From contig JAUWNJ010000007.1 in the NCBI GenBank assembly GCA_030612725.1, positions 62,001 through 126,000 on the forward strand: a stretch of 64,000 nt of DNA, read 5' to 3'. A program made the translations under genes and the position numbers. Below, piece by piece: positions 1 to 64,000 of the stretch. The stretch's first letter is position 1, and each line of letters opens with the position of its first letter. The notes under the pieces were generated by a model. That model was given only the letters and a program-made list of their open reading frames with translations. It did not search any database and had not been told where the DNA came from. Origin of the DNA: Planctomycetales bacterium (GTDB lineage: Bacteria > Planctomycetota > Phycisphaerae > SM23-33).

Positions 1-2
1 AA

Positions 3-770
3 CTTATCCGACGGATAGAAAAGATCCGTCGAAACCTCAAGGCGCTGAGTTACTTACTTGGAGCGGCCAAAAGCACACAGGCATACAAAACACATCTTGA
101 CCTGCTGAAAGGTGTACATGTACAGGACTCGCTGCTGGAACAACTGGCTTTGTCCATGGGGCAAATTTCCGAGAGTCGGGCAACCGAACCGATAGTGAAA
201 CAGATGAAGAATTGTGCTGATTTCTCCGAAAGGGCCTTGAGAATCATGTCAAGGAACCCGGATGTCAAGATAATCCTTCCAGAAGACAACTCTTCCGGTC
301 TGATGCACGCAGCAGTGGCGATGAAGATTTCCGAGGCGCTGCCCATAGTGATGCGGTTCAGTTCGATGGGATTCGGACGGTTACGGGCACAACGCTCGGC
401 GTGGACGGCCGATATGCTGATGCCTGCACTGGTCGATAAGCAAACCCGACCGGCCGTTATCGCCGAACTCCGAAAACAGGTGAACCGGAATTACGCTGCG
501 CGTGGTTTCCAGGTGGATTCACCCGAGTATCGCAAGGCAAAATCGCGAGAGTATACATCGCTGCGGTGCAGGTTCGAATCGGCCAAGTCACTGGGGCGAA
601 TGAAAGCCGACGAAGCCGTCGAAGACCTTCGCTGGGTCATTACCGAAGACCGCATGGACCAGCGCGTGATGCACGCCGCAGCCTGGGCGATTCAGAAAGT
701 TACCGGCAGGATGCCCGCCGTTACCATGCCAAAACCACATCATGGCGATTGGATCATAAAAGATTATTGA
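3..770 (+). CDS. C-terminal part of a HEAT-like helical repeat protein (5' truncated)
   Basis: The reading frame is open from the window edge to the TGA at 768-770, so the N-terminus lies outside. The visible ~255 residues are mostly amphipathic helices. The stretch ending AVEDLRWVI...DQRVMHAAAWAIQKVTGR looks like a HEAT/PBS-type repeat, in which a helix pair carries a buried Ala/Trp/Ile face. There is no catalytic motif, signal peptide (N-terminus missing) or membrane segment. HEAT-like repeats usually mediate protein binding. The partner is unknown and no function is assigned. A downstream ATG at about 150 could be mistaken for a start, but coding continues upstream of it. Confidence 0.6.
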   Translation, partial: LIRRIEKIRRNLKALSYLLGAAKSTQAYKTHLDLLKGVHVQDSLLEQLALSMGQISESRATEPIVKQMKNCADFSERALRIMSRNPDVKIILPEDNSSGLMHAAVAMKISEALPIVMRFSSMGFGRLRAQRSAWTADMLMPALVDKQTRPAVIAELRKQVNRNYAARGFQVDSPEYRKAKSREYTSLRCRFESAKSLGRMKADEAVEDLRWVITEDRMDQRVMHAAAWAIQKVTGRMPAVTMPKPHHGDWIIKDY

Positions 771-773
771 TGT

Positions 774-794
774 ATAGGCTGTAGGCTTTAGGCT
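774..794. repeat. Heptamer repeat, left of four-helix gene
   Basis: Three 7-bp units: ATAGGCT, GTAGGCT, TTAGGCT, followed by GGGGG. The unit is the reverse complement of the repeat at 1200-1230, so the two arrays flank the minus-strand gene as an inverted pair. The TAA stop of that gene is the TTA that begins the last unit. Confidence 0.85.
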
Positions 795-1159
795 GGGGGT
801 TTGGAGCGGGTGCGGAAGGAACGAATCAAACCGGCAAGAACCTTGGAAGTTTCGACGCATGATTGAGATACAGATTCGTAAATTTGGTCTTGCAGGTAAC
901 CGAGACGGTGGGAGAGAGACAGTTGGTACTCAACCTCGCGTACGGAGCCATAGGCAATGTCGAGGAAGCGCAGATACTCTGCCTCGGTTCGGCGTGCACA
1001 GCCCTCAACAATGTTGGACGCAACGGAAACGGACGCACGGCGCAACTGTGCCGTCAGACCGAACTGCTCGGCTTTCGGAAACGACGACGTGGCGCGATAG
1101 ACGGCGACGACCAGTTGGTCTGCCAATTGGAACGCTCGCAAGTTCGTGTGGTCTCTCAT
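788..1159 (-). CDS. Four-helix bundle protein (23S rRNA IVS-encoded type)
   Basis: A 123-residue protein with the hallmarks of the small family first noticed in intervening sequences of 23S rRNA genes: an N-terminal LRAFQLADQLVVAVY helix, then FGLTAQLRRASVSVASNIVEG, then a Glu/Tyr-rich helix (EAEYLRFLDIAYGSVREVEY) and a final helix ending near SFRTRS. The molecular function of the family is not established; members form a pentameric helical bundle. Here the gene is not in rRNA. It sits alone between fhs and a HEAT-like gene, opposite to both. Inverted heptamer arrays (774-794 and 1200-1230) enclose it and supply its stop codon, as if gene and repeats form one unit. Confidence 0.85.
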   Translation of the reverse strand: MRDHTNLRAFQLADQLVVAVYRATSSFPKAEQFGLTAQLRRASVSVASNIVEGCARRTEAEYLRFLDIAYGSVREVEYQLSLSHRLGYLQDQIYESVSQSCVETSKVLAGLIRSFRTRSKPPA

Positions 1160-1199
1160 CTACAAACGCCTTTCCTATAACCCCCCAACCTATATATAA

Positions 1200-1230
1200 C
1201 CTACAGCCTATAGCCTACAGCCTATAGCCT
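1200..1230. repeat. Heptamer repeat, right of four-helix gene and just before fhs
   Basis: CCTACAG, CCTATAG, CCTACAG, CCTATAG, CCT: a perfect 7-bp period with alternating variants. It is immediately followed by AAAAGGAG, the ribosome binding site of fhs. Reverse-complement partner of the array at 774-794. Confidence 0.9.
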
Positions 1231-1245
1231 AAAAGGAGAACTCCA

Positions 1246-2994
1246 ATGAGTAAATCGGTACCGTCCGACATTGAAATTTCACGCGCGGCGACGCCCAGGC
1301 CCGTTACCGAGATAGCCCAGGCTGCGGGAATCGCTCCAGACGAACTGGAACCTTATGGTCGAAACAAAGCCAAGATATGCCTGAGCGTCCTCGATCGCCT
1401 CTCCGAGAAGCCCAATGGTAAGTACATCGACGTAACGGCCATTACGCCCACGCCGCTGGGCGAGGGTAAGACCACAACGGCCGTAGGACTGACGCAGGGA
1501 ATGGGACTGATCGGGAAAAACGTATTCCTGTGCATCCGTCAGCCTTCGATGGGTCCGACCTTCGGTATCAAGGGCGGAGCCGCCGGCGGCGGATACAGCC
1601 AGGTCATTCCGATGGAAGAGTTCAACCTGCACCTGACCGGCGACATCCACGCCGTCAGCATCGCCAATAACCTCCTCGCTGCCGCCATCGACGCTCGCAT
1701 CAAACACGAAGACCACGCCACCAACAAGAAGTGGGAAAAGACAGGTCTGCCCCGGCTGAATATAGACCCGTGGAGTATCACCTGGCGGCGAGTTGTGGAC
1801 GTCAACGACGCGGCGCTGCGGGGCGTCGAGATCGGGATAGGCGAGAACTGGATGGACGGGCCTCGGCGAAAGGCGCACTTCACCATCGCCGTCGCCAGCG
1901 AGGTAATGGCCGCCCTGGGACTCGCCGACGACCTGAAGGATTTGCGAAAACGTCTGGGGCGCATGATCATCGGACGGAAACGAAATGGAAAACTCCTGAC
2001 CGCAGAGGACATCGGATGCGCCGGGGCAATGGCTGTGCTGCTCAAAGACGCCATCAAACCGACCCTCATGCAGACACTCGAAGGTCAACCGGTTTTCGTA
2101 CACACCGGACCGTTCGCCAATATCGCACACGGTAACAGTTCCATTATCGCCGACCGCATGGCGCTGAAACTGTCCGATTACGTCATTACCGAGTCCGGCT
2201 TCGGCGCTGACATCGGAATGGAGAAATTCTTCGACATCAAGTGCCGCTATTCAGGACTGAAGCCGGACTGCGTCGTGCTGGTAGCGACGATCCGGGCGCT
2301 GAAAATGCACGGCGGCGGACCCAAAGTCGTACCGGGCCAACCCCTCGCCGAGGAATACACGCACGAAAACCTAGAACTGCTCGAAGCGGGTCTGTGCAAC
2401 ATGATCCGCTGCATCGAAATAGCAAAGATGTTCGGCGTGCACGTCGTCGTAGCCATTAATCAATTCCCCGCCGACACGGACGCCGAAATCGAAATGGCGC
2501 GCAAAGCCGCCGACGAAGCCGGCGCTGAAGCCGCCGTTGTCAGCAACCACTGGGCAGAAGGCGGGAAAGGCGCAGCGGAACTGGCCCAAGCCGTTGTGAC
2601 CGCCTGCGAAAAACCGTCCGACTTCAAACTGCTCTACCCCGACGAAATGTCCATCAAGGACAAGATCGCAACGATCTGCCGAAAAGTGTACCTCGCCGGC
2701 GCTATTACATATTCCGAACAGGCAGAAGAACAGATAGCCCTCTACGAGAAAAACGGATTTTCGCACCTGCCTATCTGCATGGCCAAGACGCACCTGTCGC
2801 TGTCGCACGACCCGAACTTCAAGGGTGTTCCTCGCGGCTTTACCGTTATGGTCCGCGAGGTGCGAATCTCCGCCGGGGCGGGGTTCCTCTTCCCCCTTCT
2901 GGGGAAAATGCGTACAATGCCCGGACTACCAAGCCGACCGGCGTTCATGGACATCGACCTCGACGAAAACGGAAACGTCGTCGGAATGTTCTGA
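1246..2994 (+). CDS. fhs: Formate-tetrahydrofolate ligase
   Basis: 582 residues, close to the family's usual ~555-580. The enzyme makes 10-formyl-THF from formate, ATP and THF in the cytoplasm and opens the methyl branch of C1 metabolism. The ATP-binding signature [20 protein letters not shown] lies at about residues 66-85. The family segments [21 protein letters not shown] and [11 protein letters not shown] follow, and the C-terminus ends in the usual [19 protein letters not shown]...GMF. The ATG is preceded by AAAAGGAGAACTCC, a strong ribosome binding site. It is followed by metF and folD on the same strand, each separated by an inverted-repeat spacer. Confidence 0.97.
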
Positions 2995-3026
2995 CCGGGA
3001 TTGATGCAAAGAAAAAGACAACAAAG

Positions 3027-3098
3027 AGCGGGATTATAGGGATTACAATGATTTTTTATTTTCAATCCGTATAATCTCAAAATCCCTATAATCCCGCT
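3027..3098. repeat. Inverted repeat between fhs and metF
   Basis: Perfect 18-bp arms: AGCGGGATTATAGGGATT at 3027-3044 and its reverse complement at 3081-3098, separated by an AT-rich loop. The GGGATTA unit is repeated within the arm. The hairpin could act as a bidirectional terminator but has no clean T-run. Confidence 0.85.
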
Positions 3099-3170
3099 AT
3101 TCTGTTCCCGTTATGGCGTAACGTAATTTATTAACACTGCTAAAACATCAATTTTGGAGAAATGTGAAAG

Positions 3171-4037
3171 ATGAAAAAACTTACCAAACTTTTCACCGAG
3201 AAGCAGCGCACGATTTCCTTCGAGTTCTTCCCCCCGAAAACCGAAAAGGGAATGGTAAAACTATACGAGACAGCCGAGGAACTGGCGAAAGTAGCGGACT
3301 TTTTCAATGTTACTTACGGTGCAGGCGGCTCCAGCAGCAAGGCGACCTTTGACATCGTCGTGGAACTGCAAAAGCGATTCGCCCTGCCGGTCGTCCATCA
3401 CTTCACGTGCGTCCAGCATACGTACGACGACATACGCAGCGCCCTGGAAAATTTCAAAGCCGCCGATATCATAAACGTCCTGGCGCTGCTCGGCGACCCA
3501 CCGGCAGACAACCCGGATTACAAACCAGGCCCCGATGAGCCTAAATTCGCCTACGAGTTGATAAAAATGATCCGCGAACACGACGATTTCTTCTGCATCG
3601 GCGCGCCGGGCTTCCCCGAAGGACATCCCGATACGCCGACGAAGGAACTTGACACCGAATACCTCAAGATCAAACAGGACGCCGGAGCCGAAGTCGTCTT
3701 CACGCAGCTGTTTTTCGACAACAGCATCTACTACGAATTCCGCGACCGCGTCGAGGCCGGCGGCGTTACAATGCGGCTGCTGCCGGGAATGCTGACGATT
3801 ACCAGCTATCCCAAACTTGTCGAGTTCTGCGGCAGGTGCGGCGCGACAATTCCGCAATCCGTAACGGACATCTTCGAGCCGATAGCAGACGACCTGGACG
3901 CAACGTATAAAAGGGGCGTCGAGTTCGCCGTTGAACAGTGCCAGGACCTTCTGGACAACGGCTCGCCGGGGCTGCACCTGTATTGCCTCAACAAGACCGA
4001 ACCGGTAATGAGCGTCTATAACGCACTGAAACTGTAA
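3171..4037 (+). CDS. metF: Methylenetetrahydrofolate reductase
   Basis: 288 residues, the normal bacterial MetF size. It reduces 5,10-methylene-THF to 5-methyl-THF with FAD. The N-terminal strand ISFEFFPPKTEKG carries the conserved catalytic Glu region of the TIM barrel. NVTYGAGGSS, HFTCVQHT and DIINVLALLGDPP follow in the usual order, and later QLFFDNSIYYEFRDR. The start is the ATG preceded by TTGGAGAAATGTGAAAG. It sits between fhs and folD, so it should act in the methyl branch of C1 metabolism, and in methionine synthesis. No MetV or RnfC2 partner is adjacent, so the electron donor cannot be read from context. Confidence 0.96.
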   Translation: MKKLTKLFTEKQRTISFEFFPPKTEKGMVKLYETAEELAKVADFFNVTYGAGGSSSKATFDIVVELQKRFALPVVHHFTCVQHTYDDIRSALENFKAADIINVLALLGDPPADNPDYKPGPDEPKFAYELIKMIREHDDFFCIGAPGFPEGHPDTPTKELDTEYLKIKQDAGAEVVFTQLFFDNSIYYEFRDRVEAGGVTMRLLPGMLTITSYPKLVEFCGRCGATIPQSVTDIFEPIADDLDATYKRGVEFAVEQCQDLLDNGSPGLHLYCLNKTEPVMSVYNALKL

Positions 4038-4045
4038 AAAATTTA

Positions 4046-4138
4046 AACCACAAAGGGCACAAAGAACACAAAGAAAACATTTTTACTCAGAATAAATTTT
4101 CCCGCCTTTTCTTTGTGTTCTTTGTGCCCTTTGTGGTT
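4046..4138. repeat. Perfect 32-bp inverted repeat between metF and folD
   Basis: Left arm 4046-4077 and right arm 4107-4138 are exact reverse complements. Each arm is itself built of 9-bp units of the type (NN)CACAAAG: CCACAAAGG, GCACAAAGA, ACACAAAGA. The loop is 29 bases and AT-rich. A related array with the same unit lies between groES and groEL2 (18087-18153). Confidence 0.95.
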
Positions 4139-4169
4139 AACGTCTTTTTTTCAGTAAAAGGAGTCGAGC

Positions 4170-5147
4170 ATGTCAGCGAAGATTATTGACGGTAACGCCG
4201 TCGCGGATGAAATAAAGAGTCGCGTAACAGCAGACGCTGCCGAGTTGGCCAATGCCGGGAGAAAACCTCACCTGACGGCTGTTCAGGTCGGGGAAAACCC
4301 CGCATCGAAAATCTACACGAACATGCAGGCCAAGGCGTGCGAGTCGGTCGGTATCGAGTACGAACTGTTGAACCTGCCGGCTGAAATCTCACAGGACGAC
4401 CTGTTGGGAAAAATTGCCGAACTGAACGCATCTACCGAAACGACCGGTATCATCCTCCAGATGCCCCTGCCTGCCCATATGGACGCTCGCAGGGTCCAGG
4501 TGGCCATCTCGCCGGCAAAGGACGTCGAGGGGATGCACCCGGAGAATATGGGCAGGTTGTTCTACGGGGGCGGGACGGTCTCGCCGTGTACGCCGATGGC
4601 GGCAGTGGAACTGCTCAAGCGGACTCAGCCCGATTTGGCGGGGGCTGAGACTGTTATCGTCGGACATAGCGAAATTGTCGGTAAACCAATCGCGATGATA
4701 CTTCTGCAATCGCCGAACGCCTCGCCGACTGTTACCGTTTGCCACGTCGCCACGAAAGACCTCGCTGCCCACACCCGTCGGGCTGACGTGTTAATCGTCG
4801 CCGCCGGTGTTTCCCAGGCCCGCTGGAGCGCATATCGTCGGCGAAAAAAGGCCGGCGAAGACGTCAAGACCCCGGACCTGTCGGCGCTGATTTCGGCCGA
4901 GATGATTAAACCCGGCGCTGTCGTCATCGACGTAGCCATTAACCGCATTCCAAAGGGTTTCGACGATAACGGCGATCCGGTCAAGAACGACAAGGGTAAA
5001 AACGCGATGCAGACGGTCGGCGACGTGGACTTTGAGGCTGTAAGTCAAATCGCCTCTGCAATCACGCCCGTCCCCGGCGGCGTCGGACCCGTTACCGTCG
5101 CAATGCTCCTGTCAAACACAGTCGCCTGCGCCAAAGCCATTGGTTGA
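4170..5147 (+). CDS. folD: FolD-type methylenetetrahydrofolate dehydrogenase (cyclohydrolase activity doubtful)
   Basis: 325 residues, longer than the usual 280-300. It begins MSAKIIDGNAVADEIK, and ends with the family block ITPVPGGVGPVTVAMLL. The substrate-site Gln is present in GIILQMPLPAH. The NAD(P) site GHSEIVGKPIA is present. Two active-site positions differ from the bifunctional family. The catalytic Lys of the YVxxK motif is Gln53 (KIYTNMQAKAC, codon CAG at 4326-4328). The KDVDG motif reads KDVEG. In the human enzyme this Lys is needed for cyclohydrolase but not for dehydrogenase activity, so I infer a dehydrogenase-only enzyme. An insertion of charged residues (RRRKKAGEDVKT) lies before the C-terminal strands. 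The start follows AAAAGGAGTCGAGC. Confidence 0.93.
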   Translation: MSAKIIDGNAVADEIKSRVTADAAELANAGRKPHLTAVQVGENPASKIYTNMQAKACESVGIEYELLNLPAEISQDDLLGKIAELNASTETTGIILQMPLPAHMDARRVQVAISPAKDVEGMHPENMGRLFYGGGTVSPCTPMAAVELLKRTQPDLAGAETVIVGHSEIVGKPIAMILLQSPNASPTVTVCHVATKDLAAHTRRADVLIVAAGVSQARWSAYRRRKKAGEDVKTPDLSALISAEMIKPGAVVIDVAINRIPKGFDDNGDPVKNDKGKNAMQTVGDVDFEAVSQIASAITPVPGGVGPVTVAMLLSNTVACAKAIG

Positions 5148-5186
5148 AAATCTGAATTTTAATCACTGATTATCCCGCTTACGGAC

Positions 5187-5192
5187 TATAAT
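5187..5192 (+). promoter_or_regulatory. Possible -10 element for the pseudopilin gene
   Basis: An exact TATAAT about 75 bp upstream of the pseudopilin ATG. No good -35 match is seen at the right distance, so this is tentative. Confidence 0.35.
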
Positions 5193-5266
5193 GACAAGTG
5201 GGTTCAGGTATATATTCTCGCATCAGTGTGAAAAGTATCACTCCATTGATGGAAGGAGTCGCTGGT

Positions 5267-6070
5267 ATGGTTTGTCCACGCGAGTACAGGAAGGCTTCCC
5301 GGAAGGGGCGCTATGCGTTTACCCTTGTTGAACTGCTGGTGGTAGTCGCCATTATCTCGCTTTTGGTCTCGCTCCTCATGCCGTCGCTGAGCAAGGCCAG
5401 GGAACAAACCTACAAGGTGCGGTGTCTGGTCCATCTGGGTAATTTAATGAAGGCCCACGCGACTTATGCTTCTTTCAGCAACCTATACCTCCCCGGACCG
5501 GACGGCGTGGTAATCTGGCCGGGTATCAGAAGACCAAACGGTATAGAGGCGTGTATCCCGACCTCGACGGGACTGTTGGCCACCACCGGCGTGATGACTT
5601 TGCCGGAGATGTGGTTGTGTCCCAAGGCCAAGTACCCTAATCCCGGACCGTGGTACATGCAGCAGAATGCCGGCGAGAATGCCGGCGGGTGGACGGAAGA
5701 GCTTGTCAAAAAATATAATTATACCTACCACTTCACATATAACTCGCGGACGTTTCTCGACCCAAAGTGTGACGCGAGGGCAGATTGTTACGACTACGTT
5801 GAAAATCGCATGCGCAGGATTGACACTTTTCCTTACCCCGCCCGCACCATCCTGCTGGCAGAGGAAAACACCGGGATGATGCCGTGGAGTGCGGAGCACT
5901 ACCAGGTACTGAACGACCCGTGGTTTCATGGCCCGGACTGGACTGAGCCTCGGCACCTGGGCACCTCGCAGGTGGGCTATCTCGACGGGCACGCCGGGTC
6001 GATTCCAGCCTACGTTACCCTCTTCCATGACGAGGAGTACTGGCCGGTGCCGCCATCGGTACCGGAGTAA
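5267..6070 (+). CDS. Planctomycete-type pseudopilin with N-terminal methylation motif
   Basis: 267 residues from the ATG at 5267, chosen because GGAAGGAGTCGCTGGT precedes it. An in-frame ATG at 5198 lacks such a site. The type III signal is RKGRYAFTLVELLVVVAII, with cleavage expected before Phe, followed by one membrane-spanning helix. The globular part ends with a GYLDGHAGSIP segment like the C-terminal H-X-DG motif of planctomycete/verrucomicrobial pseudopilins. Such proteins are exported and processed by a prepilin peptidase, and occur in many paralogues whose exact roles are mostly unknown. The gene stands alone, away from the secretion locus at 23.7-42.8 kb. Its leader codons resemble the hairpin module seen at 54102. 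Confidence 0.88.
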   Translation: MVCPREYRKASRKGRYAFTLVELLVVVAIISLLVSLLMPSLSKAREQTYKVRCLVHLGNLMKAHATYASFSNLYLPGPDGVVIWPGIRRPNGIEACIPTSTGLLATTGVMTLPEMWLCPKAKYPNPGPWYMQQNAGENAGGWTEELVKKYNYTYHFTYNSRTFLDPKCDARADCYDYVENRMRRIDTFPYPARTILLAEENTGMMPWSAEHYQVLNDPWFHGPDWTEPRHLGTSQVGYLDGHAGSIPAYVTLFHDEEYWPVPPSVPE

Positions 6071-6913
6071 TCATCGAAGAAGCCCCCGCAGCGCAGCGGC
6101 GTTGACTTCGTCCCAGTCCCGTCCGGTATCGTCGGCGCCCTTGGGCGTCTCGAGGATCATGGGTAGATTCGCCAGGCGATTATCGTTGACGAGTTCGGCG
6201 AAGGCTGCCAGTCCGATTTTCCCCAGACCGATATGGGCGTGGCGGTCAACCCTGCTACCGAGGTCCCTGACAGAATCGTTCAGGTGGATGGCCTGCAACC
6301 TCTCCAAACCGATAATCCTGTCGAATTCGGCGATGGTCTTGCGATAATCGCTCGGCGTTCGGATGTCGTAGCCGGCGGCGAAAATGTGGCAGGTGTCCAG
6401 GCAGATGCCAAAACGCTCGGCCATCTCCAGCCGATCCAATATGTCGGCGAGTTGCTCGAATTTGTAGCCGATGCAGTTGCCCTGCCCGGCGGTGGTCTCA
6501 AGCAGGATTTTCGTCCGCCCGGTCCGGTCCGTAATGATTTCATTCAGAGCCTCGGCAATCAGGATGATGCCCTCGGCAGCGTTTTCGCGCGAACCGGGAT
6601 GAAAAACCAGGTATTCAATCCCCAGCCGTTCGCATCGGTCAAGTTCGTCGCGCATCGCGGCGATGGATTTTCGACGGACGTCGGTTTTTCCGGCGAGGTT
6701 CACCAGGTAGGACCCGTGCGCGACGACGGGCGCAATTTTCAGCCGGCGGCGGACCTCGACGAATGCCGCGGTTGCCTCGGCGCTCAACGGCGACGATCGC
6801 CACTGACGCTGGTTGCGGACGAACATGGCTACGCAATCGAACCCGTAATCAGCAGCGGCTTCAATCGCCCGATGCAACCCGCCGGAGATACTTATATGCG
6901 AACCGAGTAACAT
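6071..6913 (-). CDS. nfo: Endonuclease IV (AP endonuclease)
   Basis: 280 residues, the usual Nfo length. It cleaves DNA 5' of abasic sites in base-excision repair, using a TIM barrel with three zinc ions. Family signatures are in order: [16 protein letters not shown] at the N-terminus, [56 protein letters not shown]...[15 protein letters not shown], and PMILETPKG near the C-terminus. These hold the metal His/Glu/Asp ligands. The gene is convergent with the pseudopilin: its stop codon directly follows that gene's stop. It is divergent from the archease gene. Confidence 0.96.
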
Positions 6914-6961
6914 ATGGGTATATTATCATCACAACGGTTAGAATTGTAGATGGATGAGGTT

Positions 6962-7381
6962 ATGACCAAACATTGTCGGACATTCGAGCACACCGCCGAC
7001 ATGGGACTCGAAGCCCGCGCCGACAGCCTGGCCGAGATGTTCGAGGCGATGGGCGAAGGTCTGGCCGATGTAATCTGCCCGCGGCAGTCGGTGAAAAAGC
7101 AAAAGACGCTGCAAATCCAGGTTGAATCCGAGAACGTCGAAGCATTGTTGGTGGATTTTTTGGCAGAATTGCTGGGGCTGTTCAACCTGGAGAAATTTCT
7201 CGTCGCCGGCGTCAAGGTCAAGCGGATAGATGAAACTTCGGTCGCCGCTGAAGTAACCGGCGAACCGTTCGACCCGGCCCGGCACGAATTAGGCGATGAA
7301 ATCAAGGCAGTTACGTATCACCAACTGAAGGTCGCCCGCGAAGGCGACGAATGGATCGGCAGAGTGATTCTGGATATTTAA
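6962..7381 (+). CDS. Archease (RtcB activator)
   Basis: 139 residues from the ATG at 6962 (GATGAGGT just upstream). An in-frame ATG four codons earlier is possible. Archease speeds guanylylation and turnover of the RNA ligase RtcB. Family features visible are the N-terminal FEHTADMGLEARADSLAEMFEAM, the central ESENVEALLVDFLAELLGLF, and the C-terminal EIKAVTYHQLKV...GWIGRVILDI-type end. The acidic Asp in HTADMG and the terminal Asp are metal ligands in known structures. It lies directly upstream of rtcB with a repeat-filled gap of 165 bp, which fits joint function. Confidence 0.93.
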   Translation: MTKHCRTFEHTADMGLEARADSLAEMFEAMGEGLADVICPRQSVKKQKTLQIQVESENVEALLVDFLAELLGLFNLEKFLVAGVKVKRIDETSVAAEVTGEPFDPARHELGDEIKAVTYHQLKVAREGDEWIGRVILDI

Positions 7382-7384
7382 GGA

Positions 7385-7529
7385 AAATCATAAATCACAA
7401 ATCCCAAACAAATCTCAATAACCAATGACCAAACACCAAAACGGCAAATCCGACCACGCAACCGTTTGGGACATTGGAATTTGTAATTTGGGATTTGTTT
7501 GTGATTTGGAACCTGGTATTTGGGATTTC
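7385..7529. repeat. Inverted short-repeat spacer between archease and rtcB
   Basis: Left arm is made of AAATCAC, AAATCCC, AAACAAATC-type units. The right arm carries GGGATTTGTTTGTGATTT, its reverse complement. Several further copies of TTTGGGATTT follow up to the rtcB ribosome binding site. No ORF is likely here. Confidence 0.8.
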
Positions 7530-7546
7530 AGCATGAGGGGTACGTT

Positions 7547-9007
7547 ATGGGTAAGGCGACGAACATCAGGATCGAGCAGATTGACGAGTACCGCTGGCGG
7601 ATACCGAAAGACTCCCGGCCTGGGATGCGGGTCGATGGGATTATCTATGCCGATGAGAAATTGATGTCCCACATTCGCTCCGAGCAGGCGGTCGAGCAGG
7701 TCGCCAACGTCGCGACGCTTCCGGGGATCGTCGGCGCGTCGCTGGCGATGCCGGACATTCACTGGGGCTACGGATTCTGCATCGGTGGCGTTGCGGCCAT
7801 GGACATCGAAGCCGGCGGGGTCGTCTCTCCCGGTGGTGTGGGATACGACATAAACTGCGGCGTCCGACTGCTGCGAAGCGATCTGGACGTCGAGCAGGTC
7901 CGCCCGCAGATGAAGGCGCTTGTTGACCAGTTGTTCCGCGACATTCCCTGCGGCGTCGGCGTCGGCGGGAAGTTCAAATTCTCCGATAAGGAACTGCGCA
8001 AGATATGTCTGGACGGGGCGAAATACCTGGCTGAGATTGACCTCGCCGATGAGGACGACCTCGCTGCCACCGAAGCCGGTGGGGCATTGTCGGGCGCGGA
8101 CCCGGACGCCGTCTCGTCGGTCGCCTACCGCCGAGGACGCGACCAGTGCGGAACGCTCGGAGCGGGAAACCACTTCGTCGAGGTCCAGTCCGTCGAGGAA
8201 ATCTTCGACGCCCATGCCGCCGAGGCGATGGGACTGGTTGTCGGGAAAATCTGCGTGATGATCCACTCCGGTTCTCGTGGATTCGGATACCAGGTCTGCG
8301 ACGACGCGATTAAATCGCTGCGGAAAGCGCCCGCACAATTCGGTATCGACCTGCCGGACCGCCAGTTGGTTTGCGCGCCGGTCGATAGCGCTCCGGGTCG
8401 GCGGTATCTTGGCGCGATGCGATCCGCCGCCAACTACGCATGGGCCAATCGTCAGTTACTCGCCCACCTGGCGCGAAAGGCCTTGGCGCATCATTTCAAG
8501 GCATCGGTCGAGTCGCTGGGTCTGCGGCAGGTTTATGACGTCGCCCACAACATCGCCAAGATAGAAATGCACGAAGTGGACGGCAAGCCACGGAAATTAT
8601 GCGTCCATCGCAAAGGCGCTACGCGGGCCTTTGGGCCTGGAAATGAAGAGTTGTCGGAGCGATATCGCCAAATCGGTCAACCTGTGTTGATTCCGGGCGA
8701 CATGGGCACCGCCAGTTACGTCCTCGTCGGCACAGCCTCTGCGATGCGTGAGACTTTCGGTTCGACCTGTCACGGGGCAGGGCGCGTAATGAGCCGCAAG
8801 GCCGCCATTCGCGCCGCTGCAGGACGGCGAATCGACGCCGAACTCGCCGACGCCGGTATTATCGCCCGCGCCAGAGGCCGATCAGGCCTGGCCGAAGAAC
8901 AACCCGACGCTTACAAAGACATCCACAACGTAGTTGATGTCGTCGTATCCGCCGGCCTGGCGCGAAAGGTCGCACGCCTGAAACCGATGGGAGTCATTAA
9001 AGGATAA
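7547..9007 (+). CDS. rtcB: RNA-splicing ligase RtcB
   Basis: 486 residues from the ATG at 7547 (preceded by GAGGGGTACGTT). RtcB joins 2',3'-cyclic phosphate (or 3'-phosphate) and 5'-OH RNA ends using GTP and Mn2+. Key motifs are visible: GVGYDINCGVRLLR (metal Cys), GTLGAGNHFVEVQ (metal His), MIHSGSRGFGYQV, a further NIAKIEMHEVDGK block, and CVHRKGATRAFGPG with the guanylylated His region. The C-terminus is DVVVSAGLARKVARLKPMGVIKG, the normal end. It is paired with archease upstream. No RtcA or RtcR is seen, so substrate (tRNA repair or other) is open. Confidence 0.97.
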   Translation: MGKATNIRIEQIDEYRWRIPKDSRPGMRVDGIIYADEKLMSHIRSEQAVEQVANVATLPGIVGASLAMPDIHWGYGFCIGGVAAMDIEAGGVVSPGGVGYDINCGVRLLRSDLDVEQVRPQMKALVDQLFRDIPCGVGVGGKFKFSDKELRKICLDGAKYLAEIDLADEDDLAATEAGGALSGADPDAVSSVAYRRGRDQCGTLGAGNHFVEVQSVEEIFDAHAAEAMGLVVGKICVMIHSGSRGFGYQVCDDAIKSLRKAPAQFGIDLPDRQLVCAPVDSAPGRRYLGAMRSAANYAWANRQLLAHLARKALAHHFKASVESLGLRQVYDVAHNIAKIEMHEVDGKPRKLCVHRKGATRAFGPGNEELSERYRQIGQPVLIPGDMGTASYVLVGTASAMRETFGSTCHGAGRVMSRKAAIRAAAGRRIDAELADAGIIARARGRSGLAEEQPDAYKDIHNVVDVVVSAGLARKVARLKPMGVIKG

Positions 9008-9009
9008 AT

Positions 9010-9142
9010 GACCAATGTCTAATGACCAATGCCTAATGCCAAAAACCGCTGGCCAAAACACAAACGATCCTCGATAGATTTAGACATTAGTCATTGGTCA
9101 TTGGTCATTGATTGGTCATTGGACATTGGTCATTAGTCATTG
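9010..9142. repeat. Heptamer inverted-repeat spacer after rtcB
   Basis: Left array 9010-9037: GACCAAT, GTCTAAT, GACCAAT, GCCTAAT. Right array 9085-9142: CATTAGT, CATTGGT, CATTGGT and so on, the reverse complement of the left. The region between rtcB and the next gene (9008-9215) holds little else. Confidence 0.9.
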
Positions 9143-9215
9143 CAATGCCTCTTCACCTGCTTATACTTGTGAGGTTTCACGGTAATTAACTGGACGATTA
9201 ACACGGAGTGATATT

Positions 9216-11417
9216 ATGGCTTTCAAATTCTTTCGTCGCCGGCAGAAACTGGTTCTGGTGCTGATGGTGCTGCTGATGGTGGCATTTCTGGTCCCGACGC
9301 TTTTCCAGAGTTGCGATCGTGATCGCAGGCGCAATGCAACCGTCGGATACATCGGCGACAAGAAAGTTACCAGCAGGATGACCCAGATGGCGGCGGTTGA
9401 CCTTAACCTGCTTGACCGGTCGTTGAGGATGGGTATGGGTCGAAGGGCCGGCGAGGCCGCTTTCACAATGTTCATCAGACAGAAGGACGCGGGGCTTGCC
9501 TGGGTGTTGCTGGTGCATGAAGCCGAGCAAATGGGTATCAGCATAAGCGACGACCGGGTAGATTCCTTCCTGCTAGAATCGGAACTCACCGGCGAGACGT
9601 ACCAGCGTGAACTGGCAAATCTGCGCGAAAACGGTCGCACCGAAAAAGAACTCCGCCGGGCGGTAAAGAATTACCTGAAAGTTACAGCGGCGTTTCTGGC
9701 AGCGGATGTTGAAACCACGCCGTCGCTACCGGAACTGCGACACACCGCAGGCAACCTCTACGAGAAAATCCAACTGGCAATGGTTTCGCTCCCGGCTGAA
9801 GATTACGCAACCGATGCGACCGGGCCGTCGGCACAGGCCATTGTCGAGCAGTTCGACCGGTACAAAAACCTCGCACCGCTTGCATGGTCCAATAAGACTG
9901 CGTACCGATTCGGCTACCGCATTCCCAATCGCCTGGAAATATCCTGGTTGTTCATTAACGAGGGAATTATCTCTCGCGGTGTCGAACCGGACGAAAAAGA
10001 TATGATGCGGCACTGGGAGCAGCACCAAGACGAATTTACAAAACGTGTTCCGATCCCGACGACATCTACAGCGCCGGTCGAAGACCTGCCTGGGCGGGCT
10101 GATACGCAACCGTCCCAGCCCGTCGAACCGAAATTCCGTGAAGTTCCATTCAAGTTGTTCAGTCAGGCCGAACCGGCAGTCAGGCGGCATTTCCTGCCGG
10201 GTACTGTCGATATCAAAATGAACGAGATAATCTCCATCGCCAGGCAGACGGCCCAGCGATTCAGCGAATCCGACGAGCCTTATTCCGCCGTCGTAAAGGA
10301 AATGATACGACCCGCCGACACCCTGCTGAAGCAGAAGGTCGCCTCGTTGCCGTTCTCCACCAAAGCCTCTGTCGAGTCAATTATCGAGGAACTCGAACAC
10401 CTCGCGAATGTGAAGATCGTCTATCCCTTCGGTGAACACGAGAAACTGACCCTGGACGGTAAAATTGAGGTCAAGATAAAGCCATGGGATAACATAACAC
10501 TCGGCGAGGCGCTGGAGCGAATCGGTAAAGAGGCGAAGTTCCCACCGATTAAATGGGTTACCTGCGCCGGTATGAAAGATGTGCTTTTCGCATCCGAACC
10601 GATCGACCTGGTTCCCGTCTCGGCCGGTCGGACGGGTATGGTCAGTTTTGAGGAAATCAACCGGCACAAATTGCTTGGATTGGCTGGACTCAAGTCCGGC
10701 GACAGGGCCGGTCGGCAGAGCCTGCTGTCAATCGCCGTAACGGCAAAAGAGTTTCAGCCGCCGGGTGCGAAGCAGACACCGATGATTAAATCAGGAAGCG
10801 ATTACGACCGCGCCATGCATATTTTCGGCCCCGATGGAGGCAGGCTACTGTGGCGACTGGTCGAAGCCGAGGCCACTCACGCCCCGAAGTCTCTTTCCGG
10901 TGATGTTCGCAAGGAGGTCATCAAGGACCTCGGGATCGTCGCCGGGTTCAAAAAGGCGACCACCCTCGCCGAAACTCTAAAGAGCGACCTTGAAAAGTCC
11001 GACGGCGACCTGGAAAAACTCGCCAAGGACAAGAAACTCGATTTCAGTAAAACCGAAATGTTCTCCCGAAACACAATGCAGCGTCAGACGGGGCGTATAT
11101 TCCTTTCCTCCGTATCCGGCGTCGGAGCCGACGGGGAATTTATCAAGCAGGCATTTACGCTTGTTCCATCCGACCCCGACAATCCCGGTTCCGACCAGCC
11201 ACTCGCGGTGATCCCGCTACGCAAGCAGAGAAAGGTCATGCTCGTCCAGCGAATCGGATATGAACCGCTAATGTCCGTAATTTTCGATTACTGGGCTATA
11301 AAAAGGGCAAATGATTCGCTCATGTTGCAACGGTGGGAGCAAACGGTGGCGGTGTGGTTCGCCTACAACAGCATCGCTAAACGAGTGAATTTCAGGCTGG
11401 AAAATCCGTCCGAGTAG
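9216..11417 (+). CDS. Membrane-anchored SurA/PpiD-like protein
   Basis: 733 residues. A basic start (MAFKFFRRRQK) and one hydrophobic helix (about residues 11-30) anchor it in the inner membrane, with the rest outside. The following region (VGYIGDKKVTSRMTQMAAV..., then DDRVDSFLLESELTG and ELRRAVKNYLKV) resembles the SurA N-terminal chaperone domain of PpiD-like peptidyl-prolyl isomerases. I see no convincing parvulin catalytic motif. The middle (about 385-460) contains a segment like the small STN/secretin N-domain: SIIEELEHLANVKIVY...ITLGEALERIGKEAKFP. The C-terminus is helical again. Likely a periplasmic folding factor; the annotation as an isomerase is uncertain. Confidence 0.6.
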   Translation: MAFKFFRRRQKLVLVLMVLLMVAFLVPTLFQSCDRDRRRNATVGYIGDKKVTSRMTQMAAVDLNLLDRSLRMGMGRRAGEAAFTMFIRQKDAGLAWVLLVHEAEQMGISISDDRVDSFLLESELTGETYQRELANLRENGRTEKELRRAVKNYLKVTAAFLAADVETTPSLPELRHTAGNLYEKIQLAMVSLPAEDYATDATGPSAQAIVEQFDRYKNLAPLAWSNKTAYRFGYRIPNRLEISWLFINEGIISRGVEPDEKDMMRHWEQHQDEFTKRVPIPTTSTAPVEDLPGRADTQPSQPVEPKFREVPFKLFSQAEPAVRRHFLPGTVDIKMNEIISIARQTAQRFSESDEPYSAVVKEMIRPADTLLKQKVASLPFSTKASVESIIEELEHLANVKIVYPFGEHEKLTLDGKIEVKIKPWDNITLGEALERIGKEAKFPPIKWVTCAGMKDVLFASEPIDLVPVSAGRTGMVSFEEINRHKLLGLAGLKSGDRAGRQSLLSIAVTAKEFQPPGAKQTPMIKSGSDYDRAMHIFGPDGGRLLWRLVEAEATHAPKSLSGDVRKEVIKDLGIVAGFKKATTLAETLKSDLEKSDGDLEKLAKDKKLDFSKTEMFSRNTMQRQTGRIFLSSVSGVGADGEFIKQAFTLVPSDPDNPGSDQPLAVIPLRKQRKVMLVQRIGYEPLMSVIFDYWAIKRANDSLMLQRWEQTVAVWFAYNSIAKRVNFRLENPSE

Positions 11418-11453
11418 ATGATTCTTGACCGAGTGTATAAAATACGGTAAAGT

Positions 11454-11500
11454 CAAAACCAACAAACAAGACCATTATTGTGATGCGTTGGTTTTGTTTT
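11454..11500 (+). terminator. Intrinsic terminator before the tRNA
   Basis: 10-bp perfect arms, CAAAACCAAC (11454-11463) and GTTGGTTTTG (11487-11496), followed by TTTT. It lies 36 bp after the stop of the SurA-like gene and abuts the tRNA. Confidence 0.7.
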
Positions 11501-11501
11501 C

Positions 11502-11574
11502 GGGCAGATAGCTCAGTTGGTAGAGCACGTGACTGAAAATCACGGTGTCGGCGGTTCAAATCCGCCTCTGCCCA
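11502..11574 (+). tRNA. tRNA-Phe (anticodon GAA)
   Basis: A complete cloverleaf can be folded by eye. Acceptor stem GGGCAGA (11502-11508) pairs with TCTGCCC (11567-11573), discriminator A. D arm is GCTC-AGTTGGTA-GAGC. Anticodon stem CGTGA/TCACG holds loop CTGAAAA, giving anticodon GAA at 11535-11537. T arm is GGCGG-TTCAAAT-CCGCC. The CCA end is not encoded. Confidence 0.97.
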
Positions 11575-11623
11575 TTTCAATTTCCGATTTCCAATTAACG
11601 GAAAGAATCGTCTTCTGTTCTTT

Positions 11624-11658
11624 CAATTGACAATTGGCAATTGACAATTGACAATTGA
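11624..11658. repeat. Heptamer repeat just upstream of the S41 protease gene
   Basis: Five perfect-period 7-bp units: CAATTGA, CAATTGG, CAATTGA, CAATTGA, CAATTGA. It ends three bases before the GTG start codon at 11662, so it occupies the position where a ribosome binding site is expected. Confidence 0.95.
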
Positions 11659-11661
11659 AGA

Positions 11662-13047
11662 GTGTCTTGGCGTAACCTCATCTGGATGACAGTGGCGCTT
11701 TGCCTGGCGGTTCTGGCGCTGTTCCTTGCCCGTCGCGGGCCTCTGTATATCTCCGCCTATGACCCGGACGTAGATGACCTCGCCGGCGCTGTCAAAGCCT
11801 ACAGAATCATCAAAACACACGGCTATTCCAGTCTTGAACCCGACCGGGCCTGTCGGGGCGCAATCGAGGGAATGACAAAACAGGTCGATGAGTTCTCCGC
11901 CTACATACCTCCGGGCAGCACAGGGCAATTCGAAAACCGATTGTCGGGAACGTGGATGGATACGGGTCTGCGGATTACCGCCGAGAACGGAAAAATCATG
12001 GTCGTCGGTCCGGTACCGTCAAGCCCCGCTCACAACGCCCGTCTCTTCGGCCCCATGGAAGTCCTCGCAATCAACCGGATCAGGTCGAAATATCTGACGC
12101 TCGCACAGGCAAGGGACATGCTCAGGCCGGGCCTGAAAGAACCTGTTACTCTGCGATTGCGACGAAGCAGGGGAAAACCGTTCCGGCGAATACTGACGCC
12201 CGCACACCTGGAAACCCAAAGCGTTACCGGAATCGTCCGCGACGAAAACGGGCGATGGTGCTGCGAACTGGACGAACGGGCCGGTATTTTCTACCTGCGC
12301 ATCGGTGAATTCGTCGAGCGCACCCCGGCTGAACTGCATGAACTATACCGCGAAATGGACGAACTGCGCGGACTCGTGCTGGACATGAGAGGAAACCCCG
12401 GCGGGACGCTCTCTGCGGCCGTTGAGGTAGTTGACCGGTTCCTGGAAAAAGGCCTGATCGTCCGCACCGTTGAACGGGGCGATGTGCGCCACGCACACTA
12501 CGCACACGCCGACGGAACATACCCGCCGGTTCCGATAGTCGTACTGATAAACGCGCGGACGTCGTCGGCAGCAGAAATCGTCGCCGGCGCTCTGCAGGTC
12601 CATCGCCGAGCCATGCTCCTCGGAACACGAAGCTACGGAAAATGGTCCGTGCAGAAAACCTTCAGCCTCGGACACGAACTCGGAAAAATCCACCTTACTA
12701 CCGGAGAATACTTCCTCGCCGAACCGACAACCACTGGCCCCACGGACACCCAGCCAACCCGAAAGACAACCACGCAACCGGCGACCCAGCCGGTACGGAA
12801 ACGCCCGGGCCTGAAGCCGGACGTGCCGTTAAGGCTTACAGTCGCCCAAATCAATCGTCTTGAGGAGCTTCGGCTCGAAGCGATGGTCGCCGTTGCGCCC
12901 CATCGCGTTCCCGCTTCGATACCGACCAAAAAAACGCGTGCATACCGTATAAAACGCTCGATACTGGCCGAGGATGCCCAATTGGCTGAGGCGCTTCGGC
13001 TTCTTCGCAATCTTCCTCTACCAACAACGCGCCCTTCAATACCATGA
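11662..13047 (+). CDS. S41-family C-terminal processing protease
   Basis: 461 residues from a GTG start. An N-terminal membrane helix (about residues 7-23) places it in the cell envelope. A PDZ-like region follows (about 85-160: MDTGLRITAENGKIMVVGPVPSSPA...VLAINR). Then comes the S41 catalytic core: GLVLDMRGNPGGTLSAAVEVV, the nucleophile region VLINARTSSAAEIVAGAL with Ser, and LGTRSYGKWSVQ with the general-base Lys. This Ser-Lys dyad is that of CtpA/Prc proteases, which trim exported proteins. A Thr/Pro-rich linker (TQPTRKTTTQPATQPV) follows the core. The upstream heptamer array leaves only weak GAAG as a ribosome binding site. Confidence 0.9.
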   Translation: MSWRNLIWMTVALCLAVLALFLARRGPLYISAYDPDVDDLAGAVKAYRIIKTHGYSSLEPDRACRGAIEGMTKQVDEFSAYIPPGSTGQFENRLSGTWMDTGLRITAENGKIMVVGPVPSSPAHNARLFGPMEVLAINRIRSKYLTLAQARDMLRPGLKEPVTLRLRRSRGKPFRRILTPAHLETQSVTGIVRDENGRWCCELDERAGIFYLRIGEFVERTPAELHELYREMDELRGLVLDMRGNPGGTLSAAVEVVDRFLEKGLIVRTVERGDVRHAHYAHADGTYPPVPIVVLINARTSSAAEIVAGALQVHRRAMLLGTRSYGKWSVQKTFSLGHELGKIHLTTGEYFLAEPTTTGPTDTQPTRKTTTQPATQPVRKRPGLKPDVPLRLTVAQINRLEELRLEAMVAVAPHRVPASIPTKKTRAYRIKRSILAEDAQLAEALRLLRNLPLPTTRPSIP

Positions 13048-13119
13048 GCACCAATAACCGAAAAACAGGAAACTGTGGGGTTGTTTCGCCGGTTGTTTCA
13101 AGATTTAAAGAGGGTGAGT

Positions 13120-13674
13120 ATGTGCGAACGAAGTGAGAAACAAATAAAACGATTACTGGAAGAAGAAAAATACCAGGCAGCGCGGCGCCTTCTACTGAAG
13201 GATCTTAAAAAGGATCCGGACGACCCCTATATCCTGGCAATAATATCGATGACTTTTTACGAGCAATATAAGTATAAGAAGGCTCGTGACTATGCTGTTC
13301 GAGCCCACAATCTGGCACCATGGGATCCATTGTATATATGGTACTATGCTGCAGCTCTGAACATGCTTGGGCAAACACAAGAAGCAATTGCCCTTTATAA
13401 ATCGATATTGAAAATGGGAGTCAATCGAGTTGGTTCCGTAGCGACAACTGAAGGGATTCGTTGGGCGAAGTCACTTCTTAACGACTGCCGGTACAGCATA
13501 GGTCTATGCTATAAAGACATGGGCAATCTGTCTCTTGCTCAACGCTATCTTCGAAACCATCTTAACAAGCGAACCCGTGGAATTCCCAGCATTTACAAGC
13601 GCAAGGATGTGAAAAAAAAACTGCAACAGTTAGATAAAGAGAAGCAAAATAAGCATCCAGGAAGTTGGGATTAA
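13120..13674 (+). CDS. Tetratricopeptide-repeat protein
   Basis: 184 residues from the ATG at 13120, chosen for the upstream AAAGAGGGTGAGT. A GTG 15 codons earlier is in frame. The protein is made of TPR helices: EKYQAARRLLLKDLKKDPDDPYILAIISM, then YKKARDYAVRAHNLAPWDPLYIWYYAAALNML, then QTQEAIALYKSILKMG, then LSLAQRYLRNHLNKRT. It is Lys-rich at the end and has no signal peptide. Codon use is clearly more AT-rich than in the flanking protease and tsaD, and it ends almost at the start of the DUF3800 gene. The two may have arrived together. Function unknown; TPRs bind proteins. Confidence 0.75.
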   Translation: MCERSEKQIKRLLEEEKYQAARRLLLKDLKKDPDDPYILAIISMTFYEQYKYKKARDYAVRAHNLAPWDPLYIWYYAAALNMLGQTQEAIALYKSILKMGVNRVGSVATTEGIRWAKSLLNDCRYSIGLCYKDMGNLSLAQRYLRNHLNKRTRGIPSIYKRKDVKKKLQQLDKEKQNKHPGSWD

Positions 13675-13724
13675 ACCATGGGAGAGCGATTAAAGCGTCC
13701 AACTTGTTTCCCCATGCGAGAGCC

Positions 13725-14477
13725 ATGATCGGTAAGGAACAAGGGAAATCTGAATACATCGCGTTCTTGGATGAATGCGGCGACCACTCCCTGACGAAGA
13801 TCGACAGGGACTTCCCCGTGTTTGTCCTCTCGCTCGTGTTGGTGAAGCGAAGCGAGTACGTCGAGACGGTTCTGCCGAAGATCAATGCGATCAAGTTGCG
13901 GTACTGGGACCATGAAGGGGTGAACCTGCACAGCCGGGATATCCGCAAAGCGGATGGGCCCTTTCGAATTCTCCAGAACTCGGACCACCGCAGACAATTC
14001 ATGGACGAGATTTCGGAGTTGATGAAGTCGCTACCGTATGAGCTGTTCGTGGTCGGGATTCACAAGTCTCGCCTATGTCAACAGTATGTCCATGCCGCCA
14101 ATCCTTATGAGCTTGCGATTATGTTCGTGATGGAGCGGTTGGTGTACTGCATGGAGCAGCGGGGGCAGACATGCTTGCCGCTCATCGCCGAGGCTCGGGG
14201 CAAGAATGAGGACAACGAACTCAAGGCGGTCTTCTACGACCTGACGAGTCACGGGACAAGATACGTCGGAAAGGAACGGTTCCAGTCGTTCATCTTTCCG
14301 CTCCAGTTCCACGACAAACGAAAGAACATTGCCGGGATTCAACTGGCCGATCTCTGCGCTTATCCCTCGGCAAGACAGATGCTGAAGCCGGATCAGGCCA
14401 ACCGGGCGTATGACATTGTCAAACAGCACATTTACAAAGGCGGAGGCAACGTCAGTGGATGGAAGGAGTTCCCATAA
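13725..14477 (+). CDS. DUF3800 family protein
   Basis: 250 residues from the ATG at 13725; upstream in-frame TTG/GTG codons overlap the TPR gene. The start YIAFLDECGDHSL is the typical DUF3800 opening, with an acidic residue in the first strand. Later come LPLIAEARGKNEDNEL and FPLQFHDKRKNIAGIQLADLCAYPSAR, matching the conserved IQLADL(C/I)A block. The family has a predicted RNase H-like fold with an acidic active site. It often occurs in mobile or defence-associated regions, but its activity is not well established. Base composition differs from neighbours, suggesting transfer together with the TPR gene. Confidence 0.82.
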   Translation: MIGKEQGKSEYIAFLDECGDHSLTKIDRDFPVFVLSLVLVKRSEYVETVLPKINAIKLRYWDHEGVNLHSRDIRKADGPFRILQNSDHRRQFMDEISELMKSLPYELFVVGIHKSRLCQQYVHAANPYELAIMFVMERLVYCMEQRGQTCLPLIAEARGKNEDNELKAVFYDLTSHGTRYVGKERFQSFIFPLQFHDKRKNIAGIQLADLCAYPSARQMLKPDQANRAYDIVKQHIYKGGGNVSGWKEFP

Positions 14478-14588
14478 AAAGAAAACGGACCACCCCAAAT
14501 TATAGAGCGATCCGCCGACCGAGAATTCCCAGTCCATTAGCTATTATCGGCTCTCCGCCGCGACGTGTCAAGCTTTGACAGAAAAAAC

Positions 14589-15707
14589 ATGAGAAACAAC
14601 CAGAAACAACCGTCCCGGTTTAATCCCGGTTTAATCGTTGGTATTGAGAGCAGTTGCGACGAGACTGCCTGCGCCGTCGTCGCCGGTGGGCGGGAAGTGC
14701 TTTCCAACGTGGTGGCTTCACAGGCGGAACTGCACGCCCGCTTCGGCGGCGTCGTACCGGAAATTGCCGGAAGAGCACACATCGAAGCAATCAACCCCGT
14801 CATCGCCCAGGCAATCGACGAAGCCGGTATTCCGCCGGCCAACCTACCTGCCTCCGGCAAGCAGGCAGGTGTAGCAGCCGTTGCCGTCGCCAATCGCCCC
14901 GGACTTATCGGATCGCTTCTGGTCGGACTTATGGCGGCCAAGACGCTGGCGTGGGTCTGGCGTGTTCCGATCATCGGCGTCAATCACATCCACGCGCACG
15001 CATGGGCTCCGGCATTGGACGATGAAGAGATTGAATACCCGGCTGTGGCGTTGATTGCTTCGGGCGGGCACACCTCGCTGTACCTCTGCCGCTCGCCGGA
15101 CGGGTTGGAATTGCTCGGCGCGACCATCGACGACGCCGCCGGCGAGGCTTTCGACAAGGTGGCTGCCATATTGAACCTGCCCTACCCCGGCGGACCTGCG
15201 ATAGACCAGGCCTCACGAAACGGCCAAGCCGACGCGATCAAATTCCCCCGTTCGTTACTGAAGGGTCAATCGCTGGATTTCTCGTTCAGCGGGATAAAGA
15301 CAGCCGTTCTCTACCACGTCAACGGCGTCCCGGGCTCTATCCGCGCCGGCGTCGAAAAAGGAATCGAACGGCTGGGAGAAAAGGAAATATCCGACATCGC
15401 CGCCGGTTTCCAGGCCGCTGTGGTCGATGTGATGCGGACGAAAATCAAGCGAGCCGTCAATTTCGCCCGGCAGGACCGCGATACGAATGTGCGGACACTA
15501 ATCATAGGGGGAGGCGTAGCCGCTAACTCCGCCCTGCGAGAAGCAGTAGCGGAACTGGGCGAGAAACTCGACCTGTCCGTGCGGATACCGGCTATGGAAT
15601 ACTGCACCGATAACGCCGCAATGGTGGCGGGGCTTGCTTTCCACCACTTACGCGTCGGAAAGACCGACGATTTCGAACTGGCGGCAACGGCCACTGTGCG
15701 AAGATGA
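14589..15707 (+). CDS. tsaD: tRNA N6-threonylcarbamoyladenosine synthase subunit TsaD
   Basis: 372 residues from the ATG at 14589 (a GTG at 14565 is also in frame). TsaD transfers threonylcarbamoyl to A37 of ANN-decoding tRNAs, working with TsaB and TsaE. Motifs: GIESSCDETACAVV, GGVVPEIAGRAH, metal ligands in VNHIHAHAWAP, ALIASGGHTSLYL, GEAFDKVAAILNLPYPGGP, and CTDNAAMVAGLA near the end. Compared with the family, about ten residues (NLPASGKQAG) are inserted between IPPA and VAAVAVANRPGL. The DNA there (14842-14870) is a palindrome shared with pilM and the rseC-like gene. Confidence 0.95.
   Translation: MRNNQKQPSRFNPGLIVGIESSCDETACAVVAGGREVLSNVVASQAELHARFGGVVPEIAGRAHIEAINPVIAQAIDEAGIPPANLPASGKQAGVAAVAVANRPGLIGSLLVGLMAAKTLAWVWRVPIIGVNHIHAHAWAPALDDEEIEYPAVALIASGGHTSLYLCRSPDGLELLGATIDDAAGEAFDKVAAILNLPYPGGPAIDQASRNGQADAIKFPRSLLKGQSLDFSFSGIKTAVLYHVNGVPGSIRAGVEKGIERLGEKEISDIAAGFQAAVVDVMRTKIKRAVNFARQDRDTNVRTLIIGGGVAANSALREAVAELGEKLDLSVRIPAMEYCTDNAAMVAGLAFHHLRVGKTDDFELAATATVRR
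14842..14870. repeat. In-frame palindromic element in tsaD
   Basis: Arms ACCTACCTGC and GCAGGCAGGT (9 of 10 pair) around a 9-base loop. The element is translated as LPASGKQAG and interrupts a conserved part of TsaD without breaking the frame. Related copies: 38643-38671 (pilM) and 63330-63357 (rseC-like gene). Confidence 0.8.
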
Positions 15708-15975
15708 TTAAACCGGGTTAATCTGCCAAAATCGCCGTTTCGCCCCGTTCGAGAGTGTCTTTTCTGACAGGTTTGCAGACTGAAGCGAAGGCGGCGGATT
15801 TTTCTAATCCCTTGTCACCATTACTGTTACTGCTCCCGGCACACGCCTTGCTGCTTGCTCGATAGACCTTACGGAAGGTTTGTGCGGTGATTCTATGTAC
15901 CAACCGGTACAACACCGTCGCCGGGAAGGTCGGGGTAAAAGAAAATTCGCGCCATTATGTAAGGAGAATTTCACT

Positions 15976-17664
15976 ATGGCAGCAAAGCAGTTAGCCTTTG
16001 AAAGCGACGCCAGGGGTGCACTTCTGGCAGGTGTCAACAAAGTAACCGACGCGGTCAAGAGCACACTCGGACCACGCGGAAGAACCGCCATCCTCGATAA
16101 GGGGTGGGGAGCGCCGACAATTACAAAAGACGGCGTTACAGTCGCTGAAGAAATCGAACTTACCGACAAGGCCGAGAACATGGGAGCGAAACTCCTCAAG
16201 GAGGCAGCCTCCAAAACCTCCGATGTCGCCGGCGACGGAACGACCACCGCGACAGTTCTGGCACAGGCAATCTTCGCACAGGGCCTGCGGAACGTAACGG
16301 CAGGCGCTGACGCGATGGCGTTGACGCGCGGTATCCGCAAGGCTTCGGCCAAACTCGCCGACGCGCTCGGAAAATTGGCCAGGCCCGTCAATATCTCCAA
16401 CAAAGACGACATTATCAACGTCGCGACCATATCGGCCAACAACGACCGCACTGTCGGTAAGGTTATGGCTGACGCCTTCGAGCGTGTCGGCACCGACGGC
16501 GTAATCACCGTCGAAGAAGGAAAAGGCATCGAGACGACCGTAGATGTCGTCGAGGGTATGCAGTTCGATCGCGGATACCTCAGCCCGCATTTCGTTACCG
16601 ACCCCGAAGCAATGGTCTGCGAAATGGATAAACCCCTCATACTTATCTACGAAGAAAAGATTTCCAACATCGCAAAACTCATCCCGCTGCTGGAGAGCGT
16701 TTCCAAGGCCAAGAAGCCCCTGCTGATAATCGCAGAAGACATCGAAGGCGAAGCCCTGGCGACGCTGGTAGTCAACAAACTCCGCGGAATCGTCTCGGTC
16801 TGTGCGGTAAAGGCTCCGGGCTACGGCGACCGGCGAAAGGCAATGCTCGCCGACGTCGGAATCCTCACCGGCGCGAAAGTCTTCACCAAAGACCTCGGTA
16901 TCGACCTGGAAAGCGTCTCGCTTTCAGACCTGGGAACGGCAAAGAAAATCACCATCGACAATGACAACACCACCATTATCGAAGGCGTTGGAAAGACCGT
17001 TGACCTCAAAGCCAGGATAAATCAAATCCGTGCAGAAATCGAAACGACCACTTCCGACTATGACCGCGAGAAATTGCAGGAACGGTTGGCGAAATTGGCC
17101 GGCGGGGTCGCGCAGATTAACGTCGGCGCAGCCACTGAAGCGGAAATGAAAGAAAAGAAGACCCGTATCGAAGACGCACTGCACGCCACGCGAGCAGCCA
17201 TCGAAGAGGGAATCCTCCCCGGCGGCGGAGTCGCGCTCATTCGGGCTGCCAAGGCGCTGACAGGCCTGAAACTCACCGGCGACGAAGCCACCGGCGTAGC
17301 AATCGTGGCTCGTGCTATCGAAGAACCGCTCCGGCAGATCGTCGCCAACACAGGGGCGGAGCCGTCGGTTACGCTAAAGAAGGTCCGTGAAGGTAAAGAC
17401 GATTTCGGATTCAATGCCGATACGATGAAGTTTGAAAACCTCCTCGCCGCCGGCGTTATCGACCCAGCCAAGGTAACGAAATCGGCATTGGAGAACGCCG
17501 CTTCCGTTGCGATGATGCTTCTGACGTGCGATTGTATCGTTACCGAAAAGCCGTCCGATGACGACGGTGGTATGCCGGGCGGAATGCCCCCGGGCGGTGG
17601 CATGGGTGGCATGGGCGGAATGGGCGGAATGGGTGGCATGGGCGGAATGCCCGGAATGATGTAA
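15976..17664 (+). CDS. groEL: Chaperonin GroEL (copy 1, with GGM tail)
   Basis: 562 residues from the ATG at 15976, preceded by AAGGAGAATTTCACT. ATP-driven 60-kDa folding chaperonin. Conserved blocks: [51 protein letters not shown], and [18 protein letters not shown]. The apical [18 protein letters not shown] and the C-terminal ATPase residues in VNVGAATE-like and LPGGGVALI follow. The tail is a long Gly-Gly-Met repeat (about residues 530-562), as in housekeeping GroELs. It precedes groES, the reverse of the usual order. I looked for a CIRCE operator upstream and did not find one; the 15708-15975 leader has only a small hairpin near 15868 and no clear promoter. Confidence 0.97.
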
Positions 17665-17671
17665 TTCAATT

Positions 17672-17761
17672 GCGGATTGCAGATTGCGGATTGCGGATTA
17701 ACAGAAAAAAAGCCCACACTTGAGCGACGCGAAGCGTCCCTTCGGGAAGCGAAAGTGCGGG
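17672..17761. repeat. Heptamer array plus composite hairpin between groEL1 and groES
   Basis: GCGGATT, GCAGATT, GCGGATT, GCGGATT at 17672-17699. Then comes a hairpin at 17713-17761 with outer arms CCCACACTT/AAGTGCGGG. Nested inside it are small hairpins GACGCGAAGCGTC and CCCTTCGGG. On the minus strand this reads TTCCCGAAGGGACGCTTCGCGT, a module also seen at 54102. It could attenuate transcription into groES. Confidence 0.8.
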
Positions 17762-17792
17762 AACAAAAAAACAATAAAAGGAGTAATCGAAG

Positions 17793-18083
17793 ATGGCAGT
17801 GAAACCTTTAGATGACAGGATTTTGGTGAAGCAGTCCGAGGCAGAAGAGAAAACCGCCGGCGGGATAGTTCTTCCCGATGCAGCCAGGGAAAAACCCCAA
17901 CGCGGAAAGGTCGTCGCCACAGGCCCGGGCACAATGCTCGACAGCGGAAAACGCGGGAAAATGGGCCTGAAAAAAGGCGATGAAGTCTATTACGGAAAGT
18001 ACACCGGAACGGAAGTCAAGATCGACGGGACAGAATACGTAATTCTCAAAGAGTCCGACGTCTTGGCCGTTATTGAAAAATAA
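17793..18083 (+). CDS. groES: Co-chaperonin GroES
   Basis: 96 residues, the normal size. It is the seven-subunit lid of GroEL. The family start VKPLDDRILVKQSEAEEKTAGGIVLPDAAREKPQ includes the mobile loop that touches GroEL. GKVVATGPG, GDEVYYGKYTGTEVKIDGTEYVILKESDVLAVIE complete the beta barrel. The ribosome binding site AAAAGGAG lies just upstream. It sits between two groEL genes and may serve both. Confidence 0.97.
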   Translation: MAVKPLDDRILVKQSEAEEKTAGGIVLPDAAREKPQRGKVVATGPGTMLDSGKRGKMGLKKGDEVYYGKYTGTEVKIDGTEYVILKESDVLAVIEK

Positions 18084-18086
18084 TTT

Positions 18087-18153
18087 AACCACAAAGAACA
18101 CAAAGGACACAAAGTATTTTCTTTCCTTTGTGCTTTTCGTGACCTTTGTGGTT
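18087..18153. repeat. Nonamer inverted repeat between groES and groEL2
   Basis: Left arm units CCACAAAGA, ACACAAAGG, ACACAAAG; right arm CTTTGTGCTTTTCGTGACCTTTGTGG, nearly complementary. Same unit as the perfect 32-bp inverted repeat at 4046-4138, 14 kb away. Confidence 0.88.
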
Positions 18154-18170
18154 CAGAAAGGGAGCAAGAA

Positions 18171-19802
18171 ATGTCAGCCAAGCAGATGCTTTATGATACC
18201 GACGCACGGGCGGCGATGCTGGAAGGCGCATCGGCGCTGGCATCGGCGGTGAAAGTTACTCTCGGACCGACCGGAAGAAACGTACTTCTACAGAAATCCT
18301 TCGGCGGGCCTAAAGTTACAAAAGACGGCGTTACCGTCAGCAAGGAAGTAGAACTGTCCAACCCGTTCGCAAACATGGCCGCCAAAATGGTCAACCAGGT
18401 GGCGTCCAAGACATCCGACGATGCCGGAGACGGAACGACCACTGCCGTCGTACTCGCTGAAGCGATTATGCGCACAGGTCTGAAGAATGTGGCCGCCGGC
18501 GCGAATCCATTAGCGGTTAAGCGTGGTATCGACGCGGCAGTCGAGGCCGCAGTCAAGGACATCGCCGCACAGTCGAAGCCCGTCAAGGGCAACGACGACC
18601 TGCGAAAAGTCGCTACAGTTTCAGCCAACTGGGACGAGCAGATCGGCGGACTCATCGCCGACGCAATCGAGAAGGTAGGCCCCGACGGCGTTGTTACCGT
18701 CGAGGAAGGAAAGAGCACCGAGACGGAACTGGAATTCGTCGAGGGTATGCAGTTCGACAAGGGATTCATCTCGGCCTACTTTATGACCAACCCGAATACG
18801 CTGGAATGTATCATGGAAGACGCTGTCATCCTCATCCACGAGAAGAAGATTTCCAGTATCCGCGACATGCTCCCGCTACTGGAGAAAATCGCCCAGACCG
18901 GTAAATCCCTTATGATTATCGCCGAGGACATCGAGGGCGAAGCGCTGGCGGCCCTGGTAGTCAACCGCCTTCGCGGGATACTGAAGGTCTGTGCCGTCAA
19001 GGCCCCTGCCTTCGGCGACCGGCGTAAAGCCATTCTCGACGACATCGCCACGCTCACCGGCGGGCAGGTCGTCAGCGAAGATTTGGGTATCAAACTGGAA
19101 AACGTCGAACTGTCGATGCTCGGCTCGGCCAAGCGACTCGTCGTGGACAAGGACACCACCACGATTATCGAGGGCGCAGGGGCGAAGAAGGATATTGCCG
19201 GCCGCATCGACACGATCCGAAGCCAGATGGAAAATACCACCAGCGACTACGACCGCGAAAAATTGGCAGAGCGCCTGGCGAAGTTGACCGGCGGAGTGGC
19301 TGTCGTCAGGGCAGGCGCTGCGACCGAGACGGAGATGAAGGAACGCAAGGACCTCATCGACGATGCGATGCACGCCACGCGGGCAGCCAGCCAGGAAGGC
19401 GTCGTCCCGGGCGGCGGGGTTACGCTGCTGCACGCTATCGCCGCAGTGGATAAGGTCAGGGCGAAGGTCTCCGGCGACGAGAAAATCGGCGTCGATATCG
19501 TGGCTGAAGCGCTGCGAGCACCGGCTATGCAGATCGCATCAAACGCCGGAGCGGACGGCCCAGTCGTCGTCGCCGAAATTCTCGAACGCGGAAAGACCAT
19601 CGGATACAACGCCGCTACCGGCGAGTACGTCGATATGGTCAAGTCCGGTATCATAGACCCCGCCAAGGTCGCCCGAACCGCGCTTCAGAACGCCGCATCA
19701 ATGGCGTCGCTTATGCTGACGACAAATGTCATGGTTACGGACTACGACGAAAAGAAAGTCGAAGACGGCGAAGAAGAAAAGATCGCCGGTGCCGTTATAT
19801 GA
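18171..19802 (+). CDS. groEL: Chaperonin GroEL (copy 2, without GGM tail)
   Basis: 543 residues, with AAAGGGAGCAAGA before the ATG. All GroEL blocks are present: [99 protein letters not shown]. The C-terminus is acidic ([17 protein letters not shown]) and lacks the Gly-Gly-Met repeats of copy 1. This suggests a specialised second chaperonin, since tail-less or altered-tail GroELs in other bacteria often serve particular substrates. That functional split is inference. A terminator-like hairpin follows at 19844. Confidence 0.96.
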
Positions 19803-19836
19803 TTTTGGATTTGAGATTTTGGATTTGAGATTGAAA
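19803..19836. repeat. Heptamer array after groEL2
   Basis: TTTTGGA, TTTGAGA, TTTTGGA, TTTGAGA, TTG. Its approximate reverse complement (CAAAAAT units) lies at 19895-19929, placing the terminator hairpin between the two arms. Confidence 0.85.
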
Positions 19837-19843
19837 AACAAAC

Positions 19844-19876
19844 AGGGGCGTCCGCAGGCAAAAGGGCGCCCCTTTC
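19844..19876 (+). terminator. Probable terminator after groEL2
   Basis: Arms AGGGGCGTCC (19844-19853) and GGGCGCCCCT (19864-19873), 9 of 10 pairing, followed by TTTC. Only a short T-run, so efficiency is uncertain. Confidence 0.55.
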
Positions 19877-19894
19877 AATTCCATAATTTGAAAT

Positions 19895-19929
19895 CAAAAA
19901 TCAAAAATCAAAAATCTGAAATCAAAAAT
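19895..19929. repeat. Heptamer array overlapping the dnaJ start codon
   Basis: CAAAAAT, CAAAAAT, CAAAAAT, CTGAAAT, CAAAAAT. The last two bases are the AT of the dnaJ ATG (19928-19930). No purine-rich ribosome binding site fits upstream. Confidence 0.85.
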
Positions 19930-21037
19930 GCAAAAGCGTGATTATTATGAGGTGCTGGGCGTTCCCCGCGAAGCCGGGGTAGCGGACATCAAGCGCGCAT
20001 ATCGCCGAAGCGCACTGAAGTATCATCCCGACAACTACAAAGGCGACGACAAATCCGAAGGCGAAGCGAAGTTCAAGGAATTGGCTGAAGCCTACGAGGT
20101 TCTCTCGGACCCCCAGAAGCGTCAACTCTACGACCAATATGGACACCAGGGCCTGCGCGGCGCGGGCGTGCACGATTTTTCCGGGATGGGCTTCGGCGAC
20201 ATTTTCAGCATGTTCGGTGACATCTTCGGAGGCGGTTTCGGCGGCGCACGCGGCGGGCCCAGACGCGGCTACGACTTGGAAACCGAAGTCGAACTGACGC
20301 TCGAAGAGGTCGCCACCGGAGCCGACAGGACGCTGGAATTCGAGCGGATGGACTTCTGCGAAACTTGCTCCGGAAGCGGCGCAAAACCCGGCACTACACC
20401 CGAAAAATGCAAAACCTGCGGCGGACACGGACAGGTCGAAACCTCCGGCGGCGGGTTCTTCCGAATGGTCAGAACATGCCCGACCTGCCGGGGCGCGGGA
20501 ACCATCGTTACCGACCCGTGCAGCGATTGTCGAGGCTCCGGCAGGACGAAGAAAAAGCGGGTACTGTCCGTTCATATCCCGCTGGGCATCCACGACGGAC
20601 AGGTCGTCCGCATGCGCAACGAAGGCGAACCCGGTGAAAAAGGCTCTGTCAGGGGCGACTTGAGGTGCTACGTCAGCGTCAAACCGCATCCCTTCCTCAC
20701 GCGACACGGAAACGACCTGCTCTGCCAGGTTCCGATTACATTTACGCAGGCGGCGCTCGGGGCAACCGTCGAAGCGCCTACATTGGCCGGCAGGGAGGAA
20801 GTTGTCGTTCCGCCCGGTACGCAGCACGGCGAAGCAATCACGCTCAAACGCCGAGGTCTGCCCGACCCGCGATCAGGAAGAAAAGGAAACCAAGTCGTGC
20901 AATTCCTCATCGAAGTACCCAGGAAACTCACAAAAAAACAAACGCAATTGCTACGGGAACTGGCCGACATAGAGGACATCAACGTCCTGCCGGTGAAAAA
21001 AGGATTCTTCGAGAAACTAAAAGAGTATTTCGGATAA
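19928..21037 (+). CDS. dnaJ: Chaperone DnaJ (type I)
   Basis: 369 residues with all DnaJ domains. The J domain (about 4-70) carries YHPDNYKG with the HPD that triggers DnaK ATPase. A Gly/Phe-rich linker follows ([25 protein letters not shown]). The zinc region has four CxxCxGxG motifs ([32 protein letters not shown]). Two beta-barrel substrate domains follow. The start codon is formed by a heptamer array and has no Shine-Dalgarno sequence. grpE follows, but dnaK is not in the window. Confidence 0.96.
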
Positions 21038-21049
21038 TTAGAAGAAAGG

Positions 21050-21070
21050 GCGTAGGGCATAGGGCGTAGG
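21050..21070. repeat. Heptamer repeat between dnaJ and grpE
   Basis: GCGTAGG, GCATAGG, GCGTAGG. The same three-unit array occurs at 43310-43330, 22 kb away. Confidence 0.9.
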
Positions 21071-21111
21071 AAAAAAAGAAGTGGATAGAAGCCAGAGGTA
21101 ATTCAAACGAT

Positions 21112-21624
21112 ATGACGAAGAAAAAGCACAAACAGGATCAGGAGCAGGCGGAACCGGTCCAGGTCGATGAAGGCAATGAACGTGACGACCTTCTGGGGCG
21201 ACTTCAGAGGCTTTCTGCCGATTATCTGAATTACCAGAAGCGGGCAGGGCGGGAAATCGCCAATGCACGCGAGTTCGCCAACGCCGAAATCGCAAAAGAC
21301 TTCCTGGCCGTTCTGGACGACATGGAGCGGGCGCTGGACCATGCAGCCGAGGACGACCCGCTATCCGAAGGGATGCAACTCGTCCACGACAAGGCGCTGG
21401 AAATCCTTGGACGCCACGGCCTGAAACCCATTACGGCCCAGGGCGAACCATTCAACCCCCAGCGGCATGAAGCCATGATGACCGAACCGTCGCCAAGGTA
21501 CGATACACCGACCGTTCTGAAGGAACTTCAGCGAGGTTACGAGTTCAGGGGACGTGTGCTTAGACCAACGAGGGTGATAATTTCCTCACAGGCAGCCGAT
21601 GATAATTTAGATGAGGACGAGTAG
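21112..21624 (+). CDS. grpE: Nucleotide exchange factor GrpE
   Basis: 170 residues. It releases ADP from DnaK. A charged N-terminal coiled-coil (DDLLGRLQRLSADYLNYQKRAGREIANAREFANAEIAKDFLAVLDDMERAL) is the dimer helix. The C-terminal beta domain has GLKPITAQGEPFNPQRHEAMM and the end ELQRGYEFRGRVLRPTRVIIS, both diagnostic. It is adjacent to dnaJ and is followed two bases after its stop by the FmdB-like gene, suggesting co-transcription. Confidence 0.96.
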   Translation: MTKKKHKQDQEQAEPVQVDEGNERDDLLGRLQRLSADYLNYQKRAGREIANAREFANAEIAKDFLAVLDDMERALDHAAEDDPLSEGMQLVHDKALEILGRHGLKPITAQGEPFNPQRHEAMMTEPSPRYDTPTVLKELQRGYEFRGRVLRPTRVIISSQAADDNLDEDE

Positions 21625-21626
21625 CC

Positions 21627-21932
21627 ATGCCGACGTATGAATATCAATGTGATGCTTGCGGGGCTGAGTTCGAGTTATTCCAGTCGATTACCGCCAAGCC
21701 GATAAGGAAATGCCCCGAATGCGGAAAACTCCGCGTACGCCGGCTTATTGGCGCAGGCGCCGGTATCATCTTCAAGGGCAGCGGGTTCTACCAGACCGAT
21801 TATCGAAGCGATTCCTACCGCAAGGACGCCAAAAAGGAAAAATCCACCCCAACCCCCTCAAAGGATTCCGCCAAGGATTCCCCCAAAGACAAACCCGCCT
21901 CGCCAAAGGCGAACGATAAGAAAAATTCCTAG
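21627..21932 (+). CDS. FmdB-type zinc ribbon protein
   Basis: 101 residues. The N-terminal half is the small regulatory-protein zinc ribbon: MPTYEYQCDACGAEFELFQ, then RKCPECGKLRVRRLIGAG, giving two CxxC pairs for zinc, and the usual GIIFKGSGFYQTDYRS. The second half is a disordered Lys/Ser/Pro-rich tail (STPTPSKDSAKDSPKDKPASP). The biochemical role of this family is not settled. It is tightly linked to grpE. Confidence 0.88.
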   Translation: MPTYEYQCDACGAEFELFQSITAKPIRKCPECGKLRVRRLIGAGAGIIFKGSGFYQTDYRSDSYRKDAKKEKSTPTPSKDSAKDSPKDKPASPKANDKKNS

Positions 21933-22040
21933 CGCGGAATGTGCCTCCTCTTCGGCGATTTCCGTCTCAAACCATGATTATAAAAGACAGTCGCCGGACG
22001 AGGGGTTCTAATGTCGTTACAGACAACAGGAGAGTTCGTT

Positions 22041-23285
22041 ATGGCAGAGCAAAAAAGGTATGCGGGTGATTCCAAGTTGCACACGCCTCGGCTGGCGGGT
22101 GCTGCTTGTATGAAACTTGTGGCGTTCGTGGTAATTATGGGCGGGCTGATAGCCTGCCAGGCTCACCTCGGGGCCGAAGGATTAAAGGAAGGCTTGATGA
22201 CGACGAGTACCAAATCCGGACAAAAAGGGTATGGGCAGACTTGGGTTCAGATCGGCGGGAAAATCTACGGCGCCAAGCCGGACGCTCGCGGGCCGATCGG
22301 CGGGGGTCCGGGATACAAGAAGATCGTAACGAAGGGAGACTACCGGCCCCGGACGCTGGACGGACTCCTGGCCGCCCTCAAGAAAGCAAAGAAGGGCCAG
22401 GTGGTCTATCTTGGCGGAAAAGTCGAGATTGATCTCACCGTGCGCACCTACACCGAGAAGACCGTCATTGAGATTCCCGAGGGTGTTACGCTGGCCGGCA
22501 ATCGTGGACAGGACGGATCGCCCGGTGCGATTATCTTCAGCGACGCGTTCCAGACCAGCCCGATGATCAGGACGACAGGCCCCAACGTGCGTATCACCGG
22601 GTTGCGGCTGCGCGGACCGGAATCAAAGCGGCGACTTGAACATCACCGACGCTCGTTCAGCGATAAAACACGCTGGCACAAATACTACTATAAGTTCCCG
22701 ACCTCCAGCGGGATCTCTACGGAGCACCCGGCTCTGGAGATTGACAACTGCGAGTTGTCCGCCTGGAGCCACGCCGCCATCAACCTCAAGTCCGGCGACA
22801 AGCACCACATCCACCACAACTACATTCACCACAACCAGTACAACGGCCTGGGGTACGGGGTGTGCCACAACACGGCATTTTCGCTCATTGATTACAACCT
22901 CTTCAACTACAACCGGCACTCCATCGCGGGAACCGGCCGGTCCGGCAGCGGATACGAGGCCGCCAACAACGTGGAACTGGGTGTCTCGCTGAGCCACTGC
23001 TTCGACATGCACGGCGGGCGGGCCCGTGGGGACGGAACGAGCATCGCCGGGGACTGGATGAAGTTTCACCACAACACATTCCGGGCCGAAAACACAGCCA
23101 TCGTGATCCGCGGACTGCCCCGCCGGAAGGCCGAGGTCTATAACAACTGGTTCTGTCATGGCTCGAATAGGGAGGCCGTCAGGCACCTAGGCAAGACAAC
23201 CATCTACGACAACGCATATTCGCTGAAGAACCCCCGGGTCAAAGGCCCCAGACCGGTTGGGAAGAAGAGAAAAAGCAAACCATAA
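22041..23285 (+). CDS. Secreted right-handed beta-helix protein (pectate lyase-like)
   Basis: 414 residues from the ATG at 22041 (ACAGGAGAGTTCGTT upstream; an ATG at 22011 is in frame). A hydrophobic segment at about residues 24-41 ends LIACQ, a possible lipobox, but it starts unusually deep in the protein. The C-terminal ~300 residues show beta-helix coils: VIEIPEGVTLAGNRG, NVRITGLRLRGP, ALEIDNCELSAWSHAAINL, HHIHHNYIHHNQYNGLGYG, MKFHHNTFRAENTAIVIRG, AEVYNNWFCHGSN. This pattern resembles polysaccharide lyases of the pectate lyase type. Catalytic residues cannot be assigned by eye. The C-terminus is very basic. Confidence 0.7.
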   Translation: MAEQKRYAGDSKLHTPRLAGAACMKLVAFVVIMGGLIACQAHLGAEGLKEGLMTTSTKSGQKGYGQTWVQIGGKIYGAKPDARGPIGGGPGYKKIVTKGDYRPRTLDGLLAALKKAKKGQVVYLGGKVEIDLTVRTYTEKTVIEIPEGVTLAGNRGQDGSPGAIIFSDAFQTSPMIRTTGPNVRITGLRLRGPESKRRLEHHRRSFSDKTRWHKYYYKFPTSSGISTEHPALEIDNCELSAWSHAAINLKSGDKHHIHHNYIHHNQYNGLGYGVCHNTAFSLIDYNLFNYNRHSIAGTGRSGSGYEAANNVELGVSLSHCFDMHGGRARGDGTSIAGDWMKFHHNTFRAENTAIVIRGLPRRKAEVYNNWFCHGSNREAVRHLGKTTIYDNAYSLKNPRVKGPRPVGKKRKSKP

Positions 23286-23351
23286 GTGTCCCGCTAAAGG
23301 AATTTTGGGCGGTTGGCCTTAAGCACTCTAATCATTTCTGCTTGGTGGGTA

Positions 23352-23390
23352 TTGGCATTGCGAGCAGAATACCGATATAATGGATATCGG
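23352..23390 (+). promoter_or_regulatory. Promoter with overlapping operator-like palindrome
   Basis: TTGGCA (23352-23357), an 18-bp spacer and TATAAT (23376-23381). A perfect 7-bp inverted repeat, CCGATAT (23372-23378) and ATATCGG (23384-23390), overlaps the -10 box, as expected for repressor binding. It lies 27 bp upstream of the small gene at 23417. Confidence 0.6.
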
Positions 23391-23416
23391 TACCGGGCAA
23401 TACATGAGAGGTAGAA

Positions 23417-23710
23417 GTGAGAATTCCCGAAACTGAAAAGAAGGCGATGCTGCTGGGCATCGGCCTGGATAACGACGACGGGCATATCCGCGCGACACGC
23501 GGCGAGAACTTTCGTATCGTCGGCGGGAGCGCCGATACACACGAGGCGATGCAGGAAAAGTGCATCAAGTTCAATGAGAAACTCAAAGGCAAAGGCAAAC
23601 ACCTGGAACAACTCCAGGGTCAGGAGTTTCTCGATATCGCCGCTGAATGTGAGATGAACGTGGTTGTACCCAAAACCCCACGCTCGTCAGAACACGAGAA
23701 TAACAATTGA
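23417..23710 (+). CDS. Small conserved-looking protein of unknown function
   Basis: 97 residues from a GTG start preceded by GAGAGGTAGAA. The sequence begins MRIPETEKKAMLLGIGLDNDDGHIRATRGENFRIVGGSADTH, then a helical, Lys-rich middle (MQEKCIKFNEKLKGKGKHLEQL) and a short end. There is no signal or membrane segment. I do not recognise a named domain, but the compact charged sequence, good coding character and its own promoter make it a real gene. An operator-like palindrome over the -10 suggests regulated expression. Confidence 0.65.
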   Translation: MRIPETEKKAMLLGIGLDNDDGHIRATRGENFRIVGGSADTHEAMQEKCIKFNEKLKGKGKHLEQLQGQEFLDIAAECEMNVVVPKTPRSSEHENNN

Positions 23711-23748
23711 ATCACCATTGCACGAAAGAACGGGGACAGGAAACAAGT

Positions 23749-24969
23749 TTATCCGCCGGCTACTACTCTTGAGATAGAGAAGATTGGCAGCAGCAGCGCC
23801 AGGGCTACTCCTCCGACGATTCCACCCATCACGACGATCATCACCGGTTCGATGAAACTGGTGGTGGTCTTGATGGAGGTTTCGAGGTCTTTTTCGCAGA
23901 AGGCGGCGAGTCGCTTCAGTACCGGTGCGAGTTTTCCCGTTTTTTCCCCGGCGGCTATCATTTGAGTAACGCTGCGGGGGATAAGGTGGTATTTGGACAT
24001 TTCTTCGGCCAGTCCTGCCCCTTCGGTTATTCTTTCGCCCAACCCGGTCCAGATTCGTGCGTAGAAGACATTTCCGGAAACCTCCGACGTTATTGTCATC
24101 GCATCGAGCACGCTGACGCCCGAAGAGATCATTGTGGAAAACGTTCGCAGAGACCTTGCCAGAGCGCTTTGCCGGAACATGCTTCCCAGAACCGGAATGT
24201 TGATACGAATTTTATCGAGTGTAACTTTACCGTCGGGGCTTCGAAAATACACATAACAGGCTGCTATCACAGCCGATACGCCGAGAAAGATGTACGCCCA
24301 ATGTTCGACAAACCCGCCCGACAGTGCCAGCAGGAATCTGGTCGGCGTGGGAAGCACGGCGGATTTACCGGCGTAGATATTTTCGAACTTCGGAAGGATA
24401 AATACCAGCATGGCGATGACTACCACAATGCAGAAGCCAAGCATCGCCAACGGGTATGCAGCCGCTCCCTTGACCTGCCTGCGTATTTCCCGTTGTCGAT
24501 GGAGGTACTGGGCGACTTCCTGGAGCATTTTCCCCATTGTCCCCGACGCTTCTGAGGCCTTTATCATTGCCACGAAGAGTTTTCCGAAGATTTTCGGGTA
24601 TCTGTTCAGTGCGGATGAAAAATCCACCCCGCCTTTGACTTGGTCGGCAAGGTCGGTTACCACAACGCGAAAGCCGTCCGAATCGACCTGCTCGGCGATG
24701 CAGTCCAGCGCGTCCGGTAGCGGGACGCCGGTATCGACCATAACGGCCAACTGGTTGGCGAAGAAGATAACCTCGTCATGGTTGGCGTGTGCCTTTCTTG
24801 TCCGGCTCGTTCCGGCCAACACGGTCGATTTGTCATGTTCACACAGGTCGATGATGACGTTACCTTCACTCCGCAGCAGGCGTGAGGCTTCAGACAGATC
24901 GGCGGCGTTTAACGTCCCGCTACCGGTCATGCCTCTGCTGTCCCTGATTTGATATGTGAACTGTGCCAT
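23749..24969 (-). CDS. Type II secretion / type IV pilus inner-membrane protein GspF/PilC
   Basis: 406 residues, the family length. It is the polytopic platform protein that couples the ATPase to pseudopilus assembly. Two repeated GspF domains: first about 70-190 (FANQLAVMVDTGVPLPDALDCIAEQ...GTMGKMLQEVAQYL), second about 275-395 (RSLRTFSTMISSGVSVLDAMTI...GEKTGKLAPVLKRLAAFCEKDLE). Membrane helices are near 170-195, 220-240 and 375-400. Last gene of the minus-strand secretion locus, 15 bp after the PilT-like ATPase gene. Confidence 0.95.
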   Translation of the reverse strand: MAQFTYQIRDSRGMTGSGTLNAADLSEASRLLRSEGNVIIDLCEHDKSTVLAGTSRTRKAHANHDEVIFFANQLAVMVDTGVPLPDALDCIAEQVDSDGFRVVVTDLADQVKGGVDFSSALNRYPKIFGKLFVAMIKASEASGTMGKMLQEVAQYLHRQREIRRQVKGAAAYPLAMLGFCIVVVIAMLVFILPKFENIYAGKSAVLPTPTRFLLALSGGFVEHWAYIFLGVSAVIAACYVYFRSPDGKVTLDKIRINIPVLGSMFRQSALARSLRTFSTMISSGVSVLDAMTITSEVSGNVFYARIWTGLGERITEGAGLAEEMSKYHLIPRSVTQMIAAGEKTGKLAPVLKRLAAFCEKDLETSIKTTTSFIEPVMIVVMGGIVGGVALALLLPIFSISRVVAGG

Positions 24970-24983
24970 TTTTATGCTCCGTA

Positions 24984-26045
24984 TTATGCCGCCAGGAGTC
25001 GTTTCATTTTTTCGGGGTCTTGCGCGTTCGCCAGGGCGTCATTGACGGTAATCCGGTTGTCGGCGACGAGTCGCGAAATCGCCATGTCCATCGTCTGCAT
25101 CCCCAGCGATTGACCGGTCTCGATCATCCCGGCAAGTAAGTGTGTTTCGTTGTCGCGTATCACCCGGCGAATTGCCGGTGTGGGTATCATTATCTCAACG
25201 GCGGGGACCAGGCCGTCGTTTAGTTGGTCGTGAAAAAGCGTCTGGCAGACGACTCCCTGAAGCACAACCGACAGTTGGACGCGAATCTGCCCCTGTTGAG
25301 AAGCGGGGAAAACGTCAATGATACGGTCGATCGTCTGCACCGCCGATGTTGTGTGCAGCGTCGCCAGCACCAGGTGCCCCGTTTCTGCGGCAGTCAGTGC
25401 CGCTGAAATTGTCTCCAGGTCGCGCATTTCCCCGATTAACAACACGTCGGGCTTCTGACGAACGACGTGGCGAAGCGCCGAGGCGAAAGAGCAACTGTCC
25501 ACACCGATCTCACGCTGCTCGATAAGGCTCCTCTTGTGCCGGAAAGTGTACTCGATGGGGTCTTCCAGCGTGATTATGTGATAACCGTAGTTGTGGTTTA
25601 TGTGTTCGATTATGGAGGCCAGTGTTGTGCTTTTTCCCGTTCCGGACCCGCCCGTTACCAGCACCAGCCCGCGTGGTAGTCTGGCGAACTCGATGATGCG
25701 TGGCGGGAGATATAACTGCTCAAAATCCGGGACCTCGTGCGGGATAAACCGCATGGCTGCACTGAGCGTACCCCGCTGGCGGTGAATGTTGATGCGAAAA
25801 CGTCCTATACCACGCTTGCCTACGGCAAAATCCACGTCGCCGGTGGTCCGAAGCGTCTGGGCCTGTTCATCCGTCAGCAGCGGCATGAAGATATTTTCTA
25901 TCTGTTCAGGTTCCATCGACTCGAATTCGGTGATTTCCATTTCCCCGATTATCCAGATTGCCGGTGGGACGCCCGGAGTGAACAGGATGTCACTCGCGCC
26001 GCGTTCTGCTGCCAGTTCGAACATGTCGTCTATTGTTTTGAGCAT
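24984..26045 (-). CDS. PilT/PilU-type pilus ATPase
   Basis: 353 residues from the ATG at 26045; an upstream open frame reads into gspE and is not coding. Hexameric cytoplasmic motor normally used for pilus retraction. Walker A is VTGGSGTGKSTTLASI, the Asp box EDPIEYTFRHKRSLIEQREIG, Walker B LLIGEMRDLETISAALTAAETGHLVLATLHT. The AIRR-like segment TPAIRRVIRDNETHLL near the C-terminus is typical of retraction ATPases. Together with the GspE-like ATPase it gives the locus both an extension and a retraction motor, which favours a dynamic pilus over a plain type II secretion system. Confidence 0.93.
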   Translation of the reverse strand: MLKTIDDMFELAAERGASDILFTPGVPPAIWIIGEMEITEFESMEPEQIENIFMPLLTDEQAQTLRTTGDVDFAVGKRGIGRFRINIHRQRGTLSAAMRFIPHEVPDFEQLYLPPRIIEFARLPRGLVLVTGGSGTGKSTTLASIIEHINHNYGYHIITLEDPIEYTFRHKRSLIEQREIGVDSCSFASALRHVVRQKPDVLLIGEMRDLETISAALTAAETGHLVLATLHTTSAVQTIDRIIDVFPASQQGQIRVQLSVVLQGVVCQTLFHDQLNDGLVPAVEIMIPTPAIRRVIRDNETHLLAGMIETGQSLGMQTMDMAISRLVADNRITVNDALANAQDPEKMKRLLAA

Positions 26046-26071
26046 GTCGTTGATAATCCTTTCGGGTTTGC

Positions 26072-27787
26072 TTATGCGGCGGCGGTAACGCGGAAAACCT
26101 CCTCGACGGTGGTGATACCGGCCTTGACTTTTTCCATACCGTCGGCTCGCAGGCTTATCATGCCGGATTCCGCCGCCAATCGGTGAAGTTCGTTTATGCT
26201 GGGTGCGACGGTAATACCGTCGCGCATGGCGTCGTCGGGTGTGAGTAATTCGTAGATTCCGATTCGCCCGGAGTACCCGCTGTTTCGGCATTTGTTGCAT
26301 CCGGCGCCGTGGAAAAATGTTTCGACCTTTCCTGCAAAGTGCTCGACCGCGCGACGGATATTAATCGGCGGTTCGTAGGGTTCCTTGCAGTTTGTGCATA
26401 TCTTGCGGACCAGTCGCTGTGCCATGACACCGACCAATGAAGCCGATACAAGGTACGGTTCGACGCCGATATTAAGTAGTCGGGAAATTGTACTGACCGC
26501 GTCGTTGGTGTGAAGGGTAGCAAGGACCAGATGTCCGGTAAGGGCGGCCTGGACCGCGATTTGCGATGTTTCCGAATCGCGAATCTCACCGACCATAACA
26601 ATGTCCGGGTCCTGCCTGAGCAATGAACGCAACGCGCTGGCAAAAGTGAAACCGATCTTTTCATTAACCTGGAACTGATTGACCCGTGGCAAATTGAACT
26701 CGATGGGGTCCTCGATAGTGCAGATATTCAATTCTTCGTTGTTTAGTTCCTTCAGCACACTGTAAAGCGTTGTGGATTTCCCGCTTCCGGTCGGACCTGT
26801 TACCAGGACGATACCATTGGGGACTGAAATAACCTTACGCCACTGCTTGAGGGTTTCGTATGCAAAGCCGAGTTTCTCAAGATTCACCATTATATTGTGA
26901 TTGTCGATGATGCGGATAACCACCTTCTCGCCGGCTTTTCCGTTCAGTGTAGAGACACGCAGGTCGATCGGGCGTCCTTCCATCATCACGTGGATTCCGC
27001 CGTCCTGTGGGAGGCGGCGCTCGGAAATGTCCAGGCCGGCCATTATCTTGATACGACTGACAAGGGCGGGAAGGAGTTTGTGAGGCAGGTGCATTTTTTC
27101 ATACAATCGCCCATCAATGCGGAAGCGGATGCGCAGGGCCTTGTCGTCAGGTTCAATGTGAATGTCAGACGCCTTTTCACGGACGGCATTGTAAATAAGA
27201 TAGTTAACTATCCGAATTATGGGTGAGTCTCCGGCGGCTGCTTCCAGGTCTGTTATCTCCTCGACTTGTTCTTCCACAAGCGCGAGTTCCCTGTCGCTGA
27301 CATCGTCCACGATGTCGTCGATAACGAAGACGTTGGCTGCCGGAAGATGCGTCTGGAGTGTGGCGCGGATGTTTTTGGCGGTGGCGCAGACGATCTGCAC
27401 CCTATATTTCGTGATGCGGGCAATTTCTTCTACCAGGAATACATTGGCCGGTTCGGTTACCGCTATCGTCAGCACGTCGCGGATCTTGAACAGAGGCAGG
27501 ACGCAATGTTTTTCGACGAAATCCCTGCTCAGGAATTCTATGATTTTCGGGTCGGCGACCCTTCCGGAGACATGGGCGAAGGGAACGCCGTAACCCAGCG
27601 CAAGCGCCTTCAGAATCTGCTCTTCCGAACAGAATTTCTGTTCCCGCAGTATCTCCCCCAGCAGGAGATCCTCGCTACTGGACTTTTGGATACTGAGTGC
27701 TTCGGACAACTGCTCTTCCGTAATATCGCCGCTTTTGATGAGCAATTGACCTAATTGCAGTTTCTGATCGCTTCCAATCGTAATCAT
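26072..27787 (-). CDS. GspE/PilB-type assembly ATPase with MshEN N-terminus
   Basis: 571 residues. It powers pseudopilin polymerisation. The N-terminal ~100 residues resemble an MshEN domain, the cyclic-di-GMP-binding module of some assembly ATPases: LGQLLIKSGDITEEQLSEAL, then nine residues, then GEILREQKFCSEEQILKAL. The leading Arg of each consensus motif is replaced (Gln, Leu), so ligand binding is uncertain. Walker A is GPTGSGKSTTLYSVL and Walker B VMVGEIRDSETSQIAVQAALTGHLVLATLHTND. A zinc site is formed by CTNC and CNKC near 460-510. It lies after the STAS gene and before the PilT-like gene. Confidence 0.95.
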   Translation of the reverse strand: MITIGSDQKLQLGQLLIKSGDITEEQLSEALSIQKSSSEDLLLGEILREQKFCSEEQILKALALGYGVPFAHVSGRVADPKIIEFLSRDFVEKHCVLPLFKIRDVLTIAVTEPANVFLVEEIARITKYRVQIVCATAKNIRATLQTHLPAANVFVIDDIVDDVSDRELALVEEQVEEITDLEAAAGDSPIIRIVNYLIYNAVREKASDIHIEPDDKALRIRFRIDGRLYEKMHLPHKLLPALVSRIKIMAGLDISERRLPQDGGIHVMMEGRPIDLRVSTLNGKAGEKVVIRIIDNHNIMVNLEKLGFAYETLKQWRKVISVPNGIVLVTGPTGSGKSTTLYSVLKELNNEELNICTIEDPIEFNLPRVNQFQVNEKIGFTFASALRSLLRQDPDIVMVGEIRDSETSQIAVQAALTGHLVLATLHTNDAVSTISRLLNIGVEPYLVSASLVGVMAQRLVRKICTNCKEPYEPPINIRRAVEHFAGKVETFFHGAGCNKCRNSGYSGRIGIYELLTPDDAMRDGITVAPSINELHRLAAESGMISLRADGMEKVKAGITTVEEVFRVTAAA

Positions 27788-27800
27788 CGTTATTCCTAAA

Positions 27801-27898
27801 TCAGCATTCAGCGATCATCTATCAGCATTCAGTTTTTTCTTTTGCTGATCGCTTTTTCTCATCTTTTACTGATTGCTGACTGCTGATTGCTGATCGCT
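27801..27898. repeat. Heptamer inverted-repeat spacer between gspE and the STAS gene
   Basis: TCAGCATTCAGCGATCATC and TCAGCATTCAG on one side; CTGATTG, CTGACTG, CTGATTG, CTGATCG on the other. The unit is CTGATNG. No gene lies here. Confidence 0.85.
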
Positions 27899-27901
27899 TT
27901 T

Positions 27902-28267
27902 TTATACTGCTTTGACGGCATCGGGGACGTCCTTAAACCGCTCGAAGGCGTTATCCAGTCGGGTAATATTGAGTATCCCGGTGATGTTTTCGTTGAGGTT
28001 GGCGAGTTTGACTCGTCCGGCTTTTTCGGTGAACTTTTCCTGGAGGTCGAGTAGATACTCCAATCCGGCAGAATCTATAAAAGGAACCGCTTCGAAATCC
28101 AGCACCAGGTCGGCGACGGCGTCCGGCTGATCGGCCCCTTCCCCTTCGTTGTTACGGTGTTCGATCTGTTCGACGGCGTGCCTGAAGGCATCAAGAGAAT
28201 CGTCCGTCAGTTCCCCGCTGCAAACAAGAATGGCGGTCTGTCCGTAACTTTCTTCGGTGATTTTCAT
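27902..28267 (-). CDS. STAS-domain protein (anti-sigma-factor-antagonist type)
   Basis: 121 residues forming one STAS domain: an N-terminal strand YGQTAILVCSGELTDDSLDAFRHAVEQI, then ADLVLDFEAVPFIDSAGLEYLLDLQEKFTE with the Ser of the DSAGL motif that is phosphorylated in SpoIIAA-like proteins, then RVKLANLNENITGILNITRLDNAF. An acidic insert (HRNNEGEGADQPDA) sits between helix 1 and strand 3. No partner anti-sigma kinase is adjacent, so it may act in a partner switch elsewhere or serve the HD-GYP/kinase genes next to it. Confidence 0.9.
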   Translation of the reverse strand: MKITEESYGQTAILVCSGELTDDSLDAFRHAVEQIEHRNNEGEGADQPDAVADLVLDFEAVPFIDSAGLEYLLDLQEKFTEKAGRVKLANLNENITGILNITRLDNAFERFKDVPDAVKAV

Positions 28268-28298
28268 TGTTTTTCCTGGTTGTAATATAACTTTCGCT

Positions 28299-30062
28299 TT
28301 AGGCGATCATTTTTACATTTTGTGATTCGCATAAAACTTTTGGGTCGCCCGTTCCGGTTGCGCGGATTTGTGTCAGGAAATCTTTCAGGTCCAGCGACAA
28401 GAGCAATTCGGCCAATCGCGGGTCAAACTGCGTACCGCTGCACCGGCGAATTTCGGTGATGACTGCGGTCAGGGGCATAGTGTCGCGGTACGTTCTCGAC
28501 GAGGTCATCGCATCGAAACCGTCTGCCAACCCCACGATCAGCGCTTCGATGGGAATTTCATCGCCCGACAGACCCGATGGGTATCCACCTCCGTCGAGAC
28601 GCTCATGATGATGGAGTATGACGGGAATAAGGTCTTCCATCTGGCGGATACCGCTCAATATCGTCGCTCCGATTTCGGGATGGCGCTGCATGGTTTCGTA
28701 TTCCGAACTGGTCAGTTTTCCCGGTTTTCGCAGCACGGCTTCGGGAATACCGATTTTACCGATGTCGTGCATCAGACCGGCAAGATACACCCTTTCGGCA
28801 TGATGCTCATCAAAGCCGAATAATTGCGCCAGTTTTCTTGAAACAATCGCGACGCGTCGTGAATGTCCGCAGGTGTACGGGTCTTTTGCGTCGATACTGG
28901 CAGTCAGAGCATGCAGCGAACCCATCAACAGGTCCTGGACGTCTTCGTAAAGATGGTGGTTTTCGAGGAAAATCGCCGCCTGACCGCCGATGGAAGAGAT
29001 TAGTTTCAGATCGACGCTGTCGAACTCGCCGTCAATCTTGTTGAAGGCGATTACGGCGCCATAGTACTGGCCTGATATTATCAGCGGTGCAGCCACGAGA
29101 GTGCGCATCCGTTCAATCCCATCGCCAAGATGTCCTGCCTGTTCGGAGAACCGGTTATCGACTATCGTGGAAGATGGGTTTTTACCACCGGTTCCTCGTA
29201 TTGAATTTTGCTTTTGCAGTTTTGCGGATCGGGGCGCAATGTACTGCCGGGAGATTTCGACAAGTTGCTTGACCGGTATGAGCAGATTCCCCGCCGAGAC
29301 GATCTGGTCGTCGGAATCGTTGTTCTGGCGAGGATGCAGTACTACCGTTGAAGCCTGAACATGCATTACTTCCAGTATCTCGCCGCAGAGATTCTCGAAA
29401 AAATCCGTCGTCCCGTGCGTTACCTTCATTGATCTGCTTACGCTGTAAAGCAGCGACAGTTCTTCGTAGGTATTTGCCAGATTTCTCGAAAGTGTTCCCA
29501 GTTCTTCCTTTGCTACCTCTTTTGCCTGCTCGGCCTGGATTATCCATTCGAGGATACTGCACATGCTTTCGGCCTGGCGTTCTGTGAACACCGATTCCCG
29601 GCGACACAGTGAAGCCATGACTTCCGTGTCGAGATGCATCCTGTCGCAGGCGTGGATGAATTCTTCGCTTTCAATTGTCCCCAAAGTGGGGAAACCGCCT
29701 ACTGCCGCTCCAATTAGCCTGCGTCGCGATTGCAGTGGTACCGCGAAGATGCAGCATCCGCTCGGCGACGTAGTAATCTCCCGGTGTCCCTGCCTGGCGA
29801 CTTTCTGTGCCAGGTTGCTTATCGCCTCCAGGCAAAATCCCTTTTGTCCGCACATCTCGCAGCAGTACTGCCCCTGAAAACTTGGCGCAGTCAGTATCGA
29901 ACCGGAGGTGTCCCAGAACGATACGCTCAACCCCAGTTCTCGCAGTTTTTCGGCAAGGCGTTTGAGGAAAAACTCCTCTGGAAGAACCTGTCGTTGCGTT
30001 CGAGACGAGGACTCCGAACTTTCTGCGAGCGTTTCGGTTTTTTGCTGCGAATGGGTCTCCAT
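28299..30062 (-). CDS. PocR-like/GAF/HD-GYP protein (probable cyclic-di-GMP phosphodiesterase)
   Basis: 587 residues, no membrane segment. A PocR-like sensory region lies at about 30-180 (SVSFWDTSGSIL...CCEMCGQKGFCLEAI, with a Cys cluster). A helical linker leads to a GAF-like domain (about 210-375, ending ISSIGGQAAIFLENHHLYED). The C-terminal HD-GYP domain (about 385-560) keeps HSRRVAIVSRKLA, the HD of GLMHDIGKIGIPEAVLRKPG, ILHHHERLDGGGYPSGLSGDEIP, and the later SRTYRDTM. HD-GYP enzymes degrade cyclic-di-GMP. The gene overlaps the response regulator stop (TGATG), so the pair are translationally coupled and probably functionally linked. Confidence 0.92.
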   Translation of the reverse strand: METHSQQKTETLAESSESSSRTQRQVLPEEFFLKRLAEKLRELGLSVSFWDTSGSILTAPSFQGQYCCEMCGQKGFCLEAISNLAQKVARQGHREITTSPSGCCIFAVPLQSRRRLIGAAVGGFPTLGTIESEEFIHACDRMHLDTEVMASLCRRESVFTERQAESMCSILEWIIQAEQAKEVAKEELGTLSRNLANTYEELSLLYSVSRSMKVTHGTTDFFENLCGEILEVMHVQASTVVLHPRQNNDSDDQIVSAGNLLIPVKQLVEISRQYIAPRSAKLQKQNSIRGTGGKNPSSTIVDNRFSEQAGHLGDGIERMRTLVAAPLIISGQYYGAVIAFNKIDGEFDSVDLKLISSIGGQAAIFLENHHLYEDVQDLLMGSLHALTASIDAKDPYTCGHSRRVAIVSRKLAQLFGFDEHHAERVYLAGLMHDIGKIGIPEAVLRKPGKLTSSEYETMQRHPEIGATILSGIRQMEDLIPVILHHHERLDGGGYPSGLSGDEIPIEALIVGLADGFDAMTSSRTYRDTMPLTAVITEIRRCSGTQFDPRLAELLLSLDLKDFLTQIRATGTGDPKVLCESQNVKMIA

Positions 30063-30487
30063 CAGGTCGTCTCCGTTAGTTGCTCAGCACAATCGTCCTT
30101 CAGGAGGCACTGCACGCTGCGCAGCACTTCACGAGGGCTGAAGGGTTTGCTGATGACGTTGCGGATTCCCGCTGTCGCCATTTCGTGCTCCTCTATATCG
30201 AATCCGCGAGCGGTCAGCATCAGGACGGGAATATCTCTGGTCTGTTCGTTCTGACGAAGGCGCATGCACAACTCCAGTCCCGTCATGTAAGGCATCTGGA
30301 AATCGGTGATGATCATATCGGGCTTTTCGGCAAGGGTCAGTTCGAGCGCTTCCTCGCCGTCCATTGCGGTGATAACCTCATATCCGGCGTGGTTCAGTTT
30401 CATGGTAACTACGTGGAGGATGTGTGCTTCGTCGTCGGCGACCAGTATTTTTTGCGGCGTCTTTTCGGTATTTTCATGCGTATTCAC
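30062..30487 (-). CDS. Response regulator receiver protein
   Basis: 141 residues, a single receiver domain without an output domain. The acidic pocket is KILVADDEAHIL, the phospho-acceptor Asp is in IITDFQMPYMTG, the Thr/Ser switch in VLMLTARG, and the Lys in ISKPFSPREVL. It sits between the histidine kinase and the HD-GYP gene and overlaps the latter's start, suggesting signal flow from kinase to receiver to phosphodiesterase (inference). CheY-like proteins can also act directly on pilus motors. Confidence 0.93.
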   Translation of the reverse strand: MNTHENTEKTPQKILVADDEAHILHVVTMKLNHAGYEVITAMDGEEALELTLAEKPDMIITDFQMPYMTGLELCMRLRQNEQTRDIPVLMLTARGFDIEEHEMATAGIRNVISKPFSPREVLRSVQCLLKDDCAEQLTETT

Positions 30488-30531
30488 TTTACTCCTCCTG
30501 CTCGCTAAGCCTGGAAAGCCCAGCGGCGAGA

Positions 30532-32013
30532 CTATTGCACAATCGGCAACTCGAAACTGAACGTGCTTCCGCCGTCGGCTTCGCTGGTAACCGACAATTT
30601 TCCGTCATGGACGGACTCGATAATGTGCTTGACCAGCGTCAATCCGAGTCCTGTTCCTTTTGCCATTTTCGAGTGTCCCTGCACTCGGTAAAACTTATCG
30701 AAGATATGCGGAAGGTCTTCGCTGTTGATTCCCACGCCGGTATCGGTAACTTCGCAGACGGCTACGCCCCGGCGCTCGTCCACGCTCGTCGCAATAGTTA
30801 CCGTCCCACCGGACGGGGTGTACTTGACGGCGTTACTTATCAGGTTCAGAACGGCCTGGTAGATCATGTCCCTGTCGGCTTCGATCTGATGATAGACCGG
30901 AACCATGTGATCGATCAGTGTGATGTTTTTGGCTTTTGCCTGTGGTACCACCACGTCGAGTGCTTTTTTGGACACTTCCGTCAGGCTCATTGGTTCGCGT
31001 ACGACGCGTACGACACCGGACTCGATCCTCGAAATATTGAGTATGTTTTCGATGAGTCGTCCGAGGCGATCCGCCTCGCCGGCGATTATTTCGTAGAATT
31101 CTCGCTGGTTTTTTTCGTCGGTAACCTCGCCGTCCAGGAGCATCTCCACGTATGCCTTGATGGACGAGAGCGGTGTGCGAAGTTCGTGTGAGACGTTGGA
31201 GACAAAATCAGTCTTCATCTGCGAGATTTCCTTCTCTCGCGTTACGTCGTGCAGGACCGCAACCACGCCGGAAACCTTTCCCTCATGAGTCATCACACAA
31301 GAAAGGGTCGCGCTGAAAGTATGTGGCTGACCCTTCTGGTCGATAGTGTGCTCGACTACCTTGCGCGTTAAACGATGCTTGCGATCACCATGCTTGGTCG
31401 CTTGCGCCCCGCCTCGCCCCCCGCTTCGGGTCTCACGTATCAACCTTACCAGCATACCGTCGTGAATCACATGGTCGATGTTCTTCCTGATGCTGTGTTT
31501 CAGACTGAAACCCATCAGTTTTTCGGCGGATTCATTGGCGAGAATCAGTTCGTCGAACCGGTTGGTAACGATAACCGCATCGGAGATGGAAAAGACAATC
31601 GCCTCGGTGTGTTTCTTCTCCGCGTCGGCGATACGGGACTGGATTTGCAGTTCTCGACTTTCGGATCGAAGTCGTCCAATCTCGTCCTTAACTACGGACA
31701 GGAAGCGATTCAGAGGCCTGGTAATCTGTGCCAGTTCGTCGTTTCCTTCGATCATCATCAGTCCGATCTGACGTTTTTCGGCCATTTGTTCCAGTTGCGA
31801 TGCGATGCTGCTGACTGTGCGATGAACGTTTCGCCAGAAGACCACCAGGATCAGGCTGGTCAGTGCGGCGATCAGACCCAGTACGAGGTATCCCAGTGTT
31901 TGTGTGTGTACCTCGTACCCCCGCACCATCATTGCGGTGGCGTAGTATGCGGCGCTGGCGCCAAGAGAAATCAACACCACGCTTGCCAGTCCTACTCGTT
32001 TTGCTGTCGTCAC
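30532..32013 (-). CDS. Membrane sensor histidine kinase (PhoR-like, with PAS)
   Basis: 493 residues. Two membrane helices (about 7-30 and 40-62) with almost no periplasmic loop, so it probably senses in the membrane or cytoplasm. A HAMP-like helix follows, then a PAS domain (about 140-260: ISDAVIVTNRFDELILANESAEKLMGF...VVAVLHDVTREKE). The H-box is FVSNVSHELRTPLSSIKAYVEML, and the ATPase motifs are LNLISNAVKYTP, VTDTGVGINSEDLPHIFDKFYRV and GTGLGLTLVKHI. Within the PAS domain there is a low-complexity Gly/Arg/Lys insert (SGGRGGAQATKHGDRKHR, DNA about 31372-31437). The response regulator gene follows on the same strand. Confidence 0.94.
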   Translation of the reverse strand: MTTAKRVGLASVVLISLGASAAYYATAMMVRGYEVHTQTLGYLVLGLIAALTSLILVVFWRNVHRTVSSIASQLEQMAEKRQIGLMMIEGNDELAQITRPLNRFLSVVKDEIGRLRSESRELQIQSRIADAEKKHTEAIVFSISDAVIVTNRFDELILANESAEKLMGFSLKHSIRKNIDHVIHDGMLVRLIRETRSGGRGGAQATKHGDRKHRLTRKVVEHTIDQKGQPHTFSATLSCVMTHEGKVSGVVAVLHDVTREKEISQMKTDFVSNVSHELRTPLSSIKAYVEMLLDGEVTDEKNQREFYEIIAGEADRLGRLIENILNISRIESGVVRVVREPMSLTEVSKKALDVVVPQAKAKNITLIDHMVPVYHQIEADRDMIYQAVLNLISNAVKYTPSGGTVTIATSVDERRGVAVCEVTDTGVGINSEDLPHIFDKFYRVQGHSKMAKGTGLGLTLVKHIIESVHDGKLSVTSEADGGSTFSFELPIVQ

Positions 32014-32028
32014 CGTTTGTTCCTGAAT

Positions 32029-33327
32029 TTACGGATTTAATGTTCGCAACTTGCTTCCTAGAGTTGATGCCATCAGGGTCTTTGCCAGTTTGTGTTTCGG
32101 GTCTGACCGAAGCGCCGCCATGTAACACGCCGCTGCACGATCACTCCGCCCCTGTGCCGAGTAACACCTGCCCAACAGGCACCACAACATCGGGTCGTTC
32201 GGATGCTCCCTGGCCGAGGTCGCAAGAACCCTCAACGCATCGGCAGGGCGTTTTTCCTTCAGCATCGCACAGGCGGTTGCTATGGATATTTCCATCCTGT
32301 CGGCGGCGCCTTGGGAGCCCGTGTGGTTATCGGTCAGTTCCATCGCCCGCAACCCGGCGACGATCCCGCGACGCCCGTCGCCGCAGGCAACACAAGCCTT
32401 GGTCAGAGACAACCATATCTTTGGCTCAGAAGGTTCGATTTTTATGGCCGATTCATATGCAACCTTCGCCTCGCGCGGACGATTTAACGCCATGTAACTG
32501 TCGCCGATCATGATATAAACCCAACAAGACGTTGATGCCGGTTTATCGGGGGACAGTGAGGTTGTTGAATCACTAATCAGTTTGAGCGACTCAATGGCCT
32601 GTCTGTAATTTCCAGCGAAGAAATTAGCCTTGGCCAACGATTTCCGTATGGACCTTTGAGACTTTTGGGGGTTGTCGCTTTGCTTCATATCAAGGCATTG
32701 CTGGAAAAAATCGACCGCTTTGGCATAGTTCCCTGTCAGCATCGCAACTTCGCCTGCAAGAATAAGCACCGACGGTTCGTTTTCCGTTCCGATCCGCTGG
32801 AGGCGGATTTCCAGAAGTTCCAACGCACCTTTGGGCTTTCCCATTGCGACCAGCACTTCGGCCGATGCCATTAAGTACGCATCGTTGGACGGGTCCAGTG
32901 CGCGGGCTTTCTGATAACACGCTAACGCTTCGGGATACCTGCTTGTCCTTTCGGCGGCCTCTCCGCGAAGATACGCAATCTCTGCTCCCATTGGCGCCTT
33001 GGCGGAAACCCCGGTCTTGAGACTCTCCGAGAGCGCCTCGGCCTTTTGCAGATGCTCGTCGGCTTGGTCATAACGACCCTTGCCCAGAAGAACCTTCGCC
33101 AGAAGTATCCTGGCGGGGAGGTAATCACCGTTCATGCTCAAGGATTCCATTGCGCAGGATTGGGCCTTATCGAGCGATCCGCCTCTGAGGTGTTCTTCGC
33201 CGACGCTGCAGATAATGCGGGCACGGGCCTGGTGCCACTGCTTGTGTGACTTGACCTTTTCCTTCTGCATAAAGTCGCAGCCGGTCATCGCCACAACCGC
33301 CAACAGTAATATTGTGTAACGTTTCAT
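32029..33327 (-). CDS. TPR-repeat lipoprotein
   Basis: 432 residues from the ATG at 33327. It begins MKRYTILLLAVVAMTGCDF, a lipoprotein signal with Cys at about 17. About nine TPR units follow, such as GRYDQADEHLQKAEALSES, SRYPEALACYQKARALDPSNDAYLMASAEVL, GNYAKAVDFFQQCLD, NRPREAKVAYESAIKIEPSEPKIW and GRSDRAAACYMAALRSDPKHKLA. Its place right after the secretin gene suggests a pilotin/PilW-like role in secretin assembly or outer-membrane anchoring. That role is inferred from position only. Confidence 0.85.
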   Translation of the reverse strand: MKRYTILLLAVVAMTGCDFMQKEKVKSHKQWHQARARIICSVGEEHLRGGSLDKAQSCAMESLSMNGDYLPARILLAKVLLGKGRYDQADEHLQKAEALSESLKTGVSAKAPMGAEIAYLRGEAAERTSRYPEALACYQKARALDPSNDAYLMASAEVLVAMGKPKGALELLEIRLQRIGTENEPSVLILAGEVAMLTGNYAKAVDFFQQCLDMKQSDNPQKSQRSIRKSLAKANFFAGNYRQAIESLKLISDSTTSLSPDKPASTSCWVYIMIGDSYMALNRPREAKVAYESAIKIEPSEPKIWLSLTKACVACGDGRRGIVAGLRAMELTDNHTGSQGAADRMEISIATACAMLKEKRPADALRVLATSAREHPNDPMLWCLLGRCYSAQGRSDRAAACYMAALRSDPKHKLAKTLMASTLGSKLRTLNP

Positions 33328-33412
33328 AATCAATCCTTTCTGAATCATGCCGGGGATTACCTAATCTCCGTATCTCTCCCAAATTGACAGATTCGGCAAA
33401 AAAAACACCTTT

Positions 33413-35389
33413 TTATTCCTTGGGCTTATCCGCAGGGTCCTGCGAGGACGCAGGTGGAACAGGAGCACCGGCTGATTGCTCCAAAGGCAGTTCCAGACGT
33501 CGTCCTATGCCCAGTGCATCGCGGATTTCCTTCTCAAGACGCATCCCATCTCCGGGTTTGAGCGGGAGCATAACCTTTTCGACCGGTTGTCCTATCTCAG
33601 CCATAATCATCCGCTGGATCACGTAACGGGTATCGGAGTATCGCGGTTCATTCGCCCAGATGGCTTCTTTTGTGAGACGTTCCCTGAGCCTGATTGCCTC
33701 GCTCATCCTCGGTTCCAGCGACAATGTCATATTCAGGTCCCAAAGTGCTCTGCATCGGTACCCTCTGGCGATATGATGCCTGGCCCATCGCATCTGTGTC
33801 TGTGCCAGTCTGTTCCGTCCGAACCACATCATTTCCCGTCGAAGCCCGAGACGAACGCGATCTATATCGTCTCTGTACTGTTCAGCGACTTCCTCATCAA
33901 TGGGGTGCTTGATGATATGCGGTGTGATGAGGATGATTACCTCCTCACGAATCGTCTCATCAGAGCGATTGCGGAAAAGGGAGCCTGCGATGGGGATGTT
34001 ACCCAGCCCCGGGACCTGTGCCCGTCTGCTGGTGGTGTTTTCGCGGAACAGCCCGCCGATGACGATCGTGTGCCCATCTTTGACCAGAACGTTGGATGTG
34101 CATTCGGTGGTTAACTCTGTGGGCAACAGATCGGCGGTAAGACCACCGTCCGACAACTCAGGATGGATCTCCAGGCGGACATAACCGTCGGTGCTGATGT
34201 AAGGCCTGACGTACAGTTGAGTACCTGTTTCGAGGAACTCGACGGTCTGGGTGGCGACGGTCTCCGTTACTGTGGTGGTCAGGTAGCCGTCCTTGCGTCC
34301 GACTAATATCTCGCCTCGCTGCTTGTTCATTATCAGCAGTTTCGGATTTGCCAGGACGACGACGTCCGTGATGCTTTCGAGTGCTCGCAGCAGGACGCGG
34401 AACTGGTTATAGACGAACCCTATGGAAATTCCGCCCGGATCGACGCCGCCGGCGAAATCGGTCCGGAAATTGGCGCGAGGACGGTCCAGTTGTGCGTTTG
34501 GTACCGCTCCAGGCGTCAGGTCCGTCAGGTCGGTGCTGGCGTATCCCATCGTACGGAAGTCGATACCGGCCAGGGCGTTAAAATCGATTCCCAGAGCGTT
34601 ATTTTCGTCCAGCGTTGCCCGCAGGATGGTCGCCTCGATAAGAACCTGCTGTGGGCGAATGTCGATCCGGCGGAGGATGGCGGTAATTTTTTTGAGATTT
34701 TCGGGATAATCCTTCACCACCAGGATGTCCTCGGTCGCCAGCGAGTTTCCTCCGGCGGCGTTAGTGGCCGACGGTATGCCGGTAGCCGCGGCGGGAGTCG
34801 TCTGAACGCCTCCTTCGTCGCTCATTGCAAGTTTGATAAGATCATGGGCGTCTTTGGCGGTGATGTAATTGAGTTTGAAGACCTTCACCGCCAACTCACG
34901 TCCTGCCGCGAGGATTTCCGCCAGTTGCTTAGGCGTGTACACATAGACAAAGTTTCCTTTGCGAACGTACACAAGACCCGCCGATTTCAGCACCGCCTCA
35001 AGGGCCTCTGTGAACGTTACGTCATACAGATCAACCGTTACCGTACCGCTGACTTCTTTGGTGGTAATGATGTTGATCTTGTTCTGCTTGCTGAGCATCT
35101 GGAGGACCAGTCGCAGGTCCACGTCGCGAACGTGAAGTTCCTCAACACTGCCTTCGGCGCCGAACGCCACTTTAGAACCGGTAGCGGGAGTTGTATTGTC
35201 CGGTGTGATCTGCCCTGGCACGGCAGGCGTGCCGTTGTCTGCCGGCTGGGCAATGGCGAAACCGACCGCCAGCAGCATTATCAACACTGTCGGCGCGATA
35301 ACCCGTCCGACCTTTCGGTACGGGAATCCACCTGTTACGACACGTGCAAAAACCGACGCGGTGGGTAATTCTGCAATCCTTTTCATCAT
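33413..35389 (-). CDS. Secretin (PilQ/GspD family)
   Basis: 658 residues; AAAGGAGCACA precedes two adjacent ATGs, 35389 and 35386. An N-terminal hydrophobic signal (about 30-48, ending FAIAQ) exports it. An STN/N0 domain lies at about 75-155 (EELHVRDVDLRLVLQMLSKQNKINI...GNFVYVYTP). Then come an N1-like domain (VFKLNYITAKDAHDLIKLA) and the secretin barrel at about 230-520: VVLANPKLLIMNKQRGEILVG, VRLEIHPELSDGG, DGHTIVIGGLFRE, and VPGLGNIPIAGSLFR...EEVIILITPHII. A ~130-residue charged extension follows the barrel. It forms the outer-membrane gate for the pilus or pseudopilus. Confidence 0.95.
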   Translation of the reverse strand: MMKRIAELPTASVFARVVTGGFPYRKVGRVIAPTVLIMLLAVGFAIAQPADNGTPAVPGQITPDNTTPATGSKVAFGAEGSVEELHVRDVDLRLVLQMLSKQNKINIITTKEVSGTVTVDLYDVTFTEALEAVLKSAGLVYVRKGNFVYVYTPKQLAEILAAGRELAVKVFKLNYITAKDAHDLIKLAMSDEGGVQTTPAAATGIPSATNAAGGNSLATEDILVVKDYPENLKKITAILRRIDIRPQQVLIEATILRATLDENNALGIDFNALAGIDFRTMGYASTDLTDLTPGAVPNAQLDRPRANFRTDFAGGVDPGGISIGFVYNQFRVLLRALESITDVVVLANPKLLIMNKQRGEILVGRKDGYLTTTVTETVATQTVEFLETGTQLYVRPYISTDGYVRLEIHPELSDGGLTADLLPTELTTECTSNVLVKDGHTIVIGGLFRENTTSRRAQVPGLGNIPIAGSLFRNRSDETIREEVIILITPHIIKHPIDEEVAEQYRDDIDRVRLGLRREMMWFGRNRLAQTQMRWARHHIARGYRCRALWDLNMTLSLEPRMSEAIRLRERLTKEAIWANEPRYSDTRYVIQRMIMAEIGQPVEKVMLPLKPGDGMRLEKEIRDALGIGRRLELPLEQSAGAPVPPASSQDPADKPKE

Positions 35390-35531
35390 TGTGCTCCTTT
35401 AATCAGGCTGACCCGTCCCATCCGATGGGACGAATCCGCTTCTGTAGCATTGCCTGTTCTATTGTTTTTTTTCACGTAGTTATGCTACGCATTGCGCCTC
35501 TGTCGGCGCCAAAGTATTCATCGTCCTTTAA
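35390..35531. other. Short intergenic stretch with mini-hairpins upstream of the secretin gene
   Basis: A perfect palindrome CGTCCCATCCGATGGGACG at 35414-35432 and a second hairpin CGTAG-ttatg-CTACG at 35475-35489. These belong to the same style of small hairpin seen at 54102 and 17713. They may slow or divide transcription inside the locus. Confidence 0.6.
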
Positions 35532-36170
35532 TCACTCTACCATTTGTAACTTCACCTCCACGCCCTCCATGACGACGACACAGCAATCAGAGGAAATGGA
35601 CTTGAGACGAAATCCGTTTATCAGGTCTCCTGTCTGAAGAACCTGTCCGTTTATCAACGCCGTCGGCGACCGACCAAGCATGGTGGTCGTCAGGCATAAC
35701 GCTTTTGCCCTGGTGCGGATTGACTTGATGTGCTCGGCCCGCTTGAGTTGCTCTCGTTGTTCGGCTTCTGCCAGTTTTTGAGCATGACCCGGTTGTTCGG
35801 GCGGAGACGCACCGTTGTTCGCATCGGTCTGCTCGGAGGGCGGGAAGCATCTGGTATCAGGCCAGAAGATGTCTCTGGTTATGTTTCGATCCATTGATGC
35901 CGTATTAATCCGTCGGTATTTCCGGGCGATTTTTGGTGTCAGGGCGGTCCCGGTATCTCCACCGGAATTCTGATTATCGGCGTCGGATGTGGCGATGTCG
36001 GCGCCGCTGACTTTGGATGGCGGGCCATGACTGATAACAATCCTTCCGATAACGATACCTGCTACCACCAGCAGGACCACCACCAGTATGGTCGTTTTCT
36101 TCTTATCCTGCCGAAGTTCGGTCTTGAATCGACTCATCCAATCATAGAATTTCGCATTTGCGCCGTTCAT
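35532..36170 (-). CDS. GspC/PilP-like pilus assembly protein
   Basis: 212 residues. A cytoplasmic N-terminus (MNGANAKFYDWMSRFKTELRQ) is followed by one membrane helix at about 26-46. A disordered periplasmic linker (SDADNQNSGGDTG, then SEQTDANNGASPPEQPGH) leads to a C-terminal small domain with GRSPTALINGQVLQTGDLINGFRLKSISSDCCVVVMEG. That resembles the homology region of GspC or PilP, which binds the secretin N0 domain. The start overlaps the pilO stop (TAATG). The identification rests on topology, the terminal motif and position between pilO and the secretin gene. Confidence 0.7.
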   Translation of the reverse strand: MNGANAKFYDWMSRFKTELRQDKKKTTILVVVLLVVAGIVIGRIVISHGPPSKVSGADIATSDADNQNSGGDTGTALTPKIARKYRRINTASMDRNITRDIFWPDTRCFPPSEQTDANNGASPPEQPGHAQKLAEAEQREQLKRAEHIKSIRTRAKALCLTTTMLGRSPTALINGQVLQTGDLINGFRLKSISSDCCVVVMEGVEVKLQMVE

Positions 36171-36739
36171 TATTCGGACCCCGTTTGTTGTTCCGTGAAA
36201 TAGATATTCATGCCCATTTCGATTTGGAGTTTTCCCGACGGGGACACTTTGTGTTGCTTGTCTTCGCCCGACTCGATTGTCAGACGTTCGATCCGTACCA
36301 GCCGTGTCATTCCGTCGATCCGCCTGAGGAACCTTGCCAACGACAGAAAATCACCCTCGCATCTCAATGTTATCGGGAGACAATTGTATAATGGGGTTTC
36401 CGACGGATTCCCCGGCTGGATGAGCTGGTTGATAAGTTTTTCCTGTGATAGCCCCGAAGCGATTTCGTGGAGAAATCCTGCCAGTTCCTGACGTTCCGGT
36501 AGTCGCTGCCCCCAGTCTTCGTCGTTATATCGCCGCTTCATCTTTTCGATTTGGCGCAGCATTGGAGAGACGCGTGCAGCCATTTCGCTGTCGGTTTTGA
36601 TGTGGCGTTTAATCTCAATTTTCTGCGAGGAAACATTATCAGCGGCGGCCGACTGGGTGCGATAAACAACCGCGAAATAAGTGATCGTAATCACCGTCAG
36701 GATTCCCAGGACGATCATGTTGTCTCTCGAAAGCAGCAC
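36170..36739 (-). CDS. pilO: PilO-like protein
   Basis: 189 residues from a GTG at 36739, chosen because AAAAGGAGAATTATCACC precedes it. An earlier in-frame TTG has no such site. One membrane helix (about 9-28), then a coiled-coil (KRHIKTDSEMAARVSPMLRQIEKMKRRY) and a ferredoxin-like alpha/beta domain (LPITLRCEGDFLSLARFLRRIDGMTRLVRIERLTIES), the PilO/GspM pattern. It partners PilN in the inner-membrane alignment complex. A stretch QHKVSPSGK near the C-terminus is encoded by a short DNA module (36231-36257) that also occurs in pilM. Confidence 0.8.
   Translation of the reverse strand: MLLSRDNMIVLGILTVITITYFAVVYRTQSAAADNVSSQKIEIKRHIKTDSEMAARVSPMLRQIEKMKRRYNDEDWGQRLPERQELAGFLHEIASGLSQEKLINQLIQPGNPSETPLYNCLPITLRCEGDFLSLARFLRRIDGMTRLVRIERLTIESGEDKQHKVSPSGKLQIEMGMNIYFTEQQTGSE
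36231..36257. repeat. Short hairpin module inside pilO
   Basis: TTTCCCGACGGGGACACTTTG..., nearly identical (about 25 of 27) to 38614-38640 in pilM. It comprises two mini-hairpins, CCC-GAC-GGG and CAC-TTT-GTG. It is translated in pilO as QHKVSPSGK and in pilM as QHKVPLSGK, in the same phase. Confidence 0.75.
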
Positions 36740-36777
36740 GGTGATAATTCTCCTTTTAAAAATCTCTCTTCGTTGGT

Positions 36778-37560
36778 TCACCTGGTCAGGTAGCAACTGG
36801 CCTGGAACTCCCTGGCTGAACGCTGACGAAAGGTAACCGTTTTGGTATAGCCCATGTTCACGTTTTCAAAGATCCTTCTGGCGGAAAGTTGACCGATAAA
36901 ATTGGCTACGTCCACATCGCTCATGGCAAGACCTGTAACGGTCAGGCGTGCTCGTCGAACGGGTGCAACGGCGTCTTTAAACCTGCCTTTGCGTGCAACG
37001 GTCGGTCGCGCGCCGCGATGGGATCCGGTAGCACGCGAATGCGATTTGCCAGACCTGGACGCTTCGGCTGAAAGATCGACTGTCTGTAAATCCAGTGAGA
37101 CTATGACTATATTCGACGGTGTTATCCGGCATAACTCAGCCAGAATGACGGTGCAATCGGTCCGGCCTCCAATCTCCTCGTCAATCTGTTTCTTGATCAG
37201 CAAGTCGGTAACCTGCTTTTCCAGCGACGGTATCATTGAAGCCTGTTGCCGAAGGCTTTTCCTGCTCTTTTCAAGCGTTACCAGATTTGCCCGCGCTTGT
37301 GTGATCCGACCCTGGCGAACGCAGGTCAGTATGACCATAACCACGATACATATAGCCAGGAGGTATCCCTGACGAATAAGTCGATGACGCCGGAAACGCT
37401 GGTACCGGATACGCTCCGGTAAAAACTCCACTTGAGATCCTTGACGTTGGAAATCCTGTTTATTCACAGTCCGCTCGGCGACGACGGGCGAACCGTCGGA
37501 TTTTACCGAAGACTGCAATAAAGCGTCTGTATTTGTCCCAATTGGGTTCGTCGTTTGCAT
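36778..37560 (-). CDS. pilN: PilN-like protein
   Basis: 260 residues. A ~75-residue cytoplasmic N-terminus ends in QVEFLPERIRYQR (the conserved N-terminal motif by which PilN contacts PilM usually reads INLLP). One membrane helix lies at about 66-84 (GYLLAICIVVMVILTCV), then a coiled-coil (RANLVTLEKSRKSLRQQASMIPSLEKQ) and a periplasmic domain with LCRITPSNIVIVSLDL. A basic, Ser/Arg-rich insert (SRSGKSHSRATGSHRGARPTV) follows. The start overlaps the pilM stop (TAATG), and the pilO start lies just beyond the pilN stop region. Confidence 0.82.
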   Translation of the reverse strand: MQTTNPIGTNTDALLQSSVKSDGSPVVAERTVNKQDFQRQGSQVEFLPERIRYQRFRRHRLIRQGYLLAICIVVMVILTCVRQGRITQARANLVTLEKSRKSLRQQASMIPSLEKQVTDLLIKKQIDEEIGGRTDCTVILAELCRITPSNIVIVSLDLQTVDLSAEASRSGKSHSRATGSHRGARPTVARKGRFKDAVAPVRRARLTVTGLAMSDVDVANFIGQLSARRIFENVNMGYTKTVTFRQRSAREFQASCYLTR

Positions 37561-38831
37561 TATCTGTTTTCCTGCTCTGACACCCCCGAACCAACGAGTG
37601 TTGCGTTAGTACCGGAAACAACCTGGTTTCTGTGATCGGCCAATGAAAATTTTGCACTTGTAGAACCGGGAATATCCGCCTTGATCTTCGGTTGCAAACC
37701 GCGAAGGGCCAGACCCGCCGCTACCGACCACTCCGTCAACTCTCCTCGACGGTCGCTCCCCATTACCACACCGCCAAGATCGATCCCCCACAGCGGTTGC
37801 CCTATCACACATTCACAATCGAGATATTCGTTCAGCGATTTCACCAGGTGCTGATCGTAGGCCTCGCCTCCGGTCAGCGTGATCGTGGTCGGGCGAAACC
37901 CCCTGAACGTAACCGAGCAATAACGCAGGCAAAGGCTTATCTCTCGCGCAAGCGTCTCTATCTGTTCACGAATGGCGTCAAAAACGGACCATTCCAGTTT
38001 TTCTTCCACTTCGCTCGCGACTCCACTCTCGAAGATGCGCCTGCGAAGCGAAGCCGCCTCGGAATAACTCATGTTCAGTTCCTCAGCGACGCTTTCGTTG
38101 AATTTCCGACCGGCGATGTCAATGGTCTTAATCAGCAGTATTGTCATTCCCCTTGCCACGATTACTTTCGTGGCCGACAATCCTATATCGACGATCACGG
38201 TAACGACCGACTCGTCGTCTGACCGTCGGAGAAATCGTTGATATGTACGAAACAGCGCGGTCGGTTCGGCGTCTATGTGGGCGGGGTTCAGATGCATCTC
38301 CGAGAGCATCTCAAGGTGTCGGCGAATCGTATCTTCAGGAACGGCCATAAGTATGACTTCGTCCCTGGTCTCGACGCCCTGGCGGACTTCGCCGGCCCTG
38401 ATGTAGTGAACTCGATCCGAGGCGACCTCGAATCCGAACCGTTCCTGGCACTCCCATACAACCGCTGAAGCCAGTTCGTTATCCGGCATATGAGGAAGGC
38501 GGGCGTTTTTGACGCCTATTTCGTCGGTCCGCACACAACTGACGACGTTTCGACCATGGAATACTCCGCTTTCGAGCATCTCGCGAGCGTTCTCGACAAC
38601 AAGTTGCCGGCGCTTTCCCGACAGGGGCACTTTGTGTTGCGAGCCTGCCTGCCCACCTCCGACAGGTAGGCGGGCGTCCGATCCAATAGCGTCTTCCGGC
38701 AAGTGACGTGCAGTGGCCGCTACTACAAATGGACGCTCGCGCACCGTCGCGAATTGCAGCATTCTGATGCTGTCGGCTCCGACATCCAGACCTATTTGCC
38801 CATACTTCGTTCTCGATAGCAACTCGAACAT
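37560..38831 (-). CDS. pilM: PilM, actin-like type IV pilus assembly ATPase
   Basis: 423 residues from the ATG at 38831, which follows GAAGCGGAGCGATA. Cytoplasmic actin-fold protein that recruits PilN. Motifs: YGQIGLDVGADSIRMLQF (phosphate 1), VIVDIGLSATKVIVARG (phosphate 2), TITLTGGEAYDQHLVKSLNEYL (adenosine). An insert at about residues 44-68 (ARLPVGGGQAGSQHKVPLSGK) lies in a position where relatives are short. Its DNA consists of two neighbouring repeat elements (38643-38671 and 38614-38640). Despite this the frame and downstream motifs are intact, so the protein is probably functional. Confidence 0.92.
   Translation of the reverse strand: MFELLSRTKYGQIGLDVGADSIRMLQFATVRERPFVVAATARHLPEDAIGSDARLPVGGGQAGSQHKVPLSGKRRQLVVENAREMLESGVFHGRNVVSCVRTDEIGVKNARLPHMPDNELASAVVWECQERFGFEVASDRVHYIRAGEVRQGVETRDEVILMAVPEDTIRRHLEMLSEMHLNPAHIDAEPTALFRTYQRFLRRSDDESVVTVIVDIGLSATKVIVARGMTILLIKTIDIAGRKFNESVAEELNMSYSEAASLRRRIFESGVASEVEEKLEWSVFDAIREQIETLAREISLCLRYCSVTFRGFRPTTITLTGGEAYDQHLVKSLNEYLDCECVIGQPLWGIDLGGVVMGSDRRGELTEWSVAAGLALRGLQPKIKADIPGSTSAKFSLADHRNQVVSGTNATLVGSGVSEQENR
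38614..38640. repeat. Short hairpin module inside pilM
   Basis: TTTCCCGACAGGGGCACTTT..., matching 36231-36257 in pilO. It directly adjoins the palindromic element at 38643-38671. Confidence 0.75.
38643..38671. repeat. In-frame palindromic element in pilM
   Basis: Arms GCCTGCCTG and CAGGTAGGC (8 of 9 pair) around an 11-base loop. On the coding strand it is read LPVGGGQAG, the same phase as the tsaD copy (LPASGKQAG). Confidence 0.8.
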
Positions 38832-38886
38832 TATCGCTCCGCTTCTTTTTACCCTCATGCCCCTGTTACGCCGTCGGTATAACCAC

Positions 38887-39402
38887 TTACTGACCGGCAA
38901 CAGTAACACGCCCACTGACCGGTGCGACGGTTACAGTGTATGTGTGCGAACCTGCAACTATGGTAACTGTCCCGTTATTGTCAGGCGCGCCAAGTGCGTC
39001 AAACGTAACGTCCAACGCACCCCCGAAATCGGCCGATGACACCGACACATTCTCAAATCCGCCCAGCGTGTCGAAATCAACAACATACGCTTGTTTGCTA
39101 ATCGGATGAATCAGGGTCCCGCTTGCGTTAGAGACAGTATAAGAATTACCGCTGACGCTGAATGTTACTGATACAGGCGATTGCGTCGTAATGGCCTGGC
39201 TCTGTGCATACTCCAGGTCCGACATTATCAACCTCGCCGCAGAAGAAGCCTGAATACTGGCCGCACCGGTGACATACGGGACCGTCATCGCTGCGACAAT
39301 GGCCAATATGACCAACGTTACAATTATCTCCACCAGGGTGAACGCGCAGCGTCCCTTCTGGAAGTCACGGGAGAAACTATTTTTTGGGACGTTTCCGAGC
39401 AT
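38887..39402 (-). CDS. GspH/FimT-type minor pseudopilin
   Basis: 171 residues from the ATG at 39402, preceded by AGAAGGAGGACCTTAAAA. A type III signal FQKGRCAFTLVEIIVTLVILAIVAAM at about residues 15-40, then the GspH-like body ASSAARLIMSDLEYAQSQAITTQSPVSVTFS. It is rich in beta strands and ends GRVTVAGQ. Minor pseudopilins prime or tip the pseudopilus. The leader codons TTCCAGAAGGGACGC resemble the hairpin module at 54102 and 17724. Confidence 0.88.
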   Translation of the reverse strand: MLGNVPKNSFSRDFQKGRCAFTLVEIIVTLVILAIVAAMTVPYVTGAASIQASSAARLIMSDLEYAQSQAITTQSPVSVTFSVSGNSYTVSNASGTLIHPISKQAYVVDFDTLGGFENVSVSSADFGGALDVTFDALGAPDNNGTVTIVAGSHTYTVTVAPVSGRVTVAGQ

Positions 39403-39742
39403 TTTTAAGGTCCTCCTTCTCTTTACCTTCACCGGCGATGGACACGCGGATCTCCCCGCTTTTCAGCAGGGTGATGATTTTGTCCAGTTGCTTGTTGGTT
39501 TTCTGGGCTGCCTTCAACGTGCCTACACGCTGTGCCCTGGCATCAATCAGGTTGAGAGTACTTCTACCGGACTTGGACCCCTTGGCTGCCGCTGATGCGT
39601 CGGAGACGTTCGATGCCGGACCGTTCGCCCACAACCCGACAATCAGAACCGTAAGCAACACAACAATGGCCGAGAGGCAAAAACGCGTATAACCATCAAT
39701 GTGAACTGTAGTAACATCTGCCGGTTTCTTATAGTCATTCAT
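39377..39742 (-). CDS. Small single-pass membrane protein of the pilus locus
   Basis: 121 residues from the ATG at 39742 (CGAAGGAGCCTTGTG upstream). A short cytoplasmic start, one membrane helix at about 22-42 (FCLSAIVVLLTVLIVGLWA), then an Ala/Ser linker and a helical segment AQRVGTLKAAQKTNKQLDKIITLLKSGEIRVSI, ending in a basic tail. Its end overlaps the start of the gspH-like gene. No family recognised. Position suggests an accessory role in the pilus complex. Confidence 0.65.
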   Translation of the reverse strand: MNDYKKPADVTTVHIDGYTRFCLSAIVVLLTVLIVGLWANGPASNVSDASAAAKGSKSGRSTLNLIDARAQRVGTLKAAQKTNKQLDKIITLLKSGEIRVSIAGEGKEKEDLKNARKRPKK

Positions 39743-39762
39743 CACAAGGCTCCTTCGTTTTC

Positions 39763-40911
39763 TTAATCATTCCAGGTCTGAACAGTTACCACGGGCATGC
39801 TGCTTCCCGGTTCTACGGAAAAATCGTAGAGTTTCACAATATCTTCATCGTAATTCAGGACGTGGGCTCCACCCAACTGGCTGGCATAACCAGACATATT
39901 GCTGATCACCGCCCCGTTGACCGTAGTGCTGGACTGGCTGGTGGACCCCCACGGTATCACGCCCAGATTGGTAACCACCGCCCCGTTAATGGTTACATTC
40001 CTGGCCAAGTCGGTAACCCTGATCGCACCTGTGGCGACAATGGCGGGGAAACCATCGACAGCAGTGAGCGTAATGTTATCTCCATACAACTCGACGTTCC
40101 CGTCAATGATCAGCGTACCTGTAAAATTCAGATTAGTGTGCAGTTTTACCGTGTTGCCGCTACTTGGTCTGAGGTACACGACTCCCCCGACGTTGCTCGG
40201 CGTAACTGCATTACCGTTGGCCAACGGATTGTTCTGCTCGAAGTCTATATCCGTGAACTCCTCCGCCTCATAGTTGCTTCTGCCGATGGTGTATTCGATG
40301 TAATCTTCGACCTCTATATCAGGGAGCGATACCTCTTCAGCGTCCCCAATGATCGAGCCGGTAATCCGATGCAGCGGGTCCGAAATTCCGTCAGTACCAC
40401 TGGCGCCCCCGTTAATAACAGCCATGTTAAGCAACTGACCGTTGATGTGGACGTTACCATTAACGGTCAGTGTCGTAGGCATTATTGCCAATACAGTATC
40501 GACAACTACTCCGTAACTCGTGCTCACTTTCTTGTTGTCGGACCTGAAGGCCGTTATCGAACTGGTCCGAGAGACCGACCCGACCATGGCAGTGGATGTA
40601 AGCGTATAAAGACCGGGTGTTTCGGAGTCTTCCTGAGCGCCGATGGTGTAACTGTCCGACGCACCGTCCACATAGAAAGGTCCAAGCGGCGACTCAAAGT
40701 CTTCCGGGCTGAACCGTAGGACGTAGAGCGCGTGCTCCAGTCCCGACTCGGCTATGTAGCGTGCCCTCGCCAAAGTCTGATAATTTTGCGAGACCTGAAT
40801 CTGGACAGACGCCACCGACAGATACGACATCCCCAGGATGAACCCCGCCGAGGTGATAATCAGCACCAGCAGCATTGCGAATCCAGGTTGTAAGCGACTG
40901 CTTCTCATCAT
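39763..40911 (-). CDS. PilX/GspK-like exported protein
   Basis: 382 residues from the ATG at 40911; a TTG three codons earlier is in frame, and no strong ribosome binding site is visible. The N-terminus LQPGFAMLLVLIITSAGFILG is a prepilin-like leader with a membrane helix, followed by QVSQNYQTLARARYIAESGLEHALYVLR, the PilX-type N-terminal helix. The remainder is mostly beta (repeated GNVHINGQLLN, DGNVELYGDNITL, RNVTINGAVVTN), suggesting a beta-solenoid. It lies between the GspJ-like gene and the small membrane protein gene. It could be a large minor pilin or pilus-tip protein. Confidence 0.7.
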   Translation of the reverse strand: MMRSSRLQPGFAMLLVLIITSAGFILGMSYLSVASVQIQVSQNYQTLARARYIAESGLEHALYVLRFSPEDFESPLGPFYVDGASDSYTIGAQEDSETPGLYTLTSTAMVGSVSRTSSITAFRSDNKKVSTSYGVVVDTVLAIMPTTLTVNGNVHINGQLLNMAVINGGASGTDGISDPLHRITGSIIGDAEEVSLPDIEVEDYIEYTIGRSNYEAEEFTDIDFEQNNPLANGNAVTPSNVGGVVYLRPSSGNTVKLHTNLNFTGTLIIDGNVELYGDNITLTAVDGFPAIVATGAIRVTDLARNVTINGAVVTNLGVIPWGSTSQSSTTVNGAVISNMSGYASQLGGAHVLNYDEDIVKLYDFSVEPGSSMPVVTVQTWND

Positions 40912-40972
40912 TTTACTCAACTGTTACCGGTTTTTCACATCATCGGTCTTGCCGGTCTTATATGGGTTTTAT

Positions 40973-41788
40973 TCAGTCATCATCGTCGTCATCGGCACCA
41001 CCACCGCCGCTTAAGTCAAGCACAGGTATGCCTTCGACAAAAGACACATATCCGGTTGCGTCGGCGCGGAGACGGGCTGTGTTTGTCAGCGTTATCTGCT
41101 GGGCGTCCTGTCCCACCGCCAGGCGCATCAGAACGAGTTGCGGTGTCGGCGGGGACTCGTCTGTAACGACTTCGAAATTCGACACGCCCACTGCCAGTGT
41201 CCGTTGGGTGACGTAATCTGAATATGCTGGATTGACCAGCAGGTTCCGGACTCTGCCGACATCAGTTACGTAAACCAGCGTCTGGGAGGTGTTCAGCGAC
41301 GATGACACCGAAGGTGGAAATGCCACCTGTAATCGCTGGACTGTCTGATTGTCGGTATCGGATTGAATCAGAACCAGTTCAGCGACGTTAATCTTCTCGT
41401 CGCCGTTATTGTCTCCGGTCCAGATAACCATCCCGTCATCGTCTGCCGCTGTAACAAGAGCGGCTTTGCGGACGTCGGCAGCGATGCTCCTCATGGCGTA
41501 TCTTCCGGAAGATACCGCCTCGACCATGCTGTCGGTACTGGCCTTGGCGCTGGACAACGCGGAACTGACCGCTACCACCGCCATTCCGATCATCGCCGTA
41601 ATGGTTACCGCCATCAACAGTTCGGCAAGCGTAAACGCGACCATGCCTCGCTGAAGCGAGCACGCCAACAGATTGGTTGATTGGTTGACTGGTTGACTGG
41701 TTGATTGGTTCATCTGTTTTTCTTTTCCAAGTCCCAAGTCCCAAGTCCCTGGTCCCTGTTTCCCTGTATTTCTGTATCTGTTATTCAT
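40973..41788 (-). CDS. GspJ-type minor pseudopilin with repeat-derived N-terminal extension
   Basis: 271 residues if started at 41788, where ATGAATAA overlaps the upstream stop; a second in-frame ATG lies at 41713. The type III signal is LQRGMVAFTLAELLMAVTITAMIGMAVVAVSSAL. Before it lies an unusually long leader of about 50 residues (GPGTWDLGLGKEKQMNQS, then TSQPVNQSTNLL) encoded by 7- and 8-bp tandem repeats. The body (SGRYAMRSIAADVRKAAL...) fits GspJ/PilW. The C-terminus is a run of Asp. Whether the leader is translated in full is uncertain. Confidence 0.8.
   Translation of the reverse strand: MNNRYRNTGKQGPGTWDLGLGKEKQMNQSTSQPVNQSTNLLACSLQRGMVAFTLAELLMAVTITAMIGMAVVAVSSALSSAKASTDSMVEAVSSGRYAMRSIAADVRKAALVTAADDDGMVIWTGDNNGDEKINVAELVLIQSDTDNQTVQRLQVAFPPSVSSSLNTSQTLVYVTDVGRVRNLLVNPAYSDYVTQRTLAVGVSNFEVVTDESPPTPQLVLMRLAVGQDAQQITLTNTARLRADATGYVSFVEGIPVLDLSGGGGADDDDDD
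41672..41755. repeat. Octamer and heptamer repeats within the gspJ-like 5' end
   Basis: Plus strand: TTGGTTGA, TTGGTTGA, CTGGTTGA, CTGGTTGA, TTGGTT (8-bp unit), then CAAGTCC, CAAGTCC, CAAGTCC, CTGGTCC (7-bp unit). The array keeps the reading frame open on the minus strand. Confidence 0.9.
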
Positions 41789-42251
41789 TGGCGTATACCA
41801 GCTTGGTAAGACTCACCAGCGTATCGTCGTGGTAGCAGACATTAACGGTGATGCGAATGAATGTCGGCTCTTCGGACTGGTCCTGACCCGCTATATAGAC
41901 GCTTTCAACCGTTGCGCTGCGTGTCAATGCAACGGCGGCAGGGTCGTCCACTGTAACACCGTCGAATCCTGCTATTTCCCCTTCAGCCTCGGAGTATCCG
42001 TCATAATCGTCCATGTCGTCCCAGTTGCTTCTACCCGTTTCGCCGGCTTCGGAACTGTTGGGATCGTGAAAGGGTTTGGCGAGAATTTCTTCCATCAGGT
42101 CCTGGGCGAGATTGACAGCGAGAGTTGAGCGGACATTCTGGGCGGTATTGGCAGCACCGGCAGTGAATGGCATGATAACCGCACCGACCACCATCGCAAG
42201 TATGACAGAGGCCAACAGGGCTTCGATTAATGTAAAACCGCTATTAAACAT
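41781..42251 (-). CDS. GspI-type minor pseudopilin
   Basis: 156 residues. MFNSGFTLIEALLASVILAMVVGAVIMPF is a short type III leader plus helix, with the Glu at +5. QNVRSTLAVNLAQDLMEEILAKPFHDP follows, matching the GspI/PilV pattern of a long first helix with AxxLAxxxMEE. An acidic middle (DDMDDYDGYSEAEGEIAGFDG) is followed by a beta C-terminus. The stop overlaps the start of the gspJ-like gene. It lies downstream of the major pilin gene, as in type II secretion operons. Confidence 0.85.
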   Translation of the reverse strand: MFNSGFTLIEALLASVILAMVVGAVIMPFTAGAANTAQNVRSTLAVNLAQDLMEEILAKPFHDPNSSEAGETGRSNWDDMDDYDGYSEAEGEIAGFDGVTVDDPAAVALTRSATVESVYIAGQDQSEEPTFIRITVNVCYHDDTLVSLTKLVYANE

Positions 42252-42371
42252 AGCAATGACCCCGTTTTAGTCGGCCGGTCCGGTACTATGCAGAGGCGTC
42301 CAGCGGCGAGGAGTACACGCCGCTGGAGCCTCTGAATCATATTCCGAAAACAACACGCCAGACCGTGTGAA

Positions 42372-42818
42372 TTAATAGGTATCGTGATCAACACCACCGG
42401 TGGCGTCGTCATCGTCCGCATTAATCTGGCCGGTAGTGGTGTTGAAATCCCAACCGGCGTTGTCGTCACCCACAGTACCGTCAATATCAACCGTGTTCAG
42501 ATTGTTGAACTGGTTGAGCGCTATTTTCTGGAGATACGGACCGTATGCGCCGGCAGCGTCAACGGCGCCTTCAATGTCGGTCTTTCCATTCATGGCCTCG
42601 AGGAAAGTGGCCGTACCGTCGCCGGGTAGCGCGTCCTTGTGCTGAATCTTGTAAAGTTCGATCTGACTGCGGAACGTCTGCAAGTCCGATTTCAGAGCGG
42701 AATTACGGGCATCGTTCGACGCTTCCGTGAACTGCGGAATCACGATCGCTGCCAAAATTCCAAGGATAATCACGACAATCAAAATTTCGACCAATGTAAA
42801 ACCTGTTTTGTTACCCAT
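42372..42818 (-). CDS. Major pseudopilin (GspG-like)
   Basis: 148 residues from the ATG at 42818, preceded by AAAGGTGGAGGTGTAACG. A very short leader MGNKTG is cleaved before FTLVEILIVVIILGILAAIVIPQFTEASNDAR, the classic pilin helix. The helix continues as NSALKSDLQTFRSQIELYKIQHKD, then a Gly/Asp-rich end with many Asp residues, as in calcium-binding GspG. It is the first gene of the locus and lies about 270 bp downstream of a cyclic-di-GMP riboswitch candidate, so it is probably the gene most directly controlled. Confidence 0.92.
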   Translation of the reverse strand: MGNKTGFTLVEILIVVIILGILAAIVIPQFTEASNDARNSALKSDLQTFRSQIELYKIQHKDALPGDGTATFLEAMNGKTDIEGAVDAAGAYGPYLQKIALNQFNNLNTVDIDGTVGDDNAGWDFNTTTGQINADDDDATGGVDHDTY

Positions 42819-43085
42819 CGTTACACCTCCACCTTTAGAGTTACCAAATCCCATAAAACGACTTCCCAAAACATCACGCACGCTGATTACTGTCCTGCCC
42901 GCCTACCTCCCTTCTGTCTGTTCAAAGGACCACACCTCACCAGAACCTCTCTGAACCTTTCTCGTATCGACTACGCCGTAACGCGCCTTAACTAAAATGC
43001 AGACATTTCGGGGAAACATTTAGCGACTAAAGGGAGGCGGGAAAACTCTTCCCACGCGCGAACCGCGCACCGATGTAAAAAGGCG
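42819..43085 (-). other. Leader between riboswitch and pilin gene
   Basis: No ORF is likely. On the minus strand it contains two consecutive hairpins after the riboswitch, GCGCGGTTCGCGC and GGGAAGAGTTTTCCC (about 43035-43070), followed by CCTCCCTTTAG. These are candidates for the expression platform. A fragment CCTGCCCGCCTACCT near 42897 resembles the palindromic element of tsaD/pilM. Confidence 0.5.
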
Positions 43086-43205
43086 AGCGATAAGTCCCTT
43101 CGGTAGCCCGGCCAACCCGATAGGTCCACATGAAAAGACCCTTCAGGCCCCGCAACTTTGCGCCCCGTCGGGAACACTCCCGACAGGTTGCCTTTTCGGG
43201 GACAA
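43086..43205 (-). ncRNA. GEMM-I cyclic-di-GMP riboswitch candidate
   Basis: On the minus strand the order of GEMM-I elements is present. CCGAAAAGGCAACC comes first. Next is a stem TGTCGGGA/TCCCGACG, then GGGGCGCAAAG (43156-43163 for GCGCAAAG), then TTGCGGGGCCTGAAG. A second domain GGGTTGGCCGGGCTACC follows, closed by TCTTTTC/GAAGGGA (43096-43118 region). These match the conserved GGCAAACC, GGGACGCAAAG, CGGGxCUAA and tetraloop-receptor-like GGUxGCCGGGxUACC of the Vibrio Vc2 class. It lies upstream of the pilin gene in the correct orientation. The base at the G20 position appears to be G, favouring cyclic-di-GMP over cGAMP, but this is tentative. Confidence 0.78.
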
Positions 43206-43307
43206 ACATGTCCTGCTGCTGCGACTTGCTGTCAATGCAAGCCGCGCAACATTTACACTCTAAAATACAAATCGCCGACAAGCAAAAAAATCACATGATA
43301 ACAAACA

Positions 43308-43418
43308 GGGCGTAGGGCATAGGGCGTAGGGAAAAACAGAAAAAGAGGGACTTGGGATTAGGGAAACTTTGTTTTTCCGTTTTTACCTATACCCTACGCC
43401 CTATGACCTACACCCTGT
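43308..43418. repeat. Heptamer inverted-repeat pair
   Basis: Left array GCGTAGG, GCATAGG, GCGTAGG (43310-43330); right array CCTATACCCTACGCCCTATGACC (split here only for description) at 43386-43410, the reverse complement. The left unit is the same as at 21050-21070. Confidence 0.88.
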
Positions 43419-43440
43419 CTTTTAGCGAGGCATGGATTTC

Positions 43441-43598
43441 ATACCGCGCACGAAAAGTTAATGCGATTGGTATATGGAGTACCTTACGAGCCGCGACCGT
43501 AAGGAAGCGGTCCAATAGATGTTCGCATAGGTCTGACCGCTCCTTCACAGTCGCGGCTCGTTTATTTCGACATCGCATTAACTTTTCGTGCGTGGTAT
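43441..43598. mobile_element. 158-bp nested inverted-repeat element (MITE-like)
   Basis: Outer arms of 27 bp, 43441-43467 and 43572-43598, pair at 26 of 27 positions. Inner arms of 26 bp, 43487-43512 and 43535-43560 (start CGAGCCGCGACCGT), pair at 22 of 26. There is no ORF inside. The right end coincides with the first base of the birA stop codon on the plus strand. Together with the arrays at 43308 and the riboswitch it accounts for most of the 780-bp gap between the pilin gene and birA. Confidence 0.8.
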
Positions 43599-44557
43599 TA
43601 CTTGACGATAGTGGATGTCGCCGCGGGGAAGTAAAGACGCTGACCATTGTCGTTCAGAACAACCAGCCCCTCCAATGGGCTGACATCAATGACCCGTCCG
43701 GTAAAGCGGTTACCAGATGATTGTATGTGAATACGACGATTGACCATTCCGCATCGGCTGCACCAGAGATCGTGAAGTTCGTCGGTCAGACCGTCCCGCA
43801 AAGCCGAAACCCACCAGTCCATCCTGCCCAGCACCGTGCGAAGAATCTCTATCCGCTCCAGAGATGAAATACCGCCGAGTTCCTTCGCCAGGCATGTCGC
43901 CCGGCGGGATAATTTCCCTGCCGGCGGCGAGGAAAAAATATTTATTCCGAACCCGATTACGACCTCTTTCCCGCGAACTTCCACCAGAACGCCCGCCAGT
44001 TTCGACTCGCCGATAACCACGTCGTTAGGCCAATCCAGGGTCGATGTTACGCCGGTCGATTTTTCGATACCTTCCGCCACAGACAGACCGGCTGCCAGCG
44101 TCAATGCCTCATGAGGTAATTCGCTCGCCTGACGATGCAAAAGCACGCTCGCCAGCACAGCCGAACCGGATGGGCTGAACCATTTCCTTCCAAGCCGCCC
44201 CCGACCCGCGCGCTGATATTCCGCCGTTACCACCAATGCCTGTCCAGCGGCTTGAGAGATTGACGAAAATGCTATGTCGTTGGTCGAATCAACCTCGTTG
44301 AAACAAAGGACATACCTTCCGATATGCTCAACCGACAGGTTCCGCTCAATCAGATGTGCATCCATAACCGTCGGACGCATCAGTCTGACGCCATGAGCCG
44401 GGCTGCGCTCAAACCGATGCCCACGCTGCGTCAACTCGACCAATGCTTCCTCGACCTTCGCATGGTCCGCATCCGTCGCCCGCACAAGTTCCTCCAGCGC
44501 GAAAAAACCCCCTTGGCGGTCATAAAGCAGTTCCAGAATTTGATTCGCAAGTCCCAT
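43598..44557 (-). CDS. birA: Biotin-[acetyl-CoA-carboxylase] ligase with DNA-binding domain
   Basis: 319 residues. An N-terminal winged helix-turn-helix (about 1-60: ILELLYDRQGGFFALEELVRATDADHAKVEEALVELTQRGHRFE) precedes the ligase, so this is a class II BirA that may also repress biotin genes. The ligase core has NEVDSTNDIAF, AEYQRAGRGRLGRKWFSPSG (biotinyl-AMP loop), TLDWPNDVVIGESKLAGVLVE, and IGFGINIF. The SH3-like C-terminal domain is FTGRVIDVSPLEGLVVLNDNG. The stop codon coincides with the end of a 158-bp inverted-repeat element. Confidence 0.95.
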   Translation of the reverse strand: MGLANQILELLYDRQGGFFALEELVRATDADHAKVEEALVELTQRGHRFERSPAHGVRLMRPTVMDAHLIERNLSVEHIGRYVLCFNEVDSTNDIAFSSISQAAGQALVVTAEYQRAGRGRLGRKWFSPSGSAVLASVLLHRQASELPHEALTLAAGLSVAEGIEKSTGVTSTLDWPNDVVIGESKLAGVLVEVRGKEVVIGFGINIFSSPPAGKLSRRATCLAKELGGISSLERIEILRTVLGRMDWWVSALRDGLTDELHDLWCSRCGMVNRRIHIQSSGNRFTGRVIDVSPLEGLVVLNDNGQRLYFPAATSTIVK

Positions 44558-44570
44558 AACGCTGACAATT

Positions 44571-44775
44571 GTAGGCTGGGCCGGAGGCCCACCTTGATTT
44601 CGACAAAGAGAATATTGAATATCGAACAGAGAATTTTGAATGACGAAGTAAAAAAATATCCATCAGAGGCGTGTTGTTTCTTTTTGTTTCTTTTACTTCG
44701 AAATTCGACATTCTCTGTTCATTATTCAATATTCATTTTTTTTCATGGCGAAGGTGGGCCTTTGGCCCAGCCTAC
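44571..44775. repeat. Long inverted-repeat spacer between nadC and birA
   Basis: Ends are perfect: GTAGGCTGGGCC (44571-44582) and GGCCCAGCCTAC (44764-44775). Inside are GGCCCACCTT / AAGGTGGGCC and long arms of AATATTGAATA-type repeats. The nadC stop codon TAG (44772-44774) is part of the right end. Confidence 0.88.
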
Positions 44776-45659
44776 GCGGTTGTTTCAATTTCCATCGCTA
44801 TATCTACCGCCCGTGCCGAGTGCGTCAGCGCACCGATGGCGATCCGCTCTACGCCGGCATCGGCGACGGCGCGGACATTCCCCAGTGTTATCCCGCCCGA
44901 AGCCTCAAGTTCAATCCGCCCTTCCAAGCCCGCTTCGTTTCGCATCGCCACCGCCCTGACCAACTGCTCCGGCAACATGTTATCCAACAGAATCACATCG
45001 ACATCCATCTTCAAAGCGTCGGTCAACTGCTCAAGTGTATCGACCTCGACCTCGATAAACCCATCCGGGCCAAGGGAACCGCGCAGGTCATCCAATTTAT
45101 CCGCCAAGCCGGTCAATCCGTCATCGCCCATCGCAGCCAGGTGGTTATCCTTGACCATAACGGCGTCGTACAGGCCCATGCGATGGTTGCGTGCGGCGCC
45201 CGCGCGGACGGCGTATTTCTCCAACACCCGCCAGCCGGGGGTCGTCTTGCGTGTGTCGTAAATGGCCGACGCCGTTCCGGAAACCGCATCCACATATTCG
45301 CGCGTAGCCGTCGCCACGCCACTGAGCCGCTGGAGAAAATTCAACGCGACACGTTCAGCCGACAGTATCGTCCGCGTCGGACCAGACCATTGGGCCAAAA
45401 CCGTCCCAGCCTCAGCACGAACACCTTCAGCCACCGACACCCTCGTCTGAATTGCTTTGTCATAATTGGCTGCGATTTGCGCCAGAAACGCCCCGCCACA
45501 AAAGACCAGCGGCTCCCGCGCGACAAACCGCCCCCGACATGTAATATCCCTCGGCAGGATTGCCGACGTAACGTCCCCGCCGGCGAAATCTTCAGCCTTG
45601 GCTATCTCCATCAGGCGACGGAGATTATCGAATTCAGGTTGGTTCGGTTGAATTGGCAT
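44772..45659 (-). CDS. nadC: Nicotinate-nucleotide diphosphorylase (carboxylating)
   Basis: 295 residues. It converts quinolinate and PRPP to NaMN in de novo NAD synthesis. Signatures: AEDFAGGDVTSAILP, ERVALNFLQRLSGVATATREYVDAVSG, IYDTRKTTPGWRVLEKYAVRAGAARNHRMGLYDAVMVKDNHLA (PRPP and quinolinate site), EVEVDTLEQL, DVILLDNM, and ELEASGGITLGNVRAVADAGVERIAIGALTHSA. The terminal IETTA and TAG stop run into a palindromic spacer. It is followed by birA on the same strand. Confidence 0.96.
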   Translation of the reverse strand: MPIQPNQPEFDNLRRLMEIAKAEDFAGGDVTSAILPRDITCRGRFVAREPLVFCGGAFLAQIAANYDKAIQTRVSVAEGVRAEAGTVLAQWSGPTRTILSAERVALNFLQRLSGVATATREYVDAVSGTASAIYDTRKTTPGWRVLEKYAVRAGAARNHRMGLYDAVMVKDNHLAAMGDDGLTGLADKLDDLRGSLGPDGFIEVEVDTLEQLTDALKMDVDVILLDNMLPEQLVRAVAMRNEAGLEGRIELEASGGITLGNVRAVADAGVERIAIGALTHSARAVDIAMEIETTA

Positions 45660-45784
45660 CGGCGAATCTTATCTACCAGGACATTAGACTCCGATACGCC
45701 GATTCTGTCAATCCTGTCGGGTGTTCGGGTTCGGGGGAAGGAGGTTCCCAATCAAACGGGATTGAAAATTACCGGGCAAAATCC

Positions 45785-45812
45785 TTGACAACGACCAAAT
45801 GGATGCCATAAT
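45785..45812 (+). promoter_or_regulatory. Promoter of the rplM-rpsI operon
   Basis: TTGACA (45785-45790), 16-bp spacer, CATAAT (45807-45812): a near-consensus sigma-70 promoter 48 bp upstream of the rplM start. Confidence 0.75.
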
Positions 45813-45859
45813 ACGATGCTCTTTACTGTGGTAGGATTCTTGAAATAACGGAAAGACAG

Positions 45860-46288
45860 ATGAAGACATACATGGCAAAATCCGGCGAGGTCGCCGCCAA
45901 GTGGCTTGTGGTCGATGCCGAGGATAAAATTCTGGGGCGCCTGGCGACGAAAGTCGCCATGATCCTCATGGGAAAACACCGTCCGGAATATACCCCGCAT
46001 GTAGATACAGGCGATTTCGTGGTAATCATCAATGCCGAGAAAATCCGCATGACCGGAAAGAAATGGACGGACAAACAATACGATTGGTACACCGGATACC
46101 CCGGCGGACATAAATCCTACTCAGCAGAGGAGATGCTGGAAAAACATCCGCATAAAATCGTCTTCGAAGCCATAAGGCGAATGCTCCCGAAAACCCGCCT
46201 GGGCAAAGAGATGCTGACGAAACTGAAAGTCTATGCCGGTCCCGAACATCCACATCAGGCTCAGCAGCCTGAGAAACTCGAACTGTAA
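45860..46288 (+). CDS. rplM: 50S ribosomal protein L13
   Basis: 142 residues, the normal size. Signatures: KWLVVDAEDKILGRLATKVAMILMGKHRPEYTPHVDTGDFVVIINAEKIRMTGKKW, YTGYPGGHKS, and EAIRRMLPKTRLGKEMLTKLKVYAGPEHPHQAQQPEKLEL. It binds 23S rRNA early in 50S assembly. rpsI follows in the usual order. A strong promoter lies upstream. Confidence 0.98.
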   Translation: MKTYMAKSGEVAAKWLVVDAEDKILGRLATKVAMILMGKHRPEYTPHVDTGDFVVIINAEKIRMTGKKWTDKQYDWYTGYPGGHKSYSAEEMLEKHPHKIVFEAIRRMLPKTRLGKEMLTKLKVYAGPEHPHQAQQPEKLEL

Positions 46289-46343
46289 ATGCGAATGGCG
46301 TGAATGAGTACGAATTCGCGCGAATAAGAAAAGGTACAGATTT

Positions 46344-46814
46344 ATGACGGAAGAAGCGCCAGTCAACGATAATGTCGAAACCCCTGCCGAACCGGTTATT
46401 ACCGAAGTGCCTGCTACCGGCGCGATCAAGACGTACATCTGGGGTACGGGACGACGAAAAAAAGCCGTCGCCCGTGTACGGATTCGCTCCGGCGAAGGTA
46501 AAATCCTCATCAATAAGCGTCCCATCGAAGAATACTTCAAGGCCGATCGCGACCGTCAAGCCGCCCAAAGCCCCCTGGCTACAGCCCAACTGGCGAACAA
46601 GTACGATGTCTGGGTGAATGTCAACGGTGGCGGACCCACCGGACAGGCGGATGCCGTTATGCTGGGACTGGCAAGGGCGCTGATAAAGGCTGCCCCGGAA
46701 GTTACCGAGTCCTTGCGCGAAAAGGGCCTGCTGACACGAGACGCCCGTATGAAAGAACGTAAAAAATACGGGCAGAAGGGCGCACGGAAACGCTTCCAGT
46801 TCTCAAAACGGTAA
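46344..46814 (+). CDS. rpsI: 30S ribosomal protein S9
   Basis: 156 residues with an acidic/Pro N-terminal extension of about 25 residues (TEEAPVNDNVETPAEPVITEVPAT) before the conserved core. The core has WGTGRRKKAVARVRIRSGEGKILINKRPIEEYF, VNGGGPTGQADAVMLGLARAL and the terminal basic tail LTRDARMKERKKYGQKGARKRFQFSKR, which reaches the P-site tRNA. The final Lys-Arg is intact. Confidence 0.98.
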   Translation: MTEEAPVNDNVETPAEPVITEVPATGAIKTYIWGTGRRKKAVARVRIRSGEGKILINKRPIEEYFKADRDRQAAQSPLATAQLANKYDVWVNVNGGGPTGQADAVMLGLARALIKAAPEVTESLREKGLLTRDARMKERKKYGQKGARKRFQFSKR

Positions 46815-46838
46815 AATTACCGAACAACGAGTTTCACG

Positions 46839-46876
46839 AAGCCCCGGCGCTCGAACAGCGACGGGGTTTCTTTTAT
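46839..46876 (+). terminator. Intrinsic terminator after rpsI
   Basis: Arms GAAGCCCCG (46839-46847) and CGGGGTTTC (46863-46871) with one G-U pair, an inner CGCT/AGCG stem, followed by TTTTAT. It separates the ribosomal operon from argC. Confidence 0.8.
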
Positions 46877-46886
46877 GGAGTAAAAA

Positions 46887-47915
46887 ATGTCTGATAAAAC
46901 GAAAAAAATTCGCGTCGCTCTAATCGGTGGCAGCGGATACGCCGGGTTCGAAGCCATCCGTCTTCTACGACGTCATCCAAGCGCCGAACTTGTCGGTATC
47001 TTCGGGCCACCTGACGAGGTCGGACCCATAACCGATTTCTATCCGCTTCTGGATAAGACTATTGAGATGCAGCAGGAATTGTACGACATCTCTAAAATCG
47101 CCGGACGGGCGGACCTGGCAATGCTGGCTGTACCGCACAAAGTCGCAATGAGTTACGTTCCCGCCCTGCGCGATGCCGGCGTCCGCGTTATAGATTGGTC
47201 GGCCGATTATCGCCTCAAAGACGCAGCCGAGTATGAAAAATGGTACTGCCCGCACACCGACGCGCCTCGACTCGCAAGGTCAGTCTATGGCCTGCCGGAA
47301 TACTACACCGATGCGATAAAATCCGCCGGTCTTGTCGCAAACCCCGGTTGCTACCCAACTTGCGCAATGCTGGCGATAGCGCCGATCCTATCGGCGGGGC
47401 TTATCGAACCGGCCGGTATCGTCGTCAACGCCATCAGCGGTATCACCGGCGCGGGGAAAAAACCCTCGCCCGCGATGCACTTCCCGCACCGAAACGAAAA
47501 CTTCGAACCCTACGCCGTCGGAACGCATCGACACATGCCGGAGATGGAGCAGGTCCTCGCCGACATCACAGGCTCGCCGACAGAGATACTTTTCGTCCCG
47601 CACTTATGCCCGATGGACCGGGGAATGCTCTGCACCATCTACGCCAAGCCGACAGGTAACGCATCGGCTGAGAAACTGACCGAAGTATTGCAGGCTGCCT
47701 ATGCCGACGCTCCATTCGTCCGCGTCCGTACCGACATCCTCCCGGCTACGAAATATGTCGCCACGACTAACTTCTGCGACGTCGCCGCACGGGTTGAAAA
47801 AGATACCGTTATCCTCGTCTCCGCCCTGGACAATCTTCTGAAGGGTGCATCAAGCCAAGCCGTCCAGAACATGAATATAATGTTCGGACTGGATGAAACA
47901 ACCGGATTGTATTGA
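46887..47915 (+). CDS. argC: N-acetyl-gamma-glutamyl-phosphate reductase
   Basis: 342 residues. Third step of arginine synthesis, NADPH-dependent reduction of acetylglutamyl phosphate. The NADPH site is VALIGGSGYAGFEAIRLLRRHP. The catalytic Cys is in VANPGCYPTCAMLAIAP and the catalytic His in VGTHRHMPEMEQ. C-terminal NLLKGASSQAVQNMNIMFG is diagnostic. argJ follows on the same strand after an inverted-repeat spacer, so the two are probably co-regulated. Confidence 0.97.
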   Translation: MSDKTKKIRVALIGGSGYAGFEAIRLLRRHPSAELVGIFGPPDEVGPITDFYPLLDKTIEMQQELYDISKIAGRADLAMLAVPHKVAMSYVPALRDAGVRVIDWSADYRLKDAAEYEKWYCPHTDAPRLARSVYGLPEYYTDAIKSAGLVANPGCYPTCAMLAIAPILSAGLIEPAGIVVNAISGITGAGKKPSPAMHFPHRNENFEPYAVGTHRHMPEMEQVLADITGSPTEILFVPHLCPMDRGMLCTIYAKPTGNASAEKLTEVLQAAYADAPFVRVRTDILPATKYVATTNFCDVAARVEKDTVILVSALDNLLKGASSQAVQNMNIMFGLDETTGLY

Positions 47916-47932
47916 TTATTTAGAAAAAGATT

Positions 47933-48015
47933 GCGACACAGAGACACAGAGAGGCAGAGGTAAAAAGAATTAAATCTTTTCTCTTCTTTCCTCTGTATCT
48001 CTGCGACTCTGTGTC
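47933..48015. repeat. Inverted short-repeat spacer between argC and argJ
   Basis: Left arm GCGACACAGAGACACAGAGAGG, right arm CCTCTGTATCTCTGCGACTCTG then TGTCG; unit GACACAGA. AT-rich loop. Confidence 0.85.
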
Positions 48016-48041
48016 GGTATTCTGTTTTTACAGGAACACAG

Positions 48042-49247
48042 ATGATAGGCCAGATGCAACACATTACGTTGCCTGCCGGTTTTGTCGCTGCTGGCGTGCA
48101 TTGCGGGATAAAAACTACAGGGACGGAAGACCTCGCAGTAATCGTCGCGGGAAAATCCGTACCAACCGCGATACTTACGACCTCCAACCAGGTCGTCGGA
48201 GCCCCGGTTCTCTGGTGTCGAAAAGTCCTCCCGAAAGGTTACGGTAAAATTCGCGGGATTGTCATAAACGCCGGCATGGCAAACGTTTGCACCGGTAAGC
48301 AAGGCCTGTCCGATGCCGAAAACATGGCCGGTCAAACAGCCAAATTAATCGGCGCAGAGGCAGGGGAGATGCTTGTGGCTTCGACGGGCGTTATCGGTCA
48401 TCGCTTGCCGATGCCCAAGATTCGCCGTGGTATCTCCGCAGCAGCAAAATCCCTTGGTCGAGGTAACGATTCTGCTGTCGTGCGGGCCATTATGACCACC
48501 GACACGAAGGAAAAATCCGCCGTCGTGCAGACCCGCATCGGCGGCAAGACGGTAACACTCGCCGGTATCGTCAAGGGTGCAGGGATGATCGCTCCGTCAT
48601 TGGCGACAATGATAAGTGTAATCACCACAGACGCCGACATCGCGCCCGCCCTGCTTTATCGAACATTCAAAGCCGCTGCGGCTGAAACATTCAACGCCGT
48701 TACCGTCGATTCGGACCAGTCCACCTCAGATACCGCCGTTGTAATGGCGTCGGGTTTATCTTCTGCGCGAGTCACCGCCGGTACGTCGTCCCATAGAAAA
48801 TTCGCCACCGCTCTGGGTGAAGTCTGCCTGGCCCTTGCCCTTGCGACGGCGCGCGACGGTGAGGGCGCGACGAAACTGATTCAGATCAACGTCAAATCCG
48901 CAGCCTCAAAATCTGACGCCGCCGCTGCTGCTAAATCCGTCGCCAACTCGCCGCTGTTCAAATGCGCCGTCCACGGAAGGGACCCGAACTGGGGGCGTAT
49001 CGTCATGGCTGTCGGGAAGAGCGCCGCGAAGGTCGACTCCGACAGACTTTCCGTAACTATTGGTGCCACAAGGGTTTTCGCCAAAGGCAGGCCTGTAAAA
49101 TTCAGTTATCGCGCCGTCAGGGACTACCTCAAAAGCGATACGGTTGACGTCGAAATCGGCTTGGGCTTGGGACGGGAAGAATTCACCGCATACACCTGCG
49201 ACCTCTCCGGCGCGTACATCACCATCAACGCCGATTACCACACGTAG
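48042..49247 (+). CDS. argJ: Ornithine acetyltransferase / N-acetylglutamate synthase
   Basis: 401 residues. It recycles the acetyl group in arginine synthesis and may also make N-acetylglutamate. The precursor self-cleaves at the Ala-Thr bond in KGAGMIAPSLATMISVITTDADI (about residues 185-205), leaving the catalytic Thr; relatives usually have MATML here. NVCTGKQGLSDAENMA, VDSDQSTSDTAVVMASG, and the terminal CDLSGAYITINADYHT are conserved. An alternative ATG at 48054 is in frame. It follows argC. Confidence 0.96.
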   Translation: MIGQMQHITLPAGFVAAGVHCGIKTTGTEDLAVIVAGKSVPTAILTTSNQVVGAPVLWCRKVLPKGYGKIRGIVINAGMANVCTGKQGLSDAENMAGQTAKLIGAEAGEMLVASTGVIGHRLPMPKIRRGISAAAKSLGRGNDSAVVRAIMTTDTKEKSAVVQTRIGGKTVTLAGIVKGAGMIAPSLATMISVITTDADIAPALLYRTFKAAAAETFNAVTVDSDQSTSDTAVVMASGLSSARVTAGTSSHRKFATALGEVCLALALATARDGEGATKLIQINVKSAASKSDAAAAAKSVANSPLFKCAVHGRDPNWGRIVMAVGKSAAKVDSDRLSVTIGATRVFAKGRPVKFSYRAVRDYLKSDTVDVEIGLGLGREEFTAYTCDLSGAYITINADYHT

Positions 49248-49254
49248 AACAAAA

Positions 49255-49366
49255 GGGACTGGGGACTTGGGATTAGGGACTAGGGAAAAACGAAAAAGCA
49301 AAATTTCCCTAATTTCTACTTTCCACTTTTTTGTTTTTCTGTTGTTGCCTAGTCCCAAGTCCCTTG
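49255..49366. repeat. Heptamer inverted-repeat spacer between argJ and gpsA
   Basis: Left array ACTGGGG, ACTTGGG, ATTAGGG, ACTAGGG (49258-49285); right arm CCTAGTCCCAAGTCCCTT (49348-49365). The same unit family (ACTNGGG) recurs at 41737, 59441 and 61742. Confidence 0.9.
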
Positions 49367-49463
49367 TTTTTATTTATAAATATGTATGTTATGCGCCATA
49401 CATTTTTCGTGGATAGGAATATCCTCTGGACAAATCGCCAAGTCGATGATAATCTTTGGGGTC

Positions 49464-50474
49464 ATGAGCGAAACGATCGCTATTATCGGGGACGGCGCAA
49501 TGGCAACCATATGCGCCGGTATACTGACCGACAACGGTTACTCTGCCAGGCTCTGGAGTGCGTTCGAGCGGAATGCCGACGAAATGCGCCGCACGGGCAG
49601 GAACGAGCGATTTCTTCCCGGTGCGACTCTGCCTGAGGGGATGGAGATTACGACAGATCCGTCTGAAGCGTTCGTTGATGCGACAATGGCAATCTCTGCG
49701 GTTCCTACTCAATATGCTCGCGCAGTCTGGGAGTCTCTCAAGTCGCACTGTCCCGCTGATATGCCCATATGCTCCGTCAGCAAGGGTATCGAGAATAAAA
49801 CGCTCCTGCGCCCGTCGCAAATCCTCGCCGACGTGCTTACCGGTTCGCCTGACGGTAACTTACCCGTAGCGGCACTGTCCGGGCCTAGTATAGCCACGGA
49901 ACTCATCGAAAAACTTCCCGCCACCGTCGTATCGGCATCGACGGACGAAAAACTTGCACTTAAAGTGCAGAAACTCTTCAAAACCGCTTATTTTCGCGTA
50001 TATACAAACACGGACATTATCGGTGTGGAGATATCGGCAGCGACGAAGAACATCATTGCCATTGCTGCCGGCGTCCTCGACGGCCTGCGGGCGGGCGATA
50101 ACGCAAAAGCCGCTTTGTTGACACGAGGATTGGTGGAAATTACCCGCCTGGGCATGGCAATGGGTGGACGAAGGGAAACATTCTCAGGCCTGGCGGGATT
50201 GGGCGACCTGGTAACGACCTGCATCAGTCCGCATGGTAGAAATCGATCCTTCGGCGAGGCCGTCGGTAAAGGTCAAACTCCCGATCAAGCCCTTTCCGAG
50301 ACGGATAGCGTCGTCGAAGGCGTAGCTACGACCACTGGCGTACTCGAACTGGCCCGTCAATACGGTATCGAAATGCCCATAACGCAGGCTGTGCATGCTG
50401 TTATTTTCGAATCCCAAAACCCGCAACAAGCAATATATGATCTCATGTCAAGGCCGCCCAAGGCGGAAGATTAG
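49464..50474 (+). CDS. gpsA: Glycerol-3-phosphate dehydrogenase [NAD(P)+]
   Basis: 336 residues from the ATG at 49464; an upstream in-frame ATG would add a non-homologous leader. It makes sn-glycerol 3-phosphate for phospholipids. The NAD site is IAIIGDGAMATICAGILTDNGY. The segment GDGAMAT replaces the more usual GxGxWGT. SVSKGIENKTLLRPSQI, VAALSGPSIATELI, the catalytic Lys in ISAATKNIIAIAAGVLDGL, and FSGLAGLGDLVTTC...GRNRSFGEAVGKG are all present. Confidence 0.95.
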   Translation: MSETIAIIGDGAMATICAGILTDNGYSARLWSAFERNADEMRRTGRNERFLPGATLPEGMEITTDPSEAFVDATMAISAVPTQYARAVWESLKSHCPADMPICSVSKGIENKTLLRPSQILADVLTGSPDGNLPVAALSGPSIATELIEKLPATVVSASTDEKLALKVQKLFKTAYFRVYTNTDIIGVEISAATKNIIAIAAGVLDGLRAGDNAKAALLTRGLVEITRLGMAMGGRRETFSGLAGLGDLVTTCISPHGRNRSFGEAVGKGQTPDQALSETDSVVEGVATTTGVLELARQYGIEMPITQAVHAVIFESQNPQQAIYDLMSRPPKAED

Positions 50475-50498
50475 ACCCCACCAATTTCCCCAAAGCAT

Positions 50499-50514
50499 TG
50501 TTCCACGTGGAACA
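50499..50514. promoter_or_regulatory. parS centromere site 1
   Basis: TGTTCCACGTGGAACA, a perfect 16-bp palindrome around CACGTG. This matches the known bacterial parS consensus (TGTTNCACGTGNAACA type). It lies 220 bp upstream of parB. Confidence 0.92.
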
Positions 50515-50519
50515 AAACT

Positions 50520-50583
50520 ATGCCTCGCTTCCACGTAGTGTCCTGCCGTAGGCATCCCTACAGGACTAGGGGAAGCGAGGCAT
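50520..50583. repeat. Inverted repeat between the two parS sites
   Basis: Perfect 13-bp arms ATGCCTCGCTTCC (50520-50532) and GGAAGCGAGGCAT (50571-50583), with an inner GTCCTG/CAGGAC stem. GCGAGGCATGG also occurs at 43426 and inside the gspJ-like gene near 41650. Confidence 0.85.
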
Positions 50584-50677
50584 GGTTTTATCGTACACGT
50601 AAGACGCTTCATTAATTCTCAAAAATATCCTTGCAGAAGCATAAACGAACGGTACGCTATGGATACGTGATTGATTG

Positions 50678-50693
50678 TGTTCCACGTGGAACG
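50678..50693. promoter_or_regulatory. parS centromere site 2
   Basis: TGTTCCACGTGGAACG, 15 of 16 positions as in site 1. It lies 40 bp upstream of the parB start codon, where ParB binding could also autoregulate the gene. Confidence 0.9.
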
Positions 50694-50733
50694 CACTTTG
50701 TCGGACTAAATAAACATGGGAAAGGAGGCCCTT

Positions 50734-51708
50734 ATGACTCGTCAACCAGACCGGCCTCGTCTTGGGCGAGGTCTTTCCAGCCTGATTCGCAACTCAACCG
50801 TTTCGGAAACGAATTCACCGGAATATCAACCCGCCCCGGCAGATGACCAAACCGTCGAGCACCGACCGATGCAAACCGCTGCCGGCGGGGTTATCGTGGT
50901 CCCTATCAAAGACATCCGTCCAAACCCCGCCCAGCCAAGGCGTAAATTCGACGAACAGGCACTGTCGGAACTGTCGGCGAGCATACGCCTTCACGGTTTG
51001 CTCCAGCCTGTTCTTGTCGCCAGGACACCCGAGGACGAGGAAGACAAATGCCCGTATCGCCTCATCGCGGGCGAGCGACGACTCCGCGCAGCAGAGCAGA
51101 CGGGACTGGTAGAGATACCGTGTATCGTCAGGCCTGCGTCGAGCAGGGAGATGCTCGAACTGTCCCTGATTGAGAATATCCGTCGGGCCGATCTGAATCC
51201 TGTCGAGCGGGCAAATGCCTACCGTGACCTGATGGATCGCTTTGACCTGAAACAGGAAGAAGTGGCAAAAAGAATGGGCGACGCAAGGGCGACTGTTGCT
51301 AACTACTTGCGGATACTAGACTTATGTGATTCGGTGCAATCACTGGTGATTTCCGACGAGATAAGTTTCGGGCACGCGAAGGTCTTGGCAGGTCTTGCAG
51401 GCAAGCCTGATATCCAGGAACGCCTTGCCCAGAGAGTTGCCAATGACAGCCTATCCGTGCGCCAACTTGAGGTACTTGTCAAAGCCGCCCAAAAAGGGCA
51501 TCCGCTGACCGAAGACAGGGATCGGACGAAAATATCCAGACCTGCGTATCTGATAGACCTTGAAGGGCAGTTGACTCAGGCTGTTGGAACGAAAGTTACA
51601 ATACGTCCGGGAAGGGCGAAAAACACCGGACGAATCGTAATCGACTATTATGGTTTGGATGATTTCGACAAGATCATCGCCGCACTTGGAGCGGAAATAG
51701 AAAGTTAA
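50734..51708 (+). CDS. parB: Chromosome-partitioning protein ParB
   Basis: 324 residues from the ATG at 50734 (GGGAAAGGAGGCCCTT upstream). CTP-dependent clamp that loads at parS. A short N-terminal ParA-contacting segment RPRLGRGLSSLIRN, then the nuclease-like CTPase domain with VPIKDIRPNPAQPRRKFDEQALSELSASI and the arginine patch RLIAGERRLRAAEQTG. LSLIENIRRADLNPVERANAY and the helix-turn-helix KQEEVAKRMGDARATVANYLRIL follow, then a C-terminal dimer domain. Two parS sites lie directly upstream. parA is not adjacent and is not found in the window. Confidence 0.97.
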   Translation: MTRQPDRPRLGRGLSSLIRNSTVSETNSPEYQPAPADDQTVEHRPMQTAAGGVIVVPIKDIRPNPAQPRRKFDEQALSELSASIRLHGLLQPVLVARTPEDEEDKCPYRLIAGERRLRAAEQTGLVEIPCIVRPASSREMLELSLIENIRRADLNPVERANAYRDLMDRFDLKQEEVAKRMGDARATVANYLRILDLCDSVQSLVISDEISFGHAKVLAGLAGKPDIQERLAQRVANDSLSVRQLEVLVKAAQKGHPLTEDRDRTKISRPAYLIDLEGQLTQAVGTKVTIRPGRAKNTGRIVIDYYGLDDFDKIIAALGAEIES

Positions 51709-51821
51709 TTGCGGCGAAGAACTCGTATCCCATTGGGCGGCAAGAACTTGCGCAGTGCCGTCGCATGTTCTTTATAGTATTGATGGTAACTGTCTCTGCG
51801 GGACGATATACTTAATCACCA

Positions 51822-52682
51822 ATGACAAGTGAACTGATTGAAAATCGCGAGCCGCCGGAAGTGGGCTTCGAGACGTTCTCCCTGCTCAAGCGCGCCATCA
51901 AATGCGTGTTGGTTAATCCGTTGGCGAACTACTTACCGGCCGGTCTGACCAAAGCGATACTTCGTTTCGGTAAGAGCGAACTTGCAGCGGCTAACTGGGT
52001 TGACCCGGGCGGATGGCGGAGCATGGTAATCTCCTACAACGGTCAGTGTACCCAGATCGCCGATAAGATACTCGTCAAAGCCGGTACCGTCCCGACGGCG
52101 CTTCGCAATCGCAAGCGTCTGGCATCGCACCTGATAGCCGACTTGATCGACAACGACGGGCCTGGTTCGACGCATGTTTTGTGTCTGGGCGCGGGTCCCG
52201 GACAAATTATCACCGAGGCGATGGTCAAGGCGAAAACGACTTCTCACGCGACGCTCGTGGACCTCAATTCCGACTCGTTTGATTTCGGCCTGCAGTTGGC
52301 CAACGAGCAAGGTCTGGGCGATCGCGTCCATTTTATCCAGGCCGATGTCTGTGATCTGCATGAATACCTTCATGATCAGCCTCACATCGTCAAGATGATG
52401 GGCATCTGCGAATATCTTGATGACGAGCAGATCGTTACCATTGCGCGAGCGGCGGCTGATATCATGCCGGTCGGCGCGCCGATTATCTTCAACTCCATCT
52501 CGAAATCCCACGGTACGGACCGCTTTTTCCGGCGTGTTTTCGGGCTAAATATGAATCACCGCTCGCCTGACGAGTTGTCTGAACTGATGAGGCGGGCGGG
52601 ATTCGAAAATTTTATTGCACATCGTGAACCCCTGGGCGTCTATCATGTTATCGTCGGCAGGAGAGTCGAGGCGAAGGACTAA
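51822..52682 (+). CDS. Class I SAM-dependent methyltransferase of unknown substrate
   Basis: 286 residues. An N-terminal helical region of ~110 residues precedes a Rossmann methyltransferase fold. Motif I is THVLCLGAGPGQIITEAM, the acidic loop after strand 2 is ATLVDLNSDSFDFGLQLA, motif II region RVHFIQADVCDLHEYL, and a later IVKMMGICEYLDDEQIVTIARAAADIMPVGAPIIFNSIS. The end YHVIVGRRVE is a typical terminal strand. No substrate can be assigned. The LarA-like gene follows after 43 bp and may share its transcript. Confidence 0.8.
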   Translation: MTSELIENREPPEVGFETFSLLKRAIKCVLVNPLANYLPAGLTKAILRFGKSELAAANWVDPGGWRSMVISYNGQCTQIADKILVKAGTVPTALRNRKRLASHLIADLIDNDGPGSTHVLCLGAGPGQIITEAMVKAKTTSHATLVDLNSDSFDFGLQLANEQGLGDRVHFIQADVCDLHEYLHDQPHIVKMMGICEYLDDEQIVTIARAAADIMPVGAPIIFNSISKSHGTDRFFRRVFGLNMNHRSPDELSELMRRAGFENFIAHREPLGVYHVIVGRRVEAKD

Positions 52683-52725
52683 CCTTATATGTCGCCTTGA
52701 ATCGGGCCACAGGTGAACCGGAAAA

Positions 52726-54063
52726 ATGACTGATATTTCCATACCATGGGGTGATGATACGCTGACGATGACGTTACCGTCTGACTGGACGGTTCAGCAG
52801 GTCGCATCGCCTTCGGTTTCTTCAGCCGGTAAGGACTGGCCTGAACGTCTGGCCAATGCCCTGTCCCAGCCCGAAGGGATTCAACCGCTGTCGAAACTCC
52901 TTGCAGCCAGACCTAACGCTCGTATTGTCGTTATTGTTGAAGACCTCACTCGCTACAGTCCGCTGACTGTGATACTGGAGGCGGTTTTCCGCGAATTTCA
53001 CCACGCCAACATTCCCGACGAGAACGTCGAGATATTTTTTGCCACCGGAATGCACCCGCCGCTGACGCCGGCAGAAGCAGCCGGGAAAATCGGGGCGGGT
53101 CTGGCCGAAAGTATCGCCTGGCGATGCAATCCGTGGCGTGATCGGGACGCTTACGTCGATCTCGGTCAGGTTCGCGCGGGTGGGGTCTGTATTGACCTGC
53201 TTGTGGACCGTGGCGTTGTCGGTGCGGACCTGCGGATAGTTATTACGTCGGTCAGTCCGCACCTCCAGGCGGGATTCGGCGGGGGTTACAAAATGTTCGT
53301 TCCTGGCTGTTCGCATCTGGACACCATTCGCCAGTTGCACCTTGTGTCCGTTCCCCGTCGGAGCACCCAGCAGGTCGGACAACCTGCCCATCTCAATCGT
53401 ATGCGGCGATTGATAGACGCTTCCGGTTCGGTTGTCGATGCCGCGGGCGGAAAATCTTTCGGCGTGCAGTACCTTCTTGATGCCGAGAACGGTCTATCAG
53501 CCGTCGCTGCCGGAGACGTTGTTACCTGCCAGAGGATGCTCGCCAAGCACTGTGCCGCAGGTTGCGGAATCATCCTCGAATCGCCCGCCGATGTGGTTGT
53601 CGTCAACGCCTGGCCCAGGGATTTCGATCTCTGGCAGGCGTTCAAAGCCATCGCCAACACCTGTTGGGCGGCGCGTGATAACGGTGTGATTATCTGTCTT
53701 GCCCGATGCCCGGGCGGTGTGAACATGCCGACGCCGAAGTTTCCAATTGGTCCGGGGTTCATCCGTCGGGTCGTACGTCTGTTTGGGGCGAACGCATTGG
53801 CGTCGTTGCTGACCAGGTTGGTTCCCACCCTCAGCGGGGATGCCGCCTTTTTCGTCCGCCTGGCGTTGCAGATTATCCAGCGGAACACCATCATCATGGT
53901 CTCGCCCGCCATCGCCGCCGCCGATCAGAAAATGCCGGGACTGGCGGTTTATGCCGACCCAGCCGAAGCTTTCACCGCGGCGGACGACCTGCTGGGTAAA
54001 GACCCCAAGCGAGTTGTCGTCTTCCCCTCCGGGGGCATAAGTTATCCAATCCCGCGAAAATGA
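52726..54063 (+). CDS. LarA-like (DUF2088) protein
   Basis: 445 residues resembling nickel-pincer lactate racemases. Seen: VVIVEDLTRYSPLTVILEAV (family DxTRxxP region), FFATGMHPPLTPAEAAGKIG (first active-site His), SVSPHLQAGFGGGYKMFVPGCSHLDTIRQLH (a second conserved His and Gly-rich loop). The region usually reading NHD is CNPWRDRDAYVDLG here, so one catalytic His may be absent. No larB, larC or larE (cofactor synthesis) is nearby. It may be a racemase or epimerase for another hydroxy acid, or a non-catalytic relative. The next gene is a beta-hydroxyacid dehydrogenase on the other strand. Confidence 0.75.
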   Translation: MTDISIPWGDDTLTMTLPSDWTVQQVASPSVSSAGKDWPERLANALSQPEGIQPLSKLLAARPNARIVVIVEDLTRYSPLTVILEAVFREFHHANIPDENVEIFFATGMHPPLTPAEAAGKIGAGLAESIAWRCNPWRDRDAYVDLGQVRAGGVCIDLLVDRGVVGADLRIVITSVSPHLQAGFGGGYKMFVPGCSHLDTIRQLHLVSVPRRSTQQVGQPAHLNRMRRLIDASGSVVDAAGGKSFGVQYLLDAENGLSAVAAGDVVTCQRMLAKHCAAGCGIILESPADVVVVNAWPRDFDLWQAFKAIANTCWAARDNGVIICLARCPGGVNMPTPKFPIGPGFIRRVVRLFGANALASLLTRLVPTLSGDAAFFVRLALQIIQRNTIIMVSPAIAAADQKMPGLAVYADPAEAFTAADDLLGKDPKRVVVFPSGGISYPIPRK

Positions 54064-54190
54064 TGGTTGATTGGTTGATCAGTTCATCAGTTCCAGGTTC
54101 CGTTTTCCCGTAGGGACGCTTTGCGTTTCGTTTTCACGTAGTGACACTTCGTGTTCCCTAAACCCAAATCCCAAGTCTCTAATCCCTTTC
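54064..54190. repeat. Composite repeat spacer
   Basis: Starts with TTGATTGGTTGATCAGTTCATCAG-type repeats (given as units: TTGGTTGA, CAGTTCAT). Then the double mini-hairpin TTCCCGTAGGGACGCTTTGC (54102 onward) and CACGTAGTG/ACACTTCGTGT. It ends with CCCAAAT, CCCAAGT heptamers. No gene. Confidence 0.8.
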
Positions 54191-54191
54191 T

Positions 54192-55079
54192 TTACTGCAT
54201 CTTTTCCAGAACCTTCATCAGCGCCTGTGTGCCGTCGTGCGAACCGCCGTCGTCGGCGAGTTCGCGGTAGAGCCGCTCGACCAGCGTCAACCCCGGCAGC
54301 GTCAGGCCCATCGCCTTGGCCTCGGTAAGGGCGATGCCCATGTCCTTGATGAAGTGCTCGACGATGAAGCCCGGCGAGAAATCGCGTCGGACAATGCGCG
54401 GGCCGAGGTTGTTAATCGACCAGCAACCTGCCGCCCCTTGCCCGATAATGTCAATGACGCCTTGAGCGTCCAGACCGGCCTTGGCTGCATACAGCAGCGA
54501 CTCACACACGCCGATCATCGTCCCGGAAATGAGAATCTGATTGCACATCTTGGTATGTTGGCCCGCACCGGCGGGGCCCATGTACGCGATGTTTTCGCCC
54601 ATCAGTTCCAGCATTGGCATGACGGTATCGAATGCTTCGCGGTCGCCGCCGACCATAATCGCCAGCCTGCCTTCGCGTGCTCCTACATCCCCGCCGGAGA
54701 CGGGAGCATCGAGTGTCGTAACATCCTTGGCGGCGTACGCTTCGGCAAGTTTTCGCGCCAGCAACGGCGCGCTGGTGGTCATATCGACGACGATAGCCCC
54801 GGCACGGATGCTTTGAATGATGCCGTTATTGCCGAGATGGACTTCTTCGACGTCAGCGGGAAAGCCGACGATGGTGAAGACGACGTCGGCGTCGGCGGCA
54901 CAGGCTTTCGGTGTGTCAGCCCATTCAGCACCGTCGGCCAACAAACCCTCAGCCTTGGCGGGCGTGCGATTATGCACTCGCAGCGAATAACCGGCCTTCA
55001 GCAGATGCCTCGCCATGGATGAACCCATAATCCCCGTACCAATCCAGCCAACCTTCGTTCTGCCCGGCTTGATTTCCAT
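54192..55079 (-). CDS. Beta-hydroxyacid dehydrogenase (3-hydroxyisobutyrate/tartronate semialdehyde reductase type)
   Basis: 295 residues, normal size. Rossmann site VGWIGTGIMGSSMARHLLKAGY, cofactor-discriminating loop VHNRTPAKAEGL (Arg after the second strand suggests NADP). The substrate loop is TLDAPVSGGDVGAREGRLAIMVGG and the catalytic Lys is in GAGQHTKMCNQILI. The C-terminal helical domain has FIVEHFIKDMGIALTEAKAMGLTLPG. The exact substrate cannot be decided by eye. It is convergent with the LarA-like gene. Confidence 0.92.
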   Translation of the reverse strand: MEIKPGRTKVGWIGTGIMGSSMARHLLKAGYSLRVHNRTPAKAEGLLADGAEWADTPKACAADADVVFTIVGFPADVEEVHLGNNGIIQSIRAGAIVVDMTTSAPLLARKLAEAYAAKDVTTLDAPVSGGDVGAREGRLAIMVGGDREAFDTVMPMLELMGENIAYMGPAGAGQHTKMCNQILISGTMIGVCESLLYAAKAGLDAQGVIDIIGQGAAGCWSINNLGPRIVRRDFSPGFIVEHFIKDMGIALTEAKAMGLTLPGLTLVERLYRELADDGGSHDGTQALMKVLEKMQ

Positions 55080-55186
55080 TGCTTTGACTCCTTCAATTCA
55101 CGCCAATTTCCAGTCAGCAGGGCCGCCCCACGAACTGTTCTCTGGTTCTCTACGGATTCTCGCGAAGGAAATCAGCGGGTAGATGC

Positions 55187-55426
55187 TCATCTGATCCGTA
55201 TATCTCCGCCAAAGATTACAATAATGAGGATGCAATCCATAAGGGCCTGGGCGGCGACAAAAATGTATGGGGATATTCCCAAGTATGCGAATCCAATCAA
55301 GAGACCGAGCCAAATGGCCACGGCAATCGCAGATCCCCGCCATCCCAACTCATGGCGAGCGAGGAAGATGATAACCCAGAAGACCAGGAAAGGCAGCGAT
55401 AGCATAACCGGATTGTACAGACTCAC
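55187..55426 (-). CDS. Small three-helix membrane protein
   Basis: 79 residues from a GTG start that overlaps the stop of the upstream hydrolase gene (GTGA), so translation is probably coupled. Three hydrophobic segments at about 6-23, 32-50 and 53-72, with a short charged loop ARHELGWRG and the end GGDIRIR. No family recognised. It may be an accessory membrane partner of the hydrolase fusion protein encoded just before it. Confidence 0.65.
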   Translation of the reverse strand: MSLYNPVMLSLPFLVFWVIIFLARHELGWRGSAIAVAIWLGLLIGFAYLGISPYIFVAAQALMDCILIIVIFGGDIRIR

Positions 55427-57057
55427 TGGTCATTTACAAATAGTTGCATCGCTGCCTGTCGGTTGCATTTCTGGTATTTCGCGTAAGCGTCGGCGGCCTT
55501 TTGTCTTGTGGTGGATGGATTTTCGCCGGCAGACCAACTGCGAATGATCGCATCAAGTGTATAGGCCTCCGGCGCCATATTTCCTGCGGTGGTAATCAGC
55601 GGTTTGCATTTGGCCTTTTGCAGCGGGGCGACGAAATATGAGTTGCTCTTGCACGCCAGGACAATGGCGCAGGCGGGATTCGTCCCGCCGTGGTTTTCGG
55701 GAAACTCCGACAGACGAACGTCCATCAATCCGTTGTGCCCGACGAAGCAGACCACGTCCGAATATCCGCCCGCCTGAAAACGGACCTGACCATCGGAACC
55801 AACGACCTCGGTAACGTTCAGCCCGGCAGCGGCATCGAAGAAATCCGACAGCGTAGTTTTCATTCGAGCGCCGTCGTAGGCGTCTGCAACTACATAAACC
55901 ACCCTGTCCGAACCCGTGCTTCTGAAGACGCACCTGTCGAGAATCGCATTGGACGTCGGTTTCGTGAACCCGCCAAGCGCCTCCCAGTGCGGCGAGCGGG
56001 TCAGGAACGTCTTTACGCCGTACATTGCGCCCCAGTAAAGGTTGTTTCGCGGGTCCTGCCCGTTGCCGAGGCTGGCTGGTACCGGCGCGATCCCCTGGTG
56101 GCGGTTGTCGCAAAGGGCGACGAATACGTGAACGATTTTGTAATCGCGCGACTGCTTTGAGATTGGCCGAACAGTCGTTGTCGCAGCAGGTTGGGTTCCC
56201 AGATGACTCGAAATGAATTTATCCAGACCATCCTTGTAGGTCCGGCCTGAAACTATAAACCCGTCATTATGCGAGCCGGTAATTTCGAGGAATTCCTTAG
56301 GCTCGCCGGCGGCGTCGAAAATCGCCTGGCCGTGGGCGAATGGAATCATGTTGTCATCCCGGCTGTGGATGACCAATATCGGGCAATCTACCTGCGAGAT
56401 ATCGTCGGCCGCGTTGAATTGATAACGCGACAGTAACCGAAGAAGCGCACATGGTAGGAAGGGATAAATATCCGAGCCGATTTCCGGGACGGACGTAGAG
56501 GTCGATTCGACGATGAGCGCTGCGGGGGTGTGCTTTCCGGCGAGGTTCACAGCTACGGCTCCTCCGAGCGATCGGCCGAAGATGATGATCTTGCCAGACT
56601 CAATGCCACGTTGTTCGACGAGATATTTCCACGAGGCCTCGGCGTCCTTATATATACCGTCCTCGCTGACTTTGCCCTCGCTTTGTCCGTAGCCGCGATA
56701 GTCGATAATCAGCGTGTTGAGGCCCAGGTCGTTGAAGACGCGGAGCGAATCCAGGCGGTGTGAGATATTCCCGCCGTTACCGTGGAAGAAAAGGGCAGTG
56801 CCTCTGGCGTTCTGGGCGGGTACGAACCATCCGGTAATTTTCACGCCGTCGGAAGCCTCAATCTCGACGGATTCATACGTCAGGCCGATGTCTTTCGGCG
56901 TCGCTTCGATTTCGCTGCTTGGGAAGAAGACAAATCGCGACTGGAAAAAATAGAGAATTATCAGGAAACCCGTGAGGGAGAAGAAAGCGATACGGACAAC
57001 CATCCAAAATAGTCTGCGTATCCTCCGGACGGGCTTCTTTTGGTTGGTTTTTTCCAT
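55423..57057 (-). CDS. Membrane-anchored alpha/beta hydrolase fused to an unknown, possibly caspase-like, domain
   Basis: 544 residues from the ATG at 57057 (a TTG at 57075 is also possible). A basic start and one membrane helix (about 17-38) anchor it. The alpha/beta hydrolase domain (about 60-300) has ALFFHGNGGNISHR (oxyanion), nucleophile IIFGRSLGGAVAV, Asp in LVIHSRDDNMIPF and His in GSHNDGF, as in ABHD17/BEM46-like hydrolases. The last ~240 residues (from KIVHVFVALCDNRHQGIAPVPASLGNG) form a separate domain with alternating strands and helices. It contains YVVADAYDG, DVVCFVGHNGLMD and AIVLACKSNSYF. The His441-Gly and Ala-Cys469-x-Ser pair resembles the clan CD (caspase) dyad; this is inference. 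Confidence 0.82.
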   Translation of the reverse strand: MEKTNQKKPVRRIRRLFWMVVRIAFFSLTGFLIILYFFQSRFVFFPSSEIEATPKDIGLTYESVEIEASDGVKITGWFVPAQNARGTALFFHGNGGNISHRLDSLRVFNDLGLNTLIIDYRGYGQSEGKVSEDGIYKDAEASWKYLVEQRGIESGKIIIFGRSLGGAVAVNLAGKHTPAALIVESTSTSVPEIGSDIYPFLPCALLRLLSRYQFNAADDISQVDCPILVIHSRDDNMIPFAHGQAIFDAAGEPKEFLEITGSHNDGFIVSGRTYKDGLDKFISSHLGTQPAATTTVRPISKQSRDYKIVHVFVALCDNRHQGIAPVPASLGNGQDPRNNLYWGAMYGVKTFLTRSPHWEALGGFTKPTSNAILDRCVFRSTGSDRVVYVVADAYDGARMKTTLSDFFDAAAGLNVTEVVGSDGQVRFQAGGYSDVVCFVGHNGLMDVRLSEFPENHGGTNPACAIVLACKSNSYFVAPLQKAKCKPLITTAGNMAPEAYTLDAIIRSWSAGENPSTTRQKAADAYAKYQKCNRQAAMQLFVNDQ

Positions 57058-57083
57058 GTCGTTGCTGTCAGGCAAAGGTCCTA

Positions 57084-57103
57084 CCTCTTCAATTGTGAAG
57101 AGG
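57084..57103. repeat. Short hairpin between the HEPN and hydrolase genes
   Basis: CCTCTTC (57084-57090) and GAAGAGG (57097-57103), 6-base loop, no T-run. Could be a weak terminator or operator. Confidence 0.5.
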
Positions 57104-57108
57104 TTTCG

Positions 57109-57507
57109 TCAAATTTCATCCAGGCCTGTAAATTCTTCCGGGTTAGCCTGGGATACGGCTCGCAGAATATCACCGGCGATTTGAATCGCTTCTTCGGCTT
57201 CTTCGCCGGTTACGTGTTGTCCGACGCTATAATCCCCGACGTTCCTTGCCTCCAGAAGTTTTGAATACTCCTGTCCCAATTCCACGTCCCAGCGTCCAGG
57301 TCTGACCAGGTCGCGATGGACCGCCGCTTCAATTGCAGAATGTTTCCTGAAGGTTTTCCCTTCCAGCGCAAACATAGCAGAAACAGCGTAGAAGGCTGCG
57401 TAATAGGCGCGGGAAGCGGCAGAATCGGGACTTACAGAAAGGACGGTTTTCGCCGCACGGAGAGCGTCCTTTGCACTAAACCACAAATCATCTGACGGCG
57501 GACTCAC
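57109..57507 (-). CDS. HEPN-domain protein (toxin partner of MNT)
   Basis: 132 residues from a GTG that overlaps the MNT stop codon. All helical: LWFSAKDALRAAKTVLSVSPDSAASRAYYAAFYAVSAMFALEGK is the typical UPF0332-type HEPN start. FRKHSAIEAAVHRDLV and YSKLLEARNVGDYSVGQHVTGEEAEEAIQIAGDIL follow. The conserved Arg is followed by DY (RNVGDY), as in this branch. The strict Rx4-6H RNase motif is not clear. HEPN proteins paired with MNT nucleotidyltransferases are type VII toxin-antitoxin systems in studied cases, with the MNT modifying the HEPN. Confidence 0.88.
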   Translation of the reverse strand: MSPPSDDLWFSAKDALRAAKTVLSVSPDSAASRAYYAAFYAVSAMFALEGKTFRKHSAIEAAVHRDLVRPGRWDVELGQEYSKLLEARNVGDYSVGQHVTGEEAEEAIQIAGDILRAVSQANPEEFTGLDEI

Positions 57508-57818
57508 GCAAACACTCCTTCATGTTTGGCATTTTGGTAAAGCGGGTACTCCTGGGCTTCGTAGTCGCGAATATCCACCGGCTTGGCGTGGATGGGGCGA
57601 TCCATCTCCAGGACCAGATCGTACAGGCTGCGGATGCACGTCCACGAATCGGATTGATGATTTACAGGCCCTTCCAGAAGGACGAGAAAGTCGATGTCGC
57701 TGTCGGGTTGGGCCTCGCCTCGCGCCTCCGAACCGTAGAGAATCACGCCCCGCAAACGCTCGCCGAACGCTTCCTGAAGAAGCGACTTGACCCGCTTGAG
57801 TAGTTTGCCTGTTTCCAT
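57504..57818 (-). CDS. MNT-type nucleotidyltransferase (antitoxin of the HEPN pair)
   Basis: 104 residues from the ATG at 57818, which follows GGAGCCTCTGTT. A longer open frame upstream runs through rnfB in another phase and is not coding. The motif VILYGSEARGEAQPDSDIDFLVLL carries the GSxxRG and DxD metal site of minimal nucleotidyltransferases. It is followed by RSLYDLVLEMDRPIHAKPVDIRDYEAQEYPLYQNAKHEGVFA. It overlaps the HEPN gene by four bases, the usual antitoxin-first arrangement. Confidence 0.9.
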   Translation of the reverse strand: METGKLLKRVKSLLQEAFGERLRGVILYGSEARGEAQPDSDIDFLVLLEGPVNHQSDSWTCIRSLYDLVLEMDRPIHAKPVDIRDYEAQEYPLYQNAKHEGVFA

Positions 57819-57842
57819 AACAGAGGCTCCAACAATCGACAC

Positions 57843-57867
57843 TACCAATTCTATTATACCATTGGTA
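57843..57867 (-). promoter_or_regulatory. Promoter/operator of the MNT-HEPN pair
   Basis: On the minus strand an exact TATAAT (plus-strand ATTATA 57853-57858) is enclosed by a perfect 7-bp inverted repeat, TACCAAT and ATTGGTA (57843-57849, 57861-57867), 25 bp upstream of the MNT start. This is a typical layout for autorepression. Confidence 0.65.
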
Positions 57868-57892
57868 ATACTGCGGGCGATAGTTTGAAATG

Positions 57893-58696
57893 TTATTTGC
57901 CTTCCATGCGGATGATTTTTCGGGGACATTTTTCGATAGCGGCCGACAGGTCGGTGTCGGCCTGGTATCGGTCGTAGTCGATTGATGCGTTGTTGTCGGC
58001 GATGGTGAAGATGTCGTCGAGTTTGGCGCAAATCCCACAGCCGATGCATCCGACGGTGCAGACGCCACGGACGACCTTTCCGGGGTCGAGGTTTGAGCAT
58101 GCGACCACGGCCATCGCGTCGGCGTGGAACGGGACCATCTGGATGATATTTCGCGGGCAGGCGCGTACGCATGCGCCGCAGCCGACGCATTTTTCGTAAT
58201 CGACGACGGCCAGGCCGTTGATAATGTGAATCGCGTCGAATTTGCAGACCTCGACGCAATCGCCCAGACCCAGGCATCCGAAGGTGCATCCCTGGACGCC
58301 GGCGACCATAACGGCGGCGGCGCAGGTTGGCTCTCCGCGATATTCCGGGCGTTTCAAGCGTTCATCGAAATCGGCTCCGCAGAGGACCACAGGGCGCGAC
58401 GGAACGCCTGCGACATGTTCGACGCCCATAATCTCGGCGATGCGTTCTGCGACCGCCGCTCCACCGACGGAACACTTATCCGGCGCTGCGCCTTCGTGAA
58501 AGATGGCTTCGGCGTATTCGCTGCACCCGATGTACCCGCACCCGCCGCAGTTGGCTCCGGGCATCGCATCCATCAAATGCTGCAACTGCTCAGGAACGTG
58601 CACGTGCCAGCGCACGTTCGCCCAGCCGAGCAAAACCGCGAAAACGCCCGCCAAAGCAAGCATTACACACACTGCCAAAATTATCGTCGGTATCAT
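57893..58696 (-). CDS. rnfB: Rnf complex subunit RnfB
   Basis: 267 residues from the ATG at 58696; the frame upstream of it is heptamer repeat. A membrane helix (about 3-24) anchors it. The Fe-S domain GANCGGCGYIGCSEYAEAI binds a [4Fe-4S] cluster. Two ferredoxin-type sites follow (CTFGCLGLGDCVEVCKFDAI, and CVGCGACVRACPRNII). A further Cys-rich segment near the end is CTVGCIGCGICAK. RnfB takes electrons from reduced ferredoxin. Last gene of the rnfCDGEAB operon. Confidence 0.95.
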   Translation of the reverse strand: MIPTIILAVCVMLALAGVFAVLLGWANVRWHVHVPEQLQHLMDAMPGANCGGCGYIGCSEYAEAIFHEGAAPDKCSVGGAAVAERIAEIMGVEHVAGVPSRPVVLCGADFDERLKRPEYRGEPTCAAAVMVAGVQGCTFGCLGLGDCVEVCKFDAIHIINGLAVVDYEKCVGCGACVRACPRNIIQMVPFHADAMAVVACSNLDPGKVVRGVCTVGCIGCGICAKLDDIFTIADNNASIDYDRYQADTDLSAAIEKCPRKIIRMEGK

Positions 58697-58719
58697 TCTC
58701 GTTAACCTATCACACACCC

Positions 58720-58749
58720 AATTGGCAATCGGCAATCGGCAATTGGAAA
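58720..58749. repeat. Heptamer repeat between rnfA and rnfB
   Basis: ATTGGCA, ATCGGCA, ATCGGCA, ATTGG. It lies just upstream of the chosen rnfB start and just before the rnfA stop. Confidence 0.9.
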
Positions 58750-58753
58750 TTAT

Positions 58754-59398
58754 TCAACCTGCCATACCTTTGAATCCCATAAACGCCAGCGCCATCAGTC
58801 CTGCCGTTATCAGCGTTATCCCCGGCCCTTTTAGCGGTTCGGGTATGTCGGCTGTTTCGAGTTCTTCGCGGATACCGGCCATCAGGACGATCGCCAGCGT
58901 AAATCCGATCCCGCCGAAGAAACTATAGACCAGTGCGAAGAGGAAATTGTCCGTCAGTTCCGGACTCTTTGCGATGGTCAGGCAGGCGAAGAGTATCGCG
59001 CAGTTGGTCGTAATCAATGGCAGGAACACGCCCAGTGCCTTGTAAAGGGCCGGTGCGAACTTGCGAACGTACATCTCGACCAGTTGCACCATTCCGGCAA
59101 TGACGAAGATGAAGATTATGTATTGGAGGAAGAGCAAATCCTTGACGGACCCGGCGGCGATGGAATTAATGGCATTGACCAGCGCGCTTCCGGGAACAAG
59201 GGCGAAATGGCTTATAATCCAGGTCGCCGACCCGGCAATGGTAATAACAAACGTTACGGCACAGCCCATTCCGAAGGCGGTGTCAATCCGGCGGGAAACG
59301 CCCAGGAACGGGCAAATCCCCACGAAATTAATCAGCACCAGGTTATTAATGACAGCCGTTGCCAGTGCGATAAACAATATGTCAGTTACAACGCCCAT
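58754..59398 (-). CDS. rnfA: Rnf complex subunit RnfA
   Basis: 214 residues with six membrane helices. Conserved NNLVLINFVGICPFLGVSRRIDTAFGMG with the Cys that binds the intramembrane Fe-S cluster shared with RnfE, and LPLITTNCAILFACL with the second Cys. The C-terminal YSFFGGIGFTLAIVLMAGIREELETADIPEPLKGPGITLI is also typical. Part of the ion-translocating core. Between rnfE and rnfB. Confidence 0.96.
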   Translation of the reverse strand: MGVVTDILFIALATAVINNLVLINFVGICPFLGVSRRIDTAFGMGCAVTFVITIAGSATWIISHFALVPGSALVNAINSIAAGSVKDLLFLQYIIFIFVIAGMVQLVEMYVRKFAPALYKALGVFLPLITTNCAILFACLTIAKSPELTDNFLFALVYSFFGGIGFTLAIVLMAGIREELETADIPEPLKGPGITLITAGLMALAFMGFKGMAG

Positions 59399-59440
59399 GT
59401 CGCTTTGCTCCAGGGACCAGGCTGTTTCTTTGCTGTTGCC

Positions 59441-59470
59441 CAGTCCCTAATCCCAAGTCCCCAGTCCCTA
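59441..59470. repeat. Heptamer repeat supplying the rnfE stop codon
   Basis: CAGTCCC, TAATCCC, AAGTCCC, CAGTCCC, TA. On the minus strand the rnfE stop TAG (59468-59470) is the start of the array: TAGGGACTGGGGACTTGGG. Confidence 0.9.
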
Positions 59471-60082
59471 TTTTTTTCTCATTGACATCCAGTTGACCAG
59501 TCCCATCAGCAGGCCGAGGGTTATGAACGCCCCTGCCGGGCCTTGCATTACCGCCCAGTTTGGCCACCACTCCGGCATGACGCGGACGGACTCGAAGATC
59601 ATTCCCGTTGCGAGGATTTCGCGGATAACGGCGATGCTGATCAGCCCGATGAGAAATCCCACAGATTGGCCTACCGCGTCGGAAATCGCCACGCCCACCG
59701 ATTGCTGTGACGCGCAAACCTCGCATCGGCAGATGATTATGCAGTTGACGATAATCAACGGGATGTAAGACCCAAGCCGCAGGCTCATCTCGAAGACATA
59801 CGCCTGAAGCACTCGGTCGATAATCGTTACGAACGTTGCTATTGTCAGCGTGAAGACCAGGATTCGCAGGTGTCCCTTCAGTTGGTTCCTCAGCAGCGCC
59901 ACGACCGCCGAAGCCATTATCATCACGAAGGCGGTAGCGCCGGCCATGGTAACCGCCCCTGCGAGCGTCGCGGTAACGGCCAGTGTCGGGCACATTCCCA
60001 GCAACTGGCGATAGATCGGGTTGTCGTCGAGCAGGCCGTTGCGAAAACGCTTTGCCGCGCCGGGAAGGGCGGAATTAGTCAT
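59468..60082 (-). CDS. rnfE: Rnf complex subunit RnfE
   Basis: 204 residues from the ATG at 60082, eight bases after GAAGGAGGG; an ATG two codons earlier is also in frame. Six membrane helices. NPIYRQLLGMCPTLAVTATL and IIVNCIIICRCEVCA hold the Cys residues of the membrane Fe-S cluster. SVGFLIGLISIAVIREIL is also conserved. The start overlaps the rnfG stop. The last codons AGA AAA AAA are followed by a TAG derived from a heptamer repeat. Confidence 0.95.
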   Translation of the reverse strand: MTNSALPGAAKRFRNGLLDDNPIYRQLLGMCPTLAVTATLAGAVTMAGATAFVMIMASAVVALLRNQLKGHLRILVFTLTIATFVTIIDRVLQAYVFEMSLRLGSYIPLIIVNCIIICRCEVCASQQSVGVAISDAVGQSVGFLIGLISIAVIREILATGMIFESVRVMPEWWPNWAVMQGPAGAFITLGLLMGLVNWMSMRKK

Positions 60083-60686
60083 GGTCATTACCCTCCTTCG
60101 CTTTGGCGGCGAGTTTCTCACGAACGGCGGCAAGATGGTCGTTGATAATCTTCGTTACGCCCTTGGATGAAATCGTCGCGCCGCTGATAGTGTTGATGTC
60201 CTGTGGGCCTGGGGTTTTTCCCGGCGTAATTGCTACAATCGGCTCGGATGGGTTCTTGCCCTCGAACTGCTTGTAGAAGTTGCCTTTTTCCTTCTTTATC
60301 TTGTCGCCGATACCGGCAGTCTCCAGACACTTGATGACGCGATAGCCCAGAAGTTTTTCAACCTTGCCGTCCACACCGATCAGAAGCGTCAGCGTGTCGT
60401 ATCCCTGACCTTCAGCCTTTATGCCCCATCCGATCGTTTTACCGTCCCTGATGGCGGGGTAGCAGAGGATTTCCTTATCCCTTCCTGCGATTTGACCTTT
60501 GATGATTACAGGTTCAGTCGTGGTCGTGCCCTTGCCGAACATATCGACCAGCCGAAGTGCGATAAGGTCTTTTACGTTCTGCTCAATCTTCGGGCGCGTA
60601 AGTTTCTCCACGCCCGCCAGCGCAACACCAAACACCAACGCCAAAAGCAGAACCAACCACGCCTGGATGAGGTAATCCTTCTTCAT
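60075..60686 (-). CDS. rnfG: Rnf complex subunit RnfG
   Basis: 203 residues from the ATG at 60686 (a TTG three codons earlier is possible). One N-terminal membrane helix (about 7-25), then the FMN-binding domain. GQGYDTLTLLIGVD and ETAGIGDKI precede the flavinylation motif INTISGATISSKGVTKI, whose Thr is expected to carry covalent FMN. The end is Lys/Ala-rich. Overlaps rnfE. Confidence 0.95.
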   Translation of the reverse strand: MKKDYLIQAWLVLLLALVFGVALAGVEKLTRPKIEQNVKDLIALRLVDMFGKGTTTTEPVIIKGQIAGRDKEILCYPAIRDGKTIGWGIKAEGQGYDTLTLLIGVDGKVEKLLGYRVIKCLETAGIGDKIKKEKGNFYKQFEGKNPSEPIVAITPGKTPGPQDINTISGATISSKGVTKIINDHLAAVREKLAAKAKEGNDHD

Positions 60687-60697
60687 CTGTTTCAACT

Positions 60698-60724
60698 AAT
60701 CCGTGTAATCTGTGTAATCCGTGG
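60698..60724. repeat. Nonamer repeat between rnfD and rnfG
   Basis: Three 9-bp units AATCCGTGT, AATCTGTGT, AATCCGTGG, ending just before the rnfD stop codon at 60726. Confidence 0.85.
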
Positions 60725-60725
60725 A

Positions 60726-64000: not shown

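Follow-up and report, generated by a model that had tools for sequence, protein, structure and literature searches.

An aptamer of c-di-GMP riboswitch class I (GEMM-I) lies on the minus strand ahead of the major pilin gene of a type IV pilus/secretion locus in a Phycisphaerae genome (Planctomycetota), and it stands between two promoter motifs, because a sigma70-like motif lies upstream of it and a FliA/WhiG (sigma28)-type motif precedes the pilin. The best explanation, which we favour as a reasonably probable one, is that a c-di-GMP riboswitch gates read-through from upstream, in addition to transcription from a separate sigma28-type promoter. All of the support comes from comparing sequences of uncultured organisms, and the promoters are motifs. 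The window referred to below is the whole stretch of DNA that was analysed, 64,000 nucleotides in length.

43095-43202, minus strand: c-di-GMP-I (GEMM-I) aptamer with bulged P1, P2 and P3 (RF01051, R2 model, covariation)
43191-43192, minus strand: GG of GGCAA, the G20 equivalent selecting c-di-GMP over cGAMP (sequence, alignments; role from PMC6274999)

The sequence-only reading had recognized four ordered GEMM-I blocks with matching stems, which held, and had proposed an Infernal/Rfam search. The blocks GGCAACC, GGGGCGCAAAG, CGGGGCCTGAAG and GGTTGGCCGGGCTACC are all present in order within 43208-43085 of the minus strand. A full-length match to RF01051 (model 1-87) was obtained at 43202-43099 (-) with 35.7 bits, just above the gathering threshold of 35 (E = 0.0026 when the 64 kb are searched with all 4227 Rfam families); genome-wide it is the sole match above the cut-off in the whole 3.16-Mb genome (E = 3.1e-5). 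An identity with c-di-GMP-II was rejected, there being no covariance-model match up to E 5 in the narrow search. Because the RF01051 score is only marginally above the cut-off, an independent covariance model (R2) was built from 11 homologues outside the genus, with no sequence from the window's own genus, and it found 43208-43085 (-) at 67.8 bits (E 2.2e-17) as the sole match in the window. The R2 structure comprises 22 pairs with 97.1% standard pairing, 8 of them changed on both sides, P1, P2 and P3 covarying around the three-way junction of RF01051; none of 500 shuffles reached any of these measures, and slid controls were 24-51% paired. A score that exceeds the Rfam cut-off by just 0.7 bits and a missing GNRA loop would be expected of a functionless sequence that matches RF01051 weakly, by chance or as a decayed aptamer, but the covariation and the position conserved across genera argue against this, and the leave-genus-out score of 67.8 bits refutes it in practice, leaving it hardly any chance of being correct. 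The minus-strand element is thus confirmed at the sequence level as a GEMM-I aptamer, to which class it belongs by every sequence test run, except for the optional GNRA loop.

The window aptamer resembles the c-di-GMP-I prototypes (RF01051; V. cholerae Vc2 and C. difficile Cd1) in its three-helix fold, in the GGCAA, GCAAAG and GGCU(A/G)CC segments, in the pocket and in having a motility/surface-organelle target, P3 being the usual GCAAAG...GGGCU stem. It differs from them in a bulged P1 (UCCC-CG / CG-AA-GGGA, with a two-base AA bulge), in a 10-bp P2 hairpin closed by GUGU rather than GNRA, and in its position 277 nt before the pilin start, with a conserved second promoter between and no visible terminator. 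Because of the GUGU loop, the tetraloop-receptor contact of the prototype, in which the P2 tetraloop docks in a P3 receptor, is probably absent from the window aptamer; some homologues retain GNRA, and this tetraloop, common but not universal among c-di-GMP-I riboswitches, was not used as a defining criterion.

The pocket positions G20, A47 and C92 are occupied by the GG before CAA, by A throughout the A positions of GCAAAG and by the CC after GGGCUA, and these bases are identical whatever numbering register is used. The highest narrow-search score, slightly above that of RF01051, was given by c-di-GMP-I-GGC (RF03167) with 37.1 bits, a family that likewise has a P1 with a two-base AA bulge; however, the aptamer falls 22 bits under that family's own cut-off of 59 and carries GCAAAG in place of its GCGAAG, which is not the family's pocket, and, its A47 equivalent being A, it is not the GGC variant. 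The genome encodes five GGDEF proteins, all with GHxxGD and none with a Hypr serine, whose position we take to be that of the Asp in this motif, and these five diguanylate cyclases look canonical. Since the pocket is the c-di-GMP set and the GGDEF proteins all carry Asp, c-di-GMP is the expected ligand and would be bound by the aptamer. Sensing of another cyclic dinucleotide, cGAMP, as by the GEMM-Ib riboswitches of Geobacter, might be considered since these too precede pilus genes (PMC6456294, PMC9262584), but the selectivity base, A in cGAMP riboswitches (PMC6274999), is G in the window, its congeners and the aligned homologues, and the genome contains no Hypr GGDEF, the Ser-bearing type of enzyme that makes cGAMP (PMC6456294). 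We therefore reject a GEMM-Ib identity and regard cGAMP as a very unlikely ligand. The pilM riboswitch of Geobacter metallireducens (PMC9262584) is similar in placing a GEMM-I fold before pilus-assembly genes, whereas it senses cGAMP and works as a transcriptional ON switch with an intrinsic terminator, the window aptamer having G for the selecting A and no terminator.

As had been proposed, the aptamer is followed by the major pilin gene and by a pilus/secretion locus of Pfam-supported genes. The locus was described as one of 19 genes; it is real, but by our own count it consists of 18 minus-strand genes, from 42881 down to 23749.

42372-42818, minus strand: major type IV pilin gene (PF07963 N_methyl, 8.6e-7)
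41781-42251, 40973-41788 and 38887-39432, minus strand: pseudopilins (Pfam, synteny)
39763-40920, minus strand: conserved 385-aa protein (Pfam, synteny)
35532-42251, minus strand: gene block from pseudopilin to PilM, PilN, PilO and PilP-like (Pfam, synteny)
33413-35389, minus strand: secretin, PilQ/GspD-like (PF00263, 2.1e-38)
30062-33348, minus strand: TPR protein, PAS-histidine kinase and response-regulator receiver (Pfam)
28299-30062, minus strand: PocR-GAF-HD-GYP protein (PF13487, 5.8e-38)
26072-27787, minus strand: PilB/GspE ATPase with degenerate MshEN domain (PF05157, 1.5e-15; PF00437, 2e-134)
23749-26300, minus strand: PilT-like ATPase and PilC/GspF, end of the locus

A STAS gene completes this content. 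The pilin starts at ATG 42818, with the Shine-Dalgarno sequence GGAGG at 42830-42826, and an in-frame GTG occurs at 42881. A further Shine-Dalgarno-like GGGAGGT is seen at 42901-42911, about 90 nt before the pilin start, and many homologous leaders have AGGAGGTG at a like place with no obvious long reading frame; in two relatives (L034 and L056; G003, G025) the pilin gene is tandemly duplicated or triplicated.

The locus does encode an HD-GYP enzyme, with the HD...HHExxDGxGYP signature intact (HDIGKIG, HHERLDGGGYP), and the PocR-GAF-HD-GYP protein is likely a c-di-GMP phosphodiesterase. Because the kinase-receiver-HD-GYP-STAS-ATPase order is kept in loci with and without the aptamer, its gene is, as judged from gene order, an old component of the locus and not a companion of the riboswitch. 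The suggestion that the ligand's destroyer is under the ligand's own control thus holds as a possibility, but the enzyme is not specifically tied to the aptamer; it is equally present in aptamer-free loci and so is no proof of a feedback loop. The MshEN domain of the ATPase was considered as a second c-di-GMP sensor of the locus and rejected. The consensus has two (R/K/L)LGxx...LxxxLxxQ motifs (PMC5013675, PMC11731258), whereas motif I here has QLG (Q for R) and motif II has LLG with the equivalents of G47 and Q61 lost, similar losses occurring in two homologues; the motifs being degenerate, the domain is not counted as evidence.

43257-43285, minus strand: sigma70-like promoter motif, -35 TTGCTT at 43285-43280 and -10 TAGAGT at 43262-43257 (motif conservation)
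42965-42991, minus strand: FliA/WhiG (sigma28)-type promoter motif TTAAG-N17-CGATA, between aptamer and pilin (conservation)

Both motifs flanking the aptamer are conserved and presumably act as promoters. In 14/16 homologues, TTG-N3-N16-18-TANNNT is found in the 100 nt ahead of the aptamer (500 shuffling runs gave a mean of 1.6 and at most 5), and the aptamer-bearing transcript is predicted to start just downstream of the sigma70-like -10. Between aptamer and pilin, T(T/C)AA(G/T)-N16-18-CGAT is found in all 16 aptamer-bearing leaders, nearly always with N17. Of the 47 named homologous loci whose upstream sequence is long enough, 35 contain T(T/C)AAG-N17-CGAT, about 0.2 being expected from shuffles, while each other spacing from 13 to 21 occurs 0 or 1 times; the motif accompanies 13 of 13 loci with the aptamer and 22 of 34 without. 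Its geometry is of FliA/WhiG type, TTAAG-N17-CGATA having the same spacing as the flagellar consensus, in which 15 nt separate the two boxes (TAAA-N15-GCCGATAA). A motif of the same kind, one base shorter, lies ahead of the family's flagellin genes (7/20 by strict match), and a PilZ-domain gene in the window's genome has a sigma28-type motif with identical spacing upstream. Two sigma factors encoded in the genome exceed the FliA/WhiG cut-off; the gene of one is next to flagellin, that of the other at a different place.

Several side observations touch on these elements. The PilZ-domain gene (L176; G000:C47, ~2900) has TTAAGTTGTC...GTCGATA upstream, which is near-identical to that genome's flagellin promoter but one base longer. 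The second FliA/WhiG sigma (G000:C60:45341-46006, 250 bits) is distant from the flagellar genes, and this second type occurs in most family members, including those in which a flagellin was not detected. Between a biotin-ligase-like gene and the aptamer promoter, at 43299-43424 and 43441-43598, are two long, imperfect inverted repeats with arms of 33 and 27 nt, which may be a terminator or a small mobile repeat. Matches of MIR and other Rfam families at 43289-43431 were dismissed as artefacts because an inverted repeat lies there.

An ordinary 5' UTR riboswitch would have the aptamer transcript as the sole mRNA of the locus, with c-di-GMP acting directly on a long leader in which TTAAG-N17-CGATA is a protein or RNA element. 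The 5' UTR of a target is indeed the normal place of GEMM-I riboswitches, and pilus genes are known targets of this class (pilM, PMC9262584; PMC6200980). However, the element recurs at fixed spacing in the 22 of 34 aptamer-free loci noted above, has the exact FliA geometry TAAA-N17-CGAT (consensus TAAA / GCCGATAA in PMC8325347) and resembles the flagellin promoters of the family, and we consider this arrangement unlikely. The sequence-only reading had taken the aptamer as the leader of the whole locus; it does precede the locus, but since the sigma28-type motif lies between aptamer and pilin, transcripts from that promoter would not contain the aptamer.

43022-43036, minus strand: CTCCCTTTAGTCGCT, a candidate anti-aptamer arm that could base-pair with GCTACCGAAGGGA, the 3' strand of the aptamer (duplex position)

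No clear expression platform was found in the window leader. The hairpins that had been read as one are unsupported as terminators, since the window leader has no intrinsic terminator between the aptamer and the sigma28-type motif, and such terminators appear in only 3/16 leaders across the family versus 1.2 expected, with no clear excess; an intrinsic terminator was accordingly rejected as the platform. An own-genus hairpin before the second promoter, CTAAATG/CATTTTAG, was also discarded, not being conserved in congeners. The best anti-aptamer duplex lies 45-62 nt past the aptamer in 8/11 distinct homologues (p 0.003 by shuffling), and its energies are barely better than those of shuffles (mean z -0.63); because the position clusters but the energies are not significant, the anti-aptamer helix is kept as a candidate only. 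The distance from the aptamer to the -35 box of the sigma28-type motif is 103-114 nt in 11/16 genomes despite unrelated sequence, and in none of the loci examined does the aptamer lie between that motif and the gene. Such constancy and placement would also be expected if the aptamer RNA were a separate short transcript, or if its transcription interfered with the sigma28-type promoter, with no read-through into the pilin; against this, most genomes show no terminator in the stretch from the aptamer to the second promoter, and we think it decidedly improbable.

Returning to gated read-through, the sequences themselves show the aptamer with its pocket bases, the conservation of its place and both promoter motifs; ligand binding, promoter activity, the read-through mechanism, whose sign may be ON or OFF, and the co-transcription of the HD-GYP gene are what we infer. 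The sigma70-like (housekeeping) promoter just upstream would yield an RNA with the aptamer as its first domain. Binding of c-di-GMP would stabilize P1 and P3, whereas in the ligand-free RNA the 3' aptamer strand could pair with the arm about 50 nt downstream. This switch may alter read-through by RNA polymerase over the next ~100 nt, past the FliA/WhiG-type promoter and into the pilus locus; that read-through is stopped by Rho-dependent termination is a guess. As the aptamer lies upstream of a separate sigma28-type promoter, it probably gates read-through of the housekeeping transcript, and, with this second conserved promoter downstream of it, the riboswitch would govern only part of the transcription of the locus. 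The locus would thus have two sources of transcription, of which the sigma28-type promoter is basal and shared by Phycisphaerae, whereas read-through gated by c-di-GMP is found mainly in one clade. If read-through reached 13-15 kb downstream, the HD-GYP phosphodiesterase would provide negative feedback. More speculatively, and with considerable doubt, a layered circuit may be pictured, in which a riboswitch-gated housekeeping transcript was placed before a pre-existing WhiG/FliA-type pilus promoter, the base level is set by a sigma28-family factor that may, as in Rubrobacter, be linked to c-di-GMP, and the in-locus HD-GYP protein closes the loop. The interpretation given by the sequence-only reading is, on the whole, partly supported.

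The closest relatives of the host, identified by a PilM-profile search among named genomes, are MAGs labelled Planctomycetales and Phycisphaerae. In 16 genomes the bulged-P1 aptamer stands ahead of the major pilin gene of this syntenic pilus locus; among 59 named homologous loci, 11 show this shape strongly and 2 weakly but correctly placed. On the secretin tree, aptamer-bearing loci need two or three changes, their rows being one 12-row clade that includes the window, together with L097 and the weak pair. One row filed as Alphaproteobacteria (L108) falls within Phycisphaerae on this tree and is probably a mis-binned contig. The family has two GEMM-I shapes, the bulged P1 of the window type and a second with P1 GCGG/CCGC and no AA bulge, which about 15 relatives carry ~20-180 nt ahead of a different PilM-PilN operon (L019, L040, L041, L042, L045, L050, L008, L011-L013, L015-L017, L021, L030). 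The second shape was not found in the window's genome, an absence that is possibly only an artefact of an incomplete assembly (96% complete, 65 contigs). In other Phycisphaerae (L003, L029, L044, L046), GEMM-I aptamers precede genes whose product starts are Tad/Flp-type-pilus-like or VWA-like, and two genomes (G094 and G179) carry two such aptamers in tandem, about 1.5 kb apart. In the literature searched, c-di-GMP riboswitches of Planctomycetes were not the subject of any paper, although such work may exist.

In one respect the promoter layout is like that of Rubrobacter, where type IV pilus genes are transcribed under WhiG and c-di-GMP exerts its effect via the anti-sigma factor RsiG (PMC8325347). 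A type IV pilus cluster, a FliA/WhiG-type promoter (TAAA / GCCGATAA), in the window a motif only, and a tie to c-di-GMP are common to both, whereas c-di-GMP works through an anti-sigma protein there and the window has a riboswitch upstream of the promoter. The aptamer class and its preference for pilus genes were already known. The additions are a subfamily with a bulged P1 that, throughout a clade of uncultured Phycisphaerae, is associated with a single pilus locus, and comparative support for a sigma28-type promoter that is more widely conserved and that the riboswitch precedes and does not follow. If the proposed arrangement is true, target calls made from "aptamer upstream of gene" alone would overstate control here, and the association of type IV pili with FliA/WhiG-type control, which among the papers found is shown for Rubrobacter (PMC8325347), would extend to Planctomycetota.
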